Assembly: GCF_029910215.1 (NCBI RefSeq)
Contig: NZ_CP110395.1
Coordinates: 4,340,001-4,404,000 of the forward strand
DNA from: Paraburkholderia sp. D15
GTDB taxonomy: Bacteria > Pseudomonadota > Gammaproteobacteria > Burkholderiales > Burkholderiaceae
Reading direction: 5' to 3'
Length of the DNA stretch: 64,000 bases
Shown here: positions 1 through 64,000 of the stretch, piece by piece
Position numbering within the stretch: position 1 is the stretch's first letter
Layout of the letters: every line of letters begins with the position of its first letter
The notes under the pieces: model-generated
The model's database searches: none
Told to the model about the DNA's origin: nothing
The model's input: only the letters and a program-made list of their open reading frames with translations
Program-made: the position numbers and the translations under genes

Positions 1-1162
1 GCGAGTCGTGATGCCGCAGGCCGGCAACAACTTTGGATCCGTATTCGTTCCCCGAACAGGCCAGGAAGTGGCGGTGAGTTATTTCGAAGGCGACTGCGAT
101 CGCCCCGTTGTAACGGGTGTGCTGTTCCACTCGATCAATACGCCTCACTGGAACACAAACGGACTGCTCTCTGGATTCAAGTCCCGGGAGTACAGCGGGC
201 GGGGTTTCAATCAGTTGGTGTTCGACGACTCCACGGCCCAATCCCGAGCCCAGTTGTACAGCTCAACGGCGAACTCATACCTTCACGTCGGGTATCTCAT
301 CAACCACGACGGAAACACGCGCGGGAGCTATCTCGGCAACGGCTTCGAGATGAAGACCGACGCGTTCGGTGCGGTGCGAGCCGGCCAGGGTCTGTACGTC
401 TCGACCTATGCGCGCGGTGGCACAACGAGCCAACAACTCGATACGAAAGAGGCCACGCAGCACCTTCTTGACTCCAGCGCAGTTGTCCAGCGGCGTTCGC
501 TGGCCGCGACGGACGCAAAGGCAGAGCCGCTGGACGAGTCCGAAGACGACATCAAGGCTTTCGCGGCCGCCACGCAAAGCAATGCGCAACGTAGCCCGGC
601 CGGCGGGCGCACGGGTGGCGGCGGCACGGGAACCGCAAATGCCTTTTCCGAACCCATCATGTTGTTCGCGAGTCCGTCCGGACTGGGGCTGTCGACCCAG
701 CAGTCGATGCATGTGACGGCAAGCCGGCACATCAACGTCGTCAGCGGAGACAACGCATACGTGGCGGTCGCCAGGTCGTGGATTGCGAGCGTCGGCGAGA
801 AGCTGAGCTTTTTTGTTCAGAACGCCGGTATGAAGCTCTTCGCGGCAAAGGGAAAAGTCGAAATCCAGGCGCAGTCCGACAACATCGAAATCACAGCTGA
901 CAAGACGCTTAAGGTCGCGTCTACGTCGGACTCCGTCAGCGTGACCGCGCAAAAAGAAATCACGCTGAGCGCTGGCGGCGCCACGATCCGAATCGCCAGC
1001 GGAAACATCTACATTCATGCGCCGGGGTTAGTCCAGGTCAAGGGCAGCCCGATTTCGTTCGAAGGCCCCGAGGGAAGCAATCCGGTCGTTACGTCTCTGC
1101 CGTCGAAGTCGTGCGCGCAGCAGTTCGCCGCGGCGGCGCAAACCGGTTCTGCACTTGTGTAG
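1..1162 (+). CDS. vgrG: Type VI secretion spike protein VgrG, C-terminal part (gene starts outside the window)
   Basis: The reading frame is already open at base 2, so this is the C-terminal ~386 residues of a larger protein (VgrG proteins are usually 600-1000 aa). The first residues fit the gp5-like OB-fold region (aromatic and Gly-rich, 'PRTGQEVAVSYFEGD', then 'RPVVTGVLFHS'). The block around 'LDTKEATQHLLDSS' followed by a Gly-rich linker and a beta-repeat tail fits the DUF2345 extension seen in Burkholderiales VgrGs. VgrG trimers form the tip of the T6SS needle and carry effectors. An adaptor and an effector follow directly, the usual vgrG-adaptor-effector-immunity order. No C-terminal enzymatic domain is apparent. 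Confidence 0.88.
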   Translation, partial: RVVMPQAGNNFGSVFVPRTGQEVAVSYFEGDCDRPVVTGVLFHSINTPHWNTNGLLSGFKSREYSGRGFNQLVFDDSTAQSRAQLYSSTANSYLHVGYLINHDGNTRGSYLGNGFEMKTDAFGAVRAGQGLYVSTYARGGTTSQQLDTKEATQHLLDSSAVVQRRSLAATDAKAEPLDESEDDIKAFAAATQSNAQRSPAGGRTGGGGTGTANAFSEPIMLFASPSGLGLSTQQSMHVTASRHINVVSGDNAYVAVARSWIASVGEKLSFFVQNAGMKLFAAKGKVEIQAQSDNIEITADKTLKVASTSDSVSVTAQKEITLSAGGATIRIASGNIYIHAPGLVQVKGSPISFEGPEGSNPVVTSLPSKSCAQQFAAAAQTGSALV

Positions 1163-1171
1163 GCGGTGGTC

Positions 1172-1975
1172 ATGGTCCACTACGTCATTGTTGAACCCGC
1201 CAACGGAAAGCTCGAGCTAGCCGACGCTCCTCCGGTCTATGAAATCGGCGAACTGGTGCCTGCCTGCCGCCCTGAACTCACGGAGGTCGCCCCGGTGCTT
1301 TATTGCGCCGAGCATCCTGACGAGCAACTTCCAGCACTGCGCAAAATCGCGATGCTCGATGCAGAGCGCCGGGCGCCTCCACTCGTCTGCGCGATTGTCG
1401 CCTCCGACAGAGCGACGGGTCGCGTGCAGCAGCATCTGGCCGACCGGCTCATTCTTTCGCGCCCTGACACCGACGATACAGCCGTGTTCCGCTACTACGA
1501 CCCGCGCGTGTTCACACATCTAAACCGAATTTTGCGGGCCGAACAATTCGGCGCGCTGCTCGGACCGCTCACGTCATGGGCATACCTCGACCCGGCTAGT
1601 GGATGGACAACCATGAAGGGCGCGGGCACGTTCGAGGAAAACCTGGCCGTCACGCAAGAGCAGTACAACCGCATTGTGCGCATCGAACTCGTACAGCGAG
1701 CGCTCGATGTGCTCCGAGCCAACAAGTCGGCAACACCGCCGCATGCGGCGGCTCTGCTCGACGCGCAGTTTGCAAAGGGAGCGGCGTACGGATTGGACGG
1801 CTCAGACCTTCTTGCATTTGCGATTCATGGCCTGCTCGTCTCGCCGTATTTCGACCGTCATCCTCGCGTCATGGCGATTTTGCAGACCGCCCAACCGAAT
1901 TACGTCGACTCGGTCACGCAGTGGGATGCCAGCGATTGGGAGACGATCGCTCGCGAAAGTCTTCAGTACCAGTAG
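1172..1975 (+). CDS. DUF4123 family T6SS effector adaptor/chaperone
   Basis: A protein of about 267 residues lying 9 bp after vgrG and 30 bp before the effector. The central 'WAYLDPASGWTTMKGAG' stretch and the overall length fit the DUF4123 (Tap/TEC) family, which loads a cognate effector onto the VgrG tip. I chose ATG 1172 because AGGCGG at 1161-1166 gives a well-placed ribosome binding site; a GTG at 1166 in the same frame is an alternative. The late 'FAIHGLLVSPYFDRHPRVMAIL' region is also typical. It is expected to be cytoplasmic and to be specific for the effector encoded next to it. Confidence 0.85.
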   Translation: MVHYVIVEPANGKLELADAPPVYEIGELVPACRPELTEVAPVLYCAEHPDEQLPALRKIAMLDAERRAPPLVCAIVASDRATGRVQQHLADRLILSRPDTDDTAVFRYYDPRVFTHLNRILRAEQFGALLGPLTSWAYLDPASGWTTMKGAGTFEENLAVTQEQYNRIVRIELVQRALDVLRANKSATPPHAAALLDAQFAKGAAYGLDGSDLLAFAIHGLLVSPYFDRHPRVMAILQTAQPNYVDSVTQWDASDWETIARESLQYQ

Positions 1976-2005
1976 ACCTGACTGCCCTCACAAAAGAGAT
2001 AACGA

Positions 2006-4567
2006 ATGGCACTCGACACCGATTTCTCGAGCATCAATCAGCTCACGCAGTCAATCATGCAGACGGGTTCCGCTTCACCCAGTTCGTGCAACATGTGCAA
2101 GAAGAAGGGACTGCCGATCCTGCCGGTGCGCTACGGAGTCGTCGCGGACACGAATGCTCACAGCGCCGCCGGCGCTTTGCCGGTCGGCGGCAGCTTTGGC
2201 GCCGGCGTCACGGGCATTGCGTTAAAGAAGGCGAAGTACACCCTGCGCACACTACGCTACGGATACGTCTACGTCCTCTACCCATCGACGAAGCGCTGGC
2301 AGGCTTACGCCGTGACAGCCGAAGGCAATCTGTATGACTATCCGCTGGATATCACGATCGACCGGCGCTTCGAAAAGCCGTTCAGTTGTCACCAGCCCGG
2401 CCATGCGCAACTGGCTCAATGCATCACCATCGACAATGCGCAGAATGCCGGCACGGTGTACCTTGCGTTCAGCGACGTGCTATGGACGAAAGCGGTGCGC
2501 GACCTATACGCGTCTAACTTCATGGGCTGTCGCGACAAGCGAATGCAGACACTCGATGCTACGGGTGCCCATAGCGGCAATAGCTCGCAGCCTCATGCGG
2601 CGAGTGTTGGTCAGCTAGGCAGTCTGCTGAACGAGTACGGGACGGGAAAGCATCCCGATTCGATGCTGACAGGATGTTTTCCGTACAACGATCGTGCAGG
2701 ACAAACGCCCGCGCTGAAAAAGGCGATGGACTCGATCCAACCGAACAAGGGTTTAGTGTTCGCGCTTTGGGATGCAGTGGGGATTACGCAGGAACTCAAC
2801 TTTGAGCAGCGGCTCGCTTTCGGTACTGCATTAGAGCCGTTCCATCATGGGATCTGGGCGGAAAGCGCGATCAACGCATTGCACAAGGCTGTTATCGCCG
2901 GAGAGAAGACGGCCATCGCGAACGCGGTGCAGACGCTTACGACTAATGCGTACAGCGGCGCGGCAATAACGGCTGTCTTCGACGGCGGCAAGCTGATGGA
3001 GAAGCAGCTCAAGACCATCAACGATCAGAAAGATAAAGATTTGGCCGGCGCCGCCTCGGATGCGTGGAAACCTTATTCGACTCATTATCGGCAAACAGCG
3101 ATCGATGAGTTCAAGCGTAAGACTGCGGCTTCGATGAAACCGGTGCATGAAAATATCCTTGCTCCGCTGTCGCTGGATCATAAGGCGTGGTTGTCTAGCG
3201 ATGCTTTGCTGAATGTGCTCCACCTGGACTATGAACAGGGCTGCTTGCAGAGCGGGCTCGAATACACGCTTACTTTTACGCTGTGCATCGAGGGATCAGC
3301 GGACCGGAAAGAAGCGATCGATCAGCTCGTCCAGTGGGCGAACGGAAGTGTCGAGGACATGCGCAATCCTCTGCTTCGAGCGCTTGTACTTAACAGTCCA
3401 GTGCTGGCTGAGAAAGTGAAGAAAGCGTCAAGTTACCCCTACGTCGAGTTGCGGGAGTTTGCGGCCAAGCTCATCGAGTCGTATAGCAAAGTCATTGACG
3501 TAGAGGAGTCGAAAAATAAGGGATTCATAGCCGCACTTTCAAAGGCTACGGCTCACTTGCTCCACGAGGCCGGCGGCCCCATCGCACAGGCTATTAGCAA
3601 GGGCATCGATACTGCGGCCGCGAAGGTTATGTATGTGACGCTTTGTATGCAGACAAAGACGCTTTTTGAATGCAAGGCTGTCTATGGTTCGGTGAACCAG
3701 TGGGTGAATTATGTATCCCGGCAAATGCAGGAGATGATGCCTGGAAGTCAGCAGATCGAGGTGCAGGACTTGAACAAAGATCTGAAAGGAAAGGCGTCAG
3801 GCGCAGCAAATGTGGATGCGGAAATAAAAGCGAGGCAATTTGTCCTTGTAGAAAGCCCGTCCAGGGAAGCCGCGACGTTGTCGAGCGTTGCGGCTCAACC
3901 TGGCTTCCAGAAGTTGGCCAGCGTCACGTTGACGCCAGATGTCGTGGAAAAGGTTTACATGCCGAAATTTCGACTGCTTACCAAGGGAGAACCAGGATTT
4001 AACGGCATCGGAGCAATATTTAATGCTATTAATCTGTTCTTTGCGCGAACGGAGTTGTTGAAGTCGAATCATTTTAATTCGACGGAAAATTCAATCAAGT
4101 TCGGCAATGCTGTGGGCGGGCTGGTCGTCAGTGTGTCGCAATACACTCACACTGCTATTGAGGCAATTGAGAAATCCGGTGCAAAGGTCGGTGCAGGCTG
4201 GCTGAGATTCGGAGGGATTGCGGACGTTGTTAGCAAATTCGGAGGCCCCGTTGTTGGCCTTGTTTCCGCCGCAATTGACGGCTATCACGCGTGGGATGAA
4301 ATTCAACATGGAAATTTCATTTTGGCATCTCTTTATTTCAGTTCAACAATTATCGGTTTCTCGCTTGTAATCGCAGCTTTCACGGGACCAATTTTAACTC
4401 TGCTGCTTTTGATAGTTGCAGCAATAATCGGCGCTGCCATTAATTTTGCAAAAGGGCGCGAAATCAATGAATGGCTAGAACAATGTTACTTCGGAATAAA
4501 GGAAGAAAACGAGCGCTTTTCAAGCCTAGCCGAAGACCAGAAGGCTTTGACGTCTGCACTTTCGTAA
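2006..4567 (+). CDS. T6SS effector, VasX-like / BTH_I2691 family, predicted membrane-active
   Basis: 853 residues. The N-terminal region (about 28-190) has 'CNMCKKKGLPILPVRYGVV' and later 'LRYGYVYVLYPSTKRWQAY', the signature of the toxin VasX N-terminal domain as found in the BTH_I2691 effector family. The middle is mainly predicted helix. Residues about 735-805 form a hydrophobic region with several possible membrane segments (GFSLVIAAFTGPILTLLLLIVAAIIGAAI), compatible with a colicin-like pore former. Its place after vgrG and DUF4123 and before two membrane proteins supports delivery by the adjacent VgrG. AT content rises towards the 3' end (about 4000-4560), suggesting an exchanged C-terminal toxin module. 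Pore formation is inferred from family and hydrophobicity. Confidence 0.82.
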   Translation: MALDTDFSSINQLTQSIMQTGSASPSSCNMCKKKGLPILPVRYGVVADTNAHSAAGALPVGGSFGAGVTGIALKKAKYTLRTLRYGYVYVLYPSTKRWQAYAVTAEGNLYDYPLDITIDRRFEKPFSCHQPGHAQLAQCITIDNAQNAGTVYLAFSDVLWTKAVRDLYASNFMGCRDKRMQTLDATGAHSGNSSQPHAASVGQLGSLLNEYGTGKHPDSMLTGCFPYNDRAGQTPALKKAMDSIQPNKGLVFALWDAVGITQELNFEQRLAFGTALEPFHHGIWAESAINALHKAVIAGEKTAIANAVQTLTTNAYSGAAITAVFDGGKLMEKQLKTINDQKDKDLAGAASDAWKPYSTHYRQTAIDEFKRKTAASMKPVHENILAPLSLDHKAWLSSDALLNVLHLDYEQGCLQSGLEYTLTFTLCIEGSADRKEAIDQLVQWANGSVEDMRNPLLRALVLNSPVLAEKVKKASSYPYVELREFAAKLIESYSKVIDVEESKNKGFIAALSKATAHLLHEAGGPIAQAISKGIDTAAAKVMYVTLCMQTKTLFECKAVYGSVNQWVNYVSRQMQEMMPGSQQIEVQDLNKDLKGKASGAANVDAEIKARQFVLVESPSREAATLSSVAAQPGFQKLASVTLTPDVVEKVYMPKFRLLTKGEPGFNGIGAIFNAINLFFARTELLKSNHFNSTENSIKFGNAVGGLVVSVSQYTHTAIEAIEKSGAKVGAGWLRFGGIADVVSKFGGPVVGLVSAAIDGYHAWDEIQHGNFILASLYFSSTIIGFSLVIAAFTGPILTLLLLIVAAIIGAAINFAKGREINEWLEQCYFGIKEENERFSSLAEDQKALTSALS

Positions 4568-4580
4568 TACAGGAACCAGC

Positions 4581-5540
4581 ATGAAAATCCGTGGAATCGC
4601 TCGTTCTATCACCGAAGACGAGTTTGCTGCGCGTCTGGAGCAGAAGAACAAGTGCACTGACAACGCAAAAAGCAGTGGAACAGCCTTTGAATGTACCGAC
4701 AACTATCTCGAAGTTTGCGACGGGCTCTACCGCGAGAAAGGCTGGGGCTTGCTAGCCTTCCTGATGGGCGGCATTCCCGCAATAGGCTCGACGATCATGG
4801 CTTTGTGGATAGCCATCAATACGTCTCCAGCGCTGCGGCAGAAAGGATTGGCCGAACTGACTCACTGGGTCTTTGGATTTTTTGCACTGCTCTCGTTTGG
4901 AGTGTTCCTGTGGGCATCACGTTTCCTATTCGTTGACTGTTTCAACTATACGAGCAAACCTATTCGCTTCAATCGCATTGATCGGACAATTTACGTGTTC
5001 AAACACAACGGCCCCGGCGGAGTTGTCAGCGTGCCTTGGGATCAGGCGTTCCTTTATGTCGAAAGGAGCCCACGAGGCGGTCTTTTGCTAACGGCTGGCC
5101 GCGTCGCTCGCTGTCTTGTGCTCGATGAGAAAGGACAGGTCACGGACAGCATTCCGATCGGGAAGCGAGTCGTGCTGGCCTCGCCCGAAACAGGGCCACT
5201 CGGTCAGCAAGTGATGAACGAACTCTACGAAGACTTCGAGTATTACCGGCGGTTCATGGAAGAGGGGCCAGCGCTGCTGCCTCGGGTGGAAAGCTTCCTC
5301 TCTAAAAAAGTATCGTTCCGAAATTCTCTGAAGTTGCGGTTTGAGGATGAGGCGGCCCTTTTGAAATCAGGAAATCTGTTCCTCATAGCGTTTGGAATTG
5401 TTGCTTTGGTGCCTGTCTTCATTTTTTCATGCGCCAACTACCTCGCGATGCGGACTTGTCGCGAACCGGTGTGGCCCGATGATGTAGAACGCGCCTGCGG
5501 GGCCTTGCCTAACGCAATAAGCGAAAGTGTCGCGACGTAA
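4581..5540 (+). CDS. Membrane protein, candidate immunity protein copy 1 (DUF6708-like)
   Basis: 319 residues starting 13 bp after the effector stop. Two strongly hydrophobic segments lie at about 55-78 and 86-112 and a third near 265-290, so this is an integral inner-membrane protein with a cytoplasmic domain between segments 2 and 3. It is clearly paralogous over its full length to the next gene. I associate it from memory with DUF6708, which is common next to T6SS effectors, but cannot confirm this. Position right after a membrane-active toxin and the membrane topology suggest immunity to that toxin. Confidence 0.72.
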   Translation: MKIRGIARSITEDEFAARLEQKNKCTDNAKSSGTAFECTDNYLEVCDGLYREKGWGLLAFLMGGIPAIGSTIMALWIAINTSPALRQKGLAELTHWVFGFFALLSFGVFLWASRFLFVDCFNYTSKPIRFNRIDRTIYVFKHNGPGGVVSVPWDQAFLYVERSPRGGLLLTAGRVARCLVLDEKGQVTDSIPIGKRVVLASPETGPLGQQVMNELYEDFEYYRRFMEEGPALLPRVESFLSKKVSFRNSLKLRFEDEAALLKSGNLFLIAFGIVALVPVFIFSCANYLAMRTCREPVWPDDVERACGALPNAISESVAT

Positions 5541-5570
5541 AGTCGCCGGTCTTGTATTACGAAAGCTTGT

Positions 5571-6530
5571 ATGAATTTCAAATGCACCAGTCGATACATA
5601 TCAGACGATGAAATTGCAGCACGTTTACAGCAAAAACAGAGGTGCGCCGACGCCGCAAAAAGCAGCGGAACGGCCTTTGAAGCGACCGACAGTTATCTTG
5701 AGGTTTGCGACGGACTTTATCGTGAGAAAGGTTGGGGTCTCCTTGCCTTCTTCATGGGCGGAATACCCGCAATATGCTTGACGGCTATGTTCATATGGAT
5801 GGCCATCGAAGTATCTCCAGCGCTACGGCAGAAAGGGCAAACGGAATTGACGCACTGGGGTTGCGGCTTCCTCGCGTTATCCTCATTTGGCGCGTTTCTG
5901 TGGGCAACACACTTCCTGTTCGTCGATTGCTTCAACTACACAAGCAAACCCATTCGCTTCAATCGACCCAACCGGACGATATACGCGTTCAAACACAACG
6001 GACCCGACGGAGTTGTCGCTGTGCCGTGGGACGACACATTGTTCTATATCGAACGGAGCCCCAAGGGTGGCCTGTTCCAAACCGCCGCTCGAGTTGTCCG
6101 CTGCCTTGTTCTCAATGAGAAGGGCCAAGTGACTGACAGTTTCCCGATTGGAAAGCGGGTTGTACTCGCATCGTCTGAAGAGGGACCGCTTGGCCAGCAG
6201 GTGATGAACGAACTCTACGAAGACTTCGAATACTACCGGCGGTTCATGGAAGAAGGATCGGCGCTGCTACCTCCCGTAGAAAGCTTTCTGTCCAAAGAAG
6301 TGTCGTTCCAGAACTCCATAAGCTTCCTGTTTAAAGATGAATCAGCGCTTTTGAAGTCAGGCAGCGTGTTCCTTGTAGTGTTCGGGATTATCGGTCTAGT
6401 GCCTTACTTCATTTTTTCATGCGCGAACTACGTCGCCATGCGAACCTGCCGCCAACCGGTGTGGCCCGACGATGTAGAACGCGCCTGCAGGGTTTTGCCT
6501 GCAGAGACCGGCGAAAGCGTGGCAACTTGA
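5571..6530 (+). CDS. Membrane protein, candidate immunity protein copy 2 (paralogue of upstream gene)
   Basis: 319 residues, the same length as the preceding gene and alignable without obvious gaps; roughly three quarters of residues look identical by eye. Shared blocks include 'SSGTAFE', 'YLEVCDGLYREKGWGLLAF', 'NYTSKPIRFNR', 'LGQQVMNELYEDFEYYRRF' and a C-terminal 'VWPDDVERAC'. Differences cluster in the membrane segments and in the loop after 'PWD'. A tandem duplication of an immunity gene is the simplest reading. The duplicated pair ends the T6SS cluster; no further cargo gene follows before the tRNA-derived repeat at 6749. Confidence 0.72.
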   Translation: MNFKCTSRYISDDEIAARLQQKQRCADAAKSSGTAFEATDSYLEVCDGLYREKGWGLLAFFMGGIPAICLTAMFIWMAIEVSPALRQKGQTELTHWGCGFLALSSFGAFLWATHFLFVDCFNYTSKPIRFNRPNRTIYAFKHNGPDGVVAVPWDDTLFYIERSPKGGLFQTAARVVRCLVLNEKGQVTDSFPIGKRVVLASSEEGPLGQQVMNELYEDFEYYRRFMEEGSALLPPVESFLSKEVSFQNSISFLFKDESALLKSGSVFLVVFGIIGLVPYFIFSCANYVAMRTCRQPVWPDDVERACRVLPAETGESVAT

Positions 6531-6655
6531 GTCCCCACCTTATCCTCGAGGTCGACAGGACATGGTTGATGGGATGGCTGAAGGAGGGTGAACTGCCCGT
6601 CGTTTCAGGCCCTCCCTTGGCCCGCGCCCGTTGGTGCTAAAACGGCCGACAAATA

Positions 6656-6684
6656 GAAAACGCCGAGCAATGCACGGCATTTTC
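6656..6684 (+). terminator. Possible intrinsic terminator after the T6SS cluster
   Basis: Ten-base arms (GAAAACGCCG and CGGCATTTTC) pair with one mismatch around a 9-nt loop, with the T-run inside the 3' arm. It lies about 125 bp after the second immunity candidate. The remaining bases from 6531 to 6980 contain no convincing gene; they hold this hairpin, the tRNA-derived repeat at 6749 and the short repeat at 6898. Confidence 0.4.
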
Positions 6685-6748
6685 GAAAGAACACTGGTTG
6701 GCAATTTTGCATGCCCGGTGAATCACTGGTGATTCGCACTGAATCTTC

Positions 6749-6791
6749 GTGCGCCCGGCTGGGATCGAACCAGCAACCCCTGCCTTCGGAG
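6749..6791. repeat. Left attachment-site-like repeat: displaced 3' part of tRNA-Arg(CCG)
   Basis: These 43 bases are identical to 12738-12780, the 3' portion of the intact tRNA-Arg on the minus strand. The identity runs from the anticodon loop through the T arm and acceptor stem to one base past the discriminator, then stops abruptly (the left copy continues with an AT-rich sequence). This is the signature of a tyrosine-integrase element that inserted at the tRNA and restored its 3' end. It is not a functional tRNA: the 5' half is absent. Confidence 0.9.
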
Positions 6792-6897
6792 TTTTAAAAA
6801 CGCGCCACATCCCATTTAAAATCAATGCCTTACACAACTCGCAAAGTGTAAAACCAAGGCTAAACAAGCTCATTCAAGGCCATCCCAGCCTGTCCGC

Positions 6898-6915
6898 ACT
6901 GTATTTTCACTGTAC
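6898..6915. repeat. 18-bp direct repeat near left end of the element (copy 1)
   Basis: ACTGTATTTTCACTGTAC is present here and again at 12670-12687 in the same orientation. Both copies sit just inside the tRNA-derived end repeats (106 bp in from the left one, 50 bp before the right one). The motif itself holds two ACTGTA/ACTGTAC half-repeats. It could be an arm-type integrase binding site or a remnant of an earlier insertion. Confidence 0.7.
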
Positions 6916-6980
6916 AAGCTGTTGCCAGTGTCACGCAGTTCGCGAAGGCTGCGGTACGCTCGAAATCCGAGGCATGGGAC

Positions 6981-7946
6981 TTAGGTGAACAGCCGCTCTT
7001 CGAATTCGTCTACTGAGGGAAGTGTCCCTGCTTCCGTCATCCGGCACATCAACCGCGACAGCAGCGCCCGTACTTCAATAATGTGTTCCTCCAACAGCGC
7101 ATCCTTGGTGGCAGCGCCGTGCACTGCTTTTGATCGATAGTCATAAAGCAACTTGATCCGCCGGTAGAGGGCGACCCGCCCGGGCCCCCGATCCTCAAGA
7201 AAAGATGCAGCCAGCGCGGCAAGCCGAAACCGCAATTCCGAATTGATACCGAAGATGCCTTCAAAGCCGGCCCAAAGCGCAGCTGCTGACATCCTTAAAT
7301 TGGCTTGGTGGTGATGCGTCGTCAAGCAATCCACCGCCAACCGGAACGCGGGCCGCTCAAGGAGTTCGATCCACACCGCCAAGTGCTTGTGGACCCAGTC
7401 AAGCTCATCACGGGAAACGGCGACAACCTCACCAAGCCTACGCGCGGCGGGCACGTCTTCAAGCAACTGCACCTTACAGGAATCGCGCTCGACCGCCGGG
7501 ATGGCGTCCCATGACACACTCGCGACAGCGGGCACCAGAAGATCTGCGACAGAGCGGCAGCGAAGGGCCGATATGATCCGCCAGCCCGTATCGAGAAGCC
7601 CCTGAAGATCATTTGACGCGCCGTGCAACACCGCTAGTTCGTGTGTAACGCTCGGCATATGGCGTGCGACGGCGCTCAATAGGCCCTTATTCTCCAGCGC
7701 GCCCGCAAGCTCAATCTCCCCTGGCGGCTGCCGAACCTCTCGCAACGTTCCGAGCCCCGCGAACTCGTAGACACCGCCGTGCAAAGTCAGGCCGGACAGT
7801 GCAAAGCAAACCTCTGACACTCCCGCCAACGCGACTAGGCATTCTCGGGCGGTTTCCTTGCGCTTTTGGAAGTGCGAAATCACGCCTTCCGCCGCGTTGA
7901 TTAGGTTCTCCGTCCCGTCCACTGCCCCTCGCTCGTCGGTCGTCAC
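6981..7946 (-). CDS. HEPN-like protein of unknown function (protein A of the island)
   Basis: 321 residues from a GTG start (7946). The C-terminal third resembles the Apea-type HEPN fold: a helix with 'WAGFEGIFG', then 'ELRFRLAALAASFLE', then 'LYDYRSKAVHG' giving an R-X4-H motif at R271/H276, the catalytic signature of HEPN ribonucleases. The first 230 residues match nothing I recognise. Gly-poor, no signal peptide or membrane segment, so probably cytoplasmic. It is divergent from the two-gene unit starting at 8053, with a 106-bp shared promoter region. A second protein with the same motif at nearly the same residue number is encoded at 8777. RNase activity is inferred from the motif. Confidence 0.6.
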   Translation of the reverse strand: MTTDERGAVDGTENLINAAEGVISHFQKRKETARECLVALAGVSEVCFALSGLTLHGGVYEFAGLGTLREVRQPPGEIELAGALENKGLLSAVARHMPSVTHELAVLHGASNDLQGLLDTGWRIISALRCRSVADLLVPAVASVSWDAIPAVERDSCKVQLLEDVPAARRLGEVVAVSRDELDWVHKHLAVWIELLERPAFRLAVDCLTTHHHQANLRMSAAALWAGFEGIFGINSELRFRLAALAASFLEDRGPGRVALYRRIKLLYDYRSKAVHGAATKDALLEEHIIEVRALLSRLMCRMTEAGTLPSVDEFEERLFT

Positions 7947-8052
7947 GTCACTCTCGCCAGAACAATTAAAAGTCTGATTTTGCGCGCATGCTCATCTGTG
8001 GTCCATCCAACTGCTTTCACGCGTATCATTTCCCCACAATAACGGGGGCAAA

Positions 8053-8742
8053 ATGTCAGAAGGCGGGGCGAGAAGGCATTGGCTAGATTATGTGGCGGTA
8101 TGGGTCGCGCTATTCGCGATGATTGGCTCATTGCTGAGCGCGGGCGCGTCTTGGTATCAGTTCAAGGCGTCCAGAGATCAGCTGAGTTCCATGAAGTTCG
8201 ATCAACGTCCATGGGTATCTCTCGATTTGAAGCCTCAAGGTCCTTTTGAAAAGGACGATAGCGGTTGGGTGTATACCTTTGCGTACGACCTGAGCAACGT
8301 AGGCCGGTCGCCAGCCTTCAATGTCGTATTTAGCTCGATGATGATACCTATGGCTCCACCGTTTGACGCGCCTCCTCCGTCCAGCGGGTACTCGTATCCT
8401 GATCCGAGTGCAGCAGTAAGACGTGCAATAAAAGACACATGCCAGCAGAACGAAGCCCTACGCGCTCGTGGGGTCGGCGACATACTCTTTCCAAATTCGC
8501 AGCAAAACCTCCACTGGAAGGCGCACAGCCAAGTTTCGACGAAGGGCTATCTTCCCGCCTTGGCTGTCGTCGCGTGCGTTTCGTACCAGTTCAGTGGCGA
8601 TCCGGCCGTCCACGAAACGGTACGTGTGTTCGACTTGGAGCGACGTGACTACGGGCAAACAATTCACGTTGACGACTTCGGTATCTTGCCCCAAGACCTA
8701 GTTTTCTTTCCTTATCTGATTGACGGGTTTTCCGCAAACTGA
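8053..8742 (+). CDS. Membrane-anchored protein of unknown function
   Basis: 229 residues with a good ribosome binding site (GGGGG at 8044-8048). One N-terminal membrane segment at about residues 11-33, followed by 'WYQFKASRDQL' and a soluble region with 'RPWVSLDL' and 'SNVGRSPAFNVVF', which looks like an all-beta domain found in many uncharacterised single-pass proteins. The topology predicts a domain on one face of the inner membrane, side not determined. It is followed after 34 bp by the HEPN-like gene at 8777, so the two are probably co-transcribed. I do not recognise a specific function. Confidence 0.6.
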   Translation: MSEGGARRHWLDYVAVWVALFAMIGSLLSAGASWYQFKASRDQLSSMKFDQRPWVSLDLKPQGPFEKDDSGWVYTFAYDLSNVGRSPAFNVVFSSMMIPMAPPFDAPPPSSGYSYPDPSAAVRRAIKDTCQQNEALRARGVGDILFPNSQQNLHWKAHSQVSTKGYLPALAVVACVSYQFSGDPAVHETVRVFDLERRDYGQTIHVDDFGILPQDLVFFPYLIDGFSAN

Positions 8743-8776
8743 ATTTAAGACAAAAGCGAACAGGGTGAACTAGGCA

Positions 8777-9754
8777 ATGAATAACAACCAATCCCCATTC
8801 CCTAAACATTGGGCATTTGTTCTCAACCCAATAGTTCTTCCTAGTATCGACCAATACGAATTGGCTCCTAAACTGTTCGTTCGGAAAGCAAAGGAACATG
8901 AGGTGATTGCGATCAAGCAGACTTTGACGCAATGCATTGGCTCCCCTTTCAATATTCCGCGAGAGCTGAACTACGAGACGGACAGGCGCGAAACGCCCAG
9001 CGGGCCAAACACCAAAAACATCGACGCTATCCCGCTAGCCAGGGCAGATTGGCGCTATCACATCGTCACCAACGAAGGGGATCAAAACGCGCTCTACCGG
9101 TCGCATTTAGCTATTAATACAACAGCCGCACCTTTAGAGATTTCCGCTCTGACATTCGGCGGCCCAAGCCTAACCGGTTGGCGCGGAGACTTCGCTTCAC
9201 GGTACTTTCGCGATTTCACGCCATTCCCGGCTTCGCGTTTGAGCATTGATGATTTAAATGAGGCTCGCGACACGATCAACGAATTTGTGCCGTTCTTCAT
9301 TGGCGGCGAACTTTGCGAGAAACACCCGGAAGTCCAGCGCGCTTTCCTCATGTATGACTCCCTGAGTATGTTAAATGAGACTTCCGAATTCCATGTAATT
9401 GGACTATTCGCGATCATCGAAATGATGATTACGCATAACCCGCAACTGGAAGATCGAGGGGACTCGATCACCCATCAGATGCAAGCGAAGCTGCCGCTTT
9501 TGATGCGCCGGTTTCGCAGACCTATCTCGACTAAGCAACACTTTGGTGATACTGATCCGAAAAAGGTTTGGTCCGCGCTTTATTCGTATCGTAGTGCTTT
9601 GGCTCACGGCGGCGTAGCGAATTTTGCCTCCAGTCAATTGAAGCCGATTAAATCTGCGGAGGCTGCGTCCGAATATCTTCACGCAGTCGTAAAGGGGTTG
9701 CTGCGACATGTTCTTATCGAGCCTTTGCTCTTTCTCGACCTGAAAAATTGCTGA
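8777..9754 (+). CDS. HEPN-like protein (Apea-type), protein B of the island
   Basis: 325 residues. Near the C-terminus 'FAIIEMMITHNP' and 'DSITHQMQAKLPLLMRR' are followed by 'LYSYRSALAHGG', an R-X4-H motif at R272/H277, in the order expected of Apea-like HEPN domains. The upstream ~200 residues are unassigned. Base composition is visibly lower in GC than the surrounding chromosome, a sign of horizontal origin. It probably forms an operon with the membrane protein before it. HEPN proteins in accessory elements are often toxins or abortive-infection RNases; that role here is inference. Confidence 0.62.
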   Translation: MNNNQSPFPKHWAFVLNPIVLPSIDQYELAPKLFVRKAKEHEVIAIKQTLTQCIGSPFNIPRELNYETDRRETPSGPNTKNIDAIPLARADWRYHIVTNEGDQNALYRSHLAINTTAAPLEISALTFGGPSLTGWRGDFASRYFRDFTPFPASRLSIDDLNEARDTINEFVPFFIGGELCEKHPEVQRAFLMYDSLSMLNETSEFHVIGLFAIIEMMITHNPQLEDRGDSITHQMQAKLPLLMRRFRRPISTKQHFGDTDPKKVWSALYSYRSALAHGGVANFASSQLKPIKSAEAASEYLHAVVKGLLRHVLIEPLLFLDLKNC

Positions 9755-9950
9755 AACACGTGGTCAGCACCTGACTCATCGTCTGCGTGTTGCGCTGCGC
9801 CCAAAGCGTGTAACGAGCATCAAAGTACATCATCAATTTTGCGTTGAATTTGCGACAAGCTCCTTTACTGGCGGGGCTCGCCGCCACAGCGCAGTTCGCA
9901 TCAAACGGCACGCCCAAAGAGGAAGGGCAGGCGGGGAGGGGGACTGCGCT

Positions 9951-10229
9951 ATGACCGCCGGCACTCGCCCGACCGACCGCCGGCTGAGTCTCGCCGACCA
10001 TACCAATGCATTACGCATCGCGATCGCGAAATCATTCGAAAATCCGATTGCCGACATGCCATTTTCCGCCTGGCGGGTCGCGTTACATCTTGTTACCATA
10101 CATATTCGTTACGGACTGAATACAGCCAGATTCAATGCTGAAGCAGAATGTGCGTGGGTGTGTGTCGCGGCTGGCAAGGGGTTGACGGATGCGATGCGTA
10201 AATTTCAACAGTGCCTAGGATCGAAGTAA
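9951..10229 (+). CDS. Small protein of unknown function, probable phage-derived
   Basis: 92 residues with a strong ribosome binding site (GGAGGGGG at 9937-9944). It has no Cys-zinc motif, signal peptide or membrane segment; 'PFSAWRVALHLVTIHIRYGLNTARFNAEAECAWV' looks like an amphipathic helical protein. It is followed by two Ogr-like zinc-finger genes in the same direction, so a prophage origin is likely. The preceding 196 bp (9755-9950) contain no gene I can support. Confidence 0.5.
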   Translation: MTAGTRPTDRRLSLADHTNALRIAIAKSFENPIADMPFSAWRVALHLVTIHIRYGLNTARFNAEAECAWVCVAAGKGLTDAMRKFQQCLGSK

Positions 10230-10275
10230 ATGGGGCGGCACTAAAAGGGGGTTGGCCTGATGCGAGAAATTCTTG

Positions 10276-10536
10276 ATGTCTATGAAAATCGAATGCCCAT
10301 GCTGTGGCGCAGCCCTCTGCGCGCGCACCACCGACTTTCAATCGGTCACACTGCGGCGAATTTATAGCGTCTGTCGTGAGTGCGGATTCAAGGCGCGCGC
10401 AGAGCTGGAAATCATTCATTCGCTTTCTCCGTCGTCCCGTCCACGCGCTGAGGTAATGCTTGAGGTGCGGCCCGCGACGATGCTTCGTGGAGCAGTCAAC
10501 GCGCGAACCAGTGCTGCCGATGCGGGTAGCCAATGA
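10276..10536 (+). CDS. Ogr/Delta-like zinc finger protein, copy 1
   Basis: About 86 residues from ATG 10276 (ATG 10282, placing 'MKIECPCC' at the start as in most Ogr proteins, is equally possible). The pattern C-P-C-C near the N-terminus and C-R-E-C about 25 residues later is the four-Cys zinc knuckle of the phage P2 Ogr/Delta family, activators of phage late transcription. The tail after residue 55 is unordered-looking. No P2 structural genes are present, so it is an orphan remnant. Its stop overlaps the start of the next Ogr-like gene by ATGA. Confidence 0.7.
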   Translation: MSMKIECPCCGAALCARTTDFQSVTLRRIYSVCRECGFKARAELEIIHSLSPSSRPRAEVMLEVRPATMLRGAVNARTSAADAGSQ

Positions 10537-10724
10537 GAATCACAATCGTCTGCCCACATTGCAGCGCACGCGGCATTGCACGTGCAATGGAAAAAGAATC
10601 ACCTGTCGCCTGGAAAATCGATTTCCAGTGCGACGACGTCACGTGCGGACACACGTACCGCGCGCGCTTCCAGATTAGCCCCGGTAAATCGCTGCCGGCA
10701 GGCGCCGTGGCTAATATCGCCTGA
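10533..10724 (+). CDS. Ogr/Delta-like zinc finger protein, copy 2
   Basis: 63 residues. Cys pairs 'CPHC' at residues 7-10 and 'C-DDVT-C' about 24 residues later, with 'YRARFQISPG' after the second pair, are typical of the P2 Ogr/Delta late-gene activator family (usual length 70-80 aa). The start codon lies in a 4-bp ATGA overlap with the preceding gene, suggesting translational coupling. The two fingers differ in sequence, so they are old paralogues and not a recent duplication. Confidence 0.68.
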   Translation: MRITIVCPHCSARGIARAMEKESPVAWKIDFQCDDVTCGHTYRARFQISPGKSLPAGAVANIA

Positions 10725-10755
10725 CATTACCCGTCGAAAATCTTCCGTGACACGA

Positions 10756-10787
10756 AAGAGCGCCCGCCAGACGGCGAGCGCTCTTCT
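10756..10787 (+). terminator. Intrinsic terminator after the Ogr-like pair
   Basis: An 8-bp perfect outer stem (AAGAGCGC / GCGCTCTT), with further pairing inside, lies 32 bp after the second Ogr-like gene; the 3' flank is T-rich (CTTCTAATC). It separates the phage-like unit from the metal efflux operon. Confidence 0.65.
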
Positions 10788-10875
10788 AATCTTTACGTCT
10801 GCGCTGCTGCCGTAGTCTGCCGCTCACCTCATCTTCGAACATGCAGCGCGCAGCAGCGTAAGACCATCCTCTAAC

Positions 10876-10902
10876 GTATACCCCCGTACCCTATCCAGGG
10901 TA
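10876..10902. promoter_or_regulatory. Candidate DmeR (RcnR/CsoR-family) operator upstream of dmeR
   Basis: GTATACCCCC is followed directly by the inverted repeat TACCCT-ATCC-AGGGTA. C/G-tracts flanked by TA-rich half sites are what RcnR/CsoR-family regulators bind. The site lies 35-61 bp before the dmeR start codon, the expected place for autoregulation. The assignment is inferred from motif style and position. Confidence 0.6.
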
Positions 10903-10936
10903 AGATGGCCGCCTACCGTTTTTGGGAAATCCGGCC

Positions 10937-11209
10937 ATGAGTCATACGATTCGCGATAAACAGAAACTGCTCAATCGAGTTCGCCGCATCAAGGGGCAGG
11001 TCGAGGCAATCGAGCGCGCGCTGGAAGAGGAGCGCGGTTGCATGGATGTGCTCCAGCTCATCACCAGTAGTCGCGGCGCGATGAACGGTCTGCTTGCCGT
11101 GGTTCTTGAAGATCACATCCGAACGCATCTCGTCGACGCTGAGTCAGAGGGCGAGCACGGCAGCGGCACCGAGCAGTTGATCGAGGTAGTTCACAGCTAC
11201 TTCAAGTAA
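10937..11209 (+). CDS. dmeR: DmeR: nickel/cobalt-responsive repressor of the RcnR/FrmR family
   Basis: 90 residues from ATG 10937, all-helical DUF156 protein. Numbered from this Met, His3, Cys35, His60 and His64 are all present, the four-residue fingerprint of the Ni(II)/Co(II) sensor RcnR; formaldehyde sensors and CsoR copper sensors have different patterns. 'RIKGQVEAIERALEE' is the conserved dimer helix. It precedes a CDF efflux gene by 9 bp. Expected to bind the G-tract operator upstream without metal and release it when Ni or Co binds. A TTG at 10922 in frame is not needed; the fingerprint numbering supports the ATG. Confidence 0.88.
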   Translation: MSHTIRDKQKLLNRVRRIKGQVEAIERALEEERGCMDVLQLITSSRGAMNGLLAVVLEDHIRTHLVDAESEGEHGSGTEQLIEVVHSYFK

Positions 11210-11218
11210 GAGGCAACA

Positions 11219-12505
11219 ATGAACAATTTTCGAAATGCCGCTGAAGCGGCGGGGCACGACCACATTTTTCTGGGTGCGGCCCATGAAGCCAATGAACGCA
11301 GAACCTGGACGGTGATTGCGCTGTGCAGCGCGATGATGGTCGCTGAAATCGTCGGCGGCAGTCTCTTCGGGTCACTGGCGCTAGTTGCGGACGGTCTGCA
11401 CATGTCAACCCACGCCGGCGCGATGTTGATCGCCGCGCTGGCGTACACCTATGCTCGCAGGCACGCGGCCGACAATCGCTTCGTGTTCGGGACCGGCAAA
11501 CTGGGCGACCTCGCGGGTTTCAGCAGCGCAATCGTGCTCGCCATGATCGCGCTGCTGATCGCGTATGAAGCCATATCACGCCTTCTGTCGCCCGTGCCCA
11601 TCCACTTCGGCCAGGCGATCCCGATCGCCGTACTTGGACTGGTCGTCAATTTAGCGAGCGTCTGGCTGTTAGGCGGCGACCACCATGGCCACGATCATGG
11701 CCACGATCACGGCCACAGTCATGGTCACAGTCACACGGACGAGCACGGTCATGTTGACGAGGCACATCGCATCGTCGGCAGCGCGGGCGTTTTTGCCCTG
11801 TCGGTTTTCGAAGACGGCGTACCGCCGGTGTTTCGCATCACGCCCGACGTCGCCTCGTCGAAACCAAGCGCCAGCGCAGTATCAGTGACGACGATCCGCC
11901 CTGACGGTACGCGCCAGACCTTCACGTTTGCCGATCGCGGTGATTATCTGGAGTCGAAGGACGACATTCCGGAGCCGCACGCTTTCAGCGCGATCGTCCA
12001 CCTGCCAGACGGTGAGTATCTGGTCGAGTTTGAAGAACACGAGCACGATCACAACGATGGGCACGCGGCCGCAAATCGCGACCACAACATCCGCTCGGCT
12101 TACATTCACGTCATTGCCGACGCGGCGGTTTCCGTACTCGCGATCATAGGCCTGTTGCTGGCGCGCGCATTTGGCTGGGTCTGGATGGACCCACTTGCGG
12201 GCGTGATTGGCGCGCTGGTGATTGCAAACTGGTCGTGGGGCTTGATGCGGGATACGGGCCGCATCCTGCTCGACGTGAATCCGGACAATCGCATGGCCGA
12301 GAACGTCCGGCATGTCATCGAAGACAATGGCGACACCGTCGTGGACCTGCACGTCTGGCGAGTCGGTCCCGGACATATGAGCGCGATCGTAGCGGTGGCC
12401 ACCTCAGATGCCCGACGCAATCCAGGCTTCTACCGCGCGGCGCTCAAGCGTTTCAAAGGGCTGTCGCATTTGACGGTCGAGGTGAATCCCACGCCTGCTG
12501 CTTGA
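11219..12505 (+). CDS. dmeF: DmeF: cation diffusion facilitator for Ni/Co efflux
   Basis: 428 residues, an inner-membrane CDF antiporter. First metal motif D58-x2-H61-x3-H65 in TM2 ('ADGLHMSTHAG'); second motif H297-x3-D301 in TM5 ('HVIADA'). Between TM4 and TM5 lies a His/Asp-rich stretch (about 155-179, repeated GHDH/GHSH) and then an extra domain of about 90 residues (about 187-275), a layout known for DmeF-type CDFs. A second His-rich patch (273-281) lies just before TM5. The C-terminal cytoplasmic domain ends with 'HLTVEVNPT'. Cotranscribed with dmeR; together they give Ni/Co tolerance and are cargo of the tRNA-linked element. Confidence 0.9.
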   Translation: MNNFRNAAEAAGHDHIFLGAAHEANERRTWTVIALCSAMMVAEIVGGSLFGSLALVADGLHMSTHAGAMLIAALAYTYARRHAADNRFVFGTGKLGDLAGFSSAIVLAMIALLIAYEAISRLLSPVPIHFGQAIPIAVLGLVVNLASVWLLGGDHHGHDHGHDHGHSHGHSHTDEHGHVDEAHRIVGSAGVFALSVFEDGVPPVFRITPDVASSKPSASAVSVTTIRPDGTRQTFTFADRGDYLESKDDIPEPHAFSAIVHLPDGEYLVEFEEHEHDHNDGHAAANRDHNIRSAYIHVIADAAVSVLAIIGLLLARAFGWVWMDPLAGVIGALVIANWSWGLMRDTGRILLDVNPDNRMAENVRHVIEDNGDTVVDLHVWRVGPGHMSAIVAVATSDARRNPGFYRAALKRFKGLSHLTVEVNPTPAA

Positions 12506-12669
12506 GCAATGGCCGTTACATCGTTACAGGTGCTGAGGGAGCCAGGAGGCTGGGAAAAGCTGGAAATAGTGCAGCAGTACGCGCATTTGTCGGTCGATCC
12601 CCTGGCGCGCTGGGTGCAGCCGCACACACAGGTCGTTGATCTGCAAGCCTTGGCCAGCTGACCGGCTCG

Positions 12670-12687
12670 ACTGTATTTTCACTGTAC
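12670..12687. repeat. 18-bp direct repeat near right end of the element (copy 2)
   Basis: Same 18 bases and orientation as 6898-6915. It lies in the 233-bp gene-free stretch between dmeF and the tRNA, where an integrase gene would normally be expected. Confidence 0.7.
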
Positions 12688-12737
12688 TGGAGGGAAACGA
12701 CTGCGCGGAGAACCCGCTGAAAGCCTTACGGCTCTTG

Positions 12738-12780
12738 GTGCGCCCGGCTGGGATCGAACCAGCAACCCCTGCCTTCGGAG
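12738..12780. repeat. Right attachment-site-like repeat, within tRNA-Arg 3' part
   Basis: Identical to 6749-6791 over 43 bases. Together they bracket 6792-12737 (about 5.9 kb) as an inserted element located downstream of the tRNA 3' end. Confidence 0.9.
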
Positions 12781-12811
12781 GGCAGTACTCTATCCATTGA
12801 GCTACGGGCGC
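12739..12811 (-). tRNA. tRNA-Arg, anticodon CCG
   Basis: On the minus strand a full cloverleaf can be drawn: acceptor GCGCCCG / CGGGCGC, discriminator A, D arm starting GCTC, anticodon stem CTGCC / GGCAG with loop CTCCGAA (anticodon CCG, reads CGG), and T arm with GGTTCGATCC. CCA is not encoded. Its 3' part doubles as the attachment site of the element to its left. Confidence 0.93.
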
Positions 12812-13106
12812 TTCACGGCGAAAGCGCGGCATCTGAACGGATGCGACGCCAAAGCGAGACCGAGAGAATACCCGGTTTCCGCCAAACCGTCCACCGGACG
12901 GCCCGGATGGGCCGCTCCGCCGCCCACGCGCCACGTCCTCACCGCCCCCAATCCACCCCCGCCGATGCGGGTAAACGCCTGCTGAACACCCCGCCCCGCC
13001 GCTCGCCGCCGTCGAAATGTTGCGTCTATAATCGTCCGTGGCTGATATAGAACAAGAAGTTGCCGTCACGCTGTACCGCTCACATACCCACGGAGACGAG
13101 ACAAGC

Positions 13107-14018
13107 ATGAGCGAAGCACCACACGGAGCCCCGATCAAAACCCCCGGGCAGCTCATCGCCGCGATCATCGCCGGATTTGCCGTTCCGATCGTCATCATCG
13201 TTCTGCTGGCCGTGTACGTCGACAATTCGACACGCACCGGCGCCGGCACCGACTCTCTCTCCGACGCCGAAGTCTCCGCCCGCATCAAACCATTCGCCCA
13301 GGTCGACATCCGCGACGCCAACGCGCCGCGCGTCTACAAGACCGGCGAAGAGGTCTACAAGGCCGTGTGCTCGGCGTGTCACGCGTCGGGCGCAGCCGGT
13401 GCACCGAAATTCACCAATACCGCCGACTGGGCCCCGCGCATCGCGCAAGGCTTCGACACGCTGTGGCACACCGCGCTGTCCGGCAAGGGCGCGATGCCAC
13501 CGCGCGGCGGCACCAGCCCGGACGACTACAGCGACTTCGAAATAGCCCGCGCCGTGGTCTACATGGCGAACAATTCGGGCGCAAGCTTCCCCGAACCGGC
13601 GCAGCCGGCCGCCGGAGCGGCAGCGGCATCCGGCGCGGCCGCCGCGTCGGGCGCAACGGCAGCAGCAGCGCCAGTTGCCGGCTCGGACGCCGCCGCAACG
13701 CAAGCCGCAGCCGCCATGGCCGCGATGGCCAGCGTGCCGCAAGCTGCGGCACCAGCAGCCGCGCCGGCTGCCGACGCAGCGCAAGCCGGTAAGGCGCTGT
13801 ACACGCAGGTCTGCCAGGCCTGTCACGCGGCGGGCGTGCTGAACGCACCGAAGTTCGGCGACAAGGATGCCTGGGCGCCGCGCCTGAAAGACCCGATGGA
13901 CACGATCTACAACTACGCGCTGCACGGCAAGGGCGCGATGCCGCCGAAGGGCGGGTCGAATGCATCGGATGCGGATGTGAAGGCCGCCGTCGACTACATG
14001 GTCAACGCGGCAAAGTAA
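13107..14018 (+). CDS. Membrane-anchored dihaem cytochrome c (cytochrome c5 type)
   Basis: 303 residues from ATG 13107 (GGAG at 13092-13095). One N-terminal membrane anchor ('IAAIIAGFAVPIVIIVLLAVYV') followed by two c-type haem domains, each with a CxxCH site (CSACH and CQACH) and a distal 'KGAMPPRGG' / 'KGAMPPKGG' loop carrying the Met ligand. The domains are joined by about 70 residues rich in Ala and Pro, a flexible linker. The protein would sit on the periplasmic face and shuttle electrons. The two domains are clearly duplicates of each other. A longer in-frame start (GTG 13038) is possible but lacks a better ribosome binding site. Confidence 0.88.
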   Translation: MSEAPHGAPIKTPGQLIAAIIAGFAVPIVIIVLLAVYVDNSTRTGAGTDSLSDAEVSARIKPFAQVDIRDANAPRVYKTGEEVYKAVCSACHASGAAGAPKFTNTADWAPRIAQGFDTLWHTALSGKGAMPPRGGTSPDDYSDFEIARAVVYMANNSGASFPEPAQPAAGAAAASGAAAASGATAAAAPVAGSDAAATQAAAAMAAMASVPQAAAPAAAPAADAAQAGKALYTQVCQACHAAGVLNAPKFGDKDAWAPRLKDPMDTIYNYALHGKGAMPPKGGSNASDADVKAAVDYMVNAAK

Positions 14019-14079
14019 GGTATTCACGCGCAGCGGCCCGAAGCATCGTGGCCGCTCGCAGAAGGTAGTGCCGCATAAC

Positions 14080-14118
14080 AAAAATCCCTGTCTCGCTCGC
14101 CGCGAGGCAGGGATTTTT
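14080..14118. terminator. Bidirectional intrinsic terminator
   Basis: An 11-bp perfect stem (AAAAATCCCTG / CAGGGATTTTT) encloses a second pairing TCTCGC...GCGAG. T-runs lie on both strands. It serves the cytochrome gene and possibly the convergent NTF2-like gene. Confidence 0.85.
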
Positions 14119-14268
14119 TGCTTAACTGGCGCAATTGGACGCGACTCAAGTGTTGCGGCAATCACGTCCGGATTCGATCGAACGCCTTGCGTTGTATCCG
14201 ACCTGTGTCACGTAAAGGGCTTGGAACTCGGGCCACGCGTCAGAAGGCCATCGGCCCCATGCCCACGT

Positions 14269-14847
14269 TCACTCCCCCACCGCCGGACGACTAAACGCCT
14301 TCGCAAACGCCAGCTCCGGTGTACCACGCGCAAGCTCATCGAAATGCGTGCGCAACGCGTCGGGCGTCAACCACGGATACGCCAATCCCGCTTGCAGCGC
14401 ATCGAGCAACCTACCCTCGCCATCCGCCACGACATCCATGCGCGCGATGTGAATATGCAACGCCGTGACCGCCGCCGCGTCATCGAAAGTCCAGCGATAC
14501 ACGCCGTGCCCCACCCGCAACGCGCCGGCAGCCGGCTCGCGCATCACCACCAGCCACGGCAGCTCGACCACACCGTCCGCCGAAACCTCCAGCGCGTCGC
14601 ACACGTAGTAAGTCCGGCACCGCGTGTACTGCTTTCCGAAATCGATAACGAGCGTTCTGGCGATCGCGTCAGCGCCAACGGTACGCGCCGGAAATGCAAT
14701 ATTCGACGTCGCCAGCGACATGGTCAGCACCGCGTCGCCGGCAAACGCCTCGGCGATGCGCTCGGGCCGCGTGTTGTCCTTCGCGTCGATATAGATGTCG
14801 AGCGCGCGGCGACAGGAAGGAAGCGATGCAAGCGGCAGCGAGGTCAT
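14269..14847 (-). CDS. NTF2-like (SnoaL-type) protein
   Basis: 192 residues without signal or membrane segment. The order 'IDAKDNTRPERIAEAFAGDAVLTM', a helix-rich stretch, then long beta segments ('VVELPWLVVMREPAAG', 'VGHGVYRWTF') fits an NTF2-like cone fold of the SnoaL type. Such domains serve as small-molecule enzymes or binding modules; no catalytic residue pattern allows a substrate to be named. It lies downstream of rep on the same strand with a 145-bp gap, so its own promoter is possible. Confidence 0.6.
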   Translation of the reverse strand: MTSLPLASLPSCRRALDIYIDAKDNTRPERIAEAFAGDAVLTMSLATSNIAFPARTVGADAIARTLVIDFGKQYTRCRTYYVCDALEVSADGVVELPWLVVMREPAAGALRVGHGVYRWTFDDAAAVTALHIHIARMDVVADGEGRLLDALQAGLAYPWLTPDALRTHFDELARGTPELAFAKAFSRPAVGE

Positions 14848-14992
14848 GCGAGCGATCTCCGGGCAGTGTCCGAGCGATGTCGGTTAAGCGGTCAACCCCG
14901 TCGACGCAACGCATCGACGGAACCGTGCCACTCTAGCGCGCCCATGCCGTCAAACTCCCGAAGCACCTGCCACGCGCAAGGTCTTGCCCCCA

Positions 14993-17083
14993 TCAAGGTT
15001 TCTGCAACAACGCCTTCAAACTCGCGAGGCGGTCTTTCGGCGACATCGGCGCTTCGTCCGCCGTGGGCGGCGGCGCATCGTCGAGCAGCATTTCGGGGAT
15101 GAAGCGCGACGGCTCGCACACCACCGTCTCCCGCGCCCGCTTGCGCTTCTTGCACCAGTTCAGATGCAGACTGCGCTGCGCACGCGTGATCGCCACATAC
15201 ATCAACCGGCGCTCTTCCTCGATGCGCGCGTCGTCGATCGGTTCGTCGTCCGGGCCGCCGCGATGCGGCATGATCCCTTCCTCGACGCCCACCAGAAACA
15301 CGTGCGGATACTCCAGTCCCTTCGACGCATGCACCGTCGACAGCCGCACCGCATCGGGATCTTCCTCGCGGCCTTCGAGCATCGACATCAACGCGACGGT
15401 CTGGATCAAGCCGAGCAGATTCTTGCCGGTGTCGCCGAGACCGTCCGCCGTGTCGTAGCCGGTCGCCTCGCCGTTCTCCGCGCCCGCGGGCTCGGCCTTC
15501 GTGCCCTTGCGCTTGAGCCACTCCATGAACTCCAGCACGTTCTGCCACTTGGCCTGCGCCTGACGTTCGTCGAACGCGTCGTACAGGTAGGCCTCGTAGT
15601 GAATCGCGTCCATCAGTTCGTCGAGCAGCGGACCGGCGGCGTCCTTCTCCGCGCGATCGGTCAGGCGCTGCATGAAGTCGCAGAACACGCGCATCGGCTC
15701 GATCTGACGCGGCGACAGGCGCGCTTCGATGCCGCCCATGTACACCGCCTCGAACAGCGACACCTTCGCCTGGCCCGCGAACGAACCGAGCGCCTCCAGC
15801 GTGGTGTTACCGACGCCGCGTCGCGGCGTGGTGATCGCGCGGATGAACGCGGGATCGTCGTTGGCGTTGGCGATCAGCCGCAGATACGCGCAGATGTCCT
15901 TGATCTCGGCCTTGTCGAAGAACGACTGGCCGCCCGACAGCACGTACGGAATCCGCTCGCGACGCAGTACCTGTTCGAAGATGCGCGCCTGGAAATTGCC
16001 GCGATACAGGATCGCGTAGTCGCGGAAATTCGCGCGACGCTCGAACTTGTGCGCGGACAGCCGGAACACCACGGACTCGGCTTCGTGTTCCTCGTCATTG
16101 CAGGGCGTCACGGTGATCGTGTCGCCCATGCCGTGCTCGGACCACAGCTTCTTCTCGAACAGCTTCGGGTTGTTCGCGATCACATTGTTCGCGGCGGTCA
16201 GAATGCGCACCGTCGAACGGTAATTCTGTTCGAGCTTGATCAGATGCAGCTTCGGAAAATCCTTGCTGAGCTGGCCGAGGTTTTCGAGTGTGGCGCCGCG
16301 CCAGCCGTAGATCGCCTGGTCGTCGTCGCCGACGGCGGTGAACGCCGCGCGCTTGCCGGCCAGCAGCTTCACCAGTTCGTACTGGCACGCGTTGGTGTCC
16401 TGATACTCGTCGATCAGCAGATAGCGCAGCTTGTTCTGCCAGCGGTCGCGCACCTGCTCGTTCTTCTCGAAGAGTTCGGCGGGCAGCCGGATCAGATCGT
16501 CGAAATCGACCGCCTGATAAGCGTGCAGCGTCGCCACGTAATTACGGTAGACGATCGCGGCCTGGTGTTCGTCTTCGTTCGCCGCAATCGCAATCGCCTG
16601 TTCCGGCATGATCATGCCGTTCTTCCACAGCGAGATGATCGACTGGATCTTGCGGATGAAACCCTTGTCCGTCGAACCGACCTGCTCCTGGATCATGCCG
16701 AAGCAGTCGTCCGAATCCATGATCGAGAACTGCGGCTTCAGCCCGACGTGTTCGGCTTCCTGCCGCAAAATCTGCACGCCGAGCGAGTGGAAGGTACAGA
16801 CCGTCAACTGGTTGACGGGCACCTTGCGGCCTTCCTTGCCGGGCGTGGTGAGGGTCTTGCCCTCGAGCAGCTTGCCGACGCGCTCGCGCATTTCCAGCGC
16901 GGCCTTGTTCGTGAACGTGACGGCGGCGATGTGGCGCGGCTCGAAGCCCTTGGCCTCGATCAGGTGCGCGATCTTTTGCGTGATCACGCGCGTCTTGCCG
17001 CTGCCGGCGCCGGCGAGCACGAGACACGGACCGTCGAGATAACGGACCGCTTCACTTTGAGCGGGGTTCAGGCCTGCGGACAT
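14993..17083 (-). CDS. rep: ATP-dependent DNA helicase Rep (UvrD family)
   Basis: 696 residues. Walker A 'AGAGSGKT' near residue 28, motif II 'IDEYQDTN', motif III 'VGDDDQAIYGWRGA', motif IV 'LEQNYRS', and late motifs 'LSTVHASKGLEYPHVFLVG' and 'RRLMYVAITRAQRSL', all in the order of SF1A helicases. Length and the 'LNPAQSEAVRYLDGPCLVLAG' beginning match Rep. It unwinds DNA 3' to 5' and clears protein barriers ahead of the replisome. The frame stays open upstream to 18244, but that extension is GC-driven and overlaps another gene; ATG 17083 is the family start. Confidence 0.93.
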   Translation of the reverse strand: MSAGLNPAQSEAVRYLDGPCLVLAGAGSGKTRVITQKIAHLIEAKGFEPRHIAAVTFTNKAALEMRERVGKLLEGKTLTTPGKEGRKVPVNQLTVCTFHSLGVQILRQEAEHVGLKPQFSIMDSDDCFGMIQEQVGSTDKGFIRKIQSIISLWKNGMIMPEQAIAIAANEDEHQAAIVYRNYVATLHAYQAVDFDDLIRLPAELFEKNEQVRDRWQNKLRYLLIDEYQDTNACQYELVKLLAGKRAAFTAVGDDDQAIYGWRGATLENLGQLSKDFPKLHLIKLEQNYRSTVRILTAANNVIANNPKLFEKKLWSEHGMGDTITVTPCNDEEHEAESVVFRLSAHKFERRANFRDYAILYRGNFQARIFEQVLRRERIPYVLSGGQSFFDKAEIKDICAYLRLIANANDDPAFIRAITTPRRGVGNTTLEALGSFAGQAKVSLFEAVYMGGIEARLSPRQIEPMRVFCDFMQRLTDRAEKDAAGPLLDELMDAIHYEAYLYDAFDERQAQAKWQNVLEFMEWLKRKGTKAEPAGAENGEATGYDTADGLGDTGKNLLGLIQTVALMSMLEGREEDPDAVRLSTVHASKGLEYPHVFLVGVEEGIMPHRGGPDDEPIDDARIEEERRLMYVAITRAQRSLHLNWCKKRKRARETVVCEPSRFIPEMLLDDAPPPTADEAPMSPKDRLASLKALLQKP

Positions 17084-17252
17084 CGTGTGTGGATGGGTAA
17101 AACGGTTGAAAGCGGCGCCTGAAGACGGCGGTATGAAAACGGCGGCCGGTGGTTTCCGGTTGGCACGACCGGTTGCGCCGGCGGCTTTTACCTGCGCGCG
17201 GAGCGGACATCGAACCCGGCGGCCGGCGCCGGCCGGTGCTCGATGCTTTGGC

Positions 17253-17279
17253 AGCGCGACAGCGCGACAGCGCGACAGC
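17253..17279. repeat. Short tandem repeat (8-bp unit, three copies plus partial)
   Basis: AGCGCGAC occurs three times head to tail followed by AGC. It lies in the 438-bp stretch between rep and the oxidoreductase (17084-17521), which otherwise holds no gene I can support and presumably contains the two divergent promoters. Confidence 0.8.
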
Positions 17280-17521
17280 AAGCGGCTGGGGCGATGCCCC
17301 GCGAGCACGGCGGCGGCGGCACGAACACACGCGTCGCGAAGCGCTTTCGGCCTGCGGCCATTCGCGCGAGGAGCGATGTTAACACGGATGCAAACCCGTC
17401 CGCCCACGCCTTCGAGCGTCGGGTCCGGCGACGGACCGCCGCCCGAACATGCCACAATTGCAGCGTTGCGCGCCGACGCCGCGGTGGCCAGGCGGCGCGC
17501 CGTTTTTGCAGGAAGACACGC

Positions 17522-18571
17522 ATGTCCGCATCGCTGAAGATAGGTTTGATGGGTTACGGTTTCGCCGGCGCCACCTTTCACGCGCCGGTGATCGATCACT
17601 GCGGGCGCGCGAACGTCGCGGCCATCGCGACGGGGCGCCCCGACCAGGCGCTCGCCGACTATCCGCACGCGAAAGTGGTCGCCGATCTCGACGCGCTGCT
17701 CGCGCTCGACGAAATCGACTGCGTCGTGATCGCCACGCCGAACGACACGCACTTCGACCTTGCGCGCCGCACGCTGGAAGCGGGCAAGCATGTGGTGGTC
17801 GACAAACCGGTCACGCTCACCGCGGCCGACGCGCACACGCTCGCCAACATCGCGCTGGCGCGCGGCAAGCTGTTCGTGCCTTTCCACAACCGCCGCTGGG
17901 ACGGCGACTTCCTCACCGTGCGCGATCTGCTCGCGGGCGAAACGCTCGGACGCATCACGCAGTTCGAATCGCATTTCGACCGCTTCCGGCCGGAAGTGCG
18001 CCAACGCTGGCGCGAAGAGGCATCGCGCGGCGGCGGCTTGCTGTTCGACCTCGGACCGCATCTGATCGACCAGGCGCTCGCGCTGTTCGGCGCGCCGCAA
18101 ACCGTCTCGGCGACGGTGCGCGCGCATCGCGACGAAGCCGGCGCACCGGACTACGTGCACATCCAGCTCGGCTACGGCACCTTCGAAGTGGTGCTGCACG
18201 CGAGCGCGTTGACGGCGCTGCTCGCGCCGCGCTTCGCGATTCACGGCACGCGCGGCAGCTATGTGAAGTACGGGCTCGATACCCAGGAAGATCAGTTGAA
18301 GGCCGGTCTGCGCCCCGGCGACGAAGGCTTCGGCGCCGGCAACACGGATGGAACGCTACGCGTGCTGGAGAACGGCGCGGAAGTCGACCAGGCATTACCG
18401 ACGCGTAATGGAGATTACGTCGGCTTCTATGTCGCGCTGGCCGATGCGATCCAGAACGGCGTGAAATTCCCGGTCAGCGCGCAGGATGCGGTCGACGTCA
18501 TGACGGTTATCGAACTCGCGGCTCGCAGTTCTGAAGAAGGTCTTCGTTTGCCGTTCGAACGCATTCGGTAA
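17522..18571 (+). CDS. Gfo/Idh/MocA family NAD(P)-dependent oxidoreductase
   Basis: 349 residues from ATG 17522 (AGGAAG 17509-17514). N-terminal Rossmann motif 'GLMGYGFAGATFHAPVI', then 'IATPNDTHFDLA' and the family 'DKP' triad ('VVVDKPVTLT'). The C-terminal domain begins with 'HNRRWDGDFLTV' and has 'GGGLLFDLGPHLIDQA' with the catalytic-type His. The opening motif is like that of YdgJ/IolW-type sugar or inositol dehydrogenases, but the substrate cannot be fixed from sequence. Probably cytoplasmic and monocistronic. Confidence 0.85.
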   Translation: MSASLKIGLMGYGFAGATFHAPVIDHCGRANVAAIATGRPDQALADYPHAKVVADLDALLALDEIDCVVIATPNDTHFDLARRTLEAGKHVVVDKPVTLTAADAHTLANIALARGKLFVPFHNRRWDGDFLTVRDLLAGETLGRITQFESHFDRFRPEVRQRWREEASRGGGLLFDLGPHLIDQALALFGAPQTVSATVRAHRDEAGAPDYVHIQLGYGTFEVVLHASALTALLAPRFAIHGTRGSYVKYGLDTQEDQLKAGLRPGDEGFGAGNTDGTLRVLENGAEVDQALPTRNGDYVGFYVALADAIQNGVKFPVSAQDAVDVMTVIELAARSSEEGLRLPFERIR

Positions 18572-18790
18572 AAGGGTTTGGCGGTTTGTCCACTCATGAC
18601 AGGCAAATCGTCCGCGACGGTCTGTGTACCAAAAACGGACCATGCGCAAGTCCCCGCCTCGACCGTCACTGACAAGCCCGAAAGGAACATAACGTTACAA
18701 ATAAGCGCGTCGCGCGGGTCAGCGCGAACGCGCGGTCATCCGTTGCTACCCCGGTAGCACCAGAAAACGACAACGACTTCCGGAGAGTCC

Positions 18791-19144
18791 ATGCCCCGTA
18801 TCATTCGCGCAGTTGCAGCATGCGCTTTGCTCAGTTCGCTCGCCGCCTGCGTGGTGGCGCCTCAACAACCGGCGCCGGCCCCGCGCCCGAACCCGCAGCA
18901 GATCGCGTATGAGCGTCTGCATCAGGTCGACGGCCGCATCGACAATCTGAGCCGCCGCATCGACGCTCACGTCAATCAAGGCTACTACCCGCCCCCGCAA
19001 GGCGGCGCGCTGCATCATCGTCTCGACGTGATCCGTCAGGAAGCGCACGACATGGCTGCGCAACACGGCGGCGGTCTGTCCGGCGACGAACAGCGCGTGC
19101 TGAACCAGGAGCTGGACAACGCGGCTCACGCCATCGGCGAATAA
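18791..19144 (+). CDS. Small lipoprotein of unknown function
   Basis: 117 residues. Signal peptide of about 19 residues with lipobox 'LAAC' (Cys20), so the mature protein is lipid-anchored. A Pro/Ala/Gln-rich linker leads into an amphipathic helical region ('RIDNLSRRIDAHVNQGYY' then 'RLDVIRQEAHDMAAQHGG'), possibly a coiled coil. Good RBS (GGAG at 18781-18784). A strong terminator follows at 19207. I do not recognise a named family. The 219 bp before it contain only its promoter region. Confidence 0.75.
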   Translation: MPRIIRAVAACALLSSLAACVVAPQQPAPAPRPNPQQIAYERLHQVDGRIDNLSRRIDAHVNQGYYPPPQGGALHHRLDVIRQEAHDMAAQHGGGLSGDEQRVLNQELDNAAHAIGE

Positions 19145-19206
19145 TCGCGCCAGGTCGGGCCGAGTCGCGTCGAATCTGCCCGGACGTCGGGCGACGCAAC
19201 ATCCAG

Positions 19207-19240
19207 AAAAGCGCGGGCATCACGTCCCGCGCTTTTTTTT
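19207..19240 (+). terminator. Intrinsic terminator after the lipoprotein gene
   Basis: GCGCGGG / CCCGCGC stem (extended by AAAA/TTTT pairs) with an 8-nt loop, followed by a run of eight T. Confidence 0.9.
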
Positions 19241-19292
19241 CGATAGGCGCAAAGGCGCTCAGCCAGACGCCACGCGGCTCGCGCGCCTTAAT

Positions 19293-19321
19293 TTGACAAG
19301 CTCGGGGGCGTCGCGTACATT
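19293..19321 (+). promoter_or_regulatory. Sigma70 promoter of the gcv operon
   Basis: A perfect -35 TTGACA (19293-19298) and a -10 TACATT (19316-19321) are separated by exactly 17 bp. Predicted start near 19328, right at the 5' edge of the glycine riboswitch. Confidence 0.8.
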
Positions 19322-19330
19322 CGCCGCACG

Positions 19331-19600
19331 CGTCGGGAGAGCGCGCTGGCCGCTGAAAATCGCAGGCCGCGCCGCCGAAGGGGCACACCCGCAAACTCTC
19401 AGGCAAAAGGACCGACCGCGTCGAAAAACCCGCCTTCGTGCAGCGTTTTTCGCACTCTGGAGAGCGGCAGTAGCCATCTGCATCGCATACGTCGAGCAGA
19501 TCGTCGGCAAGCTGCCCACCGAAGGGGCGCGCGTACACCGTGACCAGCCACGCAAGGCTGCACGGCGGCGCAATCTCTCAGGTATCGAGGACAGAGGGGT
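19331..19600 (+). ncRNA. Tandem glycine riboswitch
   Basis: Two aptamers in series. The first (about 19331-19425) has GGGAGAG, CCGAAGGGGCA, then CTCTCAGGCAAAAGGACCGA. The second (about 19454-19600) has CTGGAGAG, ACCGAAGGGGCGCGCG, then CTCTCAGGTATCGAGGACAG. These are the conserved cores of the glycine riboswitch, in the usual cooperative tandem form. It precedes gcvTHP, which degrades glycine, so ligand binding is expected to turn the operon on. Confidence 0.95.
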
Positions 19601-19619
19601 CATGTATCGCCACGCTCGC

Positions 19620-19660
19620 AGGCATCCAGCCGCGAGGCGTCGCGCCGCATGGCCTTTTTT
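19620..19660 (+). terminator. Probable expression-platform terminator of the glycine riboswitch
   Basis: A long GC-rich imperfect stem centred on CGCGA-GGCG-TCGCG with outer AGGC/GCCT pairing ends in six T, 20 bp after the second aptamer and 25 bp before the gcvT start. This is where a ligand-controlled terminator would lie in an ON switch. Confidence 0.65.
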
Positions 19661-19684
19661 GTTTCGCGAGACGCCCGAGGCCCC

Positions 19685-20803
19685 ATGACCGAACTCAAAC
19701 ACACCCCGCTCCACGCCACCCATCGCGCGCTCAACGCCCGCATGGTCGACTTCGGCGGCTGGGACATGCCCGTCAACTACGGCTCGCAGATCGAAGAACA
19801 CCGCGCGGTGCGCACCGACGCCGGCATGTTCGACGTCTCGCACATGTGCGTGGTCGATTTCACCGGCGAGCGCGTGCGCGCATTCTTCGAATATGCGTTG
19901 GCCAACAACGTCGGCAAGCTGCAAACGCCGGGCCGCGCGCTCTACTCCTGTCTGCTGAACCCGAACGGCGGCGTGATCGACGATCTGATCGTCTATTACT
20001 TCGGCGAGGACCACTTCCGCGTGGTCGTCAACGCCGGCACCGCCGACAAAGACATCGCCTGGTTCGGCCAGCTCAATGCCGAAGGCAGCTTCGGCCTGAC
20101 CATCACGCCGCGTCGCGATTACGCGATCGTCGCCGTGCAAGGCCCGAACGCGCGCGAGAAAGTCTGGCAAACCGTGCCGGCCGCGCGCGCCGCCACCGAG
20201 GCCCTGAAGCCGTTCAACGCCGCCCGCATCGAAGACACGCCGTTCGGCGAACTCACCGTGGCCCGCACCGGCTACACCGGTGAAGACGGTTTCGAAATCA
20301 TCGTCCCGGCCGGGCATGTGGACGCGCTATGGAACGCGCTGCAGGCGCAAGGCGTGCGCCCGGCCGGTCTCGGCGCACGCGACACGCTGCGTCTCGAAGC
20401 CGGCATGAATCTGTACGGCCAGGACATGGACGACAACGTGTCGCCGCTCGACGCGGGCCTCGCCTGGACCGTCGACCTCGCCTCGCCGCGCGCCTTCGTC
20501 GGCAAGGGCCGGCTCGAAGCGGACGGCGCGCGGGCCGCGTTCGTCGGCCTGATCCTGCAGAAGGAAAACGGCAAGGCGGCAGGCGTGCTGCGTGCTCATC
20601 AAAAAGTCGTCACGCCGCAAGGCGAAGGCGAGATCACCAGCGGCACGTTTTCGCCGACCATGCAGGAATCGATCGCCTTCGCGCGCGTGCCCAAGGGCGT
20701 GCAGCCGGGCGACATCGTTCACGTGCAGATTCGCGACAAAAACGTCCCGGCAAGCGTGGTAAAACTGCCGTTCGTGCGCAACGGCAAAGTGCTCGCGGTT
20801 TAA
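19685..20803 (+). CDS. gcvT: Glycine cleavage system T protein (aminomethyltransferase)
   Basis: 372 residues from ATG 19685; an in-frame extension upstream runs into the riboswitch terminator and is not used. Transfers the methylene group from aminomethyl-lipoyl-GcvH to tetrahydrofolate, releasing ammonia. Motifs include '[20 protein letters not shown]', 'AGMFDVSHM', 'GPNAREK', '[12 protein letters not shown]' and '[21 protein letters not shown]', covering the folate-binding domain. First gene of gcvTHP, under the tandem riboswitch. Confidence 0.97.
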
Positions 20804-20866
20804 GCCCACCGGCGCGTACGTTCTCCCCCAATCCAGTTACCACCGAATCACGCATAGGAGCATCCA

Positions 20867-21247
20867 ATGAGCATCCCGGCCGATCTGAAATACACCGAAT
20901 CGCACGAATGGGTCCGCACCGAAGCGGACGGCACGCTGACCGTCGGCATTACCGACCATGCGCAGGCAGCGCTCGGCGACATCGTCTTCCTCGAAGTCCA
21001 GACGCTGAATAAATCCGCCAACGCCGGCGACCCGGTCGCGGTGATCGAATCGGTGAAAGCCGCTTCCGATATTTACGCGCCGGTATCGGGCGAAGTCATC
21101 GAGCAGAACGGCGAAGTGATCGACGAGCCCGAGCTGGTCAACAGCGAGCCGTACGACAGCTGGCTGTTCAAGATCAAGCCGGCGGCCGGCGCCTCGCATG
21201 ACCGTTTGATGGACGCCGACGCATACGCGAAATTGATCGGCTCCTGA
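20867..21247 (+). CDS. gcvH: Glycine cleavage system H protein (lipoyl carrier)
   Basis: 126 residues. The lipoyl attachment Lys is K64 in '[18 protein letters not shown]'. Standard length and fold; shuttles the aminomethyl group between GcvP and GcvT. It lies 63 bp after gcvT and 71 bp before gcvP; no separate promoter is evident. Confidence 0.97.
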
Positions 21248-21318
21248 TTCATCTTTACGTTTAAATCGTCAGGTGCGGCGGCCGCGAGGCATGGCGCGCC
21301 GCACCGCCAGGAACACCC

Positions 21319-24255
<2,937 letters not shown>

Positions 24256-24270
24256 GCGTGGCGTGCGCCG

Positions 24271-24302
24271 CGCGGCGCCTGCGGCGGTAAGCAGGCGCCG
24301 CG
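24271..24302 (+). terminator. GC-rich hairpin after gcvP
   Basis: A perfect 12-bp stem (CGCGGCGCCTGC / GCAGGCGCCGCG) with an 8-nt loop starts 16 bp after the gcvP stop. No T-run follows, so it may act as an mRNA 3'-end stabiliser or a Rho-assisted stop and not as a classical terminator. Confidence 0.5.
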
Positions 24303-24382
24303 CGGTTGCGCCGCCCGTCCTGTCGCGACTGGCCGCAAACGGCTAACATCACACACCGAATCAGCCTAACGAGGAGTTTCGC

Positions 24383-25516
24383 ATGGCGCGACAGGTGCGA
24401 TCGATGCATAGCCGAACCAGTATCAGGCAAGCACAAAGAACATGGCAGCAGACCTGCGCGTTCGCGCTGGCGGGCGCGGCCTTGCTGCTGCCGCTGCGGC
24501 AGGCGCAGGCGGCGATGAATTTCTGCGCGGCGCCCGCGCTGCAAACCAGCGAACGCACGAACGCCGATCCCGGCGTGAAGGCGCTGGTCGGCAACGTGCA
24601 GGCGCATCTGAACGATGCGCCGCATGCGCTCGCGAAGCTGCACACCGAAGGCACGCTGCCGCACGAAGGCATTCACGACCAGAGCGTCGAAGCGGAGAAG
24701 GATCTCGACCTGCTGCGCGATGCCGCGCTGGCGTGGCGCGCGACCAGCGACGACCGGTATCTGAAGCTCGTCGACCGGTTGCTGTACGCGTGGGTGACGA
24801 CCTACCAGCCCAGCTTCAATCCGATCGACGAAACGCATTTCGAAGGCCTGATTCTCGCGTACGACATGACCGCCAGCGCGCTGCCCGTGAAGACGCGCAA
24901 TGCGTCGATGGCGTTCCTGACGAAACTCGCGAACGGTTACATCGGTCAGATCGACGCGCAGCCGCGCCCGCTGAAAGGCACGTTCCGCAACAACTGGCAG
25001 AGTCACCGCATCAAGCTGATCGCGATGGCCGCGTTCACGCTCGATAACCGCAAGATGATCAACGCGGCGCAGCGGCTGTTCGTCGAGCATATCGGCGACA
25101 ACATCGCACCGGACGGTTCGACGATCGATTTCAGCGAACGCGATGCGCTGCACTACGTGACCTACGATCTGCAACCGCTCGTCACCGCCGCGCTGGCCGC
25201 GCGCCGCCACAACCGCAACTGGTTGCCGGAGAAGGGCGCGAACGGGGCATCGCTACAAGCCGCGTTGAACTGGCTCACGCCGTACGCCACCGGCAGCAAG
25301 ACCCACGAAGAATTCGTGCATTCGAGCGTTCCGTTCGATGCCAAACGTCGCGAAGCCGGCTTGCCCGGCTATTCGGGTCAGTGGGACCCGAAGAACGCGA
25401 CGGAACTGTTTCACCTGGCGGCGCGTCTCGATGGACGCTATACGCCGATCGCGCTACAGCTCGCACCGACGCCGCCCGCGTGGCTCGCCGTGTGTTTGCC
25501 GCTGCCGGCGCGATAA
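24383..25516 (+). CDS. Secreted alginate-lyase-family protein
   Basis: 377 residues with an N-terminal signal peptide (long positive n-region, core '[14 protein letters not shown]', cleavage likely after AQA near residue 43) and a clean RBS (GAGGAG 24371-24376). The mature part is alpha-helical and carries '[16 protein letters not shown]', close to the NNxH-type motif of the PL5 alginate lyase (alpha/alpha toroid) fold; downstream '[23 protein letters not shown]' with a central Tyr also fits. Periplasmic polysaccharide lyase activity is plausible, exact substrate unknown. It is placed between gcvP and sdaA, unrelated in function. Confidence 0.7.
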
Positions 25517-25545
25517 AACTTCTATTTCATTGGCAGGGAGCAGTA

Positions 25546-26934
<1,389 letters not shown>

Positions 26935-27014
26935 TGCTTTGACGCTCGACGCTTTGACGCGGCCGGCGCGCCTTACCTGATCGAACTTAAGCACTGTCTG
27001 GAGGCTTCATCGCA

Positions 27015-28739
27015 ATGTCGCAGCCGAATGCTCCCGTTTCAGATTCCGGCGCTGCCCGTACCACGGGCGCGCGACTTATCGTCGATGCGTTACTCACGCA
27101 TGGCGTCGAACGTGTTTTCTGCGTGCCCGGCGAGAGCTTTCTCGCGGTGCTGGATTCGCTGCACGACGAGACCGAACGGATTCAGACCATCGTGTGCCGT
27201 CACGAGGCCGGTGCCGCGAACATGGCCGAGGCGGTCGGCAAGCTGACCGGCCGTCCCGGCGTCGCGATCGTCACGCGCGGGCCGGGCGCCACGCATGCGT
27301 CGATCGGCGTGCATACCGCGTTTCAGGACTCCACGCCGATGATCCTGCTGATCGGCCAATGCGCGCGCGAGCATCTGGATCGCGAGGCTTTTCAGGAGAT
27401 CGACTACCGGCGCATGTTCGGCCAGATGGCGAAGTGGGTCGCGCAGATCGACGATCCGAAGCGCATTCCCGAGTATCTGAGTCATGCGTTCCACACGGCG
27501 ACGTCGGGCCGCCCCGGGCCCGTGGTGTTGTCGCTGCCGGAAGACGTATTGAGCGACGCGTGCGACGCCGTGGCCGGCGCGCCGGCTTATCAGCGCGTGG
27601 CGGCGTCGCCGTCGACGGTGCAGATCGAGCGCTTGCGGCAGTTGCTGGAAGGCGCGAAACGGCCGATGGTGATCGCGGGCGGCAGCGGCTGGAGCGCCGA
27701 AGCCTGCGCGAATTTCCAGCGCTTTATCGAAGCGTGGCAGTTGCCGGTGGGCCTCGCATTCCGCTTCCAGGACACGCTCGACAACGAGCACCCGAACTAC
27801 GCGGGCGATGTCGGCCTCGGCATCAATCCGGCGCTCGCGCAGCGCATCCGCGATGCCGATCTGTTGCTGGCGATCGGCCCGCGCCTGGGCGAGGCGACCA
27901 CGAACGGCTACACGCTGCTCGACATTCCGAAGACGCGTCAGACGCTCGTTCACGTGCATCAAGGCGCGGAGGAATTGGGACGCGTGTATGCGGCGGATCT
28001 GCCGATCGTCTCCGGCATGCCGGAACTGGCGGCGCTGCTCGCCGCACTGAAGCCTGCGTCCGACACACTGGCGTGGAGCGGGGCGGCGCAGGACGCACAT
28101 CGCGCGTATCTGGAATGGCGCACGCCACGTCCGGTTCCCGGCGACGTGCAGATGGGCGAAGTCATCCAGCAACTCCGCGCGCACCTGCCGGACGACGCGA
28201 TTCTGACGAACGGCGCGGGCAATTACGCGACGTGGCTGCATCGTCATTTTTCGTATCGGCACTATCGCTCGCAACTTGCGCCGACGAGTGGCGCGATGGG
28301 CTACGGCGTGCCGGCGGCGATCGCGGCGAAGTCGCTGTATCCGGATCGGGCGGTGGTCGCGCTCGCCGGCGACGGCTGCTTCATGATGTCCGCGCAGGAA
28401 CTCGCGACCGCGATGCAATACGACCTGCACGTGCTGTTCATCGTCGTGAACAACAGCCACTTCGGCACGATCCGGATGCATCAGGAGCGGCACTATCCGG
28501 GACGCGTGCACGGCACGGGATTGACCAATCCTGACTTCGCGGCGTTCGCGCGCTCGTTCGGCGCGCACGGCGAAACGGTGGAGCGCACGGAGGAGTTTCT
28601 GCCGGCGCTGCAACGCGCGATGGCGGCCAAGCGCGCGGCGGTGATCGAGATTCGCATGCCGCAGGAGGCGAGTACGCCGGGTGCGACGCTGGAGCAGATT
28701 CGCGAGCAGGGGAGGAAGCTGCGGTCCGCTGCCAGCTAG
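27015..28739 (+). CDS. Acetolactate-synthase-like thiamine diphosphate enzyme
   Basis: 574 residues with RBS GGAGG (27000-27004). N-terminal ThDP pyrimidine domain 'LIVDALLTHGVERVFCVPGESFLAVLD' with the catalytic Glu in 'CRHEAGAANMAEA'; central FAD-like domain; C-terminal pyrophosphate domain with 'GDGCFMMSAQELATAMQYDL' then 'VVNNSHFGTIR' (GDG-x24-NN motif). This is the IlvB-like family, but no small regulatory subunit follows and 'FRFQDTLDNEHPNYAGDVGLG' is typical of non-biosynthetic paralogues. The substrate cannot be assigned. It faces the alkylamine operon convergently with 98 bp between. Confidence 0.85.
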   Translation: MSQPNAPVSDSGAARTTGARLIVDALLTHGVERVFCVPGESFLAVLDSLHDETERIQTIVCRHEAGAANMAEAVGKLTGRPGVAIVTRGPGATHASIGVHTAFQDSTPMILLIGQCAREHLDREAFQEIDYRRMFGQMAKWVAQIDDPKRIPEYLSHAFHTATSGRPGPVVLSLPEDVLSDACDAVAGAPAYQRVAASPSTVQIERLRQLLEGAKRPMVIAGGSGWSAEACANFQRFIEAWQLPVGLAFRFQDTLDNEHPNYAGDVGLGINPALAQRIRDADLLLAIGPRLGEATTNGYTLLDIPKTRQTLVHVHQGAEELGRVYAADLPIVSGMPELAALLAALKPASDTLAWSGAAQDAHRAYLEWRTPRPVPGDVQMGEVIQQLRAHLPDDAILTNGAGNYATWLHRHFSYRHYRSQLAPTSGAMGYGVPAAIAAKSLYPDRAVVALAGDGCFMMSAQELATAMQYDLHVLFIVVNNSHFGTIRMHQERHYPGRVHGTGLTNPDFAAFARSFGAHGETVERTEEFLPALQRAMAAKRAAVIEIRMPQEASTPGATLEQIREQGRKLRSAAS

Positions 28740-28837
28740 TCCACGGCCATGGCGAACCGCGACTGTCATGTCGCCGTTCGGCACGGCATCGCCGAACGCG
28801 ATTCGACAATTCAGGCCACGAAGCGACGCCCGCGGCA

Positions 28838-29965
28838 TTACGCCAGTGCGCCCGCGAGCGTCGCCGCCATCATCGGTTCGGCGGCTTTGCGGCTGATCGG
28901 GTGAAACGCGAGCGCCCGGCTCACCGCGAGCAGGGTCATCATTTCGCTGTCTTTGATATAGGCGAGTCCGCCGGCCAGTTCGGCGGCGTGCATCGCACAT
29001 CGCTCGATGGTTCGCTGCACCGCGAAACGGATCATCAACACGCGCGCGAGCAGCGCCTGCTCCGGCGACGAGGTTTGCATCAGATGGATTGCCCCGTCGA
29101 GCGCCGCCTGCGCCGCTTCCAGCTCGCCACCGAGTCGCGCCCGCTCCGTCGCGTCGATATCGCCGTTGAGCAGCACGCGCTCGGCCATTGCGCTCGCCAC
29201 GCCCAGGTAACTGGCCGACGCGATGATCTCGAACCAGCTCAGACCGATCACTTCCGCACCGGCGACGATCTGCGCCGTCTCAAGATCGCCGTCAGCCGCG
29301 AGCAGCACTTGATCGGCACTCACTCTGACGTTGTCGAAACGGATTTCGTGATTGTCCGCGGCCGCGAGTGGCGCAACCGGCCAGAACGCGTGACGGGTGA
29401 TGCCCTCCGCATCGGCGGAAACGATGGCCATGCCGGTGCGCTTGTTACCGTCAGCACCCTGAAGCGCGACGCCCACCGTGATGATGTCCATGCAGTGACT
29501 CATCGTGCAGGGCTTCTTGTTGCCGTTGATCCGGTAGCCATCGGCATCTGGGGTCATGTAGGTCGTGGAGTCGAAGATGTTCGCGCCCCGGCGCCCCTCC
29601 GCAAATGCGGAAGCGACCAGCAGATCGTTCTGCGCGACGTTGCGCAGCATCTGCGCGCACGCCGGCACCGCTTCGGCCAGTTGACCGCACACGCTGATCG
29701 TGAAGTGATGCATCGTCAACATGAGCGCCATGGAAGGCGCGCGCGCACCCAACGCGCGTTGCAGACGGATACCGTCATAGGGCGACACGCCTGCACCGCC
29801 CAGCGATGCCGGCACCCACAATCCAGGCAGCCTGTATTCGCGGATCAGAGCCTTCAGCTCACCAGGGGCTTTGGCTTCCATCGCGCTCAAGCCCTCGCGC
29901 GCAAGTACGCCGTCGAGACCGGCGGCGTGGCGCTCCAATGCGTTACGTGAATCGTTCAGAAACAT
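28838..29965 (-). CDS. Acyl-CoA/ACP dehydrogenase family protein, TamT-like position
   Basis: 375 residues with acyl-CoA dehydrogenase layout: helical N-terminus ('REYRLPGLWVPASLGGAGVSPYDGIRL'), middle beta domain ('ASAFAEGRRGANIFDSTTYMTPDADGYRINGNKKPCTMS') and C-terminal helical bundle. The common YEGT-type end of catabolic enzymes is missing; the C-terminus reads 'SRALAFHPISRKAAEPMMA', so the active-site base may differ. Last gene of the alkylamine operon, 119 bp after the acyl-AMP ligase. By analogy to TamT in tambjamine biosynthesis it would desaturate the ACP-bound fatty acyl chain. Substrate specificity is inference. Confidence 0.75.
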   Translation of the reverse strand: MFLNDSRNALERHAAGLDGVLAREGLSAMEAKAPGELKALIREYRLPGLWVPASLGGAGVSPYDGIRLQRALGARAPSMALMLTMHHFTISVCGQLAEAVPACAQMLRNVAQNDLLVASAFAEGRRGANIFDSTTYMTPDADGYRINGNKKPCTMSHCMDIITVGVALQGADGNKRTGMAIVSADAEGITRHAFWPVAPLAAADNHEIRFDNVRVSADQVLLAADGDLETAQIVAGAEVIGLSWFEIIASASYLGVASAMAERVLLNGDIDATERARLGGELEAAQAALDGAIHLMQTSSPEQALLARVLMIRFAVQRTIERCAMHAAELAGGLAYIKDSEMMTLLAVSRALAFHPISRKAAEPMMAATLAGALA

Positions 29966-30084
29966 ATAACCATCCGTTGTTGTTCAGAAGTTGAATCGAC
30001 CCAGGCGGCGTGGCCGCGCGGGGCAAGAGGAAATGTGAAAGCGCCGGTTAAATTCGCGTCGGCGTCGGTGTTGGCGTCGACGCG

Positions 30085-31917
30085 CTACGCTGCGCTCGCC
30101 GTCGTGCGCGATGTATCGGCACTCGGCGACGCGTCCGCGAAGCGCGGATGAATCCATTGCGCGACCGCCGGCAGGCCGTCCGTGAGAAAGCGCTCGCGGC
30201 ACGGCCGCCGCGCCAGCTTGCCGCTGGTGGTCTTGGGAATCGCGCCGTTGCCGATCAGCACGAGCGCGTAGGGCAGTACGCCATGCTCCGCATAGATTGC
30301 GTCGCGCATGGCAACGAAAATTTCGTCCGCGCGCGCTTCATCCCGTGGTCCGATTTCCTGCACGAACACGAGATGCTCCTCGTTGCAGACGGTCACGGAA
30401 AACGCCGTACCGCAGCCCGCGCGAATGGCATCGTGACAACGGTCGACAGTGCGCTCGATATCCTGTGGGTAGTGGTTAACGCCGCGCAGAATGATCAGAT
30501 CCTTTAGCCGCCCGCTAACGAACAGCTCGCCTTCGTGCATGAAGCCAAGGTCGCCGGTACGCAGATAGGCGTGCTGCCGCCCGGCGATGCGGCCACCGAA
30601 TGCCGCTGCGGTTTCCGCGTCGCGTCGCCAGTAACCGGCAGCGACGGACGGCCCGGCAACCCATATTTCGCCAACGCGGCCGTCAGGCAGCGCGCTTGAC
30701 GTCTTCGGATCGACGACGCATACATCAAGATCGGCGACAGTCACGCCGCAACTGACGATCTGACGTTGCGGCGCTTCGGCGGCGACATCTTCACCGACCG
30801 TTTCGCATGATCCGCGCCCGTAGCTCGTGGTATCGATCGTCAGGACCAGGGGCGACGTCTCATGCCGCTTCCCGGCAACGAATAGCGTCGTTTCGGCCAT
30901 GCCATAGCAGGGATAGAACGCCTGCCGGCGAAATCCCGCCGCGCCGAAACGTGCCGCAAAACGTTCCAGCGTATCGGCCCGGATCGGCTCGGCTCCTGAG
31001 TAGGCGAGCGCCCAGCACGACAGGTCGAGCGTCTGGAGGCGACCATCGGCGATCTTGTCGATGCACAGCTCGTACGCAAAATTCGGCGCGCCGCTCAACG
31101 TGCAGCGACGCGCTGAAATCTCCGTCAGCCACCGTTCCGGTCGACGCAGAAAGGCCGCGGCAGCCATGAAACTCAGCGGCACGCCCGCACAGAACGAGCC
31201 CAGAATCGTGCCGATCAACCCCATGTCGTGATAAGGCGGCAGCCACGTGAAATGGCGATCGCCTGGCTTGCATTGCATATGCAGCGCCATCGCATACACG
31301 TTATGCAACAGGTTGCCGTGGGTCAGCATCACGCCTTTGGGCGTCCCCGTGGAACCGGACGTGTATTGCAGAATGGCAAGCCGCTCGCGTTGCGGCGTGG
31401 GAGGCGTCCACGCGGTTTCGGGCGTGTCGAGCGGCGTATCGGTCGCGAGCCACCGCAGACGCCTGAGCGGAGCCAGCAGATGGTGCTGATCGCCAAGCTG
31501 CTCCAGGGTGGCACGGGTAGTCAGCGCCGTGCCCGCATCGCAATCCTCCACGACGGCGGCGAGGCGGCTGCGTAACCGCGGATTCAACGGCGGATAGCTC
31601 GGCACCGCGATCATCCCGGCGTACAGGCAACCGAACAGCGCGCAGAGATAGTCGAGGCCGGCAGGATAGAGCAGCAAAACCCGATCGCCGGCGTCGCCCT
31701 GCGCCTGGAGCCGCGCGGCGATCTGCCGTGCACGACGGTCCAGTCGCTCGTACGTTATCGAGAAGTCTTGCGGACGCGGGCCCGAGTAATCGATGAACGT
31801 GAACGGCCGACGCTGCGGCATGAGAACCGCATGATGCTGGGCGACCGCAACGAGGCTTTCGCATTGATATGGCCACTCCGGCACGAGCAATTGATACGGC
31901 AGAGATGATGCGTTCAT
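30085..31917 (-). CDS. Fatty acyl-AMP ligase (FAAL)
   Basis: 610 residues of the adenylate-forming superfamily. P-loop 'YTSGSTGTPKGVMLTHGNL', 'RTGDLGFMHEGELFVSGRLKDLIILRGVNHYPQDIE' hinge and C-terminal 'IPKTTSGKLARRPCRERF' with the catalytic Lys. 'VPSYPPLNPRLRSRLAAV' and the overall length are typical of FAAL and not of acyl-CoA ligases. It would activate a free fatty acid as acyl-AMP and transfer it to the ACP. No ACP domain is attached here, unlike TamA; the ACP is on the neighbouring fusion protein. Its ATG overlaps the fusion's stop (ATGA at 31914-31917), so the two are translationally coupled. Confidence 0.88.
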   Translation of the reverse strand: MNASSLPYQLLVPEWPYQCESLVAVAQHHAVLMPQRRPFTFIDYSGPRPQDFSITYERLDRRARQIAARLQAQGDAGDRVLLLYPAGLDYLCALFGCLYAGMIAVPSYPPLNPRLRSRLAAVVEDCDAGTALTTRATLEQLGDQHHLLAPLRRLRWLATDTPLDTPETAWTPPTPQRERLAILQYTSGSTGTPKGVMLTHGNLLHNVYAMALHMQCKPGDRHFTWLPPYHDMGLIGTILGSFCAGVPLSFMAAAAFLRRPERWLTEISARRCTLSGAPNFAYELCIDKIADGRLQTLDLSCWALAYSGAEPIRADTLERFAARFGAAGFRRQAFYPCYGMAETTLFVAGKRHETSPLVLTIDTTSYGRGSCETVGEDVAAEAPQRQIVSCGVTVADLDVCVVDPKTSSALPDGRVGEIWVAGPSVAAGYWRRDAETAAAFGGRIAGRQHAYLRTGDLGFMHEGELFVSGRLKDLIILRGVNHYPQDIERTVDRCHDAIRAGCGTAFSVTVCNEEHLVFVQEIGPRDEARADEIFVAMRDAIYAEHGVLPYALVLIGNGAIPKTTSGKLARRPCRERFLTDGLPAVAQWIHPRFADASPSADTSRTTASAA

Positions 31918-34865
31918 GCCGATTCCCTAGCTTGATCGAGATCGCCAATGCACGGGTCTGCCGGCAATGAGCACGACGTGTCCGACTCGATAAACCGCTG
32001 CCACCGCGCCTGCGCGAGAGGACTGCCGAAACTTTGCAGCGCGGCGATAGCGAACCCATGCTTGCGCGCCATGACTTGCTGACGCTCTATTTCGGCGATG
32101 TCGAGGTCGTGACCGATGCTCGTGTTTTCGAATCGCCCTTCGAGGGCGAGCAGCATGGTTTCGGCCATGCATGCGTAGGACGTGCCCGCGGCAACGCCAT
32201 AGGGTCCGATTCTGGGCGCACCGGGCAACGCAATGATGCCGCCATCGATCACCAGCACGTCCGGCCGCACATCCACGATCGACGCATGAACCGAGCGGGG
32301 GCGGGAAATGTCGCAGACCATTGCCCCTTGCCGGAACAGACCGGCTTTCATGTGCTGCCCCGGAAAACTGGTCGCCGTGACGACCACGTCGGCCGTACCG
32401 ATTTCGCGGAGATCGCTGGTCAATACCAGTGCGCCGCAATCCTCGAGCTGTTCGATCGCCTGTTCGATCGACGCTCCGTGCGACACGCTCCGCCGGACCT
32501 GCGCGGCGACGGATGCCGCGTGCACCACATCGTCGTCCACCAGCAACGCGTTGCGCACGATCTCGCCGGCGACCCGGAGCAGCCGTGCACGGCCAGTCCG
32601 CGGCTCATGCGCCGGGTTGCCGATCAAGGTGAGCCGCGAAGCGCGGCGCGCGAGCAGAAGCGCCATGCACGATCCGATCGCGCCCGCTGCGCCGACCACG
32701 CTGACTTCGCGCCCATGCCATTCGCGTCCCGCACGCCGCATCGCGGCATCCAGCGCTTCGACGCCGGTCGCCACGGTGTACGAATTGCCCGAAGTCAGTG
32801 CCACGCCACGATCGAGCAACTGCGCGCCGCCTCCGCTCACAACGGACGTATAAGCACCCAGTCCGACGATGCGCGCGCCGCGCTGGCGAGCCAGTTCGAT
32901 GCCTTTGTTCAGCACCGCGATCGCATCGCCCTGAGCGAGCGCGCGCAACTGTTCCGCCGTGTGGCTCAGCATGATGAATTCGCCGCACGCGATGGCACCG
33001 GTCGGCGATTCGATCGTCACCGTGGACCCGATCACGGGGTCGAGCAAACCATCCATGCTCCGTGCGAATTCGGCAAGTTCGTCGGGACGCAGGACACGCA
33101 GGCTAGGGTCGTAATCGGCGTAACTGTCGGGGTCGAGTGGATGAAGCAGGAAACCGAACGAATGGGCATCGGTGGGAGACGCAGTTGCGTAGACGGTCGT
33201 CGCGACGGGTGGCGTGACGCTGCGTTGCGCACCGGACTCCGGCGCAGACGGTTCGCCCCGCACGATCGCGCGATAGAAGTTACCGGTGTGCCGCTCGGCC
33301 AGCGCGTCGAGTGCACGCCCGAGCGCATCCGCCATGATGTCGCACTGCTCGCGCGTGGCATTGAGCGGAGGCTGCAAGCGCAGCACTTCGCCACGATTCA
33401 GCGTCGGCGCCACCCGCACACCTTCTACGTTCAGCAGATAACTGGCGACGAGCTGCGCCAGTTCTTTTTCCTCGGCGGCAATGCCGAGAAAACTTTCCGG
33501 CCACGCCGCGCGCGATGAGCTGAACCGCACGCCCAACATGAAGCCGCGTCCGCGGACTTCGCTGATCAACGACGGATGTTTCTCGCGCAGGGCTTCGAGG
33601 CGACCCCTGAGGTAAGCGCCTTGCAGCCTGACATGACGCAGCAACTCGCCATCGTTACGCGTGAGGAGGTTCAACGTGGCAAGCCCGACACGTGCTCCAA
33701 TCGCGTTGCCGGCGAACGTCGACGAGTGTTTCAGCGCGAATTTCTGCCGATACACCGCCTCGCTGCACAACGTCGCGCCGATCGGCACGAGACCGCCGCC
33801 GAGCGCCTTCGACACGGTGAGAATGTCCGGTTGGACGTCCTCGTCTTCGCAGGCAAACAGAGCGCCGGTTCGACCTAACCCGGTCTGTATCTCGTCGACG
33901 ATCAACAGCACGCCGTGACGCCGGCAGAGGGTCTGCACGTCGGCCAGATAGCCGGCAGCGGGGACGTGAACGCCGCCCTCGCCCTGTATCGGCTCGACGA
34001 TAAACGCCGCATAGCGCCCGACGCTCGACGCAAGCTGCTTCTCGAGCGCCGCGGCATTTCCGTACTCGACGTAATCGAAACCGGCGAGCGGCAAACCGAA
34101 GGGCGTCTGATAGTCAGGCTTTCCCGTGGCTGACAACGCACCGAAGGTTTTGCCGTGGAACCCCTCCAGCGTCGACAGGATGCGGGTACGCCCGGTGGCG
34201 TGGCGCGCCATTTTCAGCGCCGCCTCGATTGCCTCGGCACCGCTGTTCGAGAACGTCACATACCGAAGGCTCGCCGGCGCCAGCTCCACCAATCGTTGCG
34301 CGAGCCACCCCGCCGACGCGAGTAACGAAGGCTGTGCAAAATTCGGCTCCGCGTCGTCGCGCAACGAATCGACGGCAGCCCAGATCTCGTCCGGGTGATG
34401 GCCGAAGGGGAGCGCCCCGTATTGCGCGAGAAAGTCGAGATACCGGCGCCCATCCTCGTCGTACAGATACGGACCATTCGCTCGCACGAACGTCCTGTCG
34501 AGTTTCAGTTGCGCGAGTTTGCGCGCCTGATAGGGGTTGACGTAAATTTCGAACCGGCTGGCAAGATTGTTTTTCGCATTCCCGGACATTTGCCATTCGA
34601 CGAGTGCGCGCGATAGCGCTGTCGTATCCGAAATGGATTCGACGAAATTCACTGGTATCGAAATACCTAACCAGCGCTCGAATTCACAAATCAGTTCCGC
34701 GCCGGATATTGAATCGATACCTAAATCGGCGAGACTGACCGGCGTGCAGCCGTCCCATGAACTATTGAAATGTACTTTGGCGTAGGCAGCGAGCCACGCG
34801 AGGATTTCCTGCTCGGTTTTGAAGGTCAAGGTGGTTCCCGTCCGATCTGCACCAGTCTCTTGCAA
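31914..34865 (-). CDS. Three-domain fusion: acyl carrier protein / class III aminotransferase / acyl-ACP reductase
   Basis: 983 residues. (1) 15-92: acyl carrier protein with 'DLGIDSISGAEL', phosphopantetheine Ser52. (2) 105-535: class III PLP aminotransferase; 'FSNSGAEAIEAALKMAR', 'EGFHGKTFGALSATG', 'DEIQTGLGRTG', PLP Lys353 in 'TVSKALGGG'. (3) 565-960: like cyanobacterial aldehyde-forming acyl-ACP reductase: 'SYADYDP', 'SGNSYTVA', Rossmann 'VVGAAGAIGS' (723-732) and 'YACMAETMLLALEG', with Cys899 at the place of the acylated Cys of that enzyme. Logic: ACP-bound acyl chain to aldehyde to amine. TamH of Pseudoalteromonas joins aminotransferase and reductase; here an ACP is fused too. Start is TTG 34865, with a weak RBS; a TTG 36 bp downstream is the alternative. 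Confidence 0.85.
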   Translation of the reverse strand: MQETGADRTGTTLTFKTEQEILAWLAAYAKVHFNSSWDGCTPVSLADLGIDSISGAELICEFERWLGISIPVNFVESISDTTALSRALVEWQMSGNAKNNLASRFEIYVNPYQARKLAQLKLDRTFVRANGPYLYDEDGRRYLDFLAQYGALPFGHHPDEIWAAVDSLRDDAEPNFAQPSLLASAGWLAQRLVELAPASLRYVTFSNSGAEAIEAALKMARHATGRTRILSTLEGFHGKTFGALSATGKPDYQTPFGLPLAGFDYVEYGNAAALEKQLASSVGRYAAFIVEPIQGEGGVHVPAAGYLADVQTLCRRHGVLLIVDEIQTGLGRTGALFACEDEDVQPDILTVSKALGGGLVPIGATLCSEAVYRQKFALKHSSTFAGNAIGARVGLATLNLLTRNDGELLRHVRLQGAYLRGRLEALREKHPSLISEVRGRGFMLGVRFSSSRAAWPESFLGIAAEEKELAQLVASYLLNVEGVRVAPTLNRGEVLRLQPPLNATREQCDIMADALGRALDALAERHTGNFYRAIVRGEPSAPESGAQRSVTPPVATTVYATASPTDAHSFGFLLHPLDPDSYADYDPSLRVLRPDELAEFARSMDGLLDPVIGSTVTIESPTGAIACGEFIMLSHTAEQLRALAQGDAIAVLNKGIELARQRGARIVGLGAYTSVVSGGGAQLLDRGVALTSGNSYTVATGVEALDAAMRRAGREWHGREVSVVGAAGAIGSCMALLLARRASRLTLIGNPAHEPRTGRARLLRVAGEIVRNALLVDDDVVHAASVAAQVRRSVSHGASIEQAIEQLEDCGALVLTSDLREIGTADVVVTATSFPGQHMKAGLFRQGAMVCDISRPRSVHASIVDVRPDVLVIDGGIIALPGAPRIGPYGVAAGTSYACMAETMLLALEGRFENTSIGHDLDIAEIERQQVMARKHGFAIAALQSFGSPLAQARWQRFIESDTSCSLPADPCIGDLDQARESA

Positions 34866-34925
34866 ACCCTTTTTGGGAGGGGTTTGCCGTCGTGTATCCG
34901 CTTTTGAATTGAATAAACATTTGCC

Positions 34926-34943
34926 CTGCTTTATTTAAAGCAG
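34926..34943. promoter_or_regulatory. Palindrome upstream of the alkylamine operon, candidate operator
   Basis: CTGCTTTA-TT-TAAAGCAG, a perfect 8+2+8 palindrome 61-78 bp before the fusion gene start, within an AT-rich leader. The place and symmetry fit a dimeric regulator site. No regulator gene lies beside the operon, so the binding protein is unknown. Confidence 0.55.
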
Positions 34944-34964
34944 TGACATATCCGATTTATTTAA

Positions 34965-35025
34965 TTCAAGGACATGGTACATAGGATTTTTTGGCCGGCG
35001 TCGTACAGGGATATATGTCCTTGAA
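34965..35025. repeat. Inverted repeat with 11-bp perfect arms
   Basis: TTCAAGGACAT (34965-34975) and its reverse complement ATGTCCTTGAA (35015-35025) are separated by 39 bp; GTAC occurs just inside each arm. It lies in the 370-bp stretch 34866-35235, which is AT-richer than its surroundings and has no gene in the long-ORF range. Confidence 0.65.
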
Positions 35026-35066
35026 AAATCAGACGGGCAAGAAAATTGACAGATCGGCCGTTTTTA

Positions 35067-35219
35067 ATGGGATGGGAATTTTGCCTGGCGTGGATCGACG
35101 ATCGGCCATGCTCGGAGAAAGCGCGCAAACTTAAAGCGTACCGCGGAGACTGCGGCCACAAGACCGGGTGGCACTACGGCACGAAGACGCTGGCTGTCTT
35201 GCAGAAGACGACGGATTGA
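35067..35219 (+). CDS. Possible 50-residue Cys/Trp-rich small ORF or gene remnant
   Basis: ATG 35067 to TGA 35219, 50 residues, with the blocks 'CLAWIDDRPCSEKARKLKAY', 'CGHKTGWHYGTK' and three Cys. The composition looks protein-like, but there is no Shine-Dalgarno sequence, and I recognise no family. It may be a truncated gene end left by insertion. Convergent with the toxin-antitoxin-like pair. Confidence 0.25.
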   Translation: MGWEFCLAWIDDRPCSEKARKLKAYRGDCGHKTGWHYGTKTLAVLQKTTD

Positions 35220-35235
35220 CGCCAACGTTGCCGCA

Positions 35236-35856
35236 CTACGCGTAGATAACCGACAGCGCCGCCAGCTCTTTCATTAAAGCTGGCTTGCGGGCTTCGATCA
35301 CGTCCCACAAGATTTGATAGATCACGGACTTGATTACTTCCGTCTGGCTCAGCGTTGTCTCCTGCATCAACGTCTTCAGGTTTTCGGCGATGCGTGGCGT
35401 CACCTTCATTGAAAGCCGGCGCCGCGCCGCACCACGACGTTCCTTGAAACGCTCCAACGCAGCGCTGTGCGCCTTGAGCAACATGGCTTGCGAGTATTCA
35501 CCGCAGGCGAAGCGATGCAGATAGAGCATCATCAACACTTTACGAAATTCCGTCGAACTTTCGCTATCGACACTGTATGCGGCGAGATCGAGAACATCGA
35601 GGTAAATGGCCGGCAACTGCGCTTCGATTGGCCGTACTTCTTTTTGCCGTGCCTCGCGAACCGCCGGAGTGGACTGCGCCGGGACGGCGACCACCTGGTC
35701 GCATACGTCGCACACCGCAGTGAGAATATTCTTCACTTCGCCTTTGCCGTCCGAAAACGGCACGTCTCGCCTCACAAAGGTCGTACCGACGAGCTGCGCG
35801 CAATGGCCACAAATTGCCTTGCTCTTTTCACCTTCTTCGTAGAGTTTCGTCTTCAT
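35236..35856 (-). CDS. MqsA/YgiT-like zinc-finger antitoxin candidate
   Basis: 206 residues. The N-terminus has 'CGHC' (about 17-20) and 'CDVCDQVVAVPAQSTPAV' (about 48-65), the zinc-binding half of MqsA/YgiT antitoxins including the 'PAQS' feature. The rest is unlike the MqsA HTH: a helical middle and a Lys/Arg-rich segment 'RRRLSMKVTPRIAENLKTLMQETTLSQTEVIKSVIY' that looks like a ribbon-helix-helix domain. So DNA binding may come from a different fold. It follows a small gene after 7 bp, the toxin-then-antitoxin order. Confidence 0.6.
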   Translation of the reverse strand: MKTKLYEEGEKSKAICGHCAQLVGTTFVRRDVPFSDGKGEVKNILTAVCDVCDQVVAVPAQSTPAVREARQKEVRPIEAQLPAIYLDVLDLAAYSVDSESSTEFRKVLMMLYLHRFACGEYSQAMLLKAHSAALERFKERRGAARRRLSMKVTPRIAENLKTLMQETTLSQTEVIKSVIYQILWDVIEARKPALMKELAALSVIYA

Positions 35857-35863
35857 GGTCTGG

Positions 35864-36205
35864 TCACGGGTGCACGCTGATAAACACGGTTTCAGGGTTG
35901 CCGACGAAATAGAACTTTACGTACCACCCGCCGGATTCAATGATATGAACGTCGACAGAAGGAACCCTGTGATGCGGTGACGACTTGTATTGCGCGCCGT
36001 TGCTTCGTGTAATGAGCTTCTCGACGAACTGGGCGCTGACTTGCCCGGTGGATAGAAGCGGGAAATTGTCGATGAAATTTTTTTCGATAGAAGCCTGAAT
36101 GCGGACCGCCCGCCCATAAAAAAACCCCGCCGAAGCGGGGTTCCCAGACGTCTCAAGCAAACCGCGAAAGCTTACTTGCCGCCCACGCTTTGCAGCGTCG
36201 TCCAC
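35864..36205 (-). CDS. Small toxin candidate paired with the MqsA-like gene; start uncertain
   Basis: At most 113 residues. The C-terminal part 'RVPSVDVHIIESGGWYVKFYFVGNPETVFISVHP' is a compact beta-rich segment as in small RNase toxins, but I cannot place it in a named family. The longest frame starts at GTG 36205, overlapping the LivK-like gene and crossing its terminator. TTG 36160 also lies upstream of the terminator, and no ATG, GTG or TTG occurs downstream of it. A non-standard start (ATT 36100) or readthrough is therefore possible. The neighbour 7 bp downstream fits an antitoxin. Confidence 0.45.
   Translation of the reverse strand: MDDAAKRGRQVSFRGLLETSGNPASAGFFYGRAVRIQASIEKNFIDNFPLLSTGQVSAQFVEKLITRSNGAQYKSSPHHRVPSVDVHIIESGGWYVKFYFVGNPETVFISVHP
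36117..36142 (-). terminator. Intrinsic terminator of the LivK-like gene
   Basis: AACCCCGC-CGAA-GCGGGGTT hairpin (36123-36142) followed on the minus strand by a T-run (A-run 36117-36124 on the plus strand), 30 bp after the binding-protein stop codon. Confidence 0.9.
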
Positions 36206-37320
36206 TTGCCGTCGACAACCTTGTACAGCGTGATGCCACCGTTCTTCAGGTCGCCCTTGGCGTCGTACGCCAGGTTAGCCGACGTCACGGCCGGCATCGA
36301 GGTCTTCGCCAACAGCGGCAAGTACTTCGCCGGATCGGTCGAGTTCGCCTTCTTCATTGCGTCGAACATGGCCATCGCGCCATCGTAAGCGTACGGCGAG
36401 TACGTTTGCACGTCTTCGTTGAAACGCTTCTTGTACTTCGCGACGTAGTCCTTGCCGCCCGGCATTTCTTCCAGCGGCAGGCCCGCCAGCGACGCCACCG
36501 TGCCGTTCGCCGCATCGCCCGCGATCTGGATGAACGTCGGCGTGTGGACCATTTCGCCGCCCATCAGCGGCGCCTTGATGCCCAGCGCCTTCATCTGCTT
36601 GACCATCGGTGCCGCTTGCGAATCCGCGCCGCCGTAATAGATCAGGTCCGGGTTGACCGACTTCACCTTGGTCAGGATCGACTTGAAGTCGACGGCCTTG
36701 TCGTTCGTGTATTCACGATCGATCACGTTGCCGCCTGCTGCCTTCGCCGCCTTCTCGAACTGATCCGCCAGACCCTGGCCGTAAGCCGTGCGGTCGTCGA
36801 CGATCACGATCTTCTTCATGCCCAGCGTCTTGACCGCGAACGTGCCGGCGACCGAACCTTGCTGCGTGTCGGACGTCATCATGCGGAACGTGGTCTTGAA
36901 GCCTTGCTGCGTGTACTCAGGCGCCGTTGCCATCGCGATTTCGGGGATGCCCGCGTTCGCGTAGATGCGCGACGCCGGAATCGTGGTGCCCGAGTTGAAA
37001 TGGCCCAGCATGCCCTTGATGCCGTCATCCACCAGCTTCTGCGCGACGGTCGTACCGGTGCGCGGGTCAGCCTGGTCGTCGGCCGAATCCAGCACGAAGC
37101 GAACCTGCTTGCCGCCGATCACCGGCTTGGTCGCGTTCATGTCTTCGACAGCCAGCACGATGCCGTTCTGGAAGTCCTTGCCGTAGTGCGCCTGCGCACC
37201 CGTCATCGGACCCGCGAAACCTACCTTCACGTCTTCCGTCGATTGAGCGTTGGCCGTCCCCGCCAGCGACATCGCCGCAACCAGTGCTGCGCCTGCCAGC
37301 TGTTTCATCTTGTGTTGCAT
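36172..37320 (-). CDS. Branched-chain amino acid ABC transporter substrate-binding protein (LivK-like)
   Basis: 382 residues from ATG 37320 (AAGGAG RBS at 37326-37331). Signal peptide 'MKQLAGAALVAAMSLAGTANA' near the N-terminus, then the periplasmic type I binding protein pattern 'VKVGFAGPMTGAQAHYGKDFQNGIVLAVEDMN', 'FNSGTTIPASRIYANAGIPEIA', 'TFAVKTLGMKKIVIVDDRTAYGQGLAD' and 'YSPYAYDGAMAMFDAMKKA'. Delivers Leu/Ile/Val or related amino acids to a Liv permease. The permease and ATPase genes are not next to it; a livF end lies 26 kb away at the window edge. Confidence 0.9.
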   Translation of the reverse strand: MQHKMKQLAGAALVAAMSLAGTANAQSTEDVKVGFAGPMTGAQAHYGKDFQNGIVLAVEDMNATKPVIGGKQVRFVLDSADDQADPRTGTTVAQKLVDDGIKGMLGHFNSGTTIPASRIYANAGIPEIAMATAPEYTQQGFKTTFRMMTSDTQQGSVAGTFAVKTLGMKKIVIVDDRTAYGQGLADQFEKAAKAAGGNVIDREYTNDKAVDFKSILTKVKSVNPDLIYYGGADSQAAPMVKQMKALGIKAPLMGGEMVHTPTFIQIAGDAANGTVASLAGLPLEEMPGGKDYVAKYKKRFNEDVQTYSPYAYDGAMAMFDAMKKANSTDPAKYLPLLAKTSMPAVTSANLAYDAKGDLKNGGITLYKVVDGKWTTLQSVGGK

Positions 37321-37408
37321 AGCTTCTCCTTGGTACCAGGTGTGGATGGAGCGGTTCCGGGGTCGCCGTGCCGCTTCCGTTCTATTGCGCAATTGAACTG
37401 AGGTTCGC

Positions 37409-40400
37409 TCAACCAATCGTCATCAAATTCGCATTACCGCCTGCCGCCGCGGTATTCACGCTGACCGAGCGTTCCGTCAACAGACGCTCCAGCGCGTAAT
37501 CCTCGTCGCCGCTTTCCAGCGCGCGTGCCGCCACGCCTTGCACCGACACGATCGGACCGCTGCGCTTCGCGACTTCCTTCACCAGCGCGAGCAGCTCGTC
37601 GCTGTCGCCTTCGAACAGCACGGCATCGAACGGCGTATCGGCGCTCTTCTTCACGCTCGCATACGGCTTCAGCGAAGCGGGCAACTGGGACGCCAATTGT
37701 TCACCTGCCGCGCCTTCGAACAATGCGCGATTTCCCGTAGCCAGCGCCGCGGCAAACTGCACGCGCGCACCGCTTGCCGTCGACGCGACGCACAGCACCG
37801 TGCCGCGCGCGCCCAGCGTGTAGGTGTTGCGCTCGCCGGTCGGCCCCGACAGCACCGCGGTCGCGCCCGCCGGCACATGCGACAGATAGCCGTCGCAGCG
37901 CGCCGCCAGTTGCGGCTGACGCTCGGCGATCAGCCAGTCGCGCAGCGCGGTCAGCGCGGCGGACGGATTATCCGCGTTGCCATTGCCTTGCGGTACGTCG
38001 GCGATCAACGATTGCGCCAGCGACTTCGGCAAACCCGCCGGCCGCGTCGCCAGCAGACGTTGCAGATACAACGCGCCGCCCGCCTTCGGACCCGTGCCCG
38101 ACAAACCTTCGCCGCCGAACGGCTGCACGCCCACCACCGCGCCGATCACGTTGCGGTTCACATAAATATTGCCGACGTGCGCGCGGCTGATCACGTGCGC
38201 GATCGTTTCGTCGATCCGCGTGTGAATGCCGAGCGTGAGGCCGTAGCCGGTCGCGCGGATCTGTTCGAGCAGCTTGTCCAGCTGGCTGCGGCGATAACGC
38301 ACCACGTGCAGCACCGGACCGAACACTTCACGCTTCAGTTCGTCGATGCTGTCGAGCTCGATCAGCGTCGGCGGTACGAAGGTGCCTTGCGCGCAACCTT
38401 CCGGCATCGGCAGCTGTTCGATCTTGCGGCCCTTCTCGCGCATTGCCGCGACGTGGGCGTCGATGCCGCGCTTCGCGTCGAGATCGATCACCGGGCCGAC
38501 GTCGGTCGACAGACGGTCCGGATTGCCCACGGCCAGCTCGCGCATCGCGCCGGTCAGCATTTCGAGCGTGCGGTCCGCAACGTCGTCCTGCAGACAAAGA
38601 ACGCGCAACGCGGAACACCGTTGACCGGCCGAATCGAACGACGATTGCAGCACGTCCGCGACCACCTGTTCGGCGAGCGCCGACGAGTCGACGATCATCG
38701 CGTTCTGGCCGCCAGTTTCGGCGATCAGCGGAATCGGCTTGCCGTCCGGGTCGAGACGATTCGACAGCGTCTTGTTGATCAGGCGCGCCACTTCGGTCGA
38801 GCCGGTGAACATCACCGCGCGGGTGCGCGCGTCGGCCACCAGCGCGGCGCCGACCGTTTCGCCGTTACCCGGCAGCAGTTGCACCGCGCCCGCCGGAACA
38901 CCGGCTTCGCGCAGAATCCGCACGGCTTGCGCGGCGATCAGCGGCGTCTGTTCGGCCGGCTTCGCGAGCACGGTATTGCCGGCCGCGAGGGCGGCAGCCA
39001 CCTGACCCATGAAAATCGCCAGCGGGAAATTCCACGGGCTGATACACACCACCGGACCGAGCGGGCGATGCGTGTCGTTCGAAAACTCGCTGCGAATCTG
39101 CGTCGAGTAGTAGCGCAGGAAGTCGATCGCCTCGCGGATTTCCGCGACCGCGTTCGCCAGCGACTTGCCGGCTTCGCGCACCACCAGACCCATCAGCGTG
39201 TGCATCTGCGCTTCGAGCAGATCGGCGGCACGGGCGAGGCAATCGGCGCGCGCGTCGACCGGCGTGGCTTGCCAGATCGGTGCGGCGGCCACCGCATGCG
39301 CCAGCGCGGCGCTCACGTGTTCCGGCGTCGCTTCGACCACGGTACCCACGAGATCGCGTTGATCGGCCGGGTTGCGCACGTCGCGCGCAACGCCCACGGC
39401 GATTTCGTTGTCTTCGAGCATCGGGGCGGCGCGCCACGGATGGTTCGCGCTCGCCAGCAGTGCCGACGACAACGACGCCAGCCGATGCTCGTTCGACAGA
39501 TCGAGGCCCATCGAATTGAGACGCTCGGCGCCGTACAGATTGCGCGGCAGCGGGATTTTCGCGTGCGGCGCGCCGAGCGGGACGACCTTCGACGCTTCGT
39601 CGACCGGATCGGCGATCAGCTCCTTGATCGCGACGCTTTCGTCGGCAATCCGGTTCACGAACGAGGTGTTCGCGCCATTCTCCAGCAGACGGCGCACGAG
39701 GTACGCAAGCAGAGTTTCGTGCGTGCCGACCGGCGCGTACACGCGGCACGGACGGTTCAGCTTGTCGCGGCCGGTGACTTCCTCGTACAGCGGTTCGCCC
39801 ATGCCGTGCAGGCACTGGAACTCGTACTGACCGGGGTAGTAGTTATTGCCCGCGAGGTGATAGATCGCCGACAGCGTGTGCGCATTGTGCGTGGCGAATT
39901 GCGGATAGACCGCGTCCGGCGCGGCGAGCAGCTTCTTCGCGCAAGCGACGTACGACACGTCCGTGTAGATCTTGCGCGTGTAGACCGGATAGCCTTCCAG
40001 GCCGTCCACCTGCGCGCGCTTGATTTCGGTATCCCAGTACGCGCCCTTCACCAGACGCACCATCACGCGGTGACGGCTGCGACGCGCGAGGTCGATCACG
40101 TAATCGATCACGAACGGGCAACGCTTCTGATACGCCTGCACCACGAAGCCGATGCCGTTCCAGCCGGCCAGGTCCGGATCGAAGCACAGCGCTTCGAGCA
40201 GATCCAGCGAGAGTTCGAGACGGTCGGCTTCCTCGGCGTCGATGTTCAGGCCGATATCGTAGCGGCGCGCGAGAATCGCCAGCGCGCGCACGCGCGGCAG
40301 CAGCTCGCTCATCGTGCGTTCCTGCTGCGAGCGCGAGTAACGGGCGTGCAGCGCGGAGAGCTTGATCGAGATGCCCGGGCCTTCGTAGATGCCGCGGCCG

Positions 40401-41338
40401 CCGGCGGCCTTGCCGATCGCGTGGATCGCCTGTTCGTACGACGCGTAGTAGCGCTGTGCGTCGGCTTCCGTGGTGGCCGCTTCGCCGAGCATGTCGTACG
40501 AGTAGCGGAAACCGCGCGCTTCGTATTTGCGGCTGTTGGCCAGCGCTTCGGAAATGTTCTCGCCGGTGACGAACTGCTCGCCCATCAAGCGCATCGCCAT
40601 ATCGACGCCCTTGCGGATCAGCGGTTCGCCGCCCTTGCCGATCAGACGCGTAAGCGCCGACGACAGGCTCGTTTCGCTGTTGGTCGTCACCAGCTTGCCG
40701 GTGATCATCAAGCCCCACGTCGCGGCGTTGACGAACAGCGACGGCGCCTGGCCGACGTGCGACTTCCAGTCGCCCTTGCTGATCTTGTCGCGAATCAGCG
40801 CATCGCGGGTTGCGCGGTCGGGAATCCGCAGCAGCGCTTCGGCGAGGCACATCAGCGCGACGCCTTCCTGGCTCGACAGAGAGAACTCGTGGATCAGCCC
40901 TTCGACGCCGCCGCCCTTGCTCTTGGTGCGCAGCGTCTCGACCAGCTTGCCGGCCATGGCCTGCACGTCGCCCGCGAGATTGGCCGGCAGACGCGCCTGA
41001 CCCAGCAGGAACGGCACGCACTCCGGCTCCGGACGACGATACGCCGCCGTAATCGCCGCGCGCAGCACCGACTGCGGTTGCACGTTCTGCGCGAAGTCGA
41101 GAAACGGATGCGACGCGCTGTCCTCGTCCTGTTCCACCGTGGCGCCATCGGCGAGATCGGCGGAGCCCGTTGCGCCGGACAGCTCGGCCGGCAACTGGCC
41201 GTGCTCGATCTTTTCGAGGTAAGCGAAGATTGCCTGCTTGATGAGCCAGTGCGGAGTGCGTTCGAGGCGGGTAGCGGCATCTTTCAGCCGGGAACGCAGG
41301 AGGTCGTCGACCTTGACGCCGAGGGTGGTGCTAGCCAT
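37409..41338 (-). CDS. putA: Trifunctional PutA: transcriptional repressor / proline dehydrogenase / P5C dehydrogenase
   Basis: 1309 residues from ATG 41338, full length for type B PutA. N-terminal ribbon-helix-helix domain (1-50, 'MASTTLGVKVDDLLRSRLKDAATRLERT'). FAD proline dehydrogenase domain from about 190 to 560 ('GPGISIKLSALHARYSRSQQ', 'LNIDAEEADRLELSLDLLE'). P5C dehydrogenase from about 650 with 'PWNFPLAIFMGQVAAALAAGNTVLAKPAEQTPLIA', Glu in 'AETGGQNAMIVDSS', and catalytic Cys in 'GQRCSALRVLCLQ'. C-terminal tail domain from about 1110. Oxidises proline to glutamate and should repress its own gene through the operator at 41414-41448. Confidence 0.97.
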   Translation of the reverse strand: MASTTLGVKVDDLLRSRLKDAATRLERTPHWLIKQAIFAYLEKIEHGQLPAELSGATGSADLADGATVEQDEDSASHPFLDFAQNVQPQSVLRAAITAAYRRPEPECVPFLLGQARLPANLAGDVQAMAGKLVETLRTKSKGGGVEGLIHEFSLSSQEGVALMCLAEALLRIPDRATRDALIRDKISKGDWKSHVGQAPSLFVNAATWGLMITGKLVTTNSETSLSSALTRLIGKGGEPLIRKGVDMAMRLMGEQFVTGENISEALANSRKYEARGFRYSYDMLGEAATTEADAQRYYASYEQAIHAIGKAAGGRGIYEGPGISIKLSALHARYSRSQQERTMSELLPRVRALAILARRYDIGLNIDAEEADRLELSLDLLEALCFDPDLAGWNGIGFVVQAYQKRCPFVIDYVIDLARRSRHRVMVRLVKGAYWDTEIKRAQVDGLEGYPVYTRKIYTDVSYVACAKKLLAAPDAVYPQFATHNAHTLSAIYHLAGNNYYPGQYEFQCLHGMGEPLYEEVTGRDKLNRPCRVYAPVGTHETLLAYLVRRLLENGANTSFVNRIADESVAIKELIADPVDEASKVVPLGAPHAKIPLPRNLYGAERLNSMGLDLSNEHRLASLSSALLASANHPWRAAPMLEDNEIAVGVARDVRNPADQRDLVGTVVEATPEHVSAALAHAVAAAPIWQATPVDARADCLARAADLLEAQMHTLMGLVVREAGKSLANAVAEIREAIDFLRYYSTQIRSEFSNDTHRPLGPVVCISPWNFPLAIFMGQVAAALAAGNTVLAKPAEQTPLIAAQAVRILREAGVPAGAVQLLPGNGETVGAALVADARTRAVMFTGSTEVARLINKTLSNRLDPDGKPIPLIAETGGQNAMIVDSSALAEQVVADVLQSSFDSAGQRCSALRVLCLQDDVADRTLEMLTGAMRELAVGNPDRLSTDVGPVIDLDAKRGIDAHVAAMREKGRKIEQLPMPEGCAQGTFVPPTLIELDSIDELKREVFGPVLHVVRYRRSQLDKLLEQIRATGYGLTLGIHTRIDETIAHVISRAHVGNIYVNRNVIGAVVGVQPFGGEGLSGTGPKAGGALYLQRLLATRPAGLPKSLAQSLIADVPQGNGNADNPSAALTALRDWLIAERQPQLAARCDGYLSHVPAGATAVLSGPTGERNTYTLGARGTVLCVASTASGARVQFAAALATGNRALFEGAAGEQLASQLPASLKPYASVKKSADTPFDAVLFEGDSDELLALVKEVAKRSGPIVSVQGVAARALESGDEDYALERLLTERSVSVNTAAAGGNANLMTIG

Positions 41339-41393
41339 GTTTCCTTCTTCGGATACCAGACGAATTCGCTGGCGAAAGACTAAAAGTTGGCGA

Positions 41394-41422
41394 ATCGTAC
41401 GCCTCCCAATAAAAAGGTGCAA
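41394..41422 (-). promoter_or_regulatory. Predicted putA promoter
   Basis: On the minus strand: -35 TTGCAC (41417-41422), 17-bp spacer, -10 TACGAT (41394-41399). Predicted start about 50 bp before the putA ATG. The -35 lies inside the palindrome at 41414-41448. Confidence 0.6.
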
Positions 41423-41448
41423 CCATACTCAGTATATGGTTGCACCTT
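41414..41448. promoter_or_regulatory. Palindrome with two GTTGCA motifs, candidate PutA operator
   Basis: Perfect 14-bp arms (AAGGTGCAACCATA / TATGGTTGCACCTT) with a 7-nt centre. Each arm contains GTTGCA (inverted at 41418-41423, direct at 41439-41444), the hexamer contacted by the PutA ribbon-helix-helix domain in E. coli. It overlaps the predicted -35. On the minus strand it is followed by TTTTT and so could also form an intrinsic terminator. Confidence 0.65.
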
Positions 41449-41656
41449 CTTCAAATCCTTGTCTGGCGGGGGTTTGCGCCCGGTGGCGCGGCGCGCGGCG
41501 AGGCCGGTTGCGATCAGTACTTTCCCTGGCGTGATTCTTTTTGCATTTACCCTTATCAAACGGGACGGCGCGCCGTTATAGAGAACATGGCGGCAGGCGG
41601 CCTGAGCGGCACGCAAAAAAACGAAACGGGGTTTGGCGATCTAGAGGACTGGCGAA

Positions 41657-41827
41657 ATGGAAAAGTGGCTCGTGGTATTGGGTATCTGGGCGATGTGCGC
41701 GACCTGCGCGGTGCTGTTTATTCGCGGCGCGACGGGTGGCGGGGGCAAGCGCGTGGCCGACGAAGGACGCGCGCGCGCGGCATCGCGGGCCTCGGCGGGG
41801 GATACGCGGGCTGCGTTGAACGACTGA
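41657..41827 (+). CDS. Small single-pass membrane protein, 56 aa
   Basis: ATG 41657 to TGA 41827 with GAGG at 41644-41647. One hydrophobic helix near the N-terminus ('WLVVLGIWAMCATCAVLFI') then a short basic, Ala-rich tail ending in 'TRAALND'. It is divergent from putA and convergent with priA. Too short for a family call; composition and RBS support a real gene. Confidence 0.55.
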   Translation: MEKWLVVLGIWAMCATCAVLFIRGATGGGGKRVADEGRARAASRASAGDTRAALND

Positions 41828-41902
41828 GCGATTGCGCGATTCGAGGTTAGGACGCGCGCGGGGTGGTGCGGTTTGCCTTGATGATTAGCCGTTCCCAGCG
41901 TC

Positions 41903-44149
41903 TTAAATATCGAGCGGATCGACTTCGACGCTCCAGCGCAGCACACCCTTGAGGTTTCGCAGCAGCGGTTGCCACGCGCGCAACGTCGCCTGCAACGCCG
42001 CCCGCGACGCACTTTCGATCAACAACTGCGCGCGATGCACGTGCATCACCTTGACGATCGTCAGCGGCACGGCATCGTAGACGGTCATGCGTTCGGCGGC
42101 GGGAATGCTGGTCAATGCCGCGGCGGCCTGCTGCAGGAACGCGAGCGCGGCTTCGAGCGTACGCCCCTCCGCGCGCAGCAAGGCCTGGTACACGAACGGC
42201 GGCAGATGCGCGTCGCGCCGCTCGGCCAGCGTCGAATTGGCGAAGCCGACATAGTCCTGGCGCCCCAACGCGTGATACAGCGCGTGACGCGGGTAGCGGG
42301 TCTGCACCAGCACTTCGCCCGGCAAACCGCCGCGTCCAGCACGGCCGCTCACCTGCATCAACTGCGCGAACAGGCGCTCACTTGCGCGGAAATCGTGCGA
42401 GAAGAGCGCGGTATCGGCATTCAGCACGCCGACCAGCGACACGCGCTGAAAATCATGCCCCTTCGCGATCATCTGCGTGCCGACGAGAATGTCGACCTCG
42501 CCCGCGTGCACATCCGAGAACAGCGCCTGCGCGCTGCCTTTACGGCGCGTGCTGTCGGCGTCGATCCGCAGCACGCGGGCGCCCGGCACCGCGCTCGCGA
42601 GCGTTTCCTCGACGCGCTGCGTGCCGCGTCCCATCGGCGCGATATCGACGTTGCCGCACTCCGGACATGAGCGCGGAATACGCGACTCCCAACCACAGTG
42701 ATGACAACGCAGCGCGCGCTCGGGCTTGTGCAGCACCACATAGGCGCTGCAACGCGGGCAACCGGCGACCCAGCCGCAGGCATCGCAGGCAAGTTGCGGC
42801 GCGTAGCCGCGACGGTTGAGAAACACGAGGCTTTGCTCGCCGCGTTCGAGCCTTGCGCGCAAGGCGGCGAGCAACGGTCCCGACAGACCTTCCACGGACG
42901 CGCGTCCGCGCCGCCGTTCTTCCTCCAGGTCGATCAGCCGGACGGTCGGCAGCACCGCATCGGCCACCGCGCGGCGCGACAGCGTCAAACGCTGGTAGCG
43001 CCCCTGATCGGCCTGCCACCAGCTTTCCAGCGACGGCGTCGCCGAGCCGAGCACCACCGGCACGTCGAGCTGCTTGGCGCGGTAGATCGCGAGATCGCGC
43101 GCCGAGTAGCGCAAGCCCTCCTGCTGCTTGTACGCCGGATCGTGCTCTTCATCGACGACGATCACGGCCAGGTTCGGCAACGACGCCAGCACCGCGAGAC
43201 GCGTGCCGAGCACGATGCGCGCGCGGCCCGTGTGCGCGGCGAACCAGTTGCGCGCGCGTTCGCCCTCGGCGAGACCGCTATGCAGCGTGACGATCGACGC
43301 GCCTTCCAGCGCGGCGAAGCGGGCGCGGAAGGCGGCCTCGAACTGCGGCGTCAGATTGATTTCGGGCACCAGGACGAGCGCCTGCGCGTCCGGCTTCGCC
43401 TCCAGAATCGCGGCGAGCGCACGCAGATAGACCTCGGTTTTGCCGCTGCCTGTCACGCCGTGCAGGAGGAAAGGGGCGAAGCCGTCCGCGCCGCGAATCG
43501 CGTCGACGGCGGCGGCCTGTTCATCGGTGAGCGTCGGGAGTTGGGGCGTGGGCGTGTCGGGCAACAGCGGCGCGGTCAGCGCCGCGGCGGCGTCGATCAT
43601 GTCCAGCGCGACCCAGCCCTCGGCTTGCCATCCTTCCAGCGTGGCAATGGCCTTGGGGTGCAGCGCGCGCGCGTCGGCGGCCAGCAAGAATTCGGCTTCG
43701 GCCAAGGCCTGTGCGAGTTTTCGGAGCGCGCTGGCACGCGCCGGCAATGCATCGGGCAGCGCCACGCGGCCTTCCGGCGTCAGGCTGTAGCGCTCTTCCG
43801 GCGCGAACAGGCGCGACCAGCGGGAGGCGTCGCGTAAAGCCTGGGGCAAGGCGGGCAGCGCGACTTCGCCGAGCCCGCGCTGGTAGTAGTCGGCGGCGAA
43901 AGCGGCCAGCTTGAGCCATTGCGCCGAGACCGGCGGACAGGCATTGCACAGGCCGCTGACTGCCTTCAGGCGATCCGCCGGCACGTCACTGTGAGCGGTT
44001 ACTTCGCAGACGAGGCCCACCACGTGGCGCTTGCCGAACGGCACGCTGACCAGCATGCCTGGGGCGGGACGTTCGCCCGCGCCGCACCGATAGTCGAACA
44101 ATGTCGGCAGCGGATGATCTAGCGCAACGCGGACGAACACGTCGCTCAC
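41903..44149 (-). CDS. priA: Primosomal helicase PriA
   Basis: About 748 residues from GTG 44149 ('VSDVFVRVALDHPLPTLFDYR' is the family N-terminus; the frame runs open to 44191). Walker A 'GVTGSGKTEVYLRALA', motif II 'VDEEHDPAYKQ', and a zinc module with the Cys pairs 'CDACGWVAGCPRCSAYV' and 'CHHCGWESRIPRSCPECG'. Motifs 'GTQMIAKGHDFQRVSLVGV' and 'QVSGRAGRGG' complete the helicase core. Restarts stalled replication forks by loading DnaB. Gap to the small membrane gene is 75 bp. Confidence 0.95.
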   Translation of the reverse strand: MSDVFVRVALDHPLPTLFDYRCGAGERPAPGMLVSVPFGKRHVVGLVCEVTAHSDVPADRLKAVSGLCNACPPVSAQWLKLAAFAADYYQRGLGEVALPALPQALRDASRWSRLFAPEERYSLTPEGRVALPDALPARASALRKLAQALAEAEFLLAADARALHPKAIATLEGWQAEGWVALDMIDAAAALTAPLLPDTPTPQLPTLTDEQAAAVDAIRGADGFAPFLLHGVTGSGKTEVYLRALAAILEAKPDAQALVLVPEINLTPQFEAAFRARFAALEGASIVTLHSGLAEGERARNWFAAHTGRARIVLGTRLAVLASLPNLAVIVVDEEHDPAYKQQEGLRYSARDLAIYRAKQLDVPVVLGSATPSLESWWQADQGRYQRLTLSRRAVADAVLPTVRLIDLEEERRRGRASVEGLSGPLLAALRARLERGEQSLVFLNRRGYAPQLACDACGWVAGCPRCSAYVVLHKPERALRCHHCGWESRIPRSCPECGNVDIAPMGRGTQRVEETLASAVPGARVLRIDADSTRRKGSAQALFSDVHAGEVDILVGTQMIAKGHDFQRVSLVGVLNADTALFSHDFRASERLFAQLMQVSGRAGRGGLPGEVLVQTRYPRHALYHALGRQDYVGFANSTLAERRDAHLPPFVYQALLRAEGRTLEAALAFLQQAAAALTSIPAAERMTVYDAVPLTIVKVMHVHRAQLLIESASRAALQATLRAWQPLLRNLKGVLRWSVEVDPLDI

Positions 44150-44300
44150 GCCACCTCGCCGCGTGGACGCGCCGGCGTGGCACGATGCCACGCCCCCATG
44201 TACGCGATGCGCATGCCGAGCCCGTCGAAGTTAAAGTAAAACTTCAATTTCGGCGCTAAGTTTTGGATTCGGCTGAACAATTGCAATCGGCCCGCGTGCC

Positions 44301-44309
44301 TGTGGATAA
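44301..44309 (-). promoter_or_regulatory. Perfect DnaA box in the priA-hemE gap
   Basis: TGTGGATAA, reverse complement TTATCCACA, an exact consensus DnaA box. It is single; no cluster or AT-rich unwinding element surrounds it, so this is not oriC. The gap 44150-44614 (465 bp) otherwise holds the 17-nt palindrome at 44498 and no gene. Confidence 0.5.
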
Positions 44310-44497
44310 CTTTGTTGAGAACTTCGCTGGGAAGCGCCGAAACCCGCGCCGTAGCGGCCTTCTGTGGGCTTCCGCACTTTGCGCCACGAACCCCGCAAAC
44401 CCTTGCCAGATAAGGCTTAGATCAAACGCGCCAGCAATGTGCAAGGGTCTCGGTACGACGAAAGCTTCTACCGCGCCGCAGCGTGAAGAATGTGTAT

Positions 44498-44514
44498 AAG
44501 TCAAGTCTTGACTT
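44498..44514. promoter_or_regulatory. 17-nt palindrome upstream of priA, candidate operator
   Basis: AAGTCAAG-T-CTTGACTT, perfect 8+1+8. It lies about 100 bp downstream of the hemE stop and 350 bp before the priA start. Function unknown. Confidence 0.4.
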
Positions 44515-44614
44515 TCGCGAGACCGCCATCTGACGGCCCGCAGCCCTGCCTGTTTTCCCTTAGACCGAGAGCCCACTTCGCCGCGTTGCAGCAAAAGTGG
44601 TAACGATTACGGCT

Positions 44615-45715
44615 TCATGCCGGTGCATGCGCGCCGCTTCGAATCGCGCGGCTGTGCCGGTGCACTTCATCGACGAGTTCGGCGACGTGTTCCGGCGGTG
44701 TGAATTGCGAAATGCCGTGGCCGAGATTGAAGACATGCCCCGGATGATTGCCGAAGCTATCCAGTACCGCGCGCGCTTCCATGCGGATTGCCGCGGGCGG
44801 CGCAAACAGCACGGACGGGTCGATATTGCCTTGAAGCGCCACCTTGCCGCCGACGCGCTCGCGCGCCTCGCGCAGATTCACCGTCCAGTCGAGACCGACC
44901 GCGTCGACGCCGATATCGGCGATCTCATCGAGCCACAGGCCGCCGCCCTTCGTAAAGGTGATCACCGGTACTTTCTCGCCGTCGTGCTCGCGCTTCAGCT
45001 GACTCACGACCTGCTGGATGTAGTGCAGTGAGAAGCGCTGATAGACGCCGTCCGCGAGCGCGCCGCCCCACGTATCGAAAATCATCACGGCCTGCGCGCC
45101 GGCTTCGATCTGCGCGTTCAGATAAGCCGCCACCGACCGCGCGTTGATGTCGAGAATGCGATGCATCAGATCGGGCCGCGCATACAGCATGGACTTGACC
45201 GTGCGGAAGTCGGACGAACCGGCGCCTTCGACCATGTAGCACGCGAGCGTCCACGGGCTGCCCGAAAAACCGATCAGCGGCACACGCTGGCGGCCTTGCG
45301 CGTCCGTCAGCGCGGTGCGGATTTCACGCACGGCGTCGGTAACGTAGCGCAGCGTGGCGTCGATGTCCGGAACCGCGAGACGCGCAACGTCTTCTTCGGT
45401 GCGCACCGGATGCGCGAATTTCGGCCCTTCGCCCGCGACGAACTCCAGCCCCAGCCCCATTGCGTCTGGCACCGTCAGGATGTCCGAAAAGAGGATGGCG
45501 GCGTCCAGCGGATAGCGCTCGAGCGGTTGCAGCGTGACCTCGGTCGCGAACGCGGGATTCTTCGCGAGACCGAGGAAACTGCCCGCCCGGCCGCGCGTGG
45601 CGTTGTATTCCGGCAGGTAGCGGCCTGCCTGTCGCATCAGCCAGATCGGCGTGTAGTCGGTCGGCTGGCGCAGCAGCGCGCGCAGGAAAGTGTCGTTCAG
45701 GAGTTTATGGGCCAC
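44615..45715 (-). CDS. hemE: Uroporphyrinogen III decarboxylase
   Basis: 366 residues from GTG 45715 (the family begins with '[14 protein letters not shown]'; an in-frame extension to 45736 is not needed). '[15 protein letters not shown]' with the substrate-binding Arg, '[19 protein letters not shown]' with the key Asp, and '[25 protein letters not shown]' confirm it. Converts uroporphyrinogen III to coproporphyrinogen III in haem synthesis. Monocistronic in appearance; divergent from pheC with a 219-bp gap. Confidence 0.96.
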
Positions 45716-45934
45716 GTTGCGTACGACTGAAGGCAAAGGGGCATTTTACCGGACCCCGCTCCCGGCATCGCGCTTGATGCGGGTAATAACTGTCGCGCGA
45801 CCGACTGCCACATGCAGTCTGCCATTGCCGGCCGCCCGAACGCGACTCGGCTGAACGGCTAATGTTCAAGCCCGAATTGCCGGGCTATCATCCGACGACC
45901 TTACCAGACAATTACACGCCAACAAGGAGACCCG

Positions 45935-46732
45935 ATGAACAGGACAGCATTCGCATTGCTCGGCGTTGTGGCCGGTGTTTTGATGCACGCGGGCGCGGCA
46001 ATCGCGCAGACCAGTCCGGCGGCGGCCCCACCTTCCCGGCTCGACGAAGTGCTCGCGCGCGGCACGCTGCGCGCCTGTACCACGGGCGACTACAAGCCCT
46101 ACTCGTTCTACAAGCCGGATGGGCAGTTCGAAGGGATCGACATCGACATGACGGAATCGCTCGCCAAGTCGCTGGGAGTGAAAGCGGAGTACGTGAAAAC
46201 GTCGTGGTCGAACCTGATGAACGACTTCGTCGCCAAATGCGATATCGGCGTGGGCGGCGTGTCGCCGACGCTGGAGCGGCAAAAGCGCGCGTTCTTCACG
46301 CAGGCGTACATGGTCGACGGCAAGACGCCGATCGTTCGATGCGACGACGTGAACAAATACCAAACCGTCGCGCAGATCGATCAGCCGTCCACGCGCGTGA
46401 TCGTCAATCCGGGCGGCACCAACGAGCGTTTCGCGAAGCAGTACTTCCCGCACGCGAACCTGACTGTGTATCCGGACAACGTGACGGTTTTCAAGCAGAT
46501 ACTGTCGGGCAAAGCCGACGTCATGGTGACGGACGCCTCCGAAACCCTGCTGCAGCAGAAGCTGAATCCGGGCCTGTGCTCGGTTCATCCGGACAAGCCG
46601 TTCCAGTACGGCGAAAAGGCCTGGTTACTGCCGCGCGGCGATGTCGCGTTCCAGCAGTACGTCGATCAGTGGTTGCACCTTGCACGCGCCACGGGCGAGT
46701 ACCAGGCGATTTCGGACAAGTGGCTGAAATAA
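45935..46732 (+). CDS. pheC: Periplasmic cyclohexadienyl dehydratase-like protein (PheC family)
   Basis: 265 residues with a signal peptide ('FALLGVVAGVLMHAGAAIA', cleavage near residue 24) and RBS AAGGAG. The mature protein has 'RLDEVLARGTLRACTTGDYKPYSFYKPDG', 'KSLGVKAEYVKTSW', 'RVIVNPGGTNERFA', 'GKADVMVTDASETLLQQ' and 'KPFQYGEKAWLLPRGDVAFQQYVDQWLH', all positions typical of PheC and distinct from ordinary amino acid binding proteins. PheC turns prephenate or arogenate into phenylpyruvate or phenylalanine in the periplasm. A binding-only role cannot be ruled out. Confidence 0.82.
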   Translation: MNRTAFALLGVVAGVLMHAGAAIAQTSPAAAPPSRLDEVLARGTLRACTTGDYKPYSFYKPDGQFEGIDIDMTESLAKSLGVKAEYVKTSWSNLMNDFVAKCDIGVGGVSPTLERQKRAFFTQAYMVDGKTPIVRCDDVNKYQTVAQIDQPSTRVIVNPGGTNERFAKQYFPHANLTVYPDNVTVFKQILSGKADVMVTDASETLLQQKLNPGLCSVHPDKPFQYGEKAWLLPRGDVAFQQYVDQWLHLARATGEYQAISDKWLK

Positions 46733-47019
46733 GGGAAACAGATCGCCCGAGGCCGTTGATGGCGTCGGGCGAATTCGGCAATGCAACATGACAGGACGCT
46801 TTTATCCGAAGATATTTCTTAATTAATTAGATCGCCTGTAACAAAGCCGCATATTGCAAATAAGATGCGGATACAACCATTTCATGCGGAATTGACTGAA
46901 CGGATTACGCTGCGCGATGCGTCACGAATAGCATCAATCATGCGTATGAAATTGCGATCCTGTCATAGGTAAAATTTACGTTTAAAACGTTTCCGTTTGG
47001 CAATAAGTCCCGCAACGCC

Positions 47020-47235
47020 TTATCTGGCGGGCGTTACAACCTGAAACACTTTGTTACCGCGCTCATAAGTTAATTCGCCCACAATGCCCTCAACGGTTTC
47101 AACACGGATGTGGCTGGGTGCATGGTGTGAGCGGATACGATGCACCTGCCGGTCGGCGCTTGCCGAAGCCCTGTGAAGGGGCATCCCTGCTGGGGCCGTA
47201 CTCGACGCTGGGGCGTCGTGCTCAATCGGTTCCAC
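47020..47235 (-). CDS. Small protein of unknown function, 71 aa
   Basis: Starts at GTG 47235, nine bases after a clear GAGGAG ribosome binding site; the longer in-frame extension to 47490 is rejected because it crosses the terminator. 'RIRSHHAPSHIRVETVEGIVGELTYERGNKVFQVV' looks like a small beta-rich domain; it reminds me of a Burkholderia-restricted DUF2866 family but I cannot verify that. The 287 bp between pheC and its stop (46733-47019) is AT-rich and gene-free, with a 13-nt palindrome ACGTTTAAAACGT at 46978-46990. Confidence 0.5.
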   Translation of the reverse strand: MEPIEHDAPASSTAPAGMPLHRASASADRQVHRIRSHHAPSHIRVETVEGIVGELTYERGNKVFQVVTPAR

Positions 47236-47275
47236 CTTTGGTCTCCTCGCGCTAACCCCGTAGCGTGTGGTTTTT

Positions 47276-47302
47276 AGCGGGCTCCAGGCCCGCTTTTTTT
47301 TC
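47276..47302 (+). terminator. Strong plus-strand intrinsic terminator without an obvious upstream gene
   Basis: AGCGGGC-TCCAG-GCCCGCT hairpin followed by nine T. The nearest plus-strand gene (pheC) ends 544 bp upstream, across a region carrying an antisense small gene; the nearest reading frame on this strand is not convincing. Bases 47303-47497 hold nothing I can support. Confidence 0.8.
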
Positions 47303-47497
47303 GTCTGGTCAAACGTTTGCGCGCTGCGGCATCGCCAGGAGAAAGCCCTGCTGGCGAGGCTTCTGGCTGATTGTCGGCGTGTCCGGCAAACGGTTTTCCC
47401 TCTTCTTAGTCGCGCGTTACTGTTCCCACGCGGCGTGGGGATCTTGACGTCATTGCGCTGCCGCCCATTCAATCTGAGCGGCAGATGCATCTGGTTC

Positions 47498-49228
47498 TCA
47501 GGCTGTTTTGTCTTCCCGCAACTTCAGTTCGCTGATCATCCGTTCGCGCATGATGAATTTCTGCACTTTGCCGGTGACAGTCATCGGCAATTCATCGACG
47601 AAGCGGATGTATTTCGGCACCTTGTAATGCGCGATCTGCCCTTGGCAAAACTGCTGGATTTCCTCCGGCGTCGCCTGTTCTCCCGCTCGCAAAACCACCC
47701 ACGCGCAGACCTCCTCACCGTACTTCGGGTCTGGCACGCCGAACACCTGCACGCTCTGGATCTTCGGATGGCGGAACAGAAACTCCTCGATCTCGCGCGG
47801 ATAGATGTTTTCGCCGCCGCGAATCAGCATGTCTTTCAGCCGGCCGACGATATTGCAATAGCCCTCGGCGTCGAGCGTGGCCAGATCGCCGGTATGCATC
47901 CAGCCGTCGATGATGTTTTCGCGGGTCTTCGCTTCGTCGCCCCAATAGCCTTGCATCACCGAATAGCCACGCGTGCATAGTTCGCCGGTTTCACCCACCG
48001 GTACGATCTCGCCAAGCGGATCGACGATTTTCACCTCCAGATGCGGCTGGATACGGCCAACGGTCGTCGTCCGCTTGTCCAGTGGATCGCTGGTCGAACT
48101 CTGGAACGACACCGGGCTGGTTTCCGTCATGCCGTAAGCGATCGTGATCTCGCTCAAATGCATCTTCGAGACGACCTTTTTCATCGTCTCGATCGGACAC
48201 GGCGAACCGGCCATGATGCCGGTTCGCAGACGCGAAAAATCGTACGTGTCGAAGCTCGGATGATCGAGTTCGGCGATGAACATCGTCGGCACGCCATGCA
48301 GCGCCGTGCACTTCTCCTCGGCGACGGCGGCGAGCGTCGCCGCCGGGGCGAAGCCCTCGCCGGGAAACACCATGTTCGCGCCGACCGACACGCAAGCCAG
48401 CACCGACAGCACCATGCCGAAGCAGTGGTAGAGCGGCACGGGAATGCACAGGCCGTCCTGTTCGGTCAGGCGCATCGCCATCGCAATGTAGCGCGCGTTG
48501 TTGACCACGTTCCGGTGCGTGAGCGTCGCGCCCTTCGGATTGCCGGTGGTACCGCTGGTGAACTGGATGTTGATCGGCTCGTCCACATGCAGAGTCGCGC
48601 CAATCGCATCGAGTTTCGCGGTATCGAGCGTCGCGCGCCCTTGCTCGATCACGTCGGAAAACGAAAGCATGCCCGGCGTGTCGGTGTCGCACATGCGGAT
48701 GACCAGCCGCAAGCCGGGCAAACGCGTGGCGTGCAGATCGCCCGGCACGGCGCTCGCCAGTTCGGGCGCGAGTTCCTGCAACATGTGCAGATACATCGAC
48801 GATTTGAAACGCTCCGCCGCGATGATCGCCTTGCAATCCACCTTGTTCAGCGCGTATTCGAGTTCGGCCAGGCGATAAGCCGGATTGATGTTCACCAATA
48901 TCGCGCCGATCCGCGCGGTCGCGAATTGCGTCAGCAGCCACTCGACGCGATTCGGCGACCAGATGCCGACGCGATCGCCCTTCGCGATCCCCAACGCCGC
49001 CAGCCCCGACGCCAGGATGTCGACTTCGTCGGCAAACTCCTGCCATGTCCAGCGAATCTGCTGCTCGCGGAACACCACGGCGGGTCGGGTCGGAAACTGT
49101 CGCGCGGTGTCCCGAAGAAACTGGCCGACGGTTGCATCGCTGAGCGGGATTTGCGTCGAACCACGCACGTAGGAGAGATTGTCTTGCGGCTCGATAAGCG
49201 CGGATTCGTCTGCTGCCTGACTTGCCAT
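47498..49228 (-). CDS. Acyl-CoA synthetase (AMP-binding, medium/long-chain fatty acid type)
   Basis: 576 residues from ATG 49228 (GGAG at 49237-49240 on the minus strand). P-loop '[21 protein letters not shown]', '[28 protein letters not shown]', hinge '[39 protein letters not shown]' and C-terminal Lys in '[18 protein letters not shown]'. The family converts fatty acids to acyl-CoA with ATP. It is not part of the alkylamine operon 13 kb away. The 357-bp divergent region to the next gene (49229-49585) contains only promoter sequence as far as I can see. Confidence 0.9.
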
Positions 49229-49585
49229 GGTGGTGTCTCCGAGAGGCAATCGTTGCGCTATTGAAATGAAATTGAAGCCATTTGTGCGGCGATTGTGCCA
49301 TTAGCCGCCGACGCGGCGGCATCAAGTGTTACCCGCACCGGCTGGGCCTGGGTGCTACTCCGCGCGATGACTATCTGGTTTGTCAGCCCGAGTCGACCAC
49401 GATCATCGCGCGCTGGATTGGCGTCCCCCGTCACCGAAAACAAGGTGAAGATGGTCACACCGAAAGCCAGCGAGAACAACGATTACGGTGGTTGTTCTAC
49501 CCGCTTCCGGCTCATTTGGGTGCAACGCTAGTGGCGGCATGGCGATCGATGACACCGTGGACTTGATGCTTCGAAGGAAATGGAA

Positions 49586-50512
49586 ATGAGAGCAGTCAGC
49601 AACACGTACCATTCAGCAACCGGTGTGACGCACGCACCGATCCGGCCGGATATCGCGCGCCCCGTTTCGCCCCCGAGCCGCGGCGATGCCGCGCTTGGCG
49701 GCGCATTACGCGAGGCGCTGAATATTCCCTTGTCTTATGCGGTGAAGCGCCCAGGAGGCGAGTTGGCGCCGACGGCCAATCAGCCCAATCTCTATCGCGA
49801 CGGACGCGGCGGACAATTCATCCATGACGGCACAAACTGGTTTCCGGTGCGCCACGACGTGGACAACGGCACGTTGCGCGTATGGCAACCCGGCAATACG
49901 GCCAAGCCGCAATACCCTGTCCGCACGAATGCCGGGGGTAACTTTGAAGTTCACCACGATGTCGGACTTAAAGGCGGAGCGCCCATCAAGAACAAATGGG
50001 ACAGTCCGTTCGGCTCGTCTGATAGCCCGTTTGGCGGCTCTGGCGGTGCATCTGGCAGTTCCGCGAGTCCGTTCGGCGCCTCTGGAGGATCGAGTCTCGA
50101 AAACCGGCACAAACTATCGAGACAGCTAAGCGAACTGTCGGGTACCCACCAGCCCGGTAGCTATGCGAACACCGTCAACGTCGTCAACCACGGACTTCAG
50201 CGCTTGAACGTCGGCTTGTCCGATCAATCCTTCGGACATGTATCAAATAACCTCCATCGCGTGGAGAACGGTCAAATGACGAATGCTGAAGCATCGTCTT
50301 CGGAGTATCGGACCTTCATGAACGACGTCTGCCGTGGCGATGGCTCCCCTACGGATAAAAACTGGGCGCTCTTCGGCGCTGCCTTGAATCGTGTTGCCGG
50401 TGTGCCGTATCACGCCGAGACAGACATCACCAACATGCACCTGAATCGAAATCAGGATCCTTTGACGCGATTGAATATGCAGGCATTTGTCCAGAATGAC
50501 TGGAAGGGCTGA
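49586..50512 (+). CDS. Hypothetical secreted-effector-like protein
   Basis: 308 residues from ATG 49586 (AAGGA RBS at 49574-49578, better spaced than for ATG 49580). No signal peptide; N-terminus Ser/Thr/Pro-rich. Region about 50-130 ('NLYRDGRGGQFIHDGTNWFPVRHDVDNGTLRVWQPG' then 'YPVRTNAGGNFEVHHDVG') repeats the Y-x-D / V-x-x-D / P-V-R pattern seen in the linker of large dermonecrotic-type and type III effectors. A Ser/Gly-rich stretch (about 138-170) leads to an unassigned C-terminal domain. No T3SS or T6SS gene is adjacent, and no hrp-type promoter box was noticed. Secretion is inference. Confidence 0.55.
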   Translation: MRAVSNTYHSATGVTHAPIRPDIARPVSPPSRGDAALGGALREALNIPLSYAVKRPGGELAPTANQPNLYRDGRGGQFIHDGTNWFPVRHDVDNGTLRVWQPGNTAKPQYPVRTNAGGNFEVHHDVGLKGGAPIKNKWDSPFGSSDSPFGGSGGASGSSASPFGASGGSSLENRHKLSRQLSELSGTHQPGSYANTVNVVNHGLQRLNVGLSDQSFGHVSNNLHRVENGQMTNAEASSSEYRTFMNDVCRGDGSPTDKNWALFGAALNRVAGVPYHAETDITNMHLNRNQDPLTRLNMQAFVQNDWKG

Positions 50513-50553
50513 CGCCGCGCATCGCGCGTGAACAACGATTGATTCCAGCAAAT

Positions 50554-50581
50554 AAAAAAGGGCTCCCGTTGAGGAGCCCTT
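50554..50581 (-). terminator. Intrinsic terminator of the ATP synthase operon (bidirectional)
   Basis: Stem AAGGGCTCC-type arms (50558-50566 / 50573-50581) with T-run on the minus strand from the A-run at 50554-50559. It lies 73 bp beyond the atpC stop and 42 bp beyond the plus-strand effector-like gene. Confidence 0.8.
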
Positions 50582-50653
50582 CTTCGTTCCCGGCGTTGCG
50601 TCAACCTGCGCGACTTACATCGCGGCGACGGTCGACGTTCGCAGAGTGTTTCT

Positions 50654-51079
50654 TTAGTTCTGACCGCGCAGCTTGCGCAGACGCTGGATCGCAGCGAGCT
50701 GAGCCGTCGCATACGCCAGCTCCGCTTGCGCGGTTGCGTATTCGAGGTTCGAACCCGTGTTTTGCAGCGCTTCTTCCGCACGCTTGCGTGCATCTTCTGC
50801 CTTGGCTTCGTCGAGATCCTTGCCGCGAATGGCGGTGTCGGCGAGAACCGTCACGGCGCCCGGCTGGATTTCAAGAATGCCGCCGGCAACGAACACAAAC
50901 TCTTCTTCACCGTTTTCAGCTTCGATGCGCACCGCACCCGGACGAATCCGCGTAATCAGCGGCGTGTGGCCCGGCAGAATGCCGAGTTCGCCCGCTTCGC
51001 CCGGCAGTGCGACGAACTTCGCCTGGCCCGAGAAGATCTGCTCTTCCGCGCTGACGACGTCTACTTTGATTGTTGCCAT
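50654..51079 (-). CDS. atpC: ATP synthase F1 epsilon subunit
   Basis: 141 residues. '[47 protein letters not shown]' is the beta-sandwich domain; the C-terminal helices ('[18 protein letters not shown]') regulate the rotor. Last gene of the operon, 162 bp after atpD, followed by the terminator at 50554. Confidence 0.97.
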
Positions 51080-51241
51080 AAGTGTCGACTCCTGTCGGCG
51101 AGAGTTCGCGCTTTTGCGCTCGCCCTCGTCTCATGCAAGGCTGGGTTAAGCGTAGTAAGAGGCGCCGGTTTGGCGAAACCGGTACCGTTTCATCGGTACC
51201 GATACGCGCGAGGCCGGCGCCCGCTTCGTTACACCCGACCT

Positions 51242-52654
<1,413 letters not shown>

Positions 52655-52749
52655 TCAATTCTTCACTCGCGCAAAGGCGCAGTTTCGATGGGCCGCCTGG
52701 GCGGGGTGCGCCACACGGGCGCACACGAGGCGCTTGCCTGACATTAAGG

Positions 52750-53634
52750 TCAGACAGCCGCCGCACCACCGACGATTTCCGACAGTTCTTTCGTGATCGC
52801 GGCCTGACGGCTCTTGTTGTACACGAGCTGCAGTTCGTTGATGACCGTCTTCGCATTGTCCGAAGCGGCCTTCATCGCGACCATTCGTGCCGACTGCTCC
52901 GATGCCATGTTTTCCGCGACGGCCTGATAGACCAGCGCCTCGACATAGCGCACCAGCAGTTCGTCCACCACTGCCTGCGCATCCGGCTCGTAGATGTAGT
53001 CCCACTGCGTGCTCGGCGTCGTGCCGTCTTCTTCCTTGCGCTCGAACTGGTCTGCCGACAGCGGCAGCAGTTGCTCGATCACCGGCTCCTGCTTCATCGT
53101 GTTGACGAAGCGCGTGTACGCGAGGTACACCGCCGAAACCTTGCCTTCCGAGTACAGGTCGAGCTGAACCTTCACCGCGCCGATCAGCTTTTCCAGATGC
53201 GGCGTGTCGCCCAGATGCACGACGTTCGACGCGACCTTCGCGCGCAGACGGTTCAGGAAACCCAGACCCTTGGTGCCGATCGCGGTTGCCTCGATCGTCT
53301 TGCCCTGGCCTTCCAGTTCCTTGAACTTCTGCAGCGACGCACGCAGCACGTTGGTGTTCATGCCGCCGCACAGACCCTTATCGGTCGTCACGAGGATGAA
53401 ACCCGCCGCCTTCGCGCCTTCGTTCGACACCATGAACGGGTGACGATACTCGGGGTTCGCACGGCTCATGTGTGCAGCGATATCGCGGACCTTGTCGGCG
53501 TACGGGCGAGCGGAGCGCATGCGCTCCTGAGCGCGGCGCATCTTCGATGCGGCCACCATCTCCATCGCTTTCGTGATCTTTCGCGTGTTTTGCACGCTCT
53601 TGATCTTGCCGCGAATTTCCTTCATTCCAGCCAT
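52750..53634 (-). CDS. atpG: ATP synthase F1 gamma subunit
   Basis: 294 residues; starts '[36 protein letters not shown]', the conserved N-terminal coiled coil of the rotor shaft, and ends '[28 protein letters not shown]' with the C-terminal coiled-coil helix. Lies 113 bp before atpD. Confidence 0.97.
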
Positions 53635-53775
53635 TGCTTGCTCCTTTGTCGACCCGGATGAGCGCTTGAGCGCTTATCCGGGCCCCCATGCAAAGCGGCC
53701 GAAGCAGCGCGGGGGCAGTTGCCTGCGGACCACGCCGCTTCAAGGTCCGCTTATGCCTTGCGGATCACTCGCGGA

Positions 53776-55317
53776 TCAATAAGCGCCGGACTTCTTGAAG
53801 TCTTTGAGGACCGTGTGCAGCAGGCCTTCATCGTCCTTCGAGAGTTCCTTCGTATCTTCGATTCGCTTGACCAGGTCAGCGTGGCTCGACTTCAGATGCT
53901 CGCGCAGGCCCTTTTCGAACGGCAGGACTTGCGAGACTTCCAGATCGTCGAGGTAGCCGTTGTTCGCTGCGAACAGCGAGACAGCCAGTTCCCACACCTG
54001 CAGCGGCTGATACTGCGGCTGCTTCAGCAGTTCCGTCACGCGGCGGCCGCGCTCCAGCTGCTTGCGGGTTGCTTCGTCGAGGTCCGAGGCGAACTGCGCG
54101 AACGCAGCCAGTTCACGGTACTGCGCGAGGTCGGTACGGATACCGCCCGACAGCTTCTTCACGACCTTCGTCTGAGCCGCACCGCCAACGCGCGACACCG
54201 ACACGCCGGCGTTAATTGCCGGGCGGATACCTGCGTTGAAGAGGTCGGTTTCCAGGAAGATCTGGCCGTCGGTAATCGAGATCACGTTCGTCGGAACGAA
54301 TGCGGTCACGTCGCCTGCTTGCGTTTCAATGACCGGCAGTGCCGTCAGCGAACCGCTCTTGCCCTTCACTTCGCCGTTCGTGAACTTCTCGACGTACTCT
54401 TCCGAGACGCGAGCAGCACGTTCCAGCAGACGCGAGTGCAGATAGAACACGTCACCCGGGTAAGCTTCGCGGCCCGGCGGGCGGCGCAGCAGCAGCGAGA
54501 TCTGGCGATATGCCCACGCTTGCTTGGTCAAGTCGTCATAAACGATCAGCGCGTCCTGGCCGCGATCGCGGAAGTATTCGCCCATCGTGCAGCCGGCGTA
54601 AGGCGCGAGGTACTGCATCGCTGCCGAGTCCGAAGCCGAAGCGGCCACGACGATCGTGTATTCCAGCGCGCCGGATTCTTCCAGCTTGCGCACCACGTTC
54701 ATGATCGACGAAGCCTTCTGGCCGATCGCGACGTAGATACAGAAGAGGTTCTTGCCCTTCTGGTTGATGATCGCGTCGACCGCGACTGCCGTCTTGCCGC
54801 ACTGACGGTCGCCAATGATCAGCTCGCGCTGGCCACGGCCAACCGGCACCATCGCGTCGATCGACTTCAGACCGGTCTGAACCGGTTCCGAAACCGACTT
54901 ACGCCAGATCACGCCCGGCGCGATCTTTTCGATGGCGTCGGTCTTCGTTGCGTTGATCGGGCCCTTGCCGTCGATCGGGTTGCCGAGCGCGTCGACCACG
55001 CGGCCGAGCAGTTCCGGACCCACCGGCACTTCGAGAATACGGCCCGTCGTCTTGACGATGTCGCCTTCCGAAATGTGTTCGTACTCACCCAGAATCACGG
55101 CGCCGACCGAGTCGCGCTCGAGGTTCAGTGCGAGACCGAAGGTGTTGCCCGGGAATTCGAGCATTTCGCCCTGCATCACTTCCGACAGGCCGTGAATACG
55201 CACGATACCGTCGGTCACGGAGATCACCGTGCCCTGGTTGCGAACGTCTGCGCTCGCGTCAAGGCCCTGGATCCGGCTCTTGATCAGCTCGCTGATCTCA
55301 GAGGGATTGAGTTGCAT
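53776..55317 (-). CDS. atpA: ATP synthase F1 alpha subunit
   Basis: 513 residues; Walker A '[13 protein letters not shown]' near residue 170, '[28 protein letters not shown]' and '[37 protein letters not shown]' are family signatures. Forms the non-catalytic nucleotide sites and the hexamer with beta. Confidence 0.98.
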
Positions 55318-55375
55318 TATTCGCTCCTGATAGTCAATTCTGTTGCGTGCCAGCCGCTTCAGCGCCCTAGGCGCT

Positions 55376-55915
55376 TCAGGCCGTCAGAGCCGTCTGCATG
55401 CTGGCAAGCCGCGCGCGGACCGAGGTATCGAGCACTTCGTCGCCGACCGTCACGCGCACGCCGCCGATCAGCGACGCGTCGACTTCGACCGTCGGCTTCA
55501 GCTTGCGTTGGAACTTGCGTTCGAGACTTGCGACGAGGTCGTTCAACTGCGCGCCTTCGAGCGGGAATGCGCTGACGATCAGCACATCGGCCGCCCCTTC
55601 GCGGGCGTTCTTCAGCTCTTCGAATTGCGCGGCGATTTCGGGCAACAATTGCAGGCGATGGTTATCCACCAGCATTTGCACCAGATTCTTCGCTTGCGCG
55701 TTGTCCTTGAGCGGCGACTTGACCGCGGCCAGCAGCAGTTCGCTGACCTGGGCGCGGCTTACTTTCGGGCTCGAGGCGATCGACAGCACTTCGGGCAGAC
55801 GCGCAACCTGTGCCAGCTCCTGCACGAGCGTGGACCAGGCGGCGATGTCACCAGCTTCGGCCACGCCAAACAGCGCTTCTGCGTACGGACGGGCGATGGT
55901 TGCAAGTTCGGCCAT
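55376..55915 (-). CDS. atpH: ATP synthase F1 delta subunit
   Basis: 179 residues, '[44 protein letters not shown]' is the usual start and the C-terminus '[28 protein letters not shown]' is diagnostic. Links the stator b-dimer to F1. Separated from atpF by 2 bp. Confidence 0.97.
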
Positions 55916-55917
55916 GA

Positions 55918-56388
55918 TCAGAGCTCGGCTTTCAGTTGATTCAGCAGGTCAGCGTGAGCTGCCTGGTCGACTTCGCGCTTCAGGATCTGTTCAGCGCCCT
56001 TGACAGCGAGTGCAGCGACTTCGCCGCGCAGCGTTTCGCGCGCCTTCACAACTTGCTGGTCCGCGTCCGCTTTCGCTTGCGCGATGATGCGTGCGGCTTC
56101 AGCCTGTGCCTGAGCCTTGATTTCGTCAGCGACTGCCACGGCGCGCTTTTCCGCGTCGGCAATACGTTGCTGACCGTCATTGCGTGCCTGGGCGAGTTCC
56201 TGGTCGACGCGCTTGTGAGCGGCTTCGAGTTCGGCCTTGCCCTTTTCGGCAGCCGACAAACCGTCAGCAATCTTCTTTGAGCGCTCGTCGAGGGCGTTGA
56301 TCAGCGGCGGCCACACGAACTTCATCGTGAACCACGCGAGGATCAGGAACACGACCATTTGCGCAAACAGGGTTGCGTTGAGATTCAC
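55918..56388 (-). CDS. atpF: ATP synthase F0 b subunit
   Basis: 156 residues: single N-terminal membrane helix ('[30 protein letters not shown]') and a long charged coiled coil, the peripheral stalk. Confidence 0.97.
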
Positions 56389-56526
56389 GGTGTTTCCTTA
56401 AACGTTGCTAGTTCGGAAAGTGAAACGGCAAGGCGCTCATCGATTCTGTGTTCGATCAGCGCCTCAGTGCCCGTTCCGCCCTGCGCCCTTACCTGTTATA
56501 GCTCAGGCGCAAACTTCCGAGGAACC

Positions 56527-56820
<294 letters not shown>

Positions 56821-56878
56821 TTAGAACTGGTTGGAACTGGGATTTAAAAAAACGATGATTCTTTGGTCGACGCGCAGT

Positions 56879-57820
<942 letters not shown>

Positions 57821-57890
57821 TCATATCCGCACTCCTGGTACCGGCGCTGCGCGCCGGCCTGAATTTTTTGCTGCTTCCGTTCCAGCTACC

Positions 57891-58436
57891 TTAGCGCCAG
57901 GCCAAGGCAATCCAGTACGTCTTGAGCGCGACGAGGTAAGTCACGAGTAGCGGAACCCAGCGTACGTCGTGATACCAGAAGGCGATGGCTACAAACATCG
58001 CGATCGTTGTCCCCATCTTGAGCGCTTCGCCGATCATCCAGCTCATCACCGTTTCGGCGCCGCTCAGCGTTCTCAATCGTGCCGCGAACAACGCGCCCGG
58101 CACCCAGCAGATCGCTCCCCCCAGGAACGCGGACAGCGCAGCAGCGCCCGGCGGCTTGTAGAACAGCCACCACACCAGCGTAGCACCCAGGGACAAAACC
58201 ATTTGCGCCGCCACGACCTTGAAAGGCGTGACACGCGATGGACGACTCACGTTAGGACCAAAGAGCTTCTCAGCTTCGGCCCGCGTGAGCGGAACGATAT
58301 TGTTATCTTGCTGCTCGGCATCCCACGCTTCATCAGGCGCGACTCGCTGACCGGTGGACGCTACGGAAGCCGTACGCTCAGCGGGGTGTTCGTCGTGCCC
58401 ATTCTGCGGCGCCTGATTCGACGTTTTAACCGCCAT
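57891..58436 (-). CDS. atpI: ATP synthase AtpI family protein
   Basis: 181 residues: a charged cytoplasmic N-terminus of about 75 residues, then four membrane helices ('VVAAQMVLSLGATLVWWLFY', 'ALSAFLGGAICWVPGALFAARL', 'AETVMSWMIGEALKMGTTIAMFVAIAF', 'VRWVPLLVTYLVALKTYWIAL'). AtpI helps assemble the c-ring. First gene of the atp operon; the long N-terminus is longer than in E. coli. Confidence 0.93.
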   Translation of the reverse strand: MAVKTSNQAPQNGHDEHPAERTASVASTGQRVAPDEAWDAEQQDNNIVPLTRAEAEKLFGPNVSRPSRVTPFKVVAAQMVLSLGATLVWWLFYKPPGAAALSAFLGGAICWVPGALFAARLRTLSGAETVMSWMIGEALKMGTTIAMFVAIAFWYHDVRWVPLLVTYLVALKTYWIALAWR

Positions 58437-58515
58437 CGCAATGTTCCGAAAGTCTGGTTCCAGCGCGCCAGCTTACGCTGCGCTTACGGGGTTGCCGTGC
58501 AATTAAATCCGGGCG

Positions 58516-58544
58516 ATTGTAAGCGATAGTTGCAGGCAATTCAA
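58516..58544 (-). promoter_or_regulatory. Predicted sigma70 promoter of the atp operon
   Basis: On the minus strand: -35 TTGAAT (58539-58544), 17-bp spacer, -10 TACAAT (58516-58521). Predicted start about 70 bp before atpI. The rest of 58545-59056 (between this promoter and parB's end) contains no gene or strong hairpin that I can support. Confidence 0.7.
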
Positions 58545-59056
58545 GACTTTAGGTCGCTCAATAACCTGCGTGAAACCGGTCATCACGATACGGGAATGCC
58601 CTGCTGGCGGGGCAAAACGCGTCAAATGTAAGGCGGGTGGGCGATGCCAAAACATGCTCGTTGAATCGGGTAGATTTGCGGATGCGCAAACGCGATTCAA
58701 ACGCTGTAACGGCCGTCTCGAAAATGCAACAAACGCCGGTTTTTTCGAGTGCGGGTGGACATCGGTGGCGGCGGAAGGTAGGGAACTGTCGAGGTTTGGT
58801 GAGACTGGCGGAGAAGTACAACGCACCAGTCTACTTTGATCGAACGGCGCACTGCCCTTCCTGCAGTTAGCGTTTCGCTCTGCGTGTCCGCCTCCCATTG
58901 TCGCAGCGCTGACGAGGCGGAAAATACGTCAGCCATCCTTATTATTTTGCGGGGAGCAATTTAGTTAGGAATCCATGCAAGGCGGCTTTAACCGATGATT
59001 GCTTCGCCGGGTCGTCCTGATCAAGCAGACCGCCCCGGCGCAACTGCCGCTTACAT

Positions 59057-59947
59057 TCACGCCGCGGCTGCGTTTCCGCGTAGACGCACCAGAATACCCT
59101 CAAGCGCATCCAGGTCGCCGAAATCCACCAGCACCTGCCCTCGCCCGCGGCGGCCAAGCTTGATCTTCACCGTCGCCGCCAGCAGGTCGGACAGCTCTTC
59201 CTCCAAACGACGCGTATCGCGCCCGCCATCCTGATTCGCGCGCGCCTTCACTGCCGGCGCCGCCTTGGTAGTCGCCGTCACAAGCTTTTCGGTTTCGCGT
59301 ACCGACATGCGTTTGTTGACGACCTGATTGGCGAGCGTGATCTGCGTCGCGGCATCCACGGCCAACAATGCGCGGGCGTGGCCCATGTCGAGATCGCCGG
59401 CCAGCAACATCGTTTGTACCGGCGATGCGAGGTTGAGCAAGCGCAGCAGATTCGACACAGCGCTACGCGAGCGTCCCACCGATTCCGCCGCCTGCTCGTG
59501 CGTGAAGTTGAATTCGTCGAGCAGACGCTGAATACCCTGCGCCTCTTCCAGAGGATTCAGGTCTTCGCGCTGGATGTTCTCGATCAGCGCCATCGCGGCG
59601 GCGGCCTGATCGGGCACGTCCTTCACGAGTACCGGCACTTCGGTCAAACCCGCCAGACGCGCGGCGCGGAAGCGTCGTTCGCCGGCGATGATTTCGTACT
59701 TGTCCGCGGCCACGGGACGCACAAGGATCGGTTGCATCAAGCCCTGCGCGCGGATGCTCGCCGCCAGTTCCTGCAGCGCGCCTTCGTCCATGCGCGTGCG
59801 CGGCTGATACTTGCCCGCCTGCATCTTGGTGAGCGGCAACACGTTCGGCGCACCTTCGATCGCAACCGCTTCGGTGATGTCCGCGCTACCGCCGAGCAAA
59901 GCTTCCAGCCCGCGTCCCAAGCCCTTTTTTCTCGCTACTGCGTTCAT
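59057..59947 (-). CDS. parB: Chromosome partitioning protein ParB (CTPase, parS binding)
   Basis: 296 residues; 'MNAVARKKGLGRGLEALLGG' start, CTP-binding 'GERRFRAARLAGLTEVPVLVKDV', HTH region 'TLNPLEEAQGIQRLLDEF...THEQAAESVGRSRSAVSNLLRLLNL'-like, and a C-terminal dimerisation part 'SDLLAATVKIKLGRRGRGQVLVDFGDLDAL'. Binds the parS sites at 62085 and 63637. Confidence 0.97.
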   Translation of the reverse strand: MNAVARKKGLGRGLEALLGGSADITEAVAIEGAPNVLPLTKMQAGKYQPRTRMDEGALQELAASIRAQGLMQPILVRPVAADKYEIIAGERRFRAARLAGLTEVPVLVKDVPDQAAAAMALIENIQREDLNPLEEAQGIQRLLDEFNFTHEQAAESVGRSRSAVSNLLRLLNLASPVQTMLLAGDLDMGHARALLAVDAATQITLANQVVNKRMSVRETEKLVTATTKAAPAVKARANQDGGRDTRRLEEELSDLLAATVKIKLGRRGRGQVLVDFGDLDALEGILVRLRGNAAAA

Positions 59948-59966
59948 CGTGCTTCCTCGATTCCGC

Positions 59967-60758
59967 TTAGGATGCCAGCGGCGCGTCGTTCAACGCGCGC
60001 ACCCGTTCAATCATTTCCGCGCCGAATTGCACGTATGCCTGCGCGCCCCGCGACGCCCTGTCGAACACCACGCCCGGCAAGCCGTAGCTCGGTGCTTCGG
60101 CAAGCCGCACATTACGCGGAATCACCGCGTCGAACACCTTGTCGCCGAAATGCTCTTTCAGTTGATCGGACACCTGCTGTTGCAGCGTGATGCGCGGATC
60201 GAACATCACGCGCAGCAAGCCGATGACCTTGAGATCCCGGTTCAGATTCGCGTGCACCTGCTTGATCGTATTGACCAGATCGGACAAGCCTTCGAGCGCG
60301 AAGTACTCGCATTGCATCGGGATCACGACGCCGTGCGCGGCGCACAGACCATTGAGCGTCAGCAGTGACAAAGCCGGCGGGCAGTCGATCAGCACGAAGT
60401 CGTATTCGCTTTCGACGGCGGCAAGCGCAGCCTTCAACTGGCGCTCGCGGTTCTGCACGCTGACCAGTTCGACTTCGGCGCCGGCGAGTTCGCGGTTCGC
60501 GGGCAGCACGTCGTAGCCGACGGCTTCCGGACGCATGCGTGCATCGATCACCGCGACGCCATCCACGAGCACCTCGTAGACCGTATTCGCACAGGCGGCC
60601 TTGTCGATGCCGCTGCCCATCGTGGCATTGCCCTGTGGGTCCAGGTCGATGAGAAGGACACGCTGTCCCTGCGCTGCCAAGCTCGCGGCCAGATTGACTG
60701 TGGTCGTCGTCTTGCCGACGCCGCCTTTCTGGTTCGCAACGCAGAAGATTTTTGCCAT
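59967..60758 (-). CDS. parA: Chromosome partitioning ATPase ParA
   Basis: 263 residues from ATG 60758. Deviant Walker A 'NQKGGVGKTTTTVNLAA', Walker A' 'VLLIDLDPQGNAT' and 'YDFVLIDCPPALSLLTLNGL'. Uses ATP-driven DNA binding to pull ParB-parS complexes apart. 19 bp before parB; the frame is open to 60866 but that is not conserved. Confidence 0.97.
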   Translation of the reverse strand: MAKIFCVANQKGGVGKTTTTVNLAASLAAQGQRVLLIDLDPQGNATMGSGIDKAACANTVYEVLVDGVAVIDARMRPEAVGYDVLPANRELAGAEVELVSVQNRERQLKAALAAVESEYDFVLIDCPPALSLLTLNGLCAAHGVVIPMQCEYFALEGLSDLVNTIKQVHANLNRDLKVIGLLRVMFDPRITLQQQVSDQLKEHFGDKVFDAVIPRNVRLAEAPSYGLPGVVFDRASRGAQAYVQFGAEMIERVRALNDAPLAS

Positions 60759-60876
60759 CGTTGGTGTGTCCCTTTTGCTGCCTGGATGAAGTAAGTAAAA
60801 CGCGCTACTGGCGCGGGTTCGGTGAGCGATGGATTCTGCTAATCGGCTAATCGACCAACTGGCCAATCGCTCGACG

Positions 60877-61563
60877 TCAGACGCCCGCCTCGTCGACCCG
60901 CACCTCGATCAGGTGCCGCTCGGCATCGAGCGACGGCACATTCAAACGGATGATCTGTTCCACGTGGGCGCCCGCCGGCAGCCGCTCGATCTCGCCTTCC
61001 GGACGCACACCCTTCATCGCCCAGATCGCGCCACGCTCCGCAACCAGATGACGGGCCAGTGTAACGAAATCCGTGAGTTCTGCGAATGCGCGCGAGACGA
61101 TTACGTCGAACTTTGCCGGCACTTCGCCGCCCGGCCGCAAAGTTTCGACCCGCCCCGTCACTACTGACAGATTCGTCAGTCCGAGTTCGGCCTTGGCCTG
61201 AGCCTGAAACGCCGTCTTTTTATGGACGATGTCGTTCGTGGTCACCGTCCACTCCGGCAGAACGATGGCCAGCACGATGCCGGGCAAGCCGCCGCCGGAA
61301 CCGACGTCGAGCACGGCCGACGGGCCGCGCGGCGCCAGATGCGGCACGATCGATAGCGAATCGAGGATGTGCTGGATCAGCATCTGCCGTGGATCGCGGA
61401 TGGCCGTCAGGTTGTAGACGGCGTTCCACTTCGCGAGCAGCGCCACGTAGTCGAGCAGCCTGCCAAGCTGAGCGTCGCTCAGAACCAGGCCAAGTTCGCG
61501 AACGCCCTCTTCCAGCAGCGGTGCCAAGGCTTCCCGGCTGCTTCCCTTCTGATTCACCGTCAT
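60877..61563 (-). CDS. rsmG: 16S rRNA m7G527 methyltransferase RsmG (GidB)
   Basis: 228 residues. SAM motif '[17 protein letters not shown]', then '[23 protein letters not shown]' and '[22 protein letters not shown]'. Start ATG 61563 overlaps the mnmG stop by ATGA (61560-61563), so it is translationally coupled to mnmG. The gap to parA (60759-60876) is 118 bp. Confidence 0.96.
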
Positions 61564-63518
61564 TGCGTCACCGGCGTGCCGTCGGTGCCGGTTTCGGCGG
61601 GTTTCGTCGGACGACGTCCGAGGCCGCGCTTCAGGTGGACCATCAGCAGGGATATCGCGGCGGGCGTGATGCCCGAAATACGCGACGCCTGACCAATGGT
61701 TTCCGGGCGGAACTGCGTCAGCTTCTGACGCGCTTCGAAGGAAAGTCCGCGCACTTCCGCATAGTCCAGCCCTTCGGGCAAGCGCGTGCTTTCATGCGCT
61801 TCGTTCCGCTCGATCTCACCGGCCTGACGGTCGATGTAGCCCTGATATTTGATCCCGATTTCGATCTGTTCCTTGATCTGGGCGAGCAGAACTTCGTCGT
61901 CCGCCAAAGTTTCCGGCGCGGCGCAGGTGCCGGCGCGTAAGCCGCACACGCCATCGTACGAAATGCCAGGCCGGCGGAGCAGATCCGCCAGACTGTATTC
62001 ATGATCGATCGGCTTGCCGAGCAGGGCCGTCGCCTCGTCGGCCGGTAGCGTCTTGGGATTCACCCATGTCGTGCGCAACCGCTCTGTTTCACGTGAAACA
62101 GCGTCGCGCTTGCGGCTAAACGCATCCCAGCGGATGTCATCGACAACGCCTAGCTCGCGTCCAATCTCCGTCAGACGCATATCCGCATTGTCTTCGCGCA
62201 AGCTCAGGCGATACTCCGCGCGGCTCGTGAACATGCGATACGGCTCCGACACGCCACGCGTCACCAGATCGTCGACCAGCACGCCAAGGTAAGCTTGATC
62301 GCGGCGCGGACACCAGGCTTCCTTGCCCTGCACAAACAGACCCGCATTGATGCCCGCCAGCAGACCTTGTGCGGCAGCCTCTTCATAGCCGGTCGTGCCG
62401 TTAATCTGACCCGCGAAGAACAGCCCGTTAATCACCTTCGTTTCCAGCGATGCCTTCAGGCCACGCGGGTCGAAATAGTCGTATTCGATCGCATAGCCGG
62501 GTCGCAGAATGTGCGCGTGCTCCAAACCGCGCATCGAGCGAACCAGTTCGAGTTGCACGTCGAACGGCAGGCTTGTCGAGATCCCATTCGGGTAGAACTC
62601 ATTGGTGGTCAGCCCTTCAGGCTCAAGGAATATCTGGTGCGATTCTTTCGACGCAAACCGGTGAATCTTGTCCTCGATCGACGGGCAGTAGCGCGGCCCC
62701 ACCCCTTCGATCACACCGGTGTACATCGGCGAACGATCCAGACCACCGCGAATGATGTCGTGCGTCCGTTCATTCGTATGCGTCACCCAGCACGGAACCT
62801 GCCGTGGATGCTGCTCGACACGCCCCAGGAACGAGAACACCGGCACCGGATCCAGATCGCCGGGTTGCTCTTCCAGCTGCGAGAAATCGATCGTGCGGCC
62901 ATCGATCCGCGGCGGCGTCCCCGTTTTCAGACGCCCTTGCGGCAGCTTCAACTCCTTCAACCGCGCGGACAACGAGACGGCAGCCGGATCGCCGGCACGG
63001 CCGCCGGTGTAGTTATTCAGGCCCACGTGAATCTTGCCGTCGAGAAAAGTCCCCGCCGTCAGCACTACCGCACGGGAGCGGAAGCGAATGCCCACTTGAG
63101 TCACCGCACCGACGACACGGTCGCCTTCCACCATCAGATCGTCGACGGCCTGCTGGAACAGCCACAGATTCGGCTGATTCTCCAGCCGATGCCGGATCGC
63201 CTGCTTGTACAGCAGCCGGTCGGCCTGAGCGCGCGTCGCGCGAACCGCTGGCCCCTTCGACGAATTGAGGATACGGAACTGGATACCGCCCTCGTCCGTC
63301 GCGGCCGCCATGGCGCCGCCGAGCGCATCGACCTCCTTGACCAGATGGCCTTTGCCAATCCCGCCAATCGACGGATTGCAGCTCATCTGTCCGAGCGTTT
63401 CGATGTTGTGCGTCAGCAGGAGCGTTTTATTGCCCATGCGAGCCGAAGCCAAAGCGGCCTCGGTACCGGCATGGCCGCCGCCGACGACGATTACGTCAAA
63501 TTCTGTGGGAAAAAGCAT
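61560..63518 (-). CDS. mnmG: tRNA uridine 5-carboxymethylaminomethyl modification enzyme MnmG (GidA)
   Basis: 652 residues from ATG 63518 ('[29 protein letters not shown]'). FAD/NAD sites: '[10 protein letters not shown]' and '[21 protein letters not shown]'; '[34 protein letters not shown]' and '[14 protein letters not shown]' follow, and the C-terminal domain ends '[19 protein letters not shown]'. Works with MnmE to modify wobble U34 of tRNAs. A parS site (62085-62100) lies within the coding sequence. Confidence 0.97.
62085..62100. promoter_or_regulatory. parS site inside mnmG
   Basis: TGTTTCACGTGAAACA, a perfect match to the 16-bp parS consensus palindrome bound by ParB. It is embedded in the mnmG coding region, as is known for some bacterial parS sites. 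Confidence 0.95.
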
Positions 63519-63624
63519 CGCGGATCTCACGCCAGATCATCGCGTGAGCCTTCAAAGGAAAATGTATGGGCGAATTATAACGGGTTCGGTTTCGGCCCGA
63601 ATTTCGTCCGTTTGGCGTAGGACG

Positions 63625-63660
63625 AAAAAAGCGGCGTGTTTCACGTGAAACACGCCGCTT
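63625..63660 (-). terminator. livF terminator built around parS
   Basis: A perfect 32-bp palindrome (63629-63660: AAGCGGCG, the 16-bp parS core, CGCCGCTT). On the minus strand it is followed by a T-run (A-run 63625-63630). It lies 56 bp after the livF stop codon, where a terminator is needed. Confidence 0.75.
63637..63652. promoter_or_regulatory. Second parS site, upstream of mnmG
   Basis: TGTTTCACGTGAAACA, again a perfect 16-bp parS. It is 1.55 kb from the first site and forms the centre of the larger palindrome at 63629-63660. Confidence 0.95.
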
Positions 63661-63715
63661 CGAATTGTTTGTGAACCGCGAAGGCCGAAGTCCCCGCCCC
63701 ATGCTCACGCCATCG

Positions 63716-64000
63716 TCACGCTGCCTTCTTCGCGAGCCCCAGATACGTTTCGATCACGCGCGGGTTCTGCGCCAGATCCGCCGCCGGCCCTTCTAACGCC
63801 AACTCACCCGTTTCAAGCACGTAGCCATAATCGGAAATCTGCAGCGCGGCGCGCGCATTCTGCTCGATCAGCAAGGTTGCAACACCCGTCTGCCGAAGCG
63901 CGCTGATGATGTGAAAAATCTCCTTCACGATCAACGGTGCAAGCCCAAGGCTCGGCTCGTCGAGCATAAGCAGGTCGGGCTTGCCCATCAACGCTCGGCC
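63716..64000 (-). CDS. livF: Branched-chain amino acid ABC transporter ATPase LivF, C-terminal part (cut by window)
   Basis: The reading frame continues beyond base 64000, so only the last ~95 residues are seen. '[30 protein letters not shown]' is Walker B with the D-loop, followed by '[24 protein letters not shown]', the LivF H-loop region. Drives uptake of branched-chain amino acids; the rest of the liv operon lies outside the window. Confidence 0.92.

Follow-up and report, generated by a model that had tools for sequence, protein, structure and literature searches.

A candidate three-gene pathway from fatty acid to fatty N-alkylhydroxylamine in Paraburkholderia sp. D15, possibly a natural truncation of an azoxy-type cluster

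Introduction

In the tambjamine YP1 module of Pseudoalteromonas tunicata, a fatty amine is made by TamA (ANL-ACP) and TamH (TA-TR), next to TamT. According to PMC9594044, PtTamA and PtTamH convert a C12 acid to a C12 amine. PigE of prodigiosin biosynthesis, whose role in MAP synthesis we take from PDB and NCBIfam names, likewise joins a class-III transaminase to a thioester-reductase-like domain. Aliphatic azoxy pathways are described for valanimycin (VlmH/R/A/O/B), azodyrecin (Ady3/10/7/6/8), KA57-A and elaiomycin (PMC9379638, PMC11705231). Azodyrecin is also proposed to begin from a fatty amine, formed by the proposed dehydrogenase Ady2 and the transaminase Ady4. Finally, a gene set of Pseudomonas putida W15Oct28 has a VlmH-like N-hydroxylase and an aminotransferase, with no VlmA among the genes listed in PMC4219678.

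The locus studied here lies in a 64,000-nucleotide stretch of the Paraburkholderia sp. D15 genome (hereafter the window; contig NZ_CP110395.1). With the tambjamine module it shares an adenylating enzyme, an ACP, a class-III transaminase and a Cys-dependent acyl-ACP reductase, with the transaminase placed before the reductase in one chain as in PtTamH, and the acid-to-amine activities predicted for it are those of that module (PMC9594044). In contrast to tambjamine, the ACP is fused to the transaminase-reductase instead of the ligase, and the third gene is more like VlmH than like a desaturase of the kind described for TamT. In PigE the domain order is reversed, with the reductase part first. 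With the azoxy pathways the window shares a VlmH-type N-hydroxylase, and its congeners add VlmA and VlmO homologues; however, the window operon lacks VlmA, VlmO, VlmB and VlmR, the congeners have a P450, a GST and a DAO oxidase, and the amine would come from a FAAL and an ACP-AT-TR fusion instead of Ady2 and Ady4. The Pseudomonas set differs in its mupV-like epimerase, cyclase, FabG, desaturase and RND efflux genes, and neither a FAAL nor an ACP-AT-TR fusion is among its listed genes.

Results

Operon layout

An ORF check found three minus-strand genes, of 375, 610 and 983 aa, with a 4-bp overlap between fusion and FAAL (31914-31917), just as the earlier note had described. The features of the locus are as follows.

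27015..28739, plus strand: thiamine-pyrophosphate (acetolactate-synthase-like) enzyme, flanking and outside the pathway; marks one side of the site in 5/6 congeners
28838..29965, minus strand: probable VlmH-family flavin-dependent amine N-hydroxylase with ACAD fold, 375 aa (homologue names, neighbourhoods, alignment, profile, model)
29966..30084, minus strand: 119-bp gap between the FAAL and N-hydroxylase genes, where P450-ICMT-GST-VlmO-VlmA-DAO lie in 6/6 congeners
30085..31917, minus strand: predicted FAAL (fatty acyl-AMP ligase), 610 aa (PF00501, 241.6 bits, and PF23024; FAAL models)
31914..34865, minus strand: whole ACP-AT-TR fusion gene, 983 aa from a TTG or 971 aa from a TTG 12 codons on
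31971..33233, minus strand: predicted acyl-ACP reductase (thioester reductase) domain, about residues 545-965, with GAAGAIG at 725 and Cys899 (codon 32169-32171) (NCBIfam, 6jzq)
33276..34568, minus strand: class-III aminotransferase domain, about residues 100-530, with PLP Lys353 (codon 33807-33809) (PF00202, 302.7 bits)
34566..34865, minus strand: ACP domain, residues 1-100, with Ser52 for 4'-phosphopantetheine (codon 34710-34712) (PF00550, 24.9 bits; NCBIfam ACP models)
36172-37416, minus strand: branched-chain amino-acid binding protein, flanking and outside the pathway, within the opposite site edge (36172..41422)
37409-41422, minus strand: 1337-aa gene, putative proline/aldehyde dehydrogenase PutA, flanking and outside the pathway, within the same edge

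No pyrrole or condensing genes were found among the seven neighbourhood proteins scanned with Pfam and NCBIfam.

Fusion protein and ligase

The functional residues that the earlier note had named in the fusion (S52, K353 and C899) are all present, together with a GxxGxxG motif at 725, and C899 falls in the same alignment column as the Cys in the acyl-ACP reductase structure 6jzq. All three residues, S52 within GIDS, were invariant in 39/39 alignment rows (the window protein and 38 homologues). These homologues were chosen from 120 matches listed, mostly for bearing an ACP, and the count for Ser52 therefore arises partly by selection. Pfam recognized PP-binding, with PF00550 above its cut-off, and Aminotran_3. 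The best PDB relative for the aminotransferase domain, and the best-matching solved structure, was PigE (4ppm). The reductase region gave 401 protein matches at E<=0.001, so that a chance resemblance is excluded; against NCBIfam it scored 149 bits for PigE and 56 bits for TIGR04058 (AcACP_reductase), both under the equivalog cut-offs. The AlphaFold model of the fusion had a mean pLDDT of 88.1. When the whole fusion was used for a fold search, the 50 rows listed contained aminotransferases and scaffold fusions of an aminotransferase but no acyl-ACP reductase; the search thus gave no test of the ACP and reductase folds, and the reductase assignment rests on sequence. The protein database starts the fusion at the later TTG (971 aa, P0001), where a purine-rich stretch, judged by eye, lies at a better distance, and residue numbers in the fusion may therefore be 12 lower. 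Together, these results support a predicted TamH-type TA-TR enzyme carrying its own ACP.

In the ligase, Pfam found an AMP-binding and a DIP2-like AMP domain. Among the best 25 of 103 models, those named FAAL scored 319-433 bits and those named CoA ligase at most 174 bits, except PRK07768 at 310 bits, all of these scores being below the models' own cut-offs. This pattern points to a fatty acyl-AMP ligase rather than a CoA ligase, and its ACP would be the one on the transaminase-reductase, not one on the ligase as in TamA.

The third gene

The product of 28838-29965 reached the Pfam acyl-CoA-dehydrogenase models barely at their cut-offs, and two of its homologues among the matches listed bear the name isobutylamine N-hydroxylase. 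Over its full length it was 36%, 35% and 40% identical to the ACAD-like proteins of loci L146, L147 and L069 (the last an acidobacterial MAG), which adjoin VlmA/VlmO/VlmB homologues and share with it the motifs MHxF, AEG, KKPC, WFE and FHP. Relatives lie beside VlmA/VlmO/VlmB in the acidobacterial MAG, and beside VlmA/VlmO/flavin reductase/VlmB-like genes on a Streptomyces plasmid. A beta-oxidation enzyme was considered and rejected: nine other places in the window's own genome matched at E<=1 with at most 61 bits, versus 245 and 242 bits for the actinobacterial relatives P0197 and P0206.

A profile of 80 relatives searched against the PDB ranked DszC-type flavin monooxygenases first (77 bits), with the best dehydrogenase at 54 bits. 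Foldseek with the predicted model (pLDDT 92.7) placed the nitrososynthase DnmZ first and dehydrogenases close after, and monooxygenase and dehydrogenase were tied within about one Z unit in the structure comparison. Fold or generic family models alone cannot exclude a dehydrogenase for this product. An argument from the catalytic glutamate was made by eye and was not decisive.

A second reading, close to what the earlier note had proposed, has the third enzyme introduce a double bond into the acyl chain, as proposed for TamT in the same place (PMC5939613), and the pathway end in a free long-chain alkenyl amine. We regard it as improbable. It draws on the likeness of the gene set to TamA/TamT/TamH and on the acyl-CoA-dehydrogenase fold: the best NCBIfam match was the dehydrogenase PigA (44.3 bits), and the acyl-ACP dehydrogenase TcsD (6u1v, 38.9 bits) topped the single-sequence PDB list. 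The gene's company argues for a different function, however. In 6/6 other congeners that have it, it stands with VlmA and VlmO homologues, and in 11/11 records of Streptomyces plasmid genes matching P0197 at 45-49%, a VlmA homologue lies at most 4.6 kb away. Moreover, five congener proteins scored 450-548 bits against a VlmH-type profile of eight rows (including the window, G040 and L069 proteins) from which they had been left out, versus at most 42 bits for other ACAD genes in the loci examined. The gene groups with VlmH-type N-hydroxylases, and its assignment as a desaturase like TamT, as that enzyme is described, is not supported. Its product is probably a VlmH-family amine N-hydroxylase, as judged against homologues encoded near VlmA/VlmO/VlmB rather than against authentic VlmH.

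A ten-gene cluster in congeners

The N-hydroxylase gene occurs in 7 of the 144 genomes of the genus, the window's own included. The six others carry a ten-gene cluster, consisting of the three window genes and seven more. Between the FAAL and the N-hydroxylase they encode a P450, an ICMT, a GST, a VlmO homologue, a VlmA homologue and a DAO oxidase (6/6), and they also have a terminal membrane gene that is absent at the window's site. Cluster orthologues of the congeners are 51-98% identical to one another. The residues at VlmO positions D51, H82, H110 and D114, which PMC11705231 reports as essential, were kept in 7/7 rows (six congeners and L069); the positions were taken from that paper and compared among the homologues. 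In a Ramlibacter MAG, the genes paired with the fusion and FAAL are different ones, a putative RND-type permease and a putative acyltransferase-like gene.

Search for the later genes

For VlmO, a membrane N-N synthase, the best match in the window's own genome reached only E=0.1, in a search without a control genome. For the VlmA-type aminoacyl-tRNA transferase, the only LPG_synthase_C match was an 888-aa frame, presumably MprF by its length; 7/14 control genomes gave a match. The diiron oxygenase VlmB had no match in 7/7 genomes (own and six congeners), in a search without a positive control genome. Placement of missing cluster genes elsewhere in the genome was rejected for the families that the search covered, namely VlmO, the VlmA family, and the P450, oxidase and ICMT, whose own-genome paralogues are distant.

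Such paralogues are the starting point of a further reading, in which the pathway goes beyond the hydroxylamine, with unlinked paralogues of a P450, an oxidase, a methyltransferase or an acyltransferase turning it into a conjugate. Distant paralogues of the P450, the DAO oxidase and the ICMT do exist, and the gene company in the Ramlibacter MAG is compatible with such a conjugate. Yet these paralogues of P450, oxidase and methyltransferase are 27-35% identical, against 51-98% among the congeners' orthologues, and we consider this reading improbable.

Retention or decay of the three genes

According to a rather unlikely alternative, the operon is a relic: an azoxy-type cluster recently shed P450-ICMT-GST-VlmO-VlmA-DAO and the terminal membrane gene, and the three leftover genes are useless and will decay. 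The site agrees with this, being that of the full cluster in 5/6 congeners. Among the seven genomes with the N-hydroxylase gene, the middle genes are missing only in the window's, and the N-hydroxylase tree joins the window and all six full-cluster genomes in a clade of 17 rows with support of 99/95. The fusion tree, built quickly, has several weak forks. Because the window sits in an open fork in both trees, loss in its lineage is parsimonious, not proven.

The state of the retained genes speaks against decay. All three frames are intact, and 20/20 Tajima relative-rate tests gave chi-square values <=2.0 without acceleration. Two stretches are gone from the site, yet the three genes kept would encode consecutive chemical steps. 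When the 119-bp gap was aligned locally to five of the six congeners, nothing clear was left of the lost genes: 4/5 scored below the shuffled maximum, and L034 scored 28 versus a shuffled maximum of 25. A very recent loss would look identical. A recent deletion with a detectable scar was rejected on this alignment, with one congener slightly over the shuffled maximum, and a fast-evolving relic was rejected on the negative relative-rate tests.

Discussion

Our somewhat favoured interpretation is a three-gene lipid pathway in which a fatty acid becomes a fatty amine and then a fatty N-alkylhydroxylamine, with the operon as a naturally shortened azoxy/N-N-bond cluster. The FAAL would adenylate a fatty acid and load it onto the N-terminal holo-ACP of the fusion, the C-terminal reductase domain would reduce the acyl-ACP to a fatty aldehyde, and the middle class-III aminotransferase domain would convert the aldehyde to a primary fatty amine. 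Activation, loading on a fused ACP, reduction and transamination had been proposed before, and domains, residues and TamA/TamH logic bear them out at the level of sequence. With reduced flavin supplied by a reductase whose gene lies elsewhere, the VlmH-family enzyme would then N-hydroxylate the amine, giving a fatty N-alkylhydroxylamine. In the relatives, the VlmA homologue would take an amino acid from aminoacyl-tRNA to form an ester with the hydroxylamine, and rearrangement of this ester by the VlmO homologue would give a hydrazine. Since neither homologue was found in the window's genome, its pathway should end at the hydroxylamine, or at an oxime or nitrone by further oxidation.

The free or conjugated alkenyl amine of the earlier note thus gives way to a predicted hydroxylated fatty amine, because the third gene groups with VlmH-type N-hydroxylases and sits with VlmA/VlmO homologues; the azoxy pathway becomes the relevant comparison, of which the window has the first part only. 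We infer the chemical steps, the chain length and the final product from gene content, active-site residues, family resemblance, synteny, the later genes not being found and the lack of rate acceleration. More tentatively, and with less than even confidence, we suggest that the three-enzyme route was kept by selection and ends in a free fatty N-alkylhydroxylamine (or derived oxime or nitrone), and that Paraburkholderia also has a branch of N-N-bond lipid clusters that lack VlmB.

These results connect the TamH-type machinery that turns acids into amines with the VlmH/VlmA/VlmO azoxy machinery, each known so far as a separate system. They also place VlmH/VlmA/VlmO homologues in Paraburkholderia; the survey reported in PMC9379638 covered actinobacteria only, and a 2023 JACS azoxy paper cited in PMC11705231 may cover Gram-negatives. 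The window and its congeners offer a natural comparison of one site with and without the N-N-forming genes. Moreover, annotations as 'acyl-CoA dehydrogenase' beside fatty-amine genes may hide N-hydroxylases.

The operon and its neighbours

The operon lies on the minus strand of an 8.33 Mb genome (3 contigs, completeness 100), and open-frame coordinates confirmed the three-gene layout described in the earlier note. The genes and their neighbours (window positions) are:

27015-28739, convergent: thiamine-pyrophosphate enzyme, the next gene downstream of the operon
28838-29965, minus: acyl-CoA-dehydrogenase-fold gene (375 aa; predicted N-hydroxylase of the VlmH family), 119 bp beyond the FAAL gene
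30085-31917, minus: FAAL, 4 bp overlap with the fusion gene
31914-34865, minus: fusion (983 aa) of ACP, aminotransferase (AT) and acyl-ACP reductase (TR)
35236-36205: two short frames (206 and 113 aa), upstream, between operon and binding-protein gene
Upstream of the operon, beyond the two short frames: branched-chain amino-acid binding protein

Neither the 206-aa nor the 113-aa frame had a Pfam or NCBIfam match, and the stretch that holds them is lower in GC (0.557). G+C is lower as well (0.50-0.61) at 1-12811, a stretch that ends near a tRNA-Arg gene (12736-12811) and resembles the border of a genomic island.

The fusion protein and the proposed pathway

Pfam detected PP-binding and Aminotran_3 domains in the fusion. 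Its C-terminal 444 residues scored 149 bits against NCBIfam PigE and 56 bits against the acyl-ACP reductase model TIGR04058, both below the equivalog cut-offs. The residues S52, K353 and C899, to which the earlier note had assigned functions, are present and were invariant in all 39 aligned rows, i.e. the window and 38 homologues picked out of the 120 in the list, for the most part because they carry an ACP. C899 aligns on the cysteine of the solved acyl-ACP reductase 6jzq. According to PMC9594044, C294 is the active cysteine of acyl-ACP reductase, PtTamH of Pseudoalteromonas tunicata has the same transaminase-then-reductase order as our fusion, and TamA and TamH together turn C12 acid into C12 amine in vitro. 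The ACP, however, is located on the ligase in TamA, but on the transaminase-reductase in the window.

Three listed homologues (P0064, P0074 and P0096; 1526-1561 aa) combine FAAL, ACP, AT and a matched reductase region in one chain, and are possible one-chain fatty-acid-to-amine enzymes. AT-TR fusions without a detected ACP occurred in many Bacillota MAGs, Rhodococcus, Nocardia and Pseudomonas (loci L047-L107), mostly with no FAAL match within the fetched stretch.

Whereas the earlier note proposed an alkenyl amine as product, the best-supported mechanism, with all steps predicted, would lead via the amine to a fatty N-alkylhydroxylamine. The fatty acid would be converted successively into acyl-AMP, acyl-ACP, fatty aldehyde, fatty amine and fatty N-alkylhydroxylamine. 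The steps up to the amine are predicted from known TamA/TamH chemistry and the conserved residues, the putative final N-hydroxylation from protein family and gene context. Among the papers listed in searches mostly of literature outside subscription, none treated a Paraburkholderia cluster for azoxy or N-hydroxy fatty amines. An azoxy-cluster survey is confined to actinobacteria (PMC9379638). A paper of 2014 mentions a VlmH-like gene in a Pseudomonas putida cluster (PMC4219678).

The ten-gene cluster in other Paraburkholderia genomes

A genus-wide search (E<=1e-20) found the predicted N-hydroxylase gene in 7 of the 144 genomes, our own included. In the six other congeners it belongs to a ten-gene cluster with all genes in one direction: ACP-AT-TR, FAAL, P450, ICMT-family methyltransferase, GST, VlmO homologue, VlmA homologue, DAO-family oxidase, N-hydroxylase and a small membrane protein (with Pfam run on the copies of congener G040). 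In five of these six, the genes on either side of the cluster are those that flank the operon in the window; in P. phymatum STM815, the cluster is on NC_010625.1.

The VlmO homologue of the congeners has weak similarity to DUF4260, as reported for Ady6 of azodyrecin (PMC9379638). Residues at the VlmO positions D51, H82, H110 and D114, taken from PMC11705231, were kept in 7/7 aligned homologues, those of the six congeners and of an acidobacterial MAG (52, 83, 111 and 115 in our alignment, where the first row begins one residue early).

In searches run without a positive control genome, VlmB was not found with the ten-gene clusters (L033-L037, L136) and had no match in the seven genomes (own plus six congeners). 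P450, GST and DAO oxidase stand in the cluster instead, and hence its hydrazine handling may differ from that of valanimycin. For VlmO, likewise searched without a positive control genome, the best match in the window's own genome had E=0.1. The VlmA family (LPG_synthase_C) had a single match there, an 888-aa frame that is, judged by its length, probably MprF. P450, oxidase and ICMT were represented in this genome only by paralogues (27-35% identical).

Relatives outside the genus

An acidobacterial MAG contains, in a row, genes for FAAL, AT-TR, N-hydroxylase, VlmO, a VlmB homologue (50% to the VlmB-like protein of pSA3239), and kinase-like, ICMT and flavin-reductase-like proteins; genes for a VlmA homologue and a PrpD-like protein lie ~5 kb upstream. 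The names kinase, PrpD, flavin reductase and fused ACP are putative readings of the sequence.

In a Ramlibacter MAG (L046, 9230-22688), fusion and FAAL are followed by genes read as an RND-type permease and a 528-aa acyltransferase-like protein. This locus had no N-hydroxylase match, and is predicted to be the same amine module with other tailoring. On plasmid pC052_E of Nostoc sp. C052 (L148, 2558-10143), a VlmH-like gene occurs with an aminotransferase, a desaturase, a GNAT gene and a nitric-oxide-synthase oxygenase gene, possibly an N-nitroso or diazeniumdiolate lipid cluster. In a Bermanella MAG (L116, 705-5625), an AT-TR fusion adjoins a 302-aa protein and a VlmA-like gene (116 bits, VlmA profile). 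Another genus of the same family has a VlmB-like frame (94 bits; L038, 13121-14059) soon after an AT-TR fusion.

Probable history of the operon

In the N-hydroxylase tree, the window belongs to a supported clade of 17 rows (99/95), to which the six full-cluster genomes all belong as well. Its fork there is open and three-way, the other two branches being the P. phymatum group and the rest. Because of this position, the most parsimonious history is a loss of the middle genes. The flanking genes encode proteins that are 88-97% identical between the window and congeners G275 and G207, whereas the shared cluster proteins are 63-70% identical. Therefore, recent sharing of a copy with these two genomes does not account for the window's cluster.

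The three operon proteins were not accelerated in 20 Tajima tests (chi-square at most 2.0), in which they were compared with relatives G040, G136, G157 and G275, using G712 as outgroup, plus Ramlibacter for two proteins. Although a very recent loss would look identical, this absence of acceleration favours a retained function of the operon.
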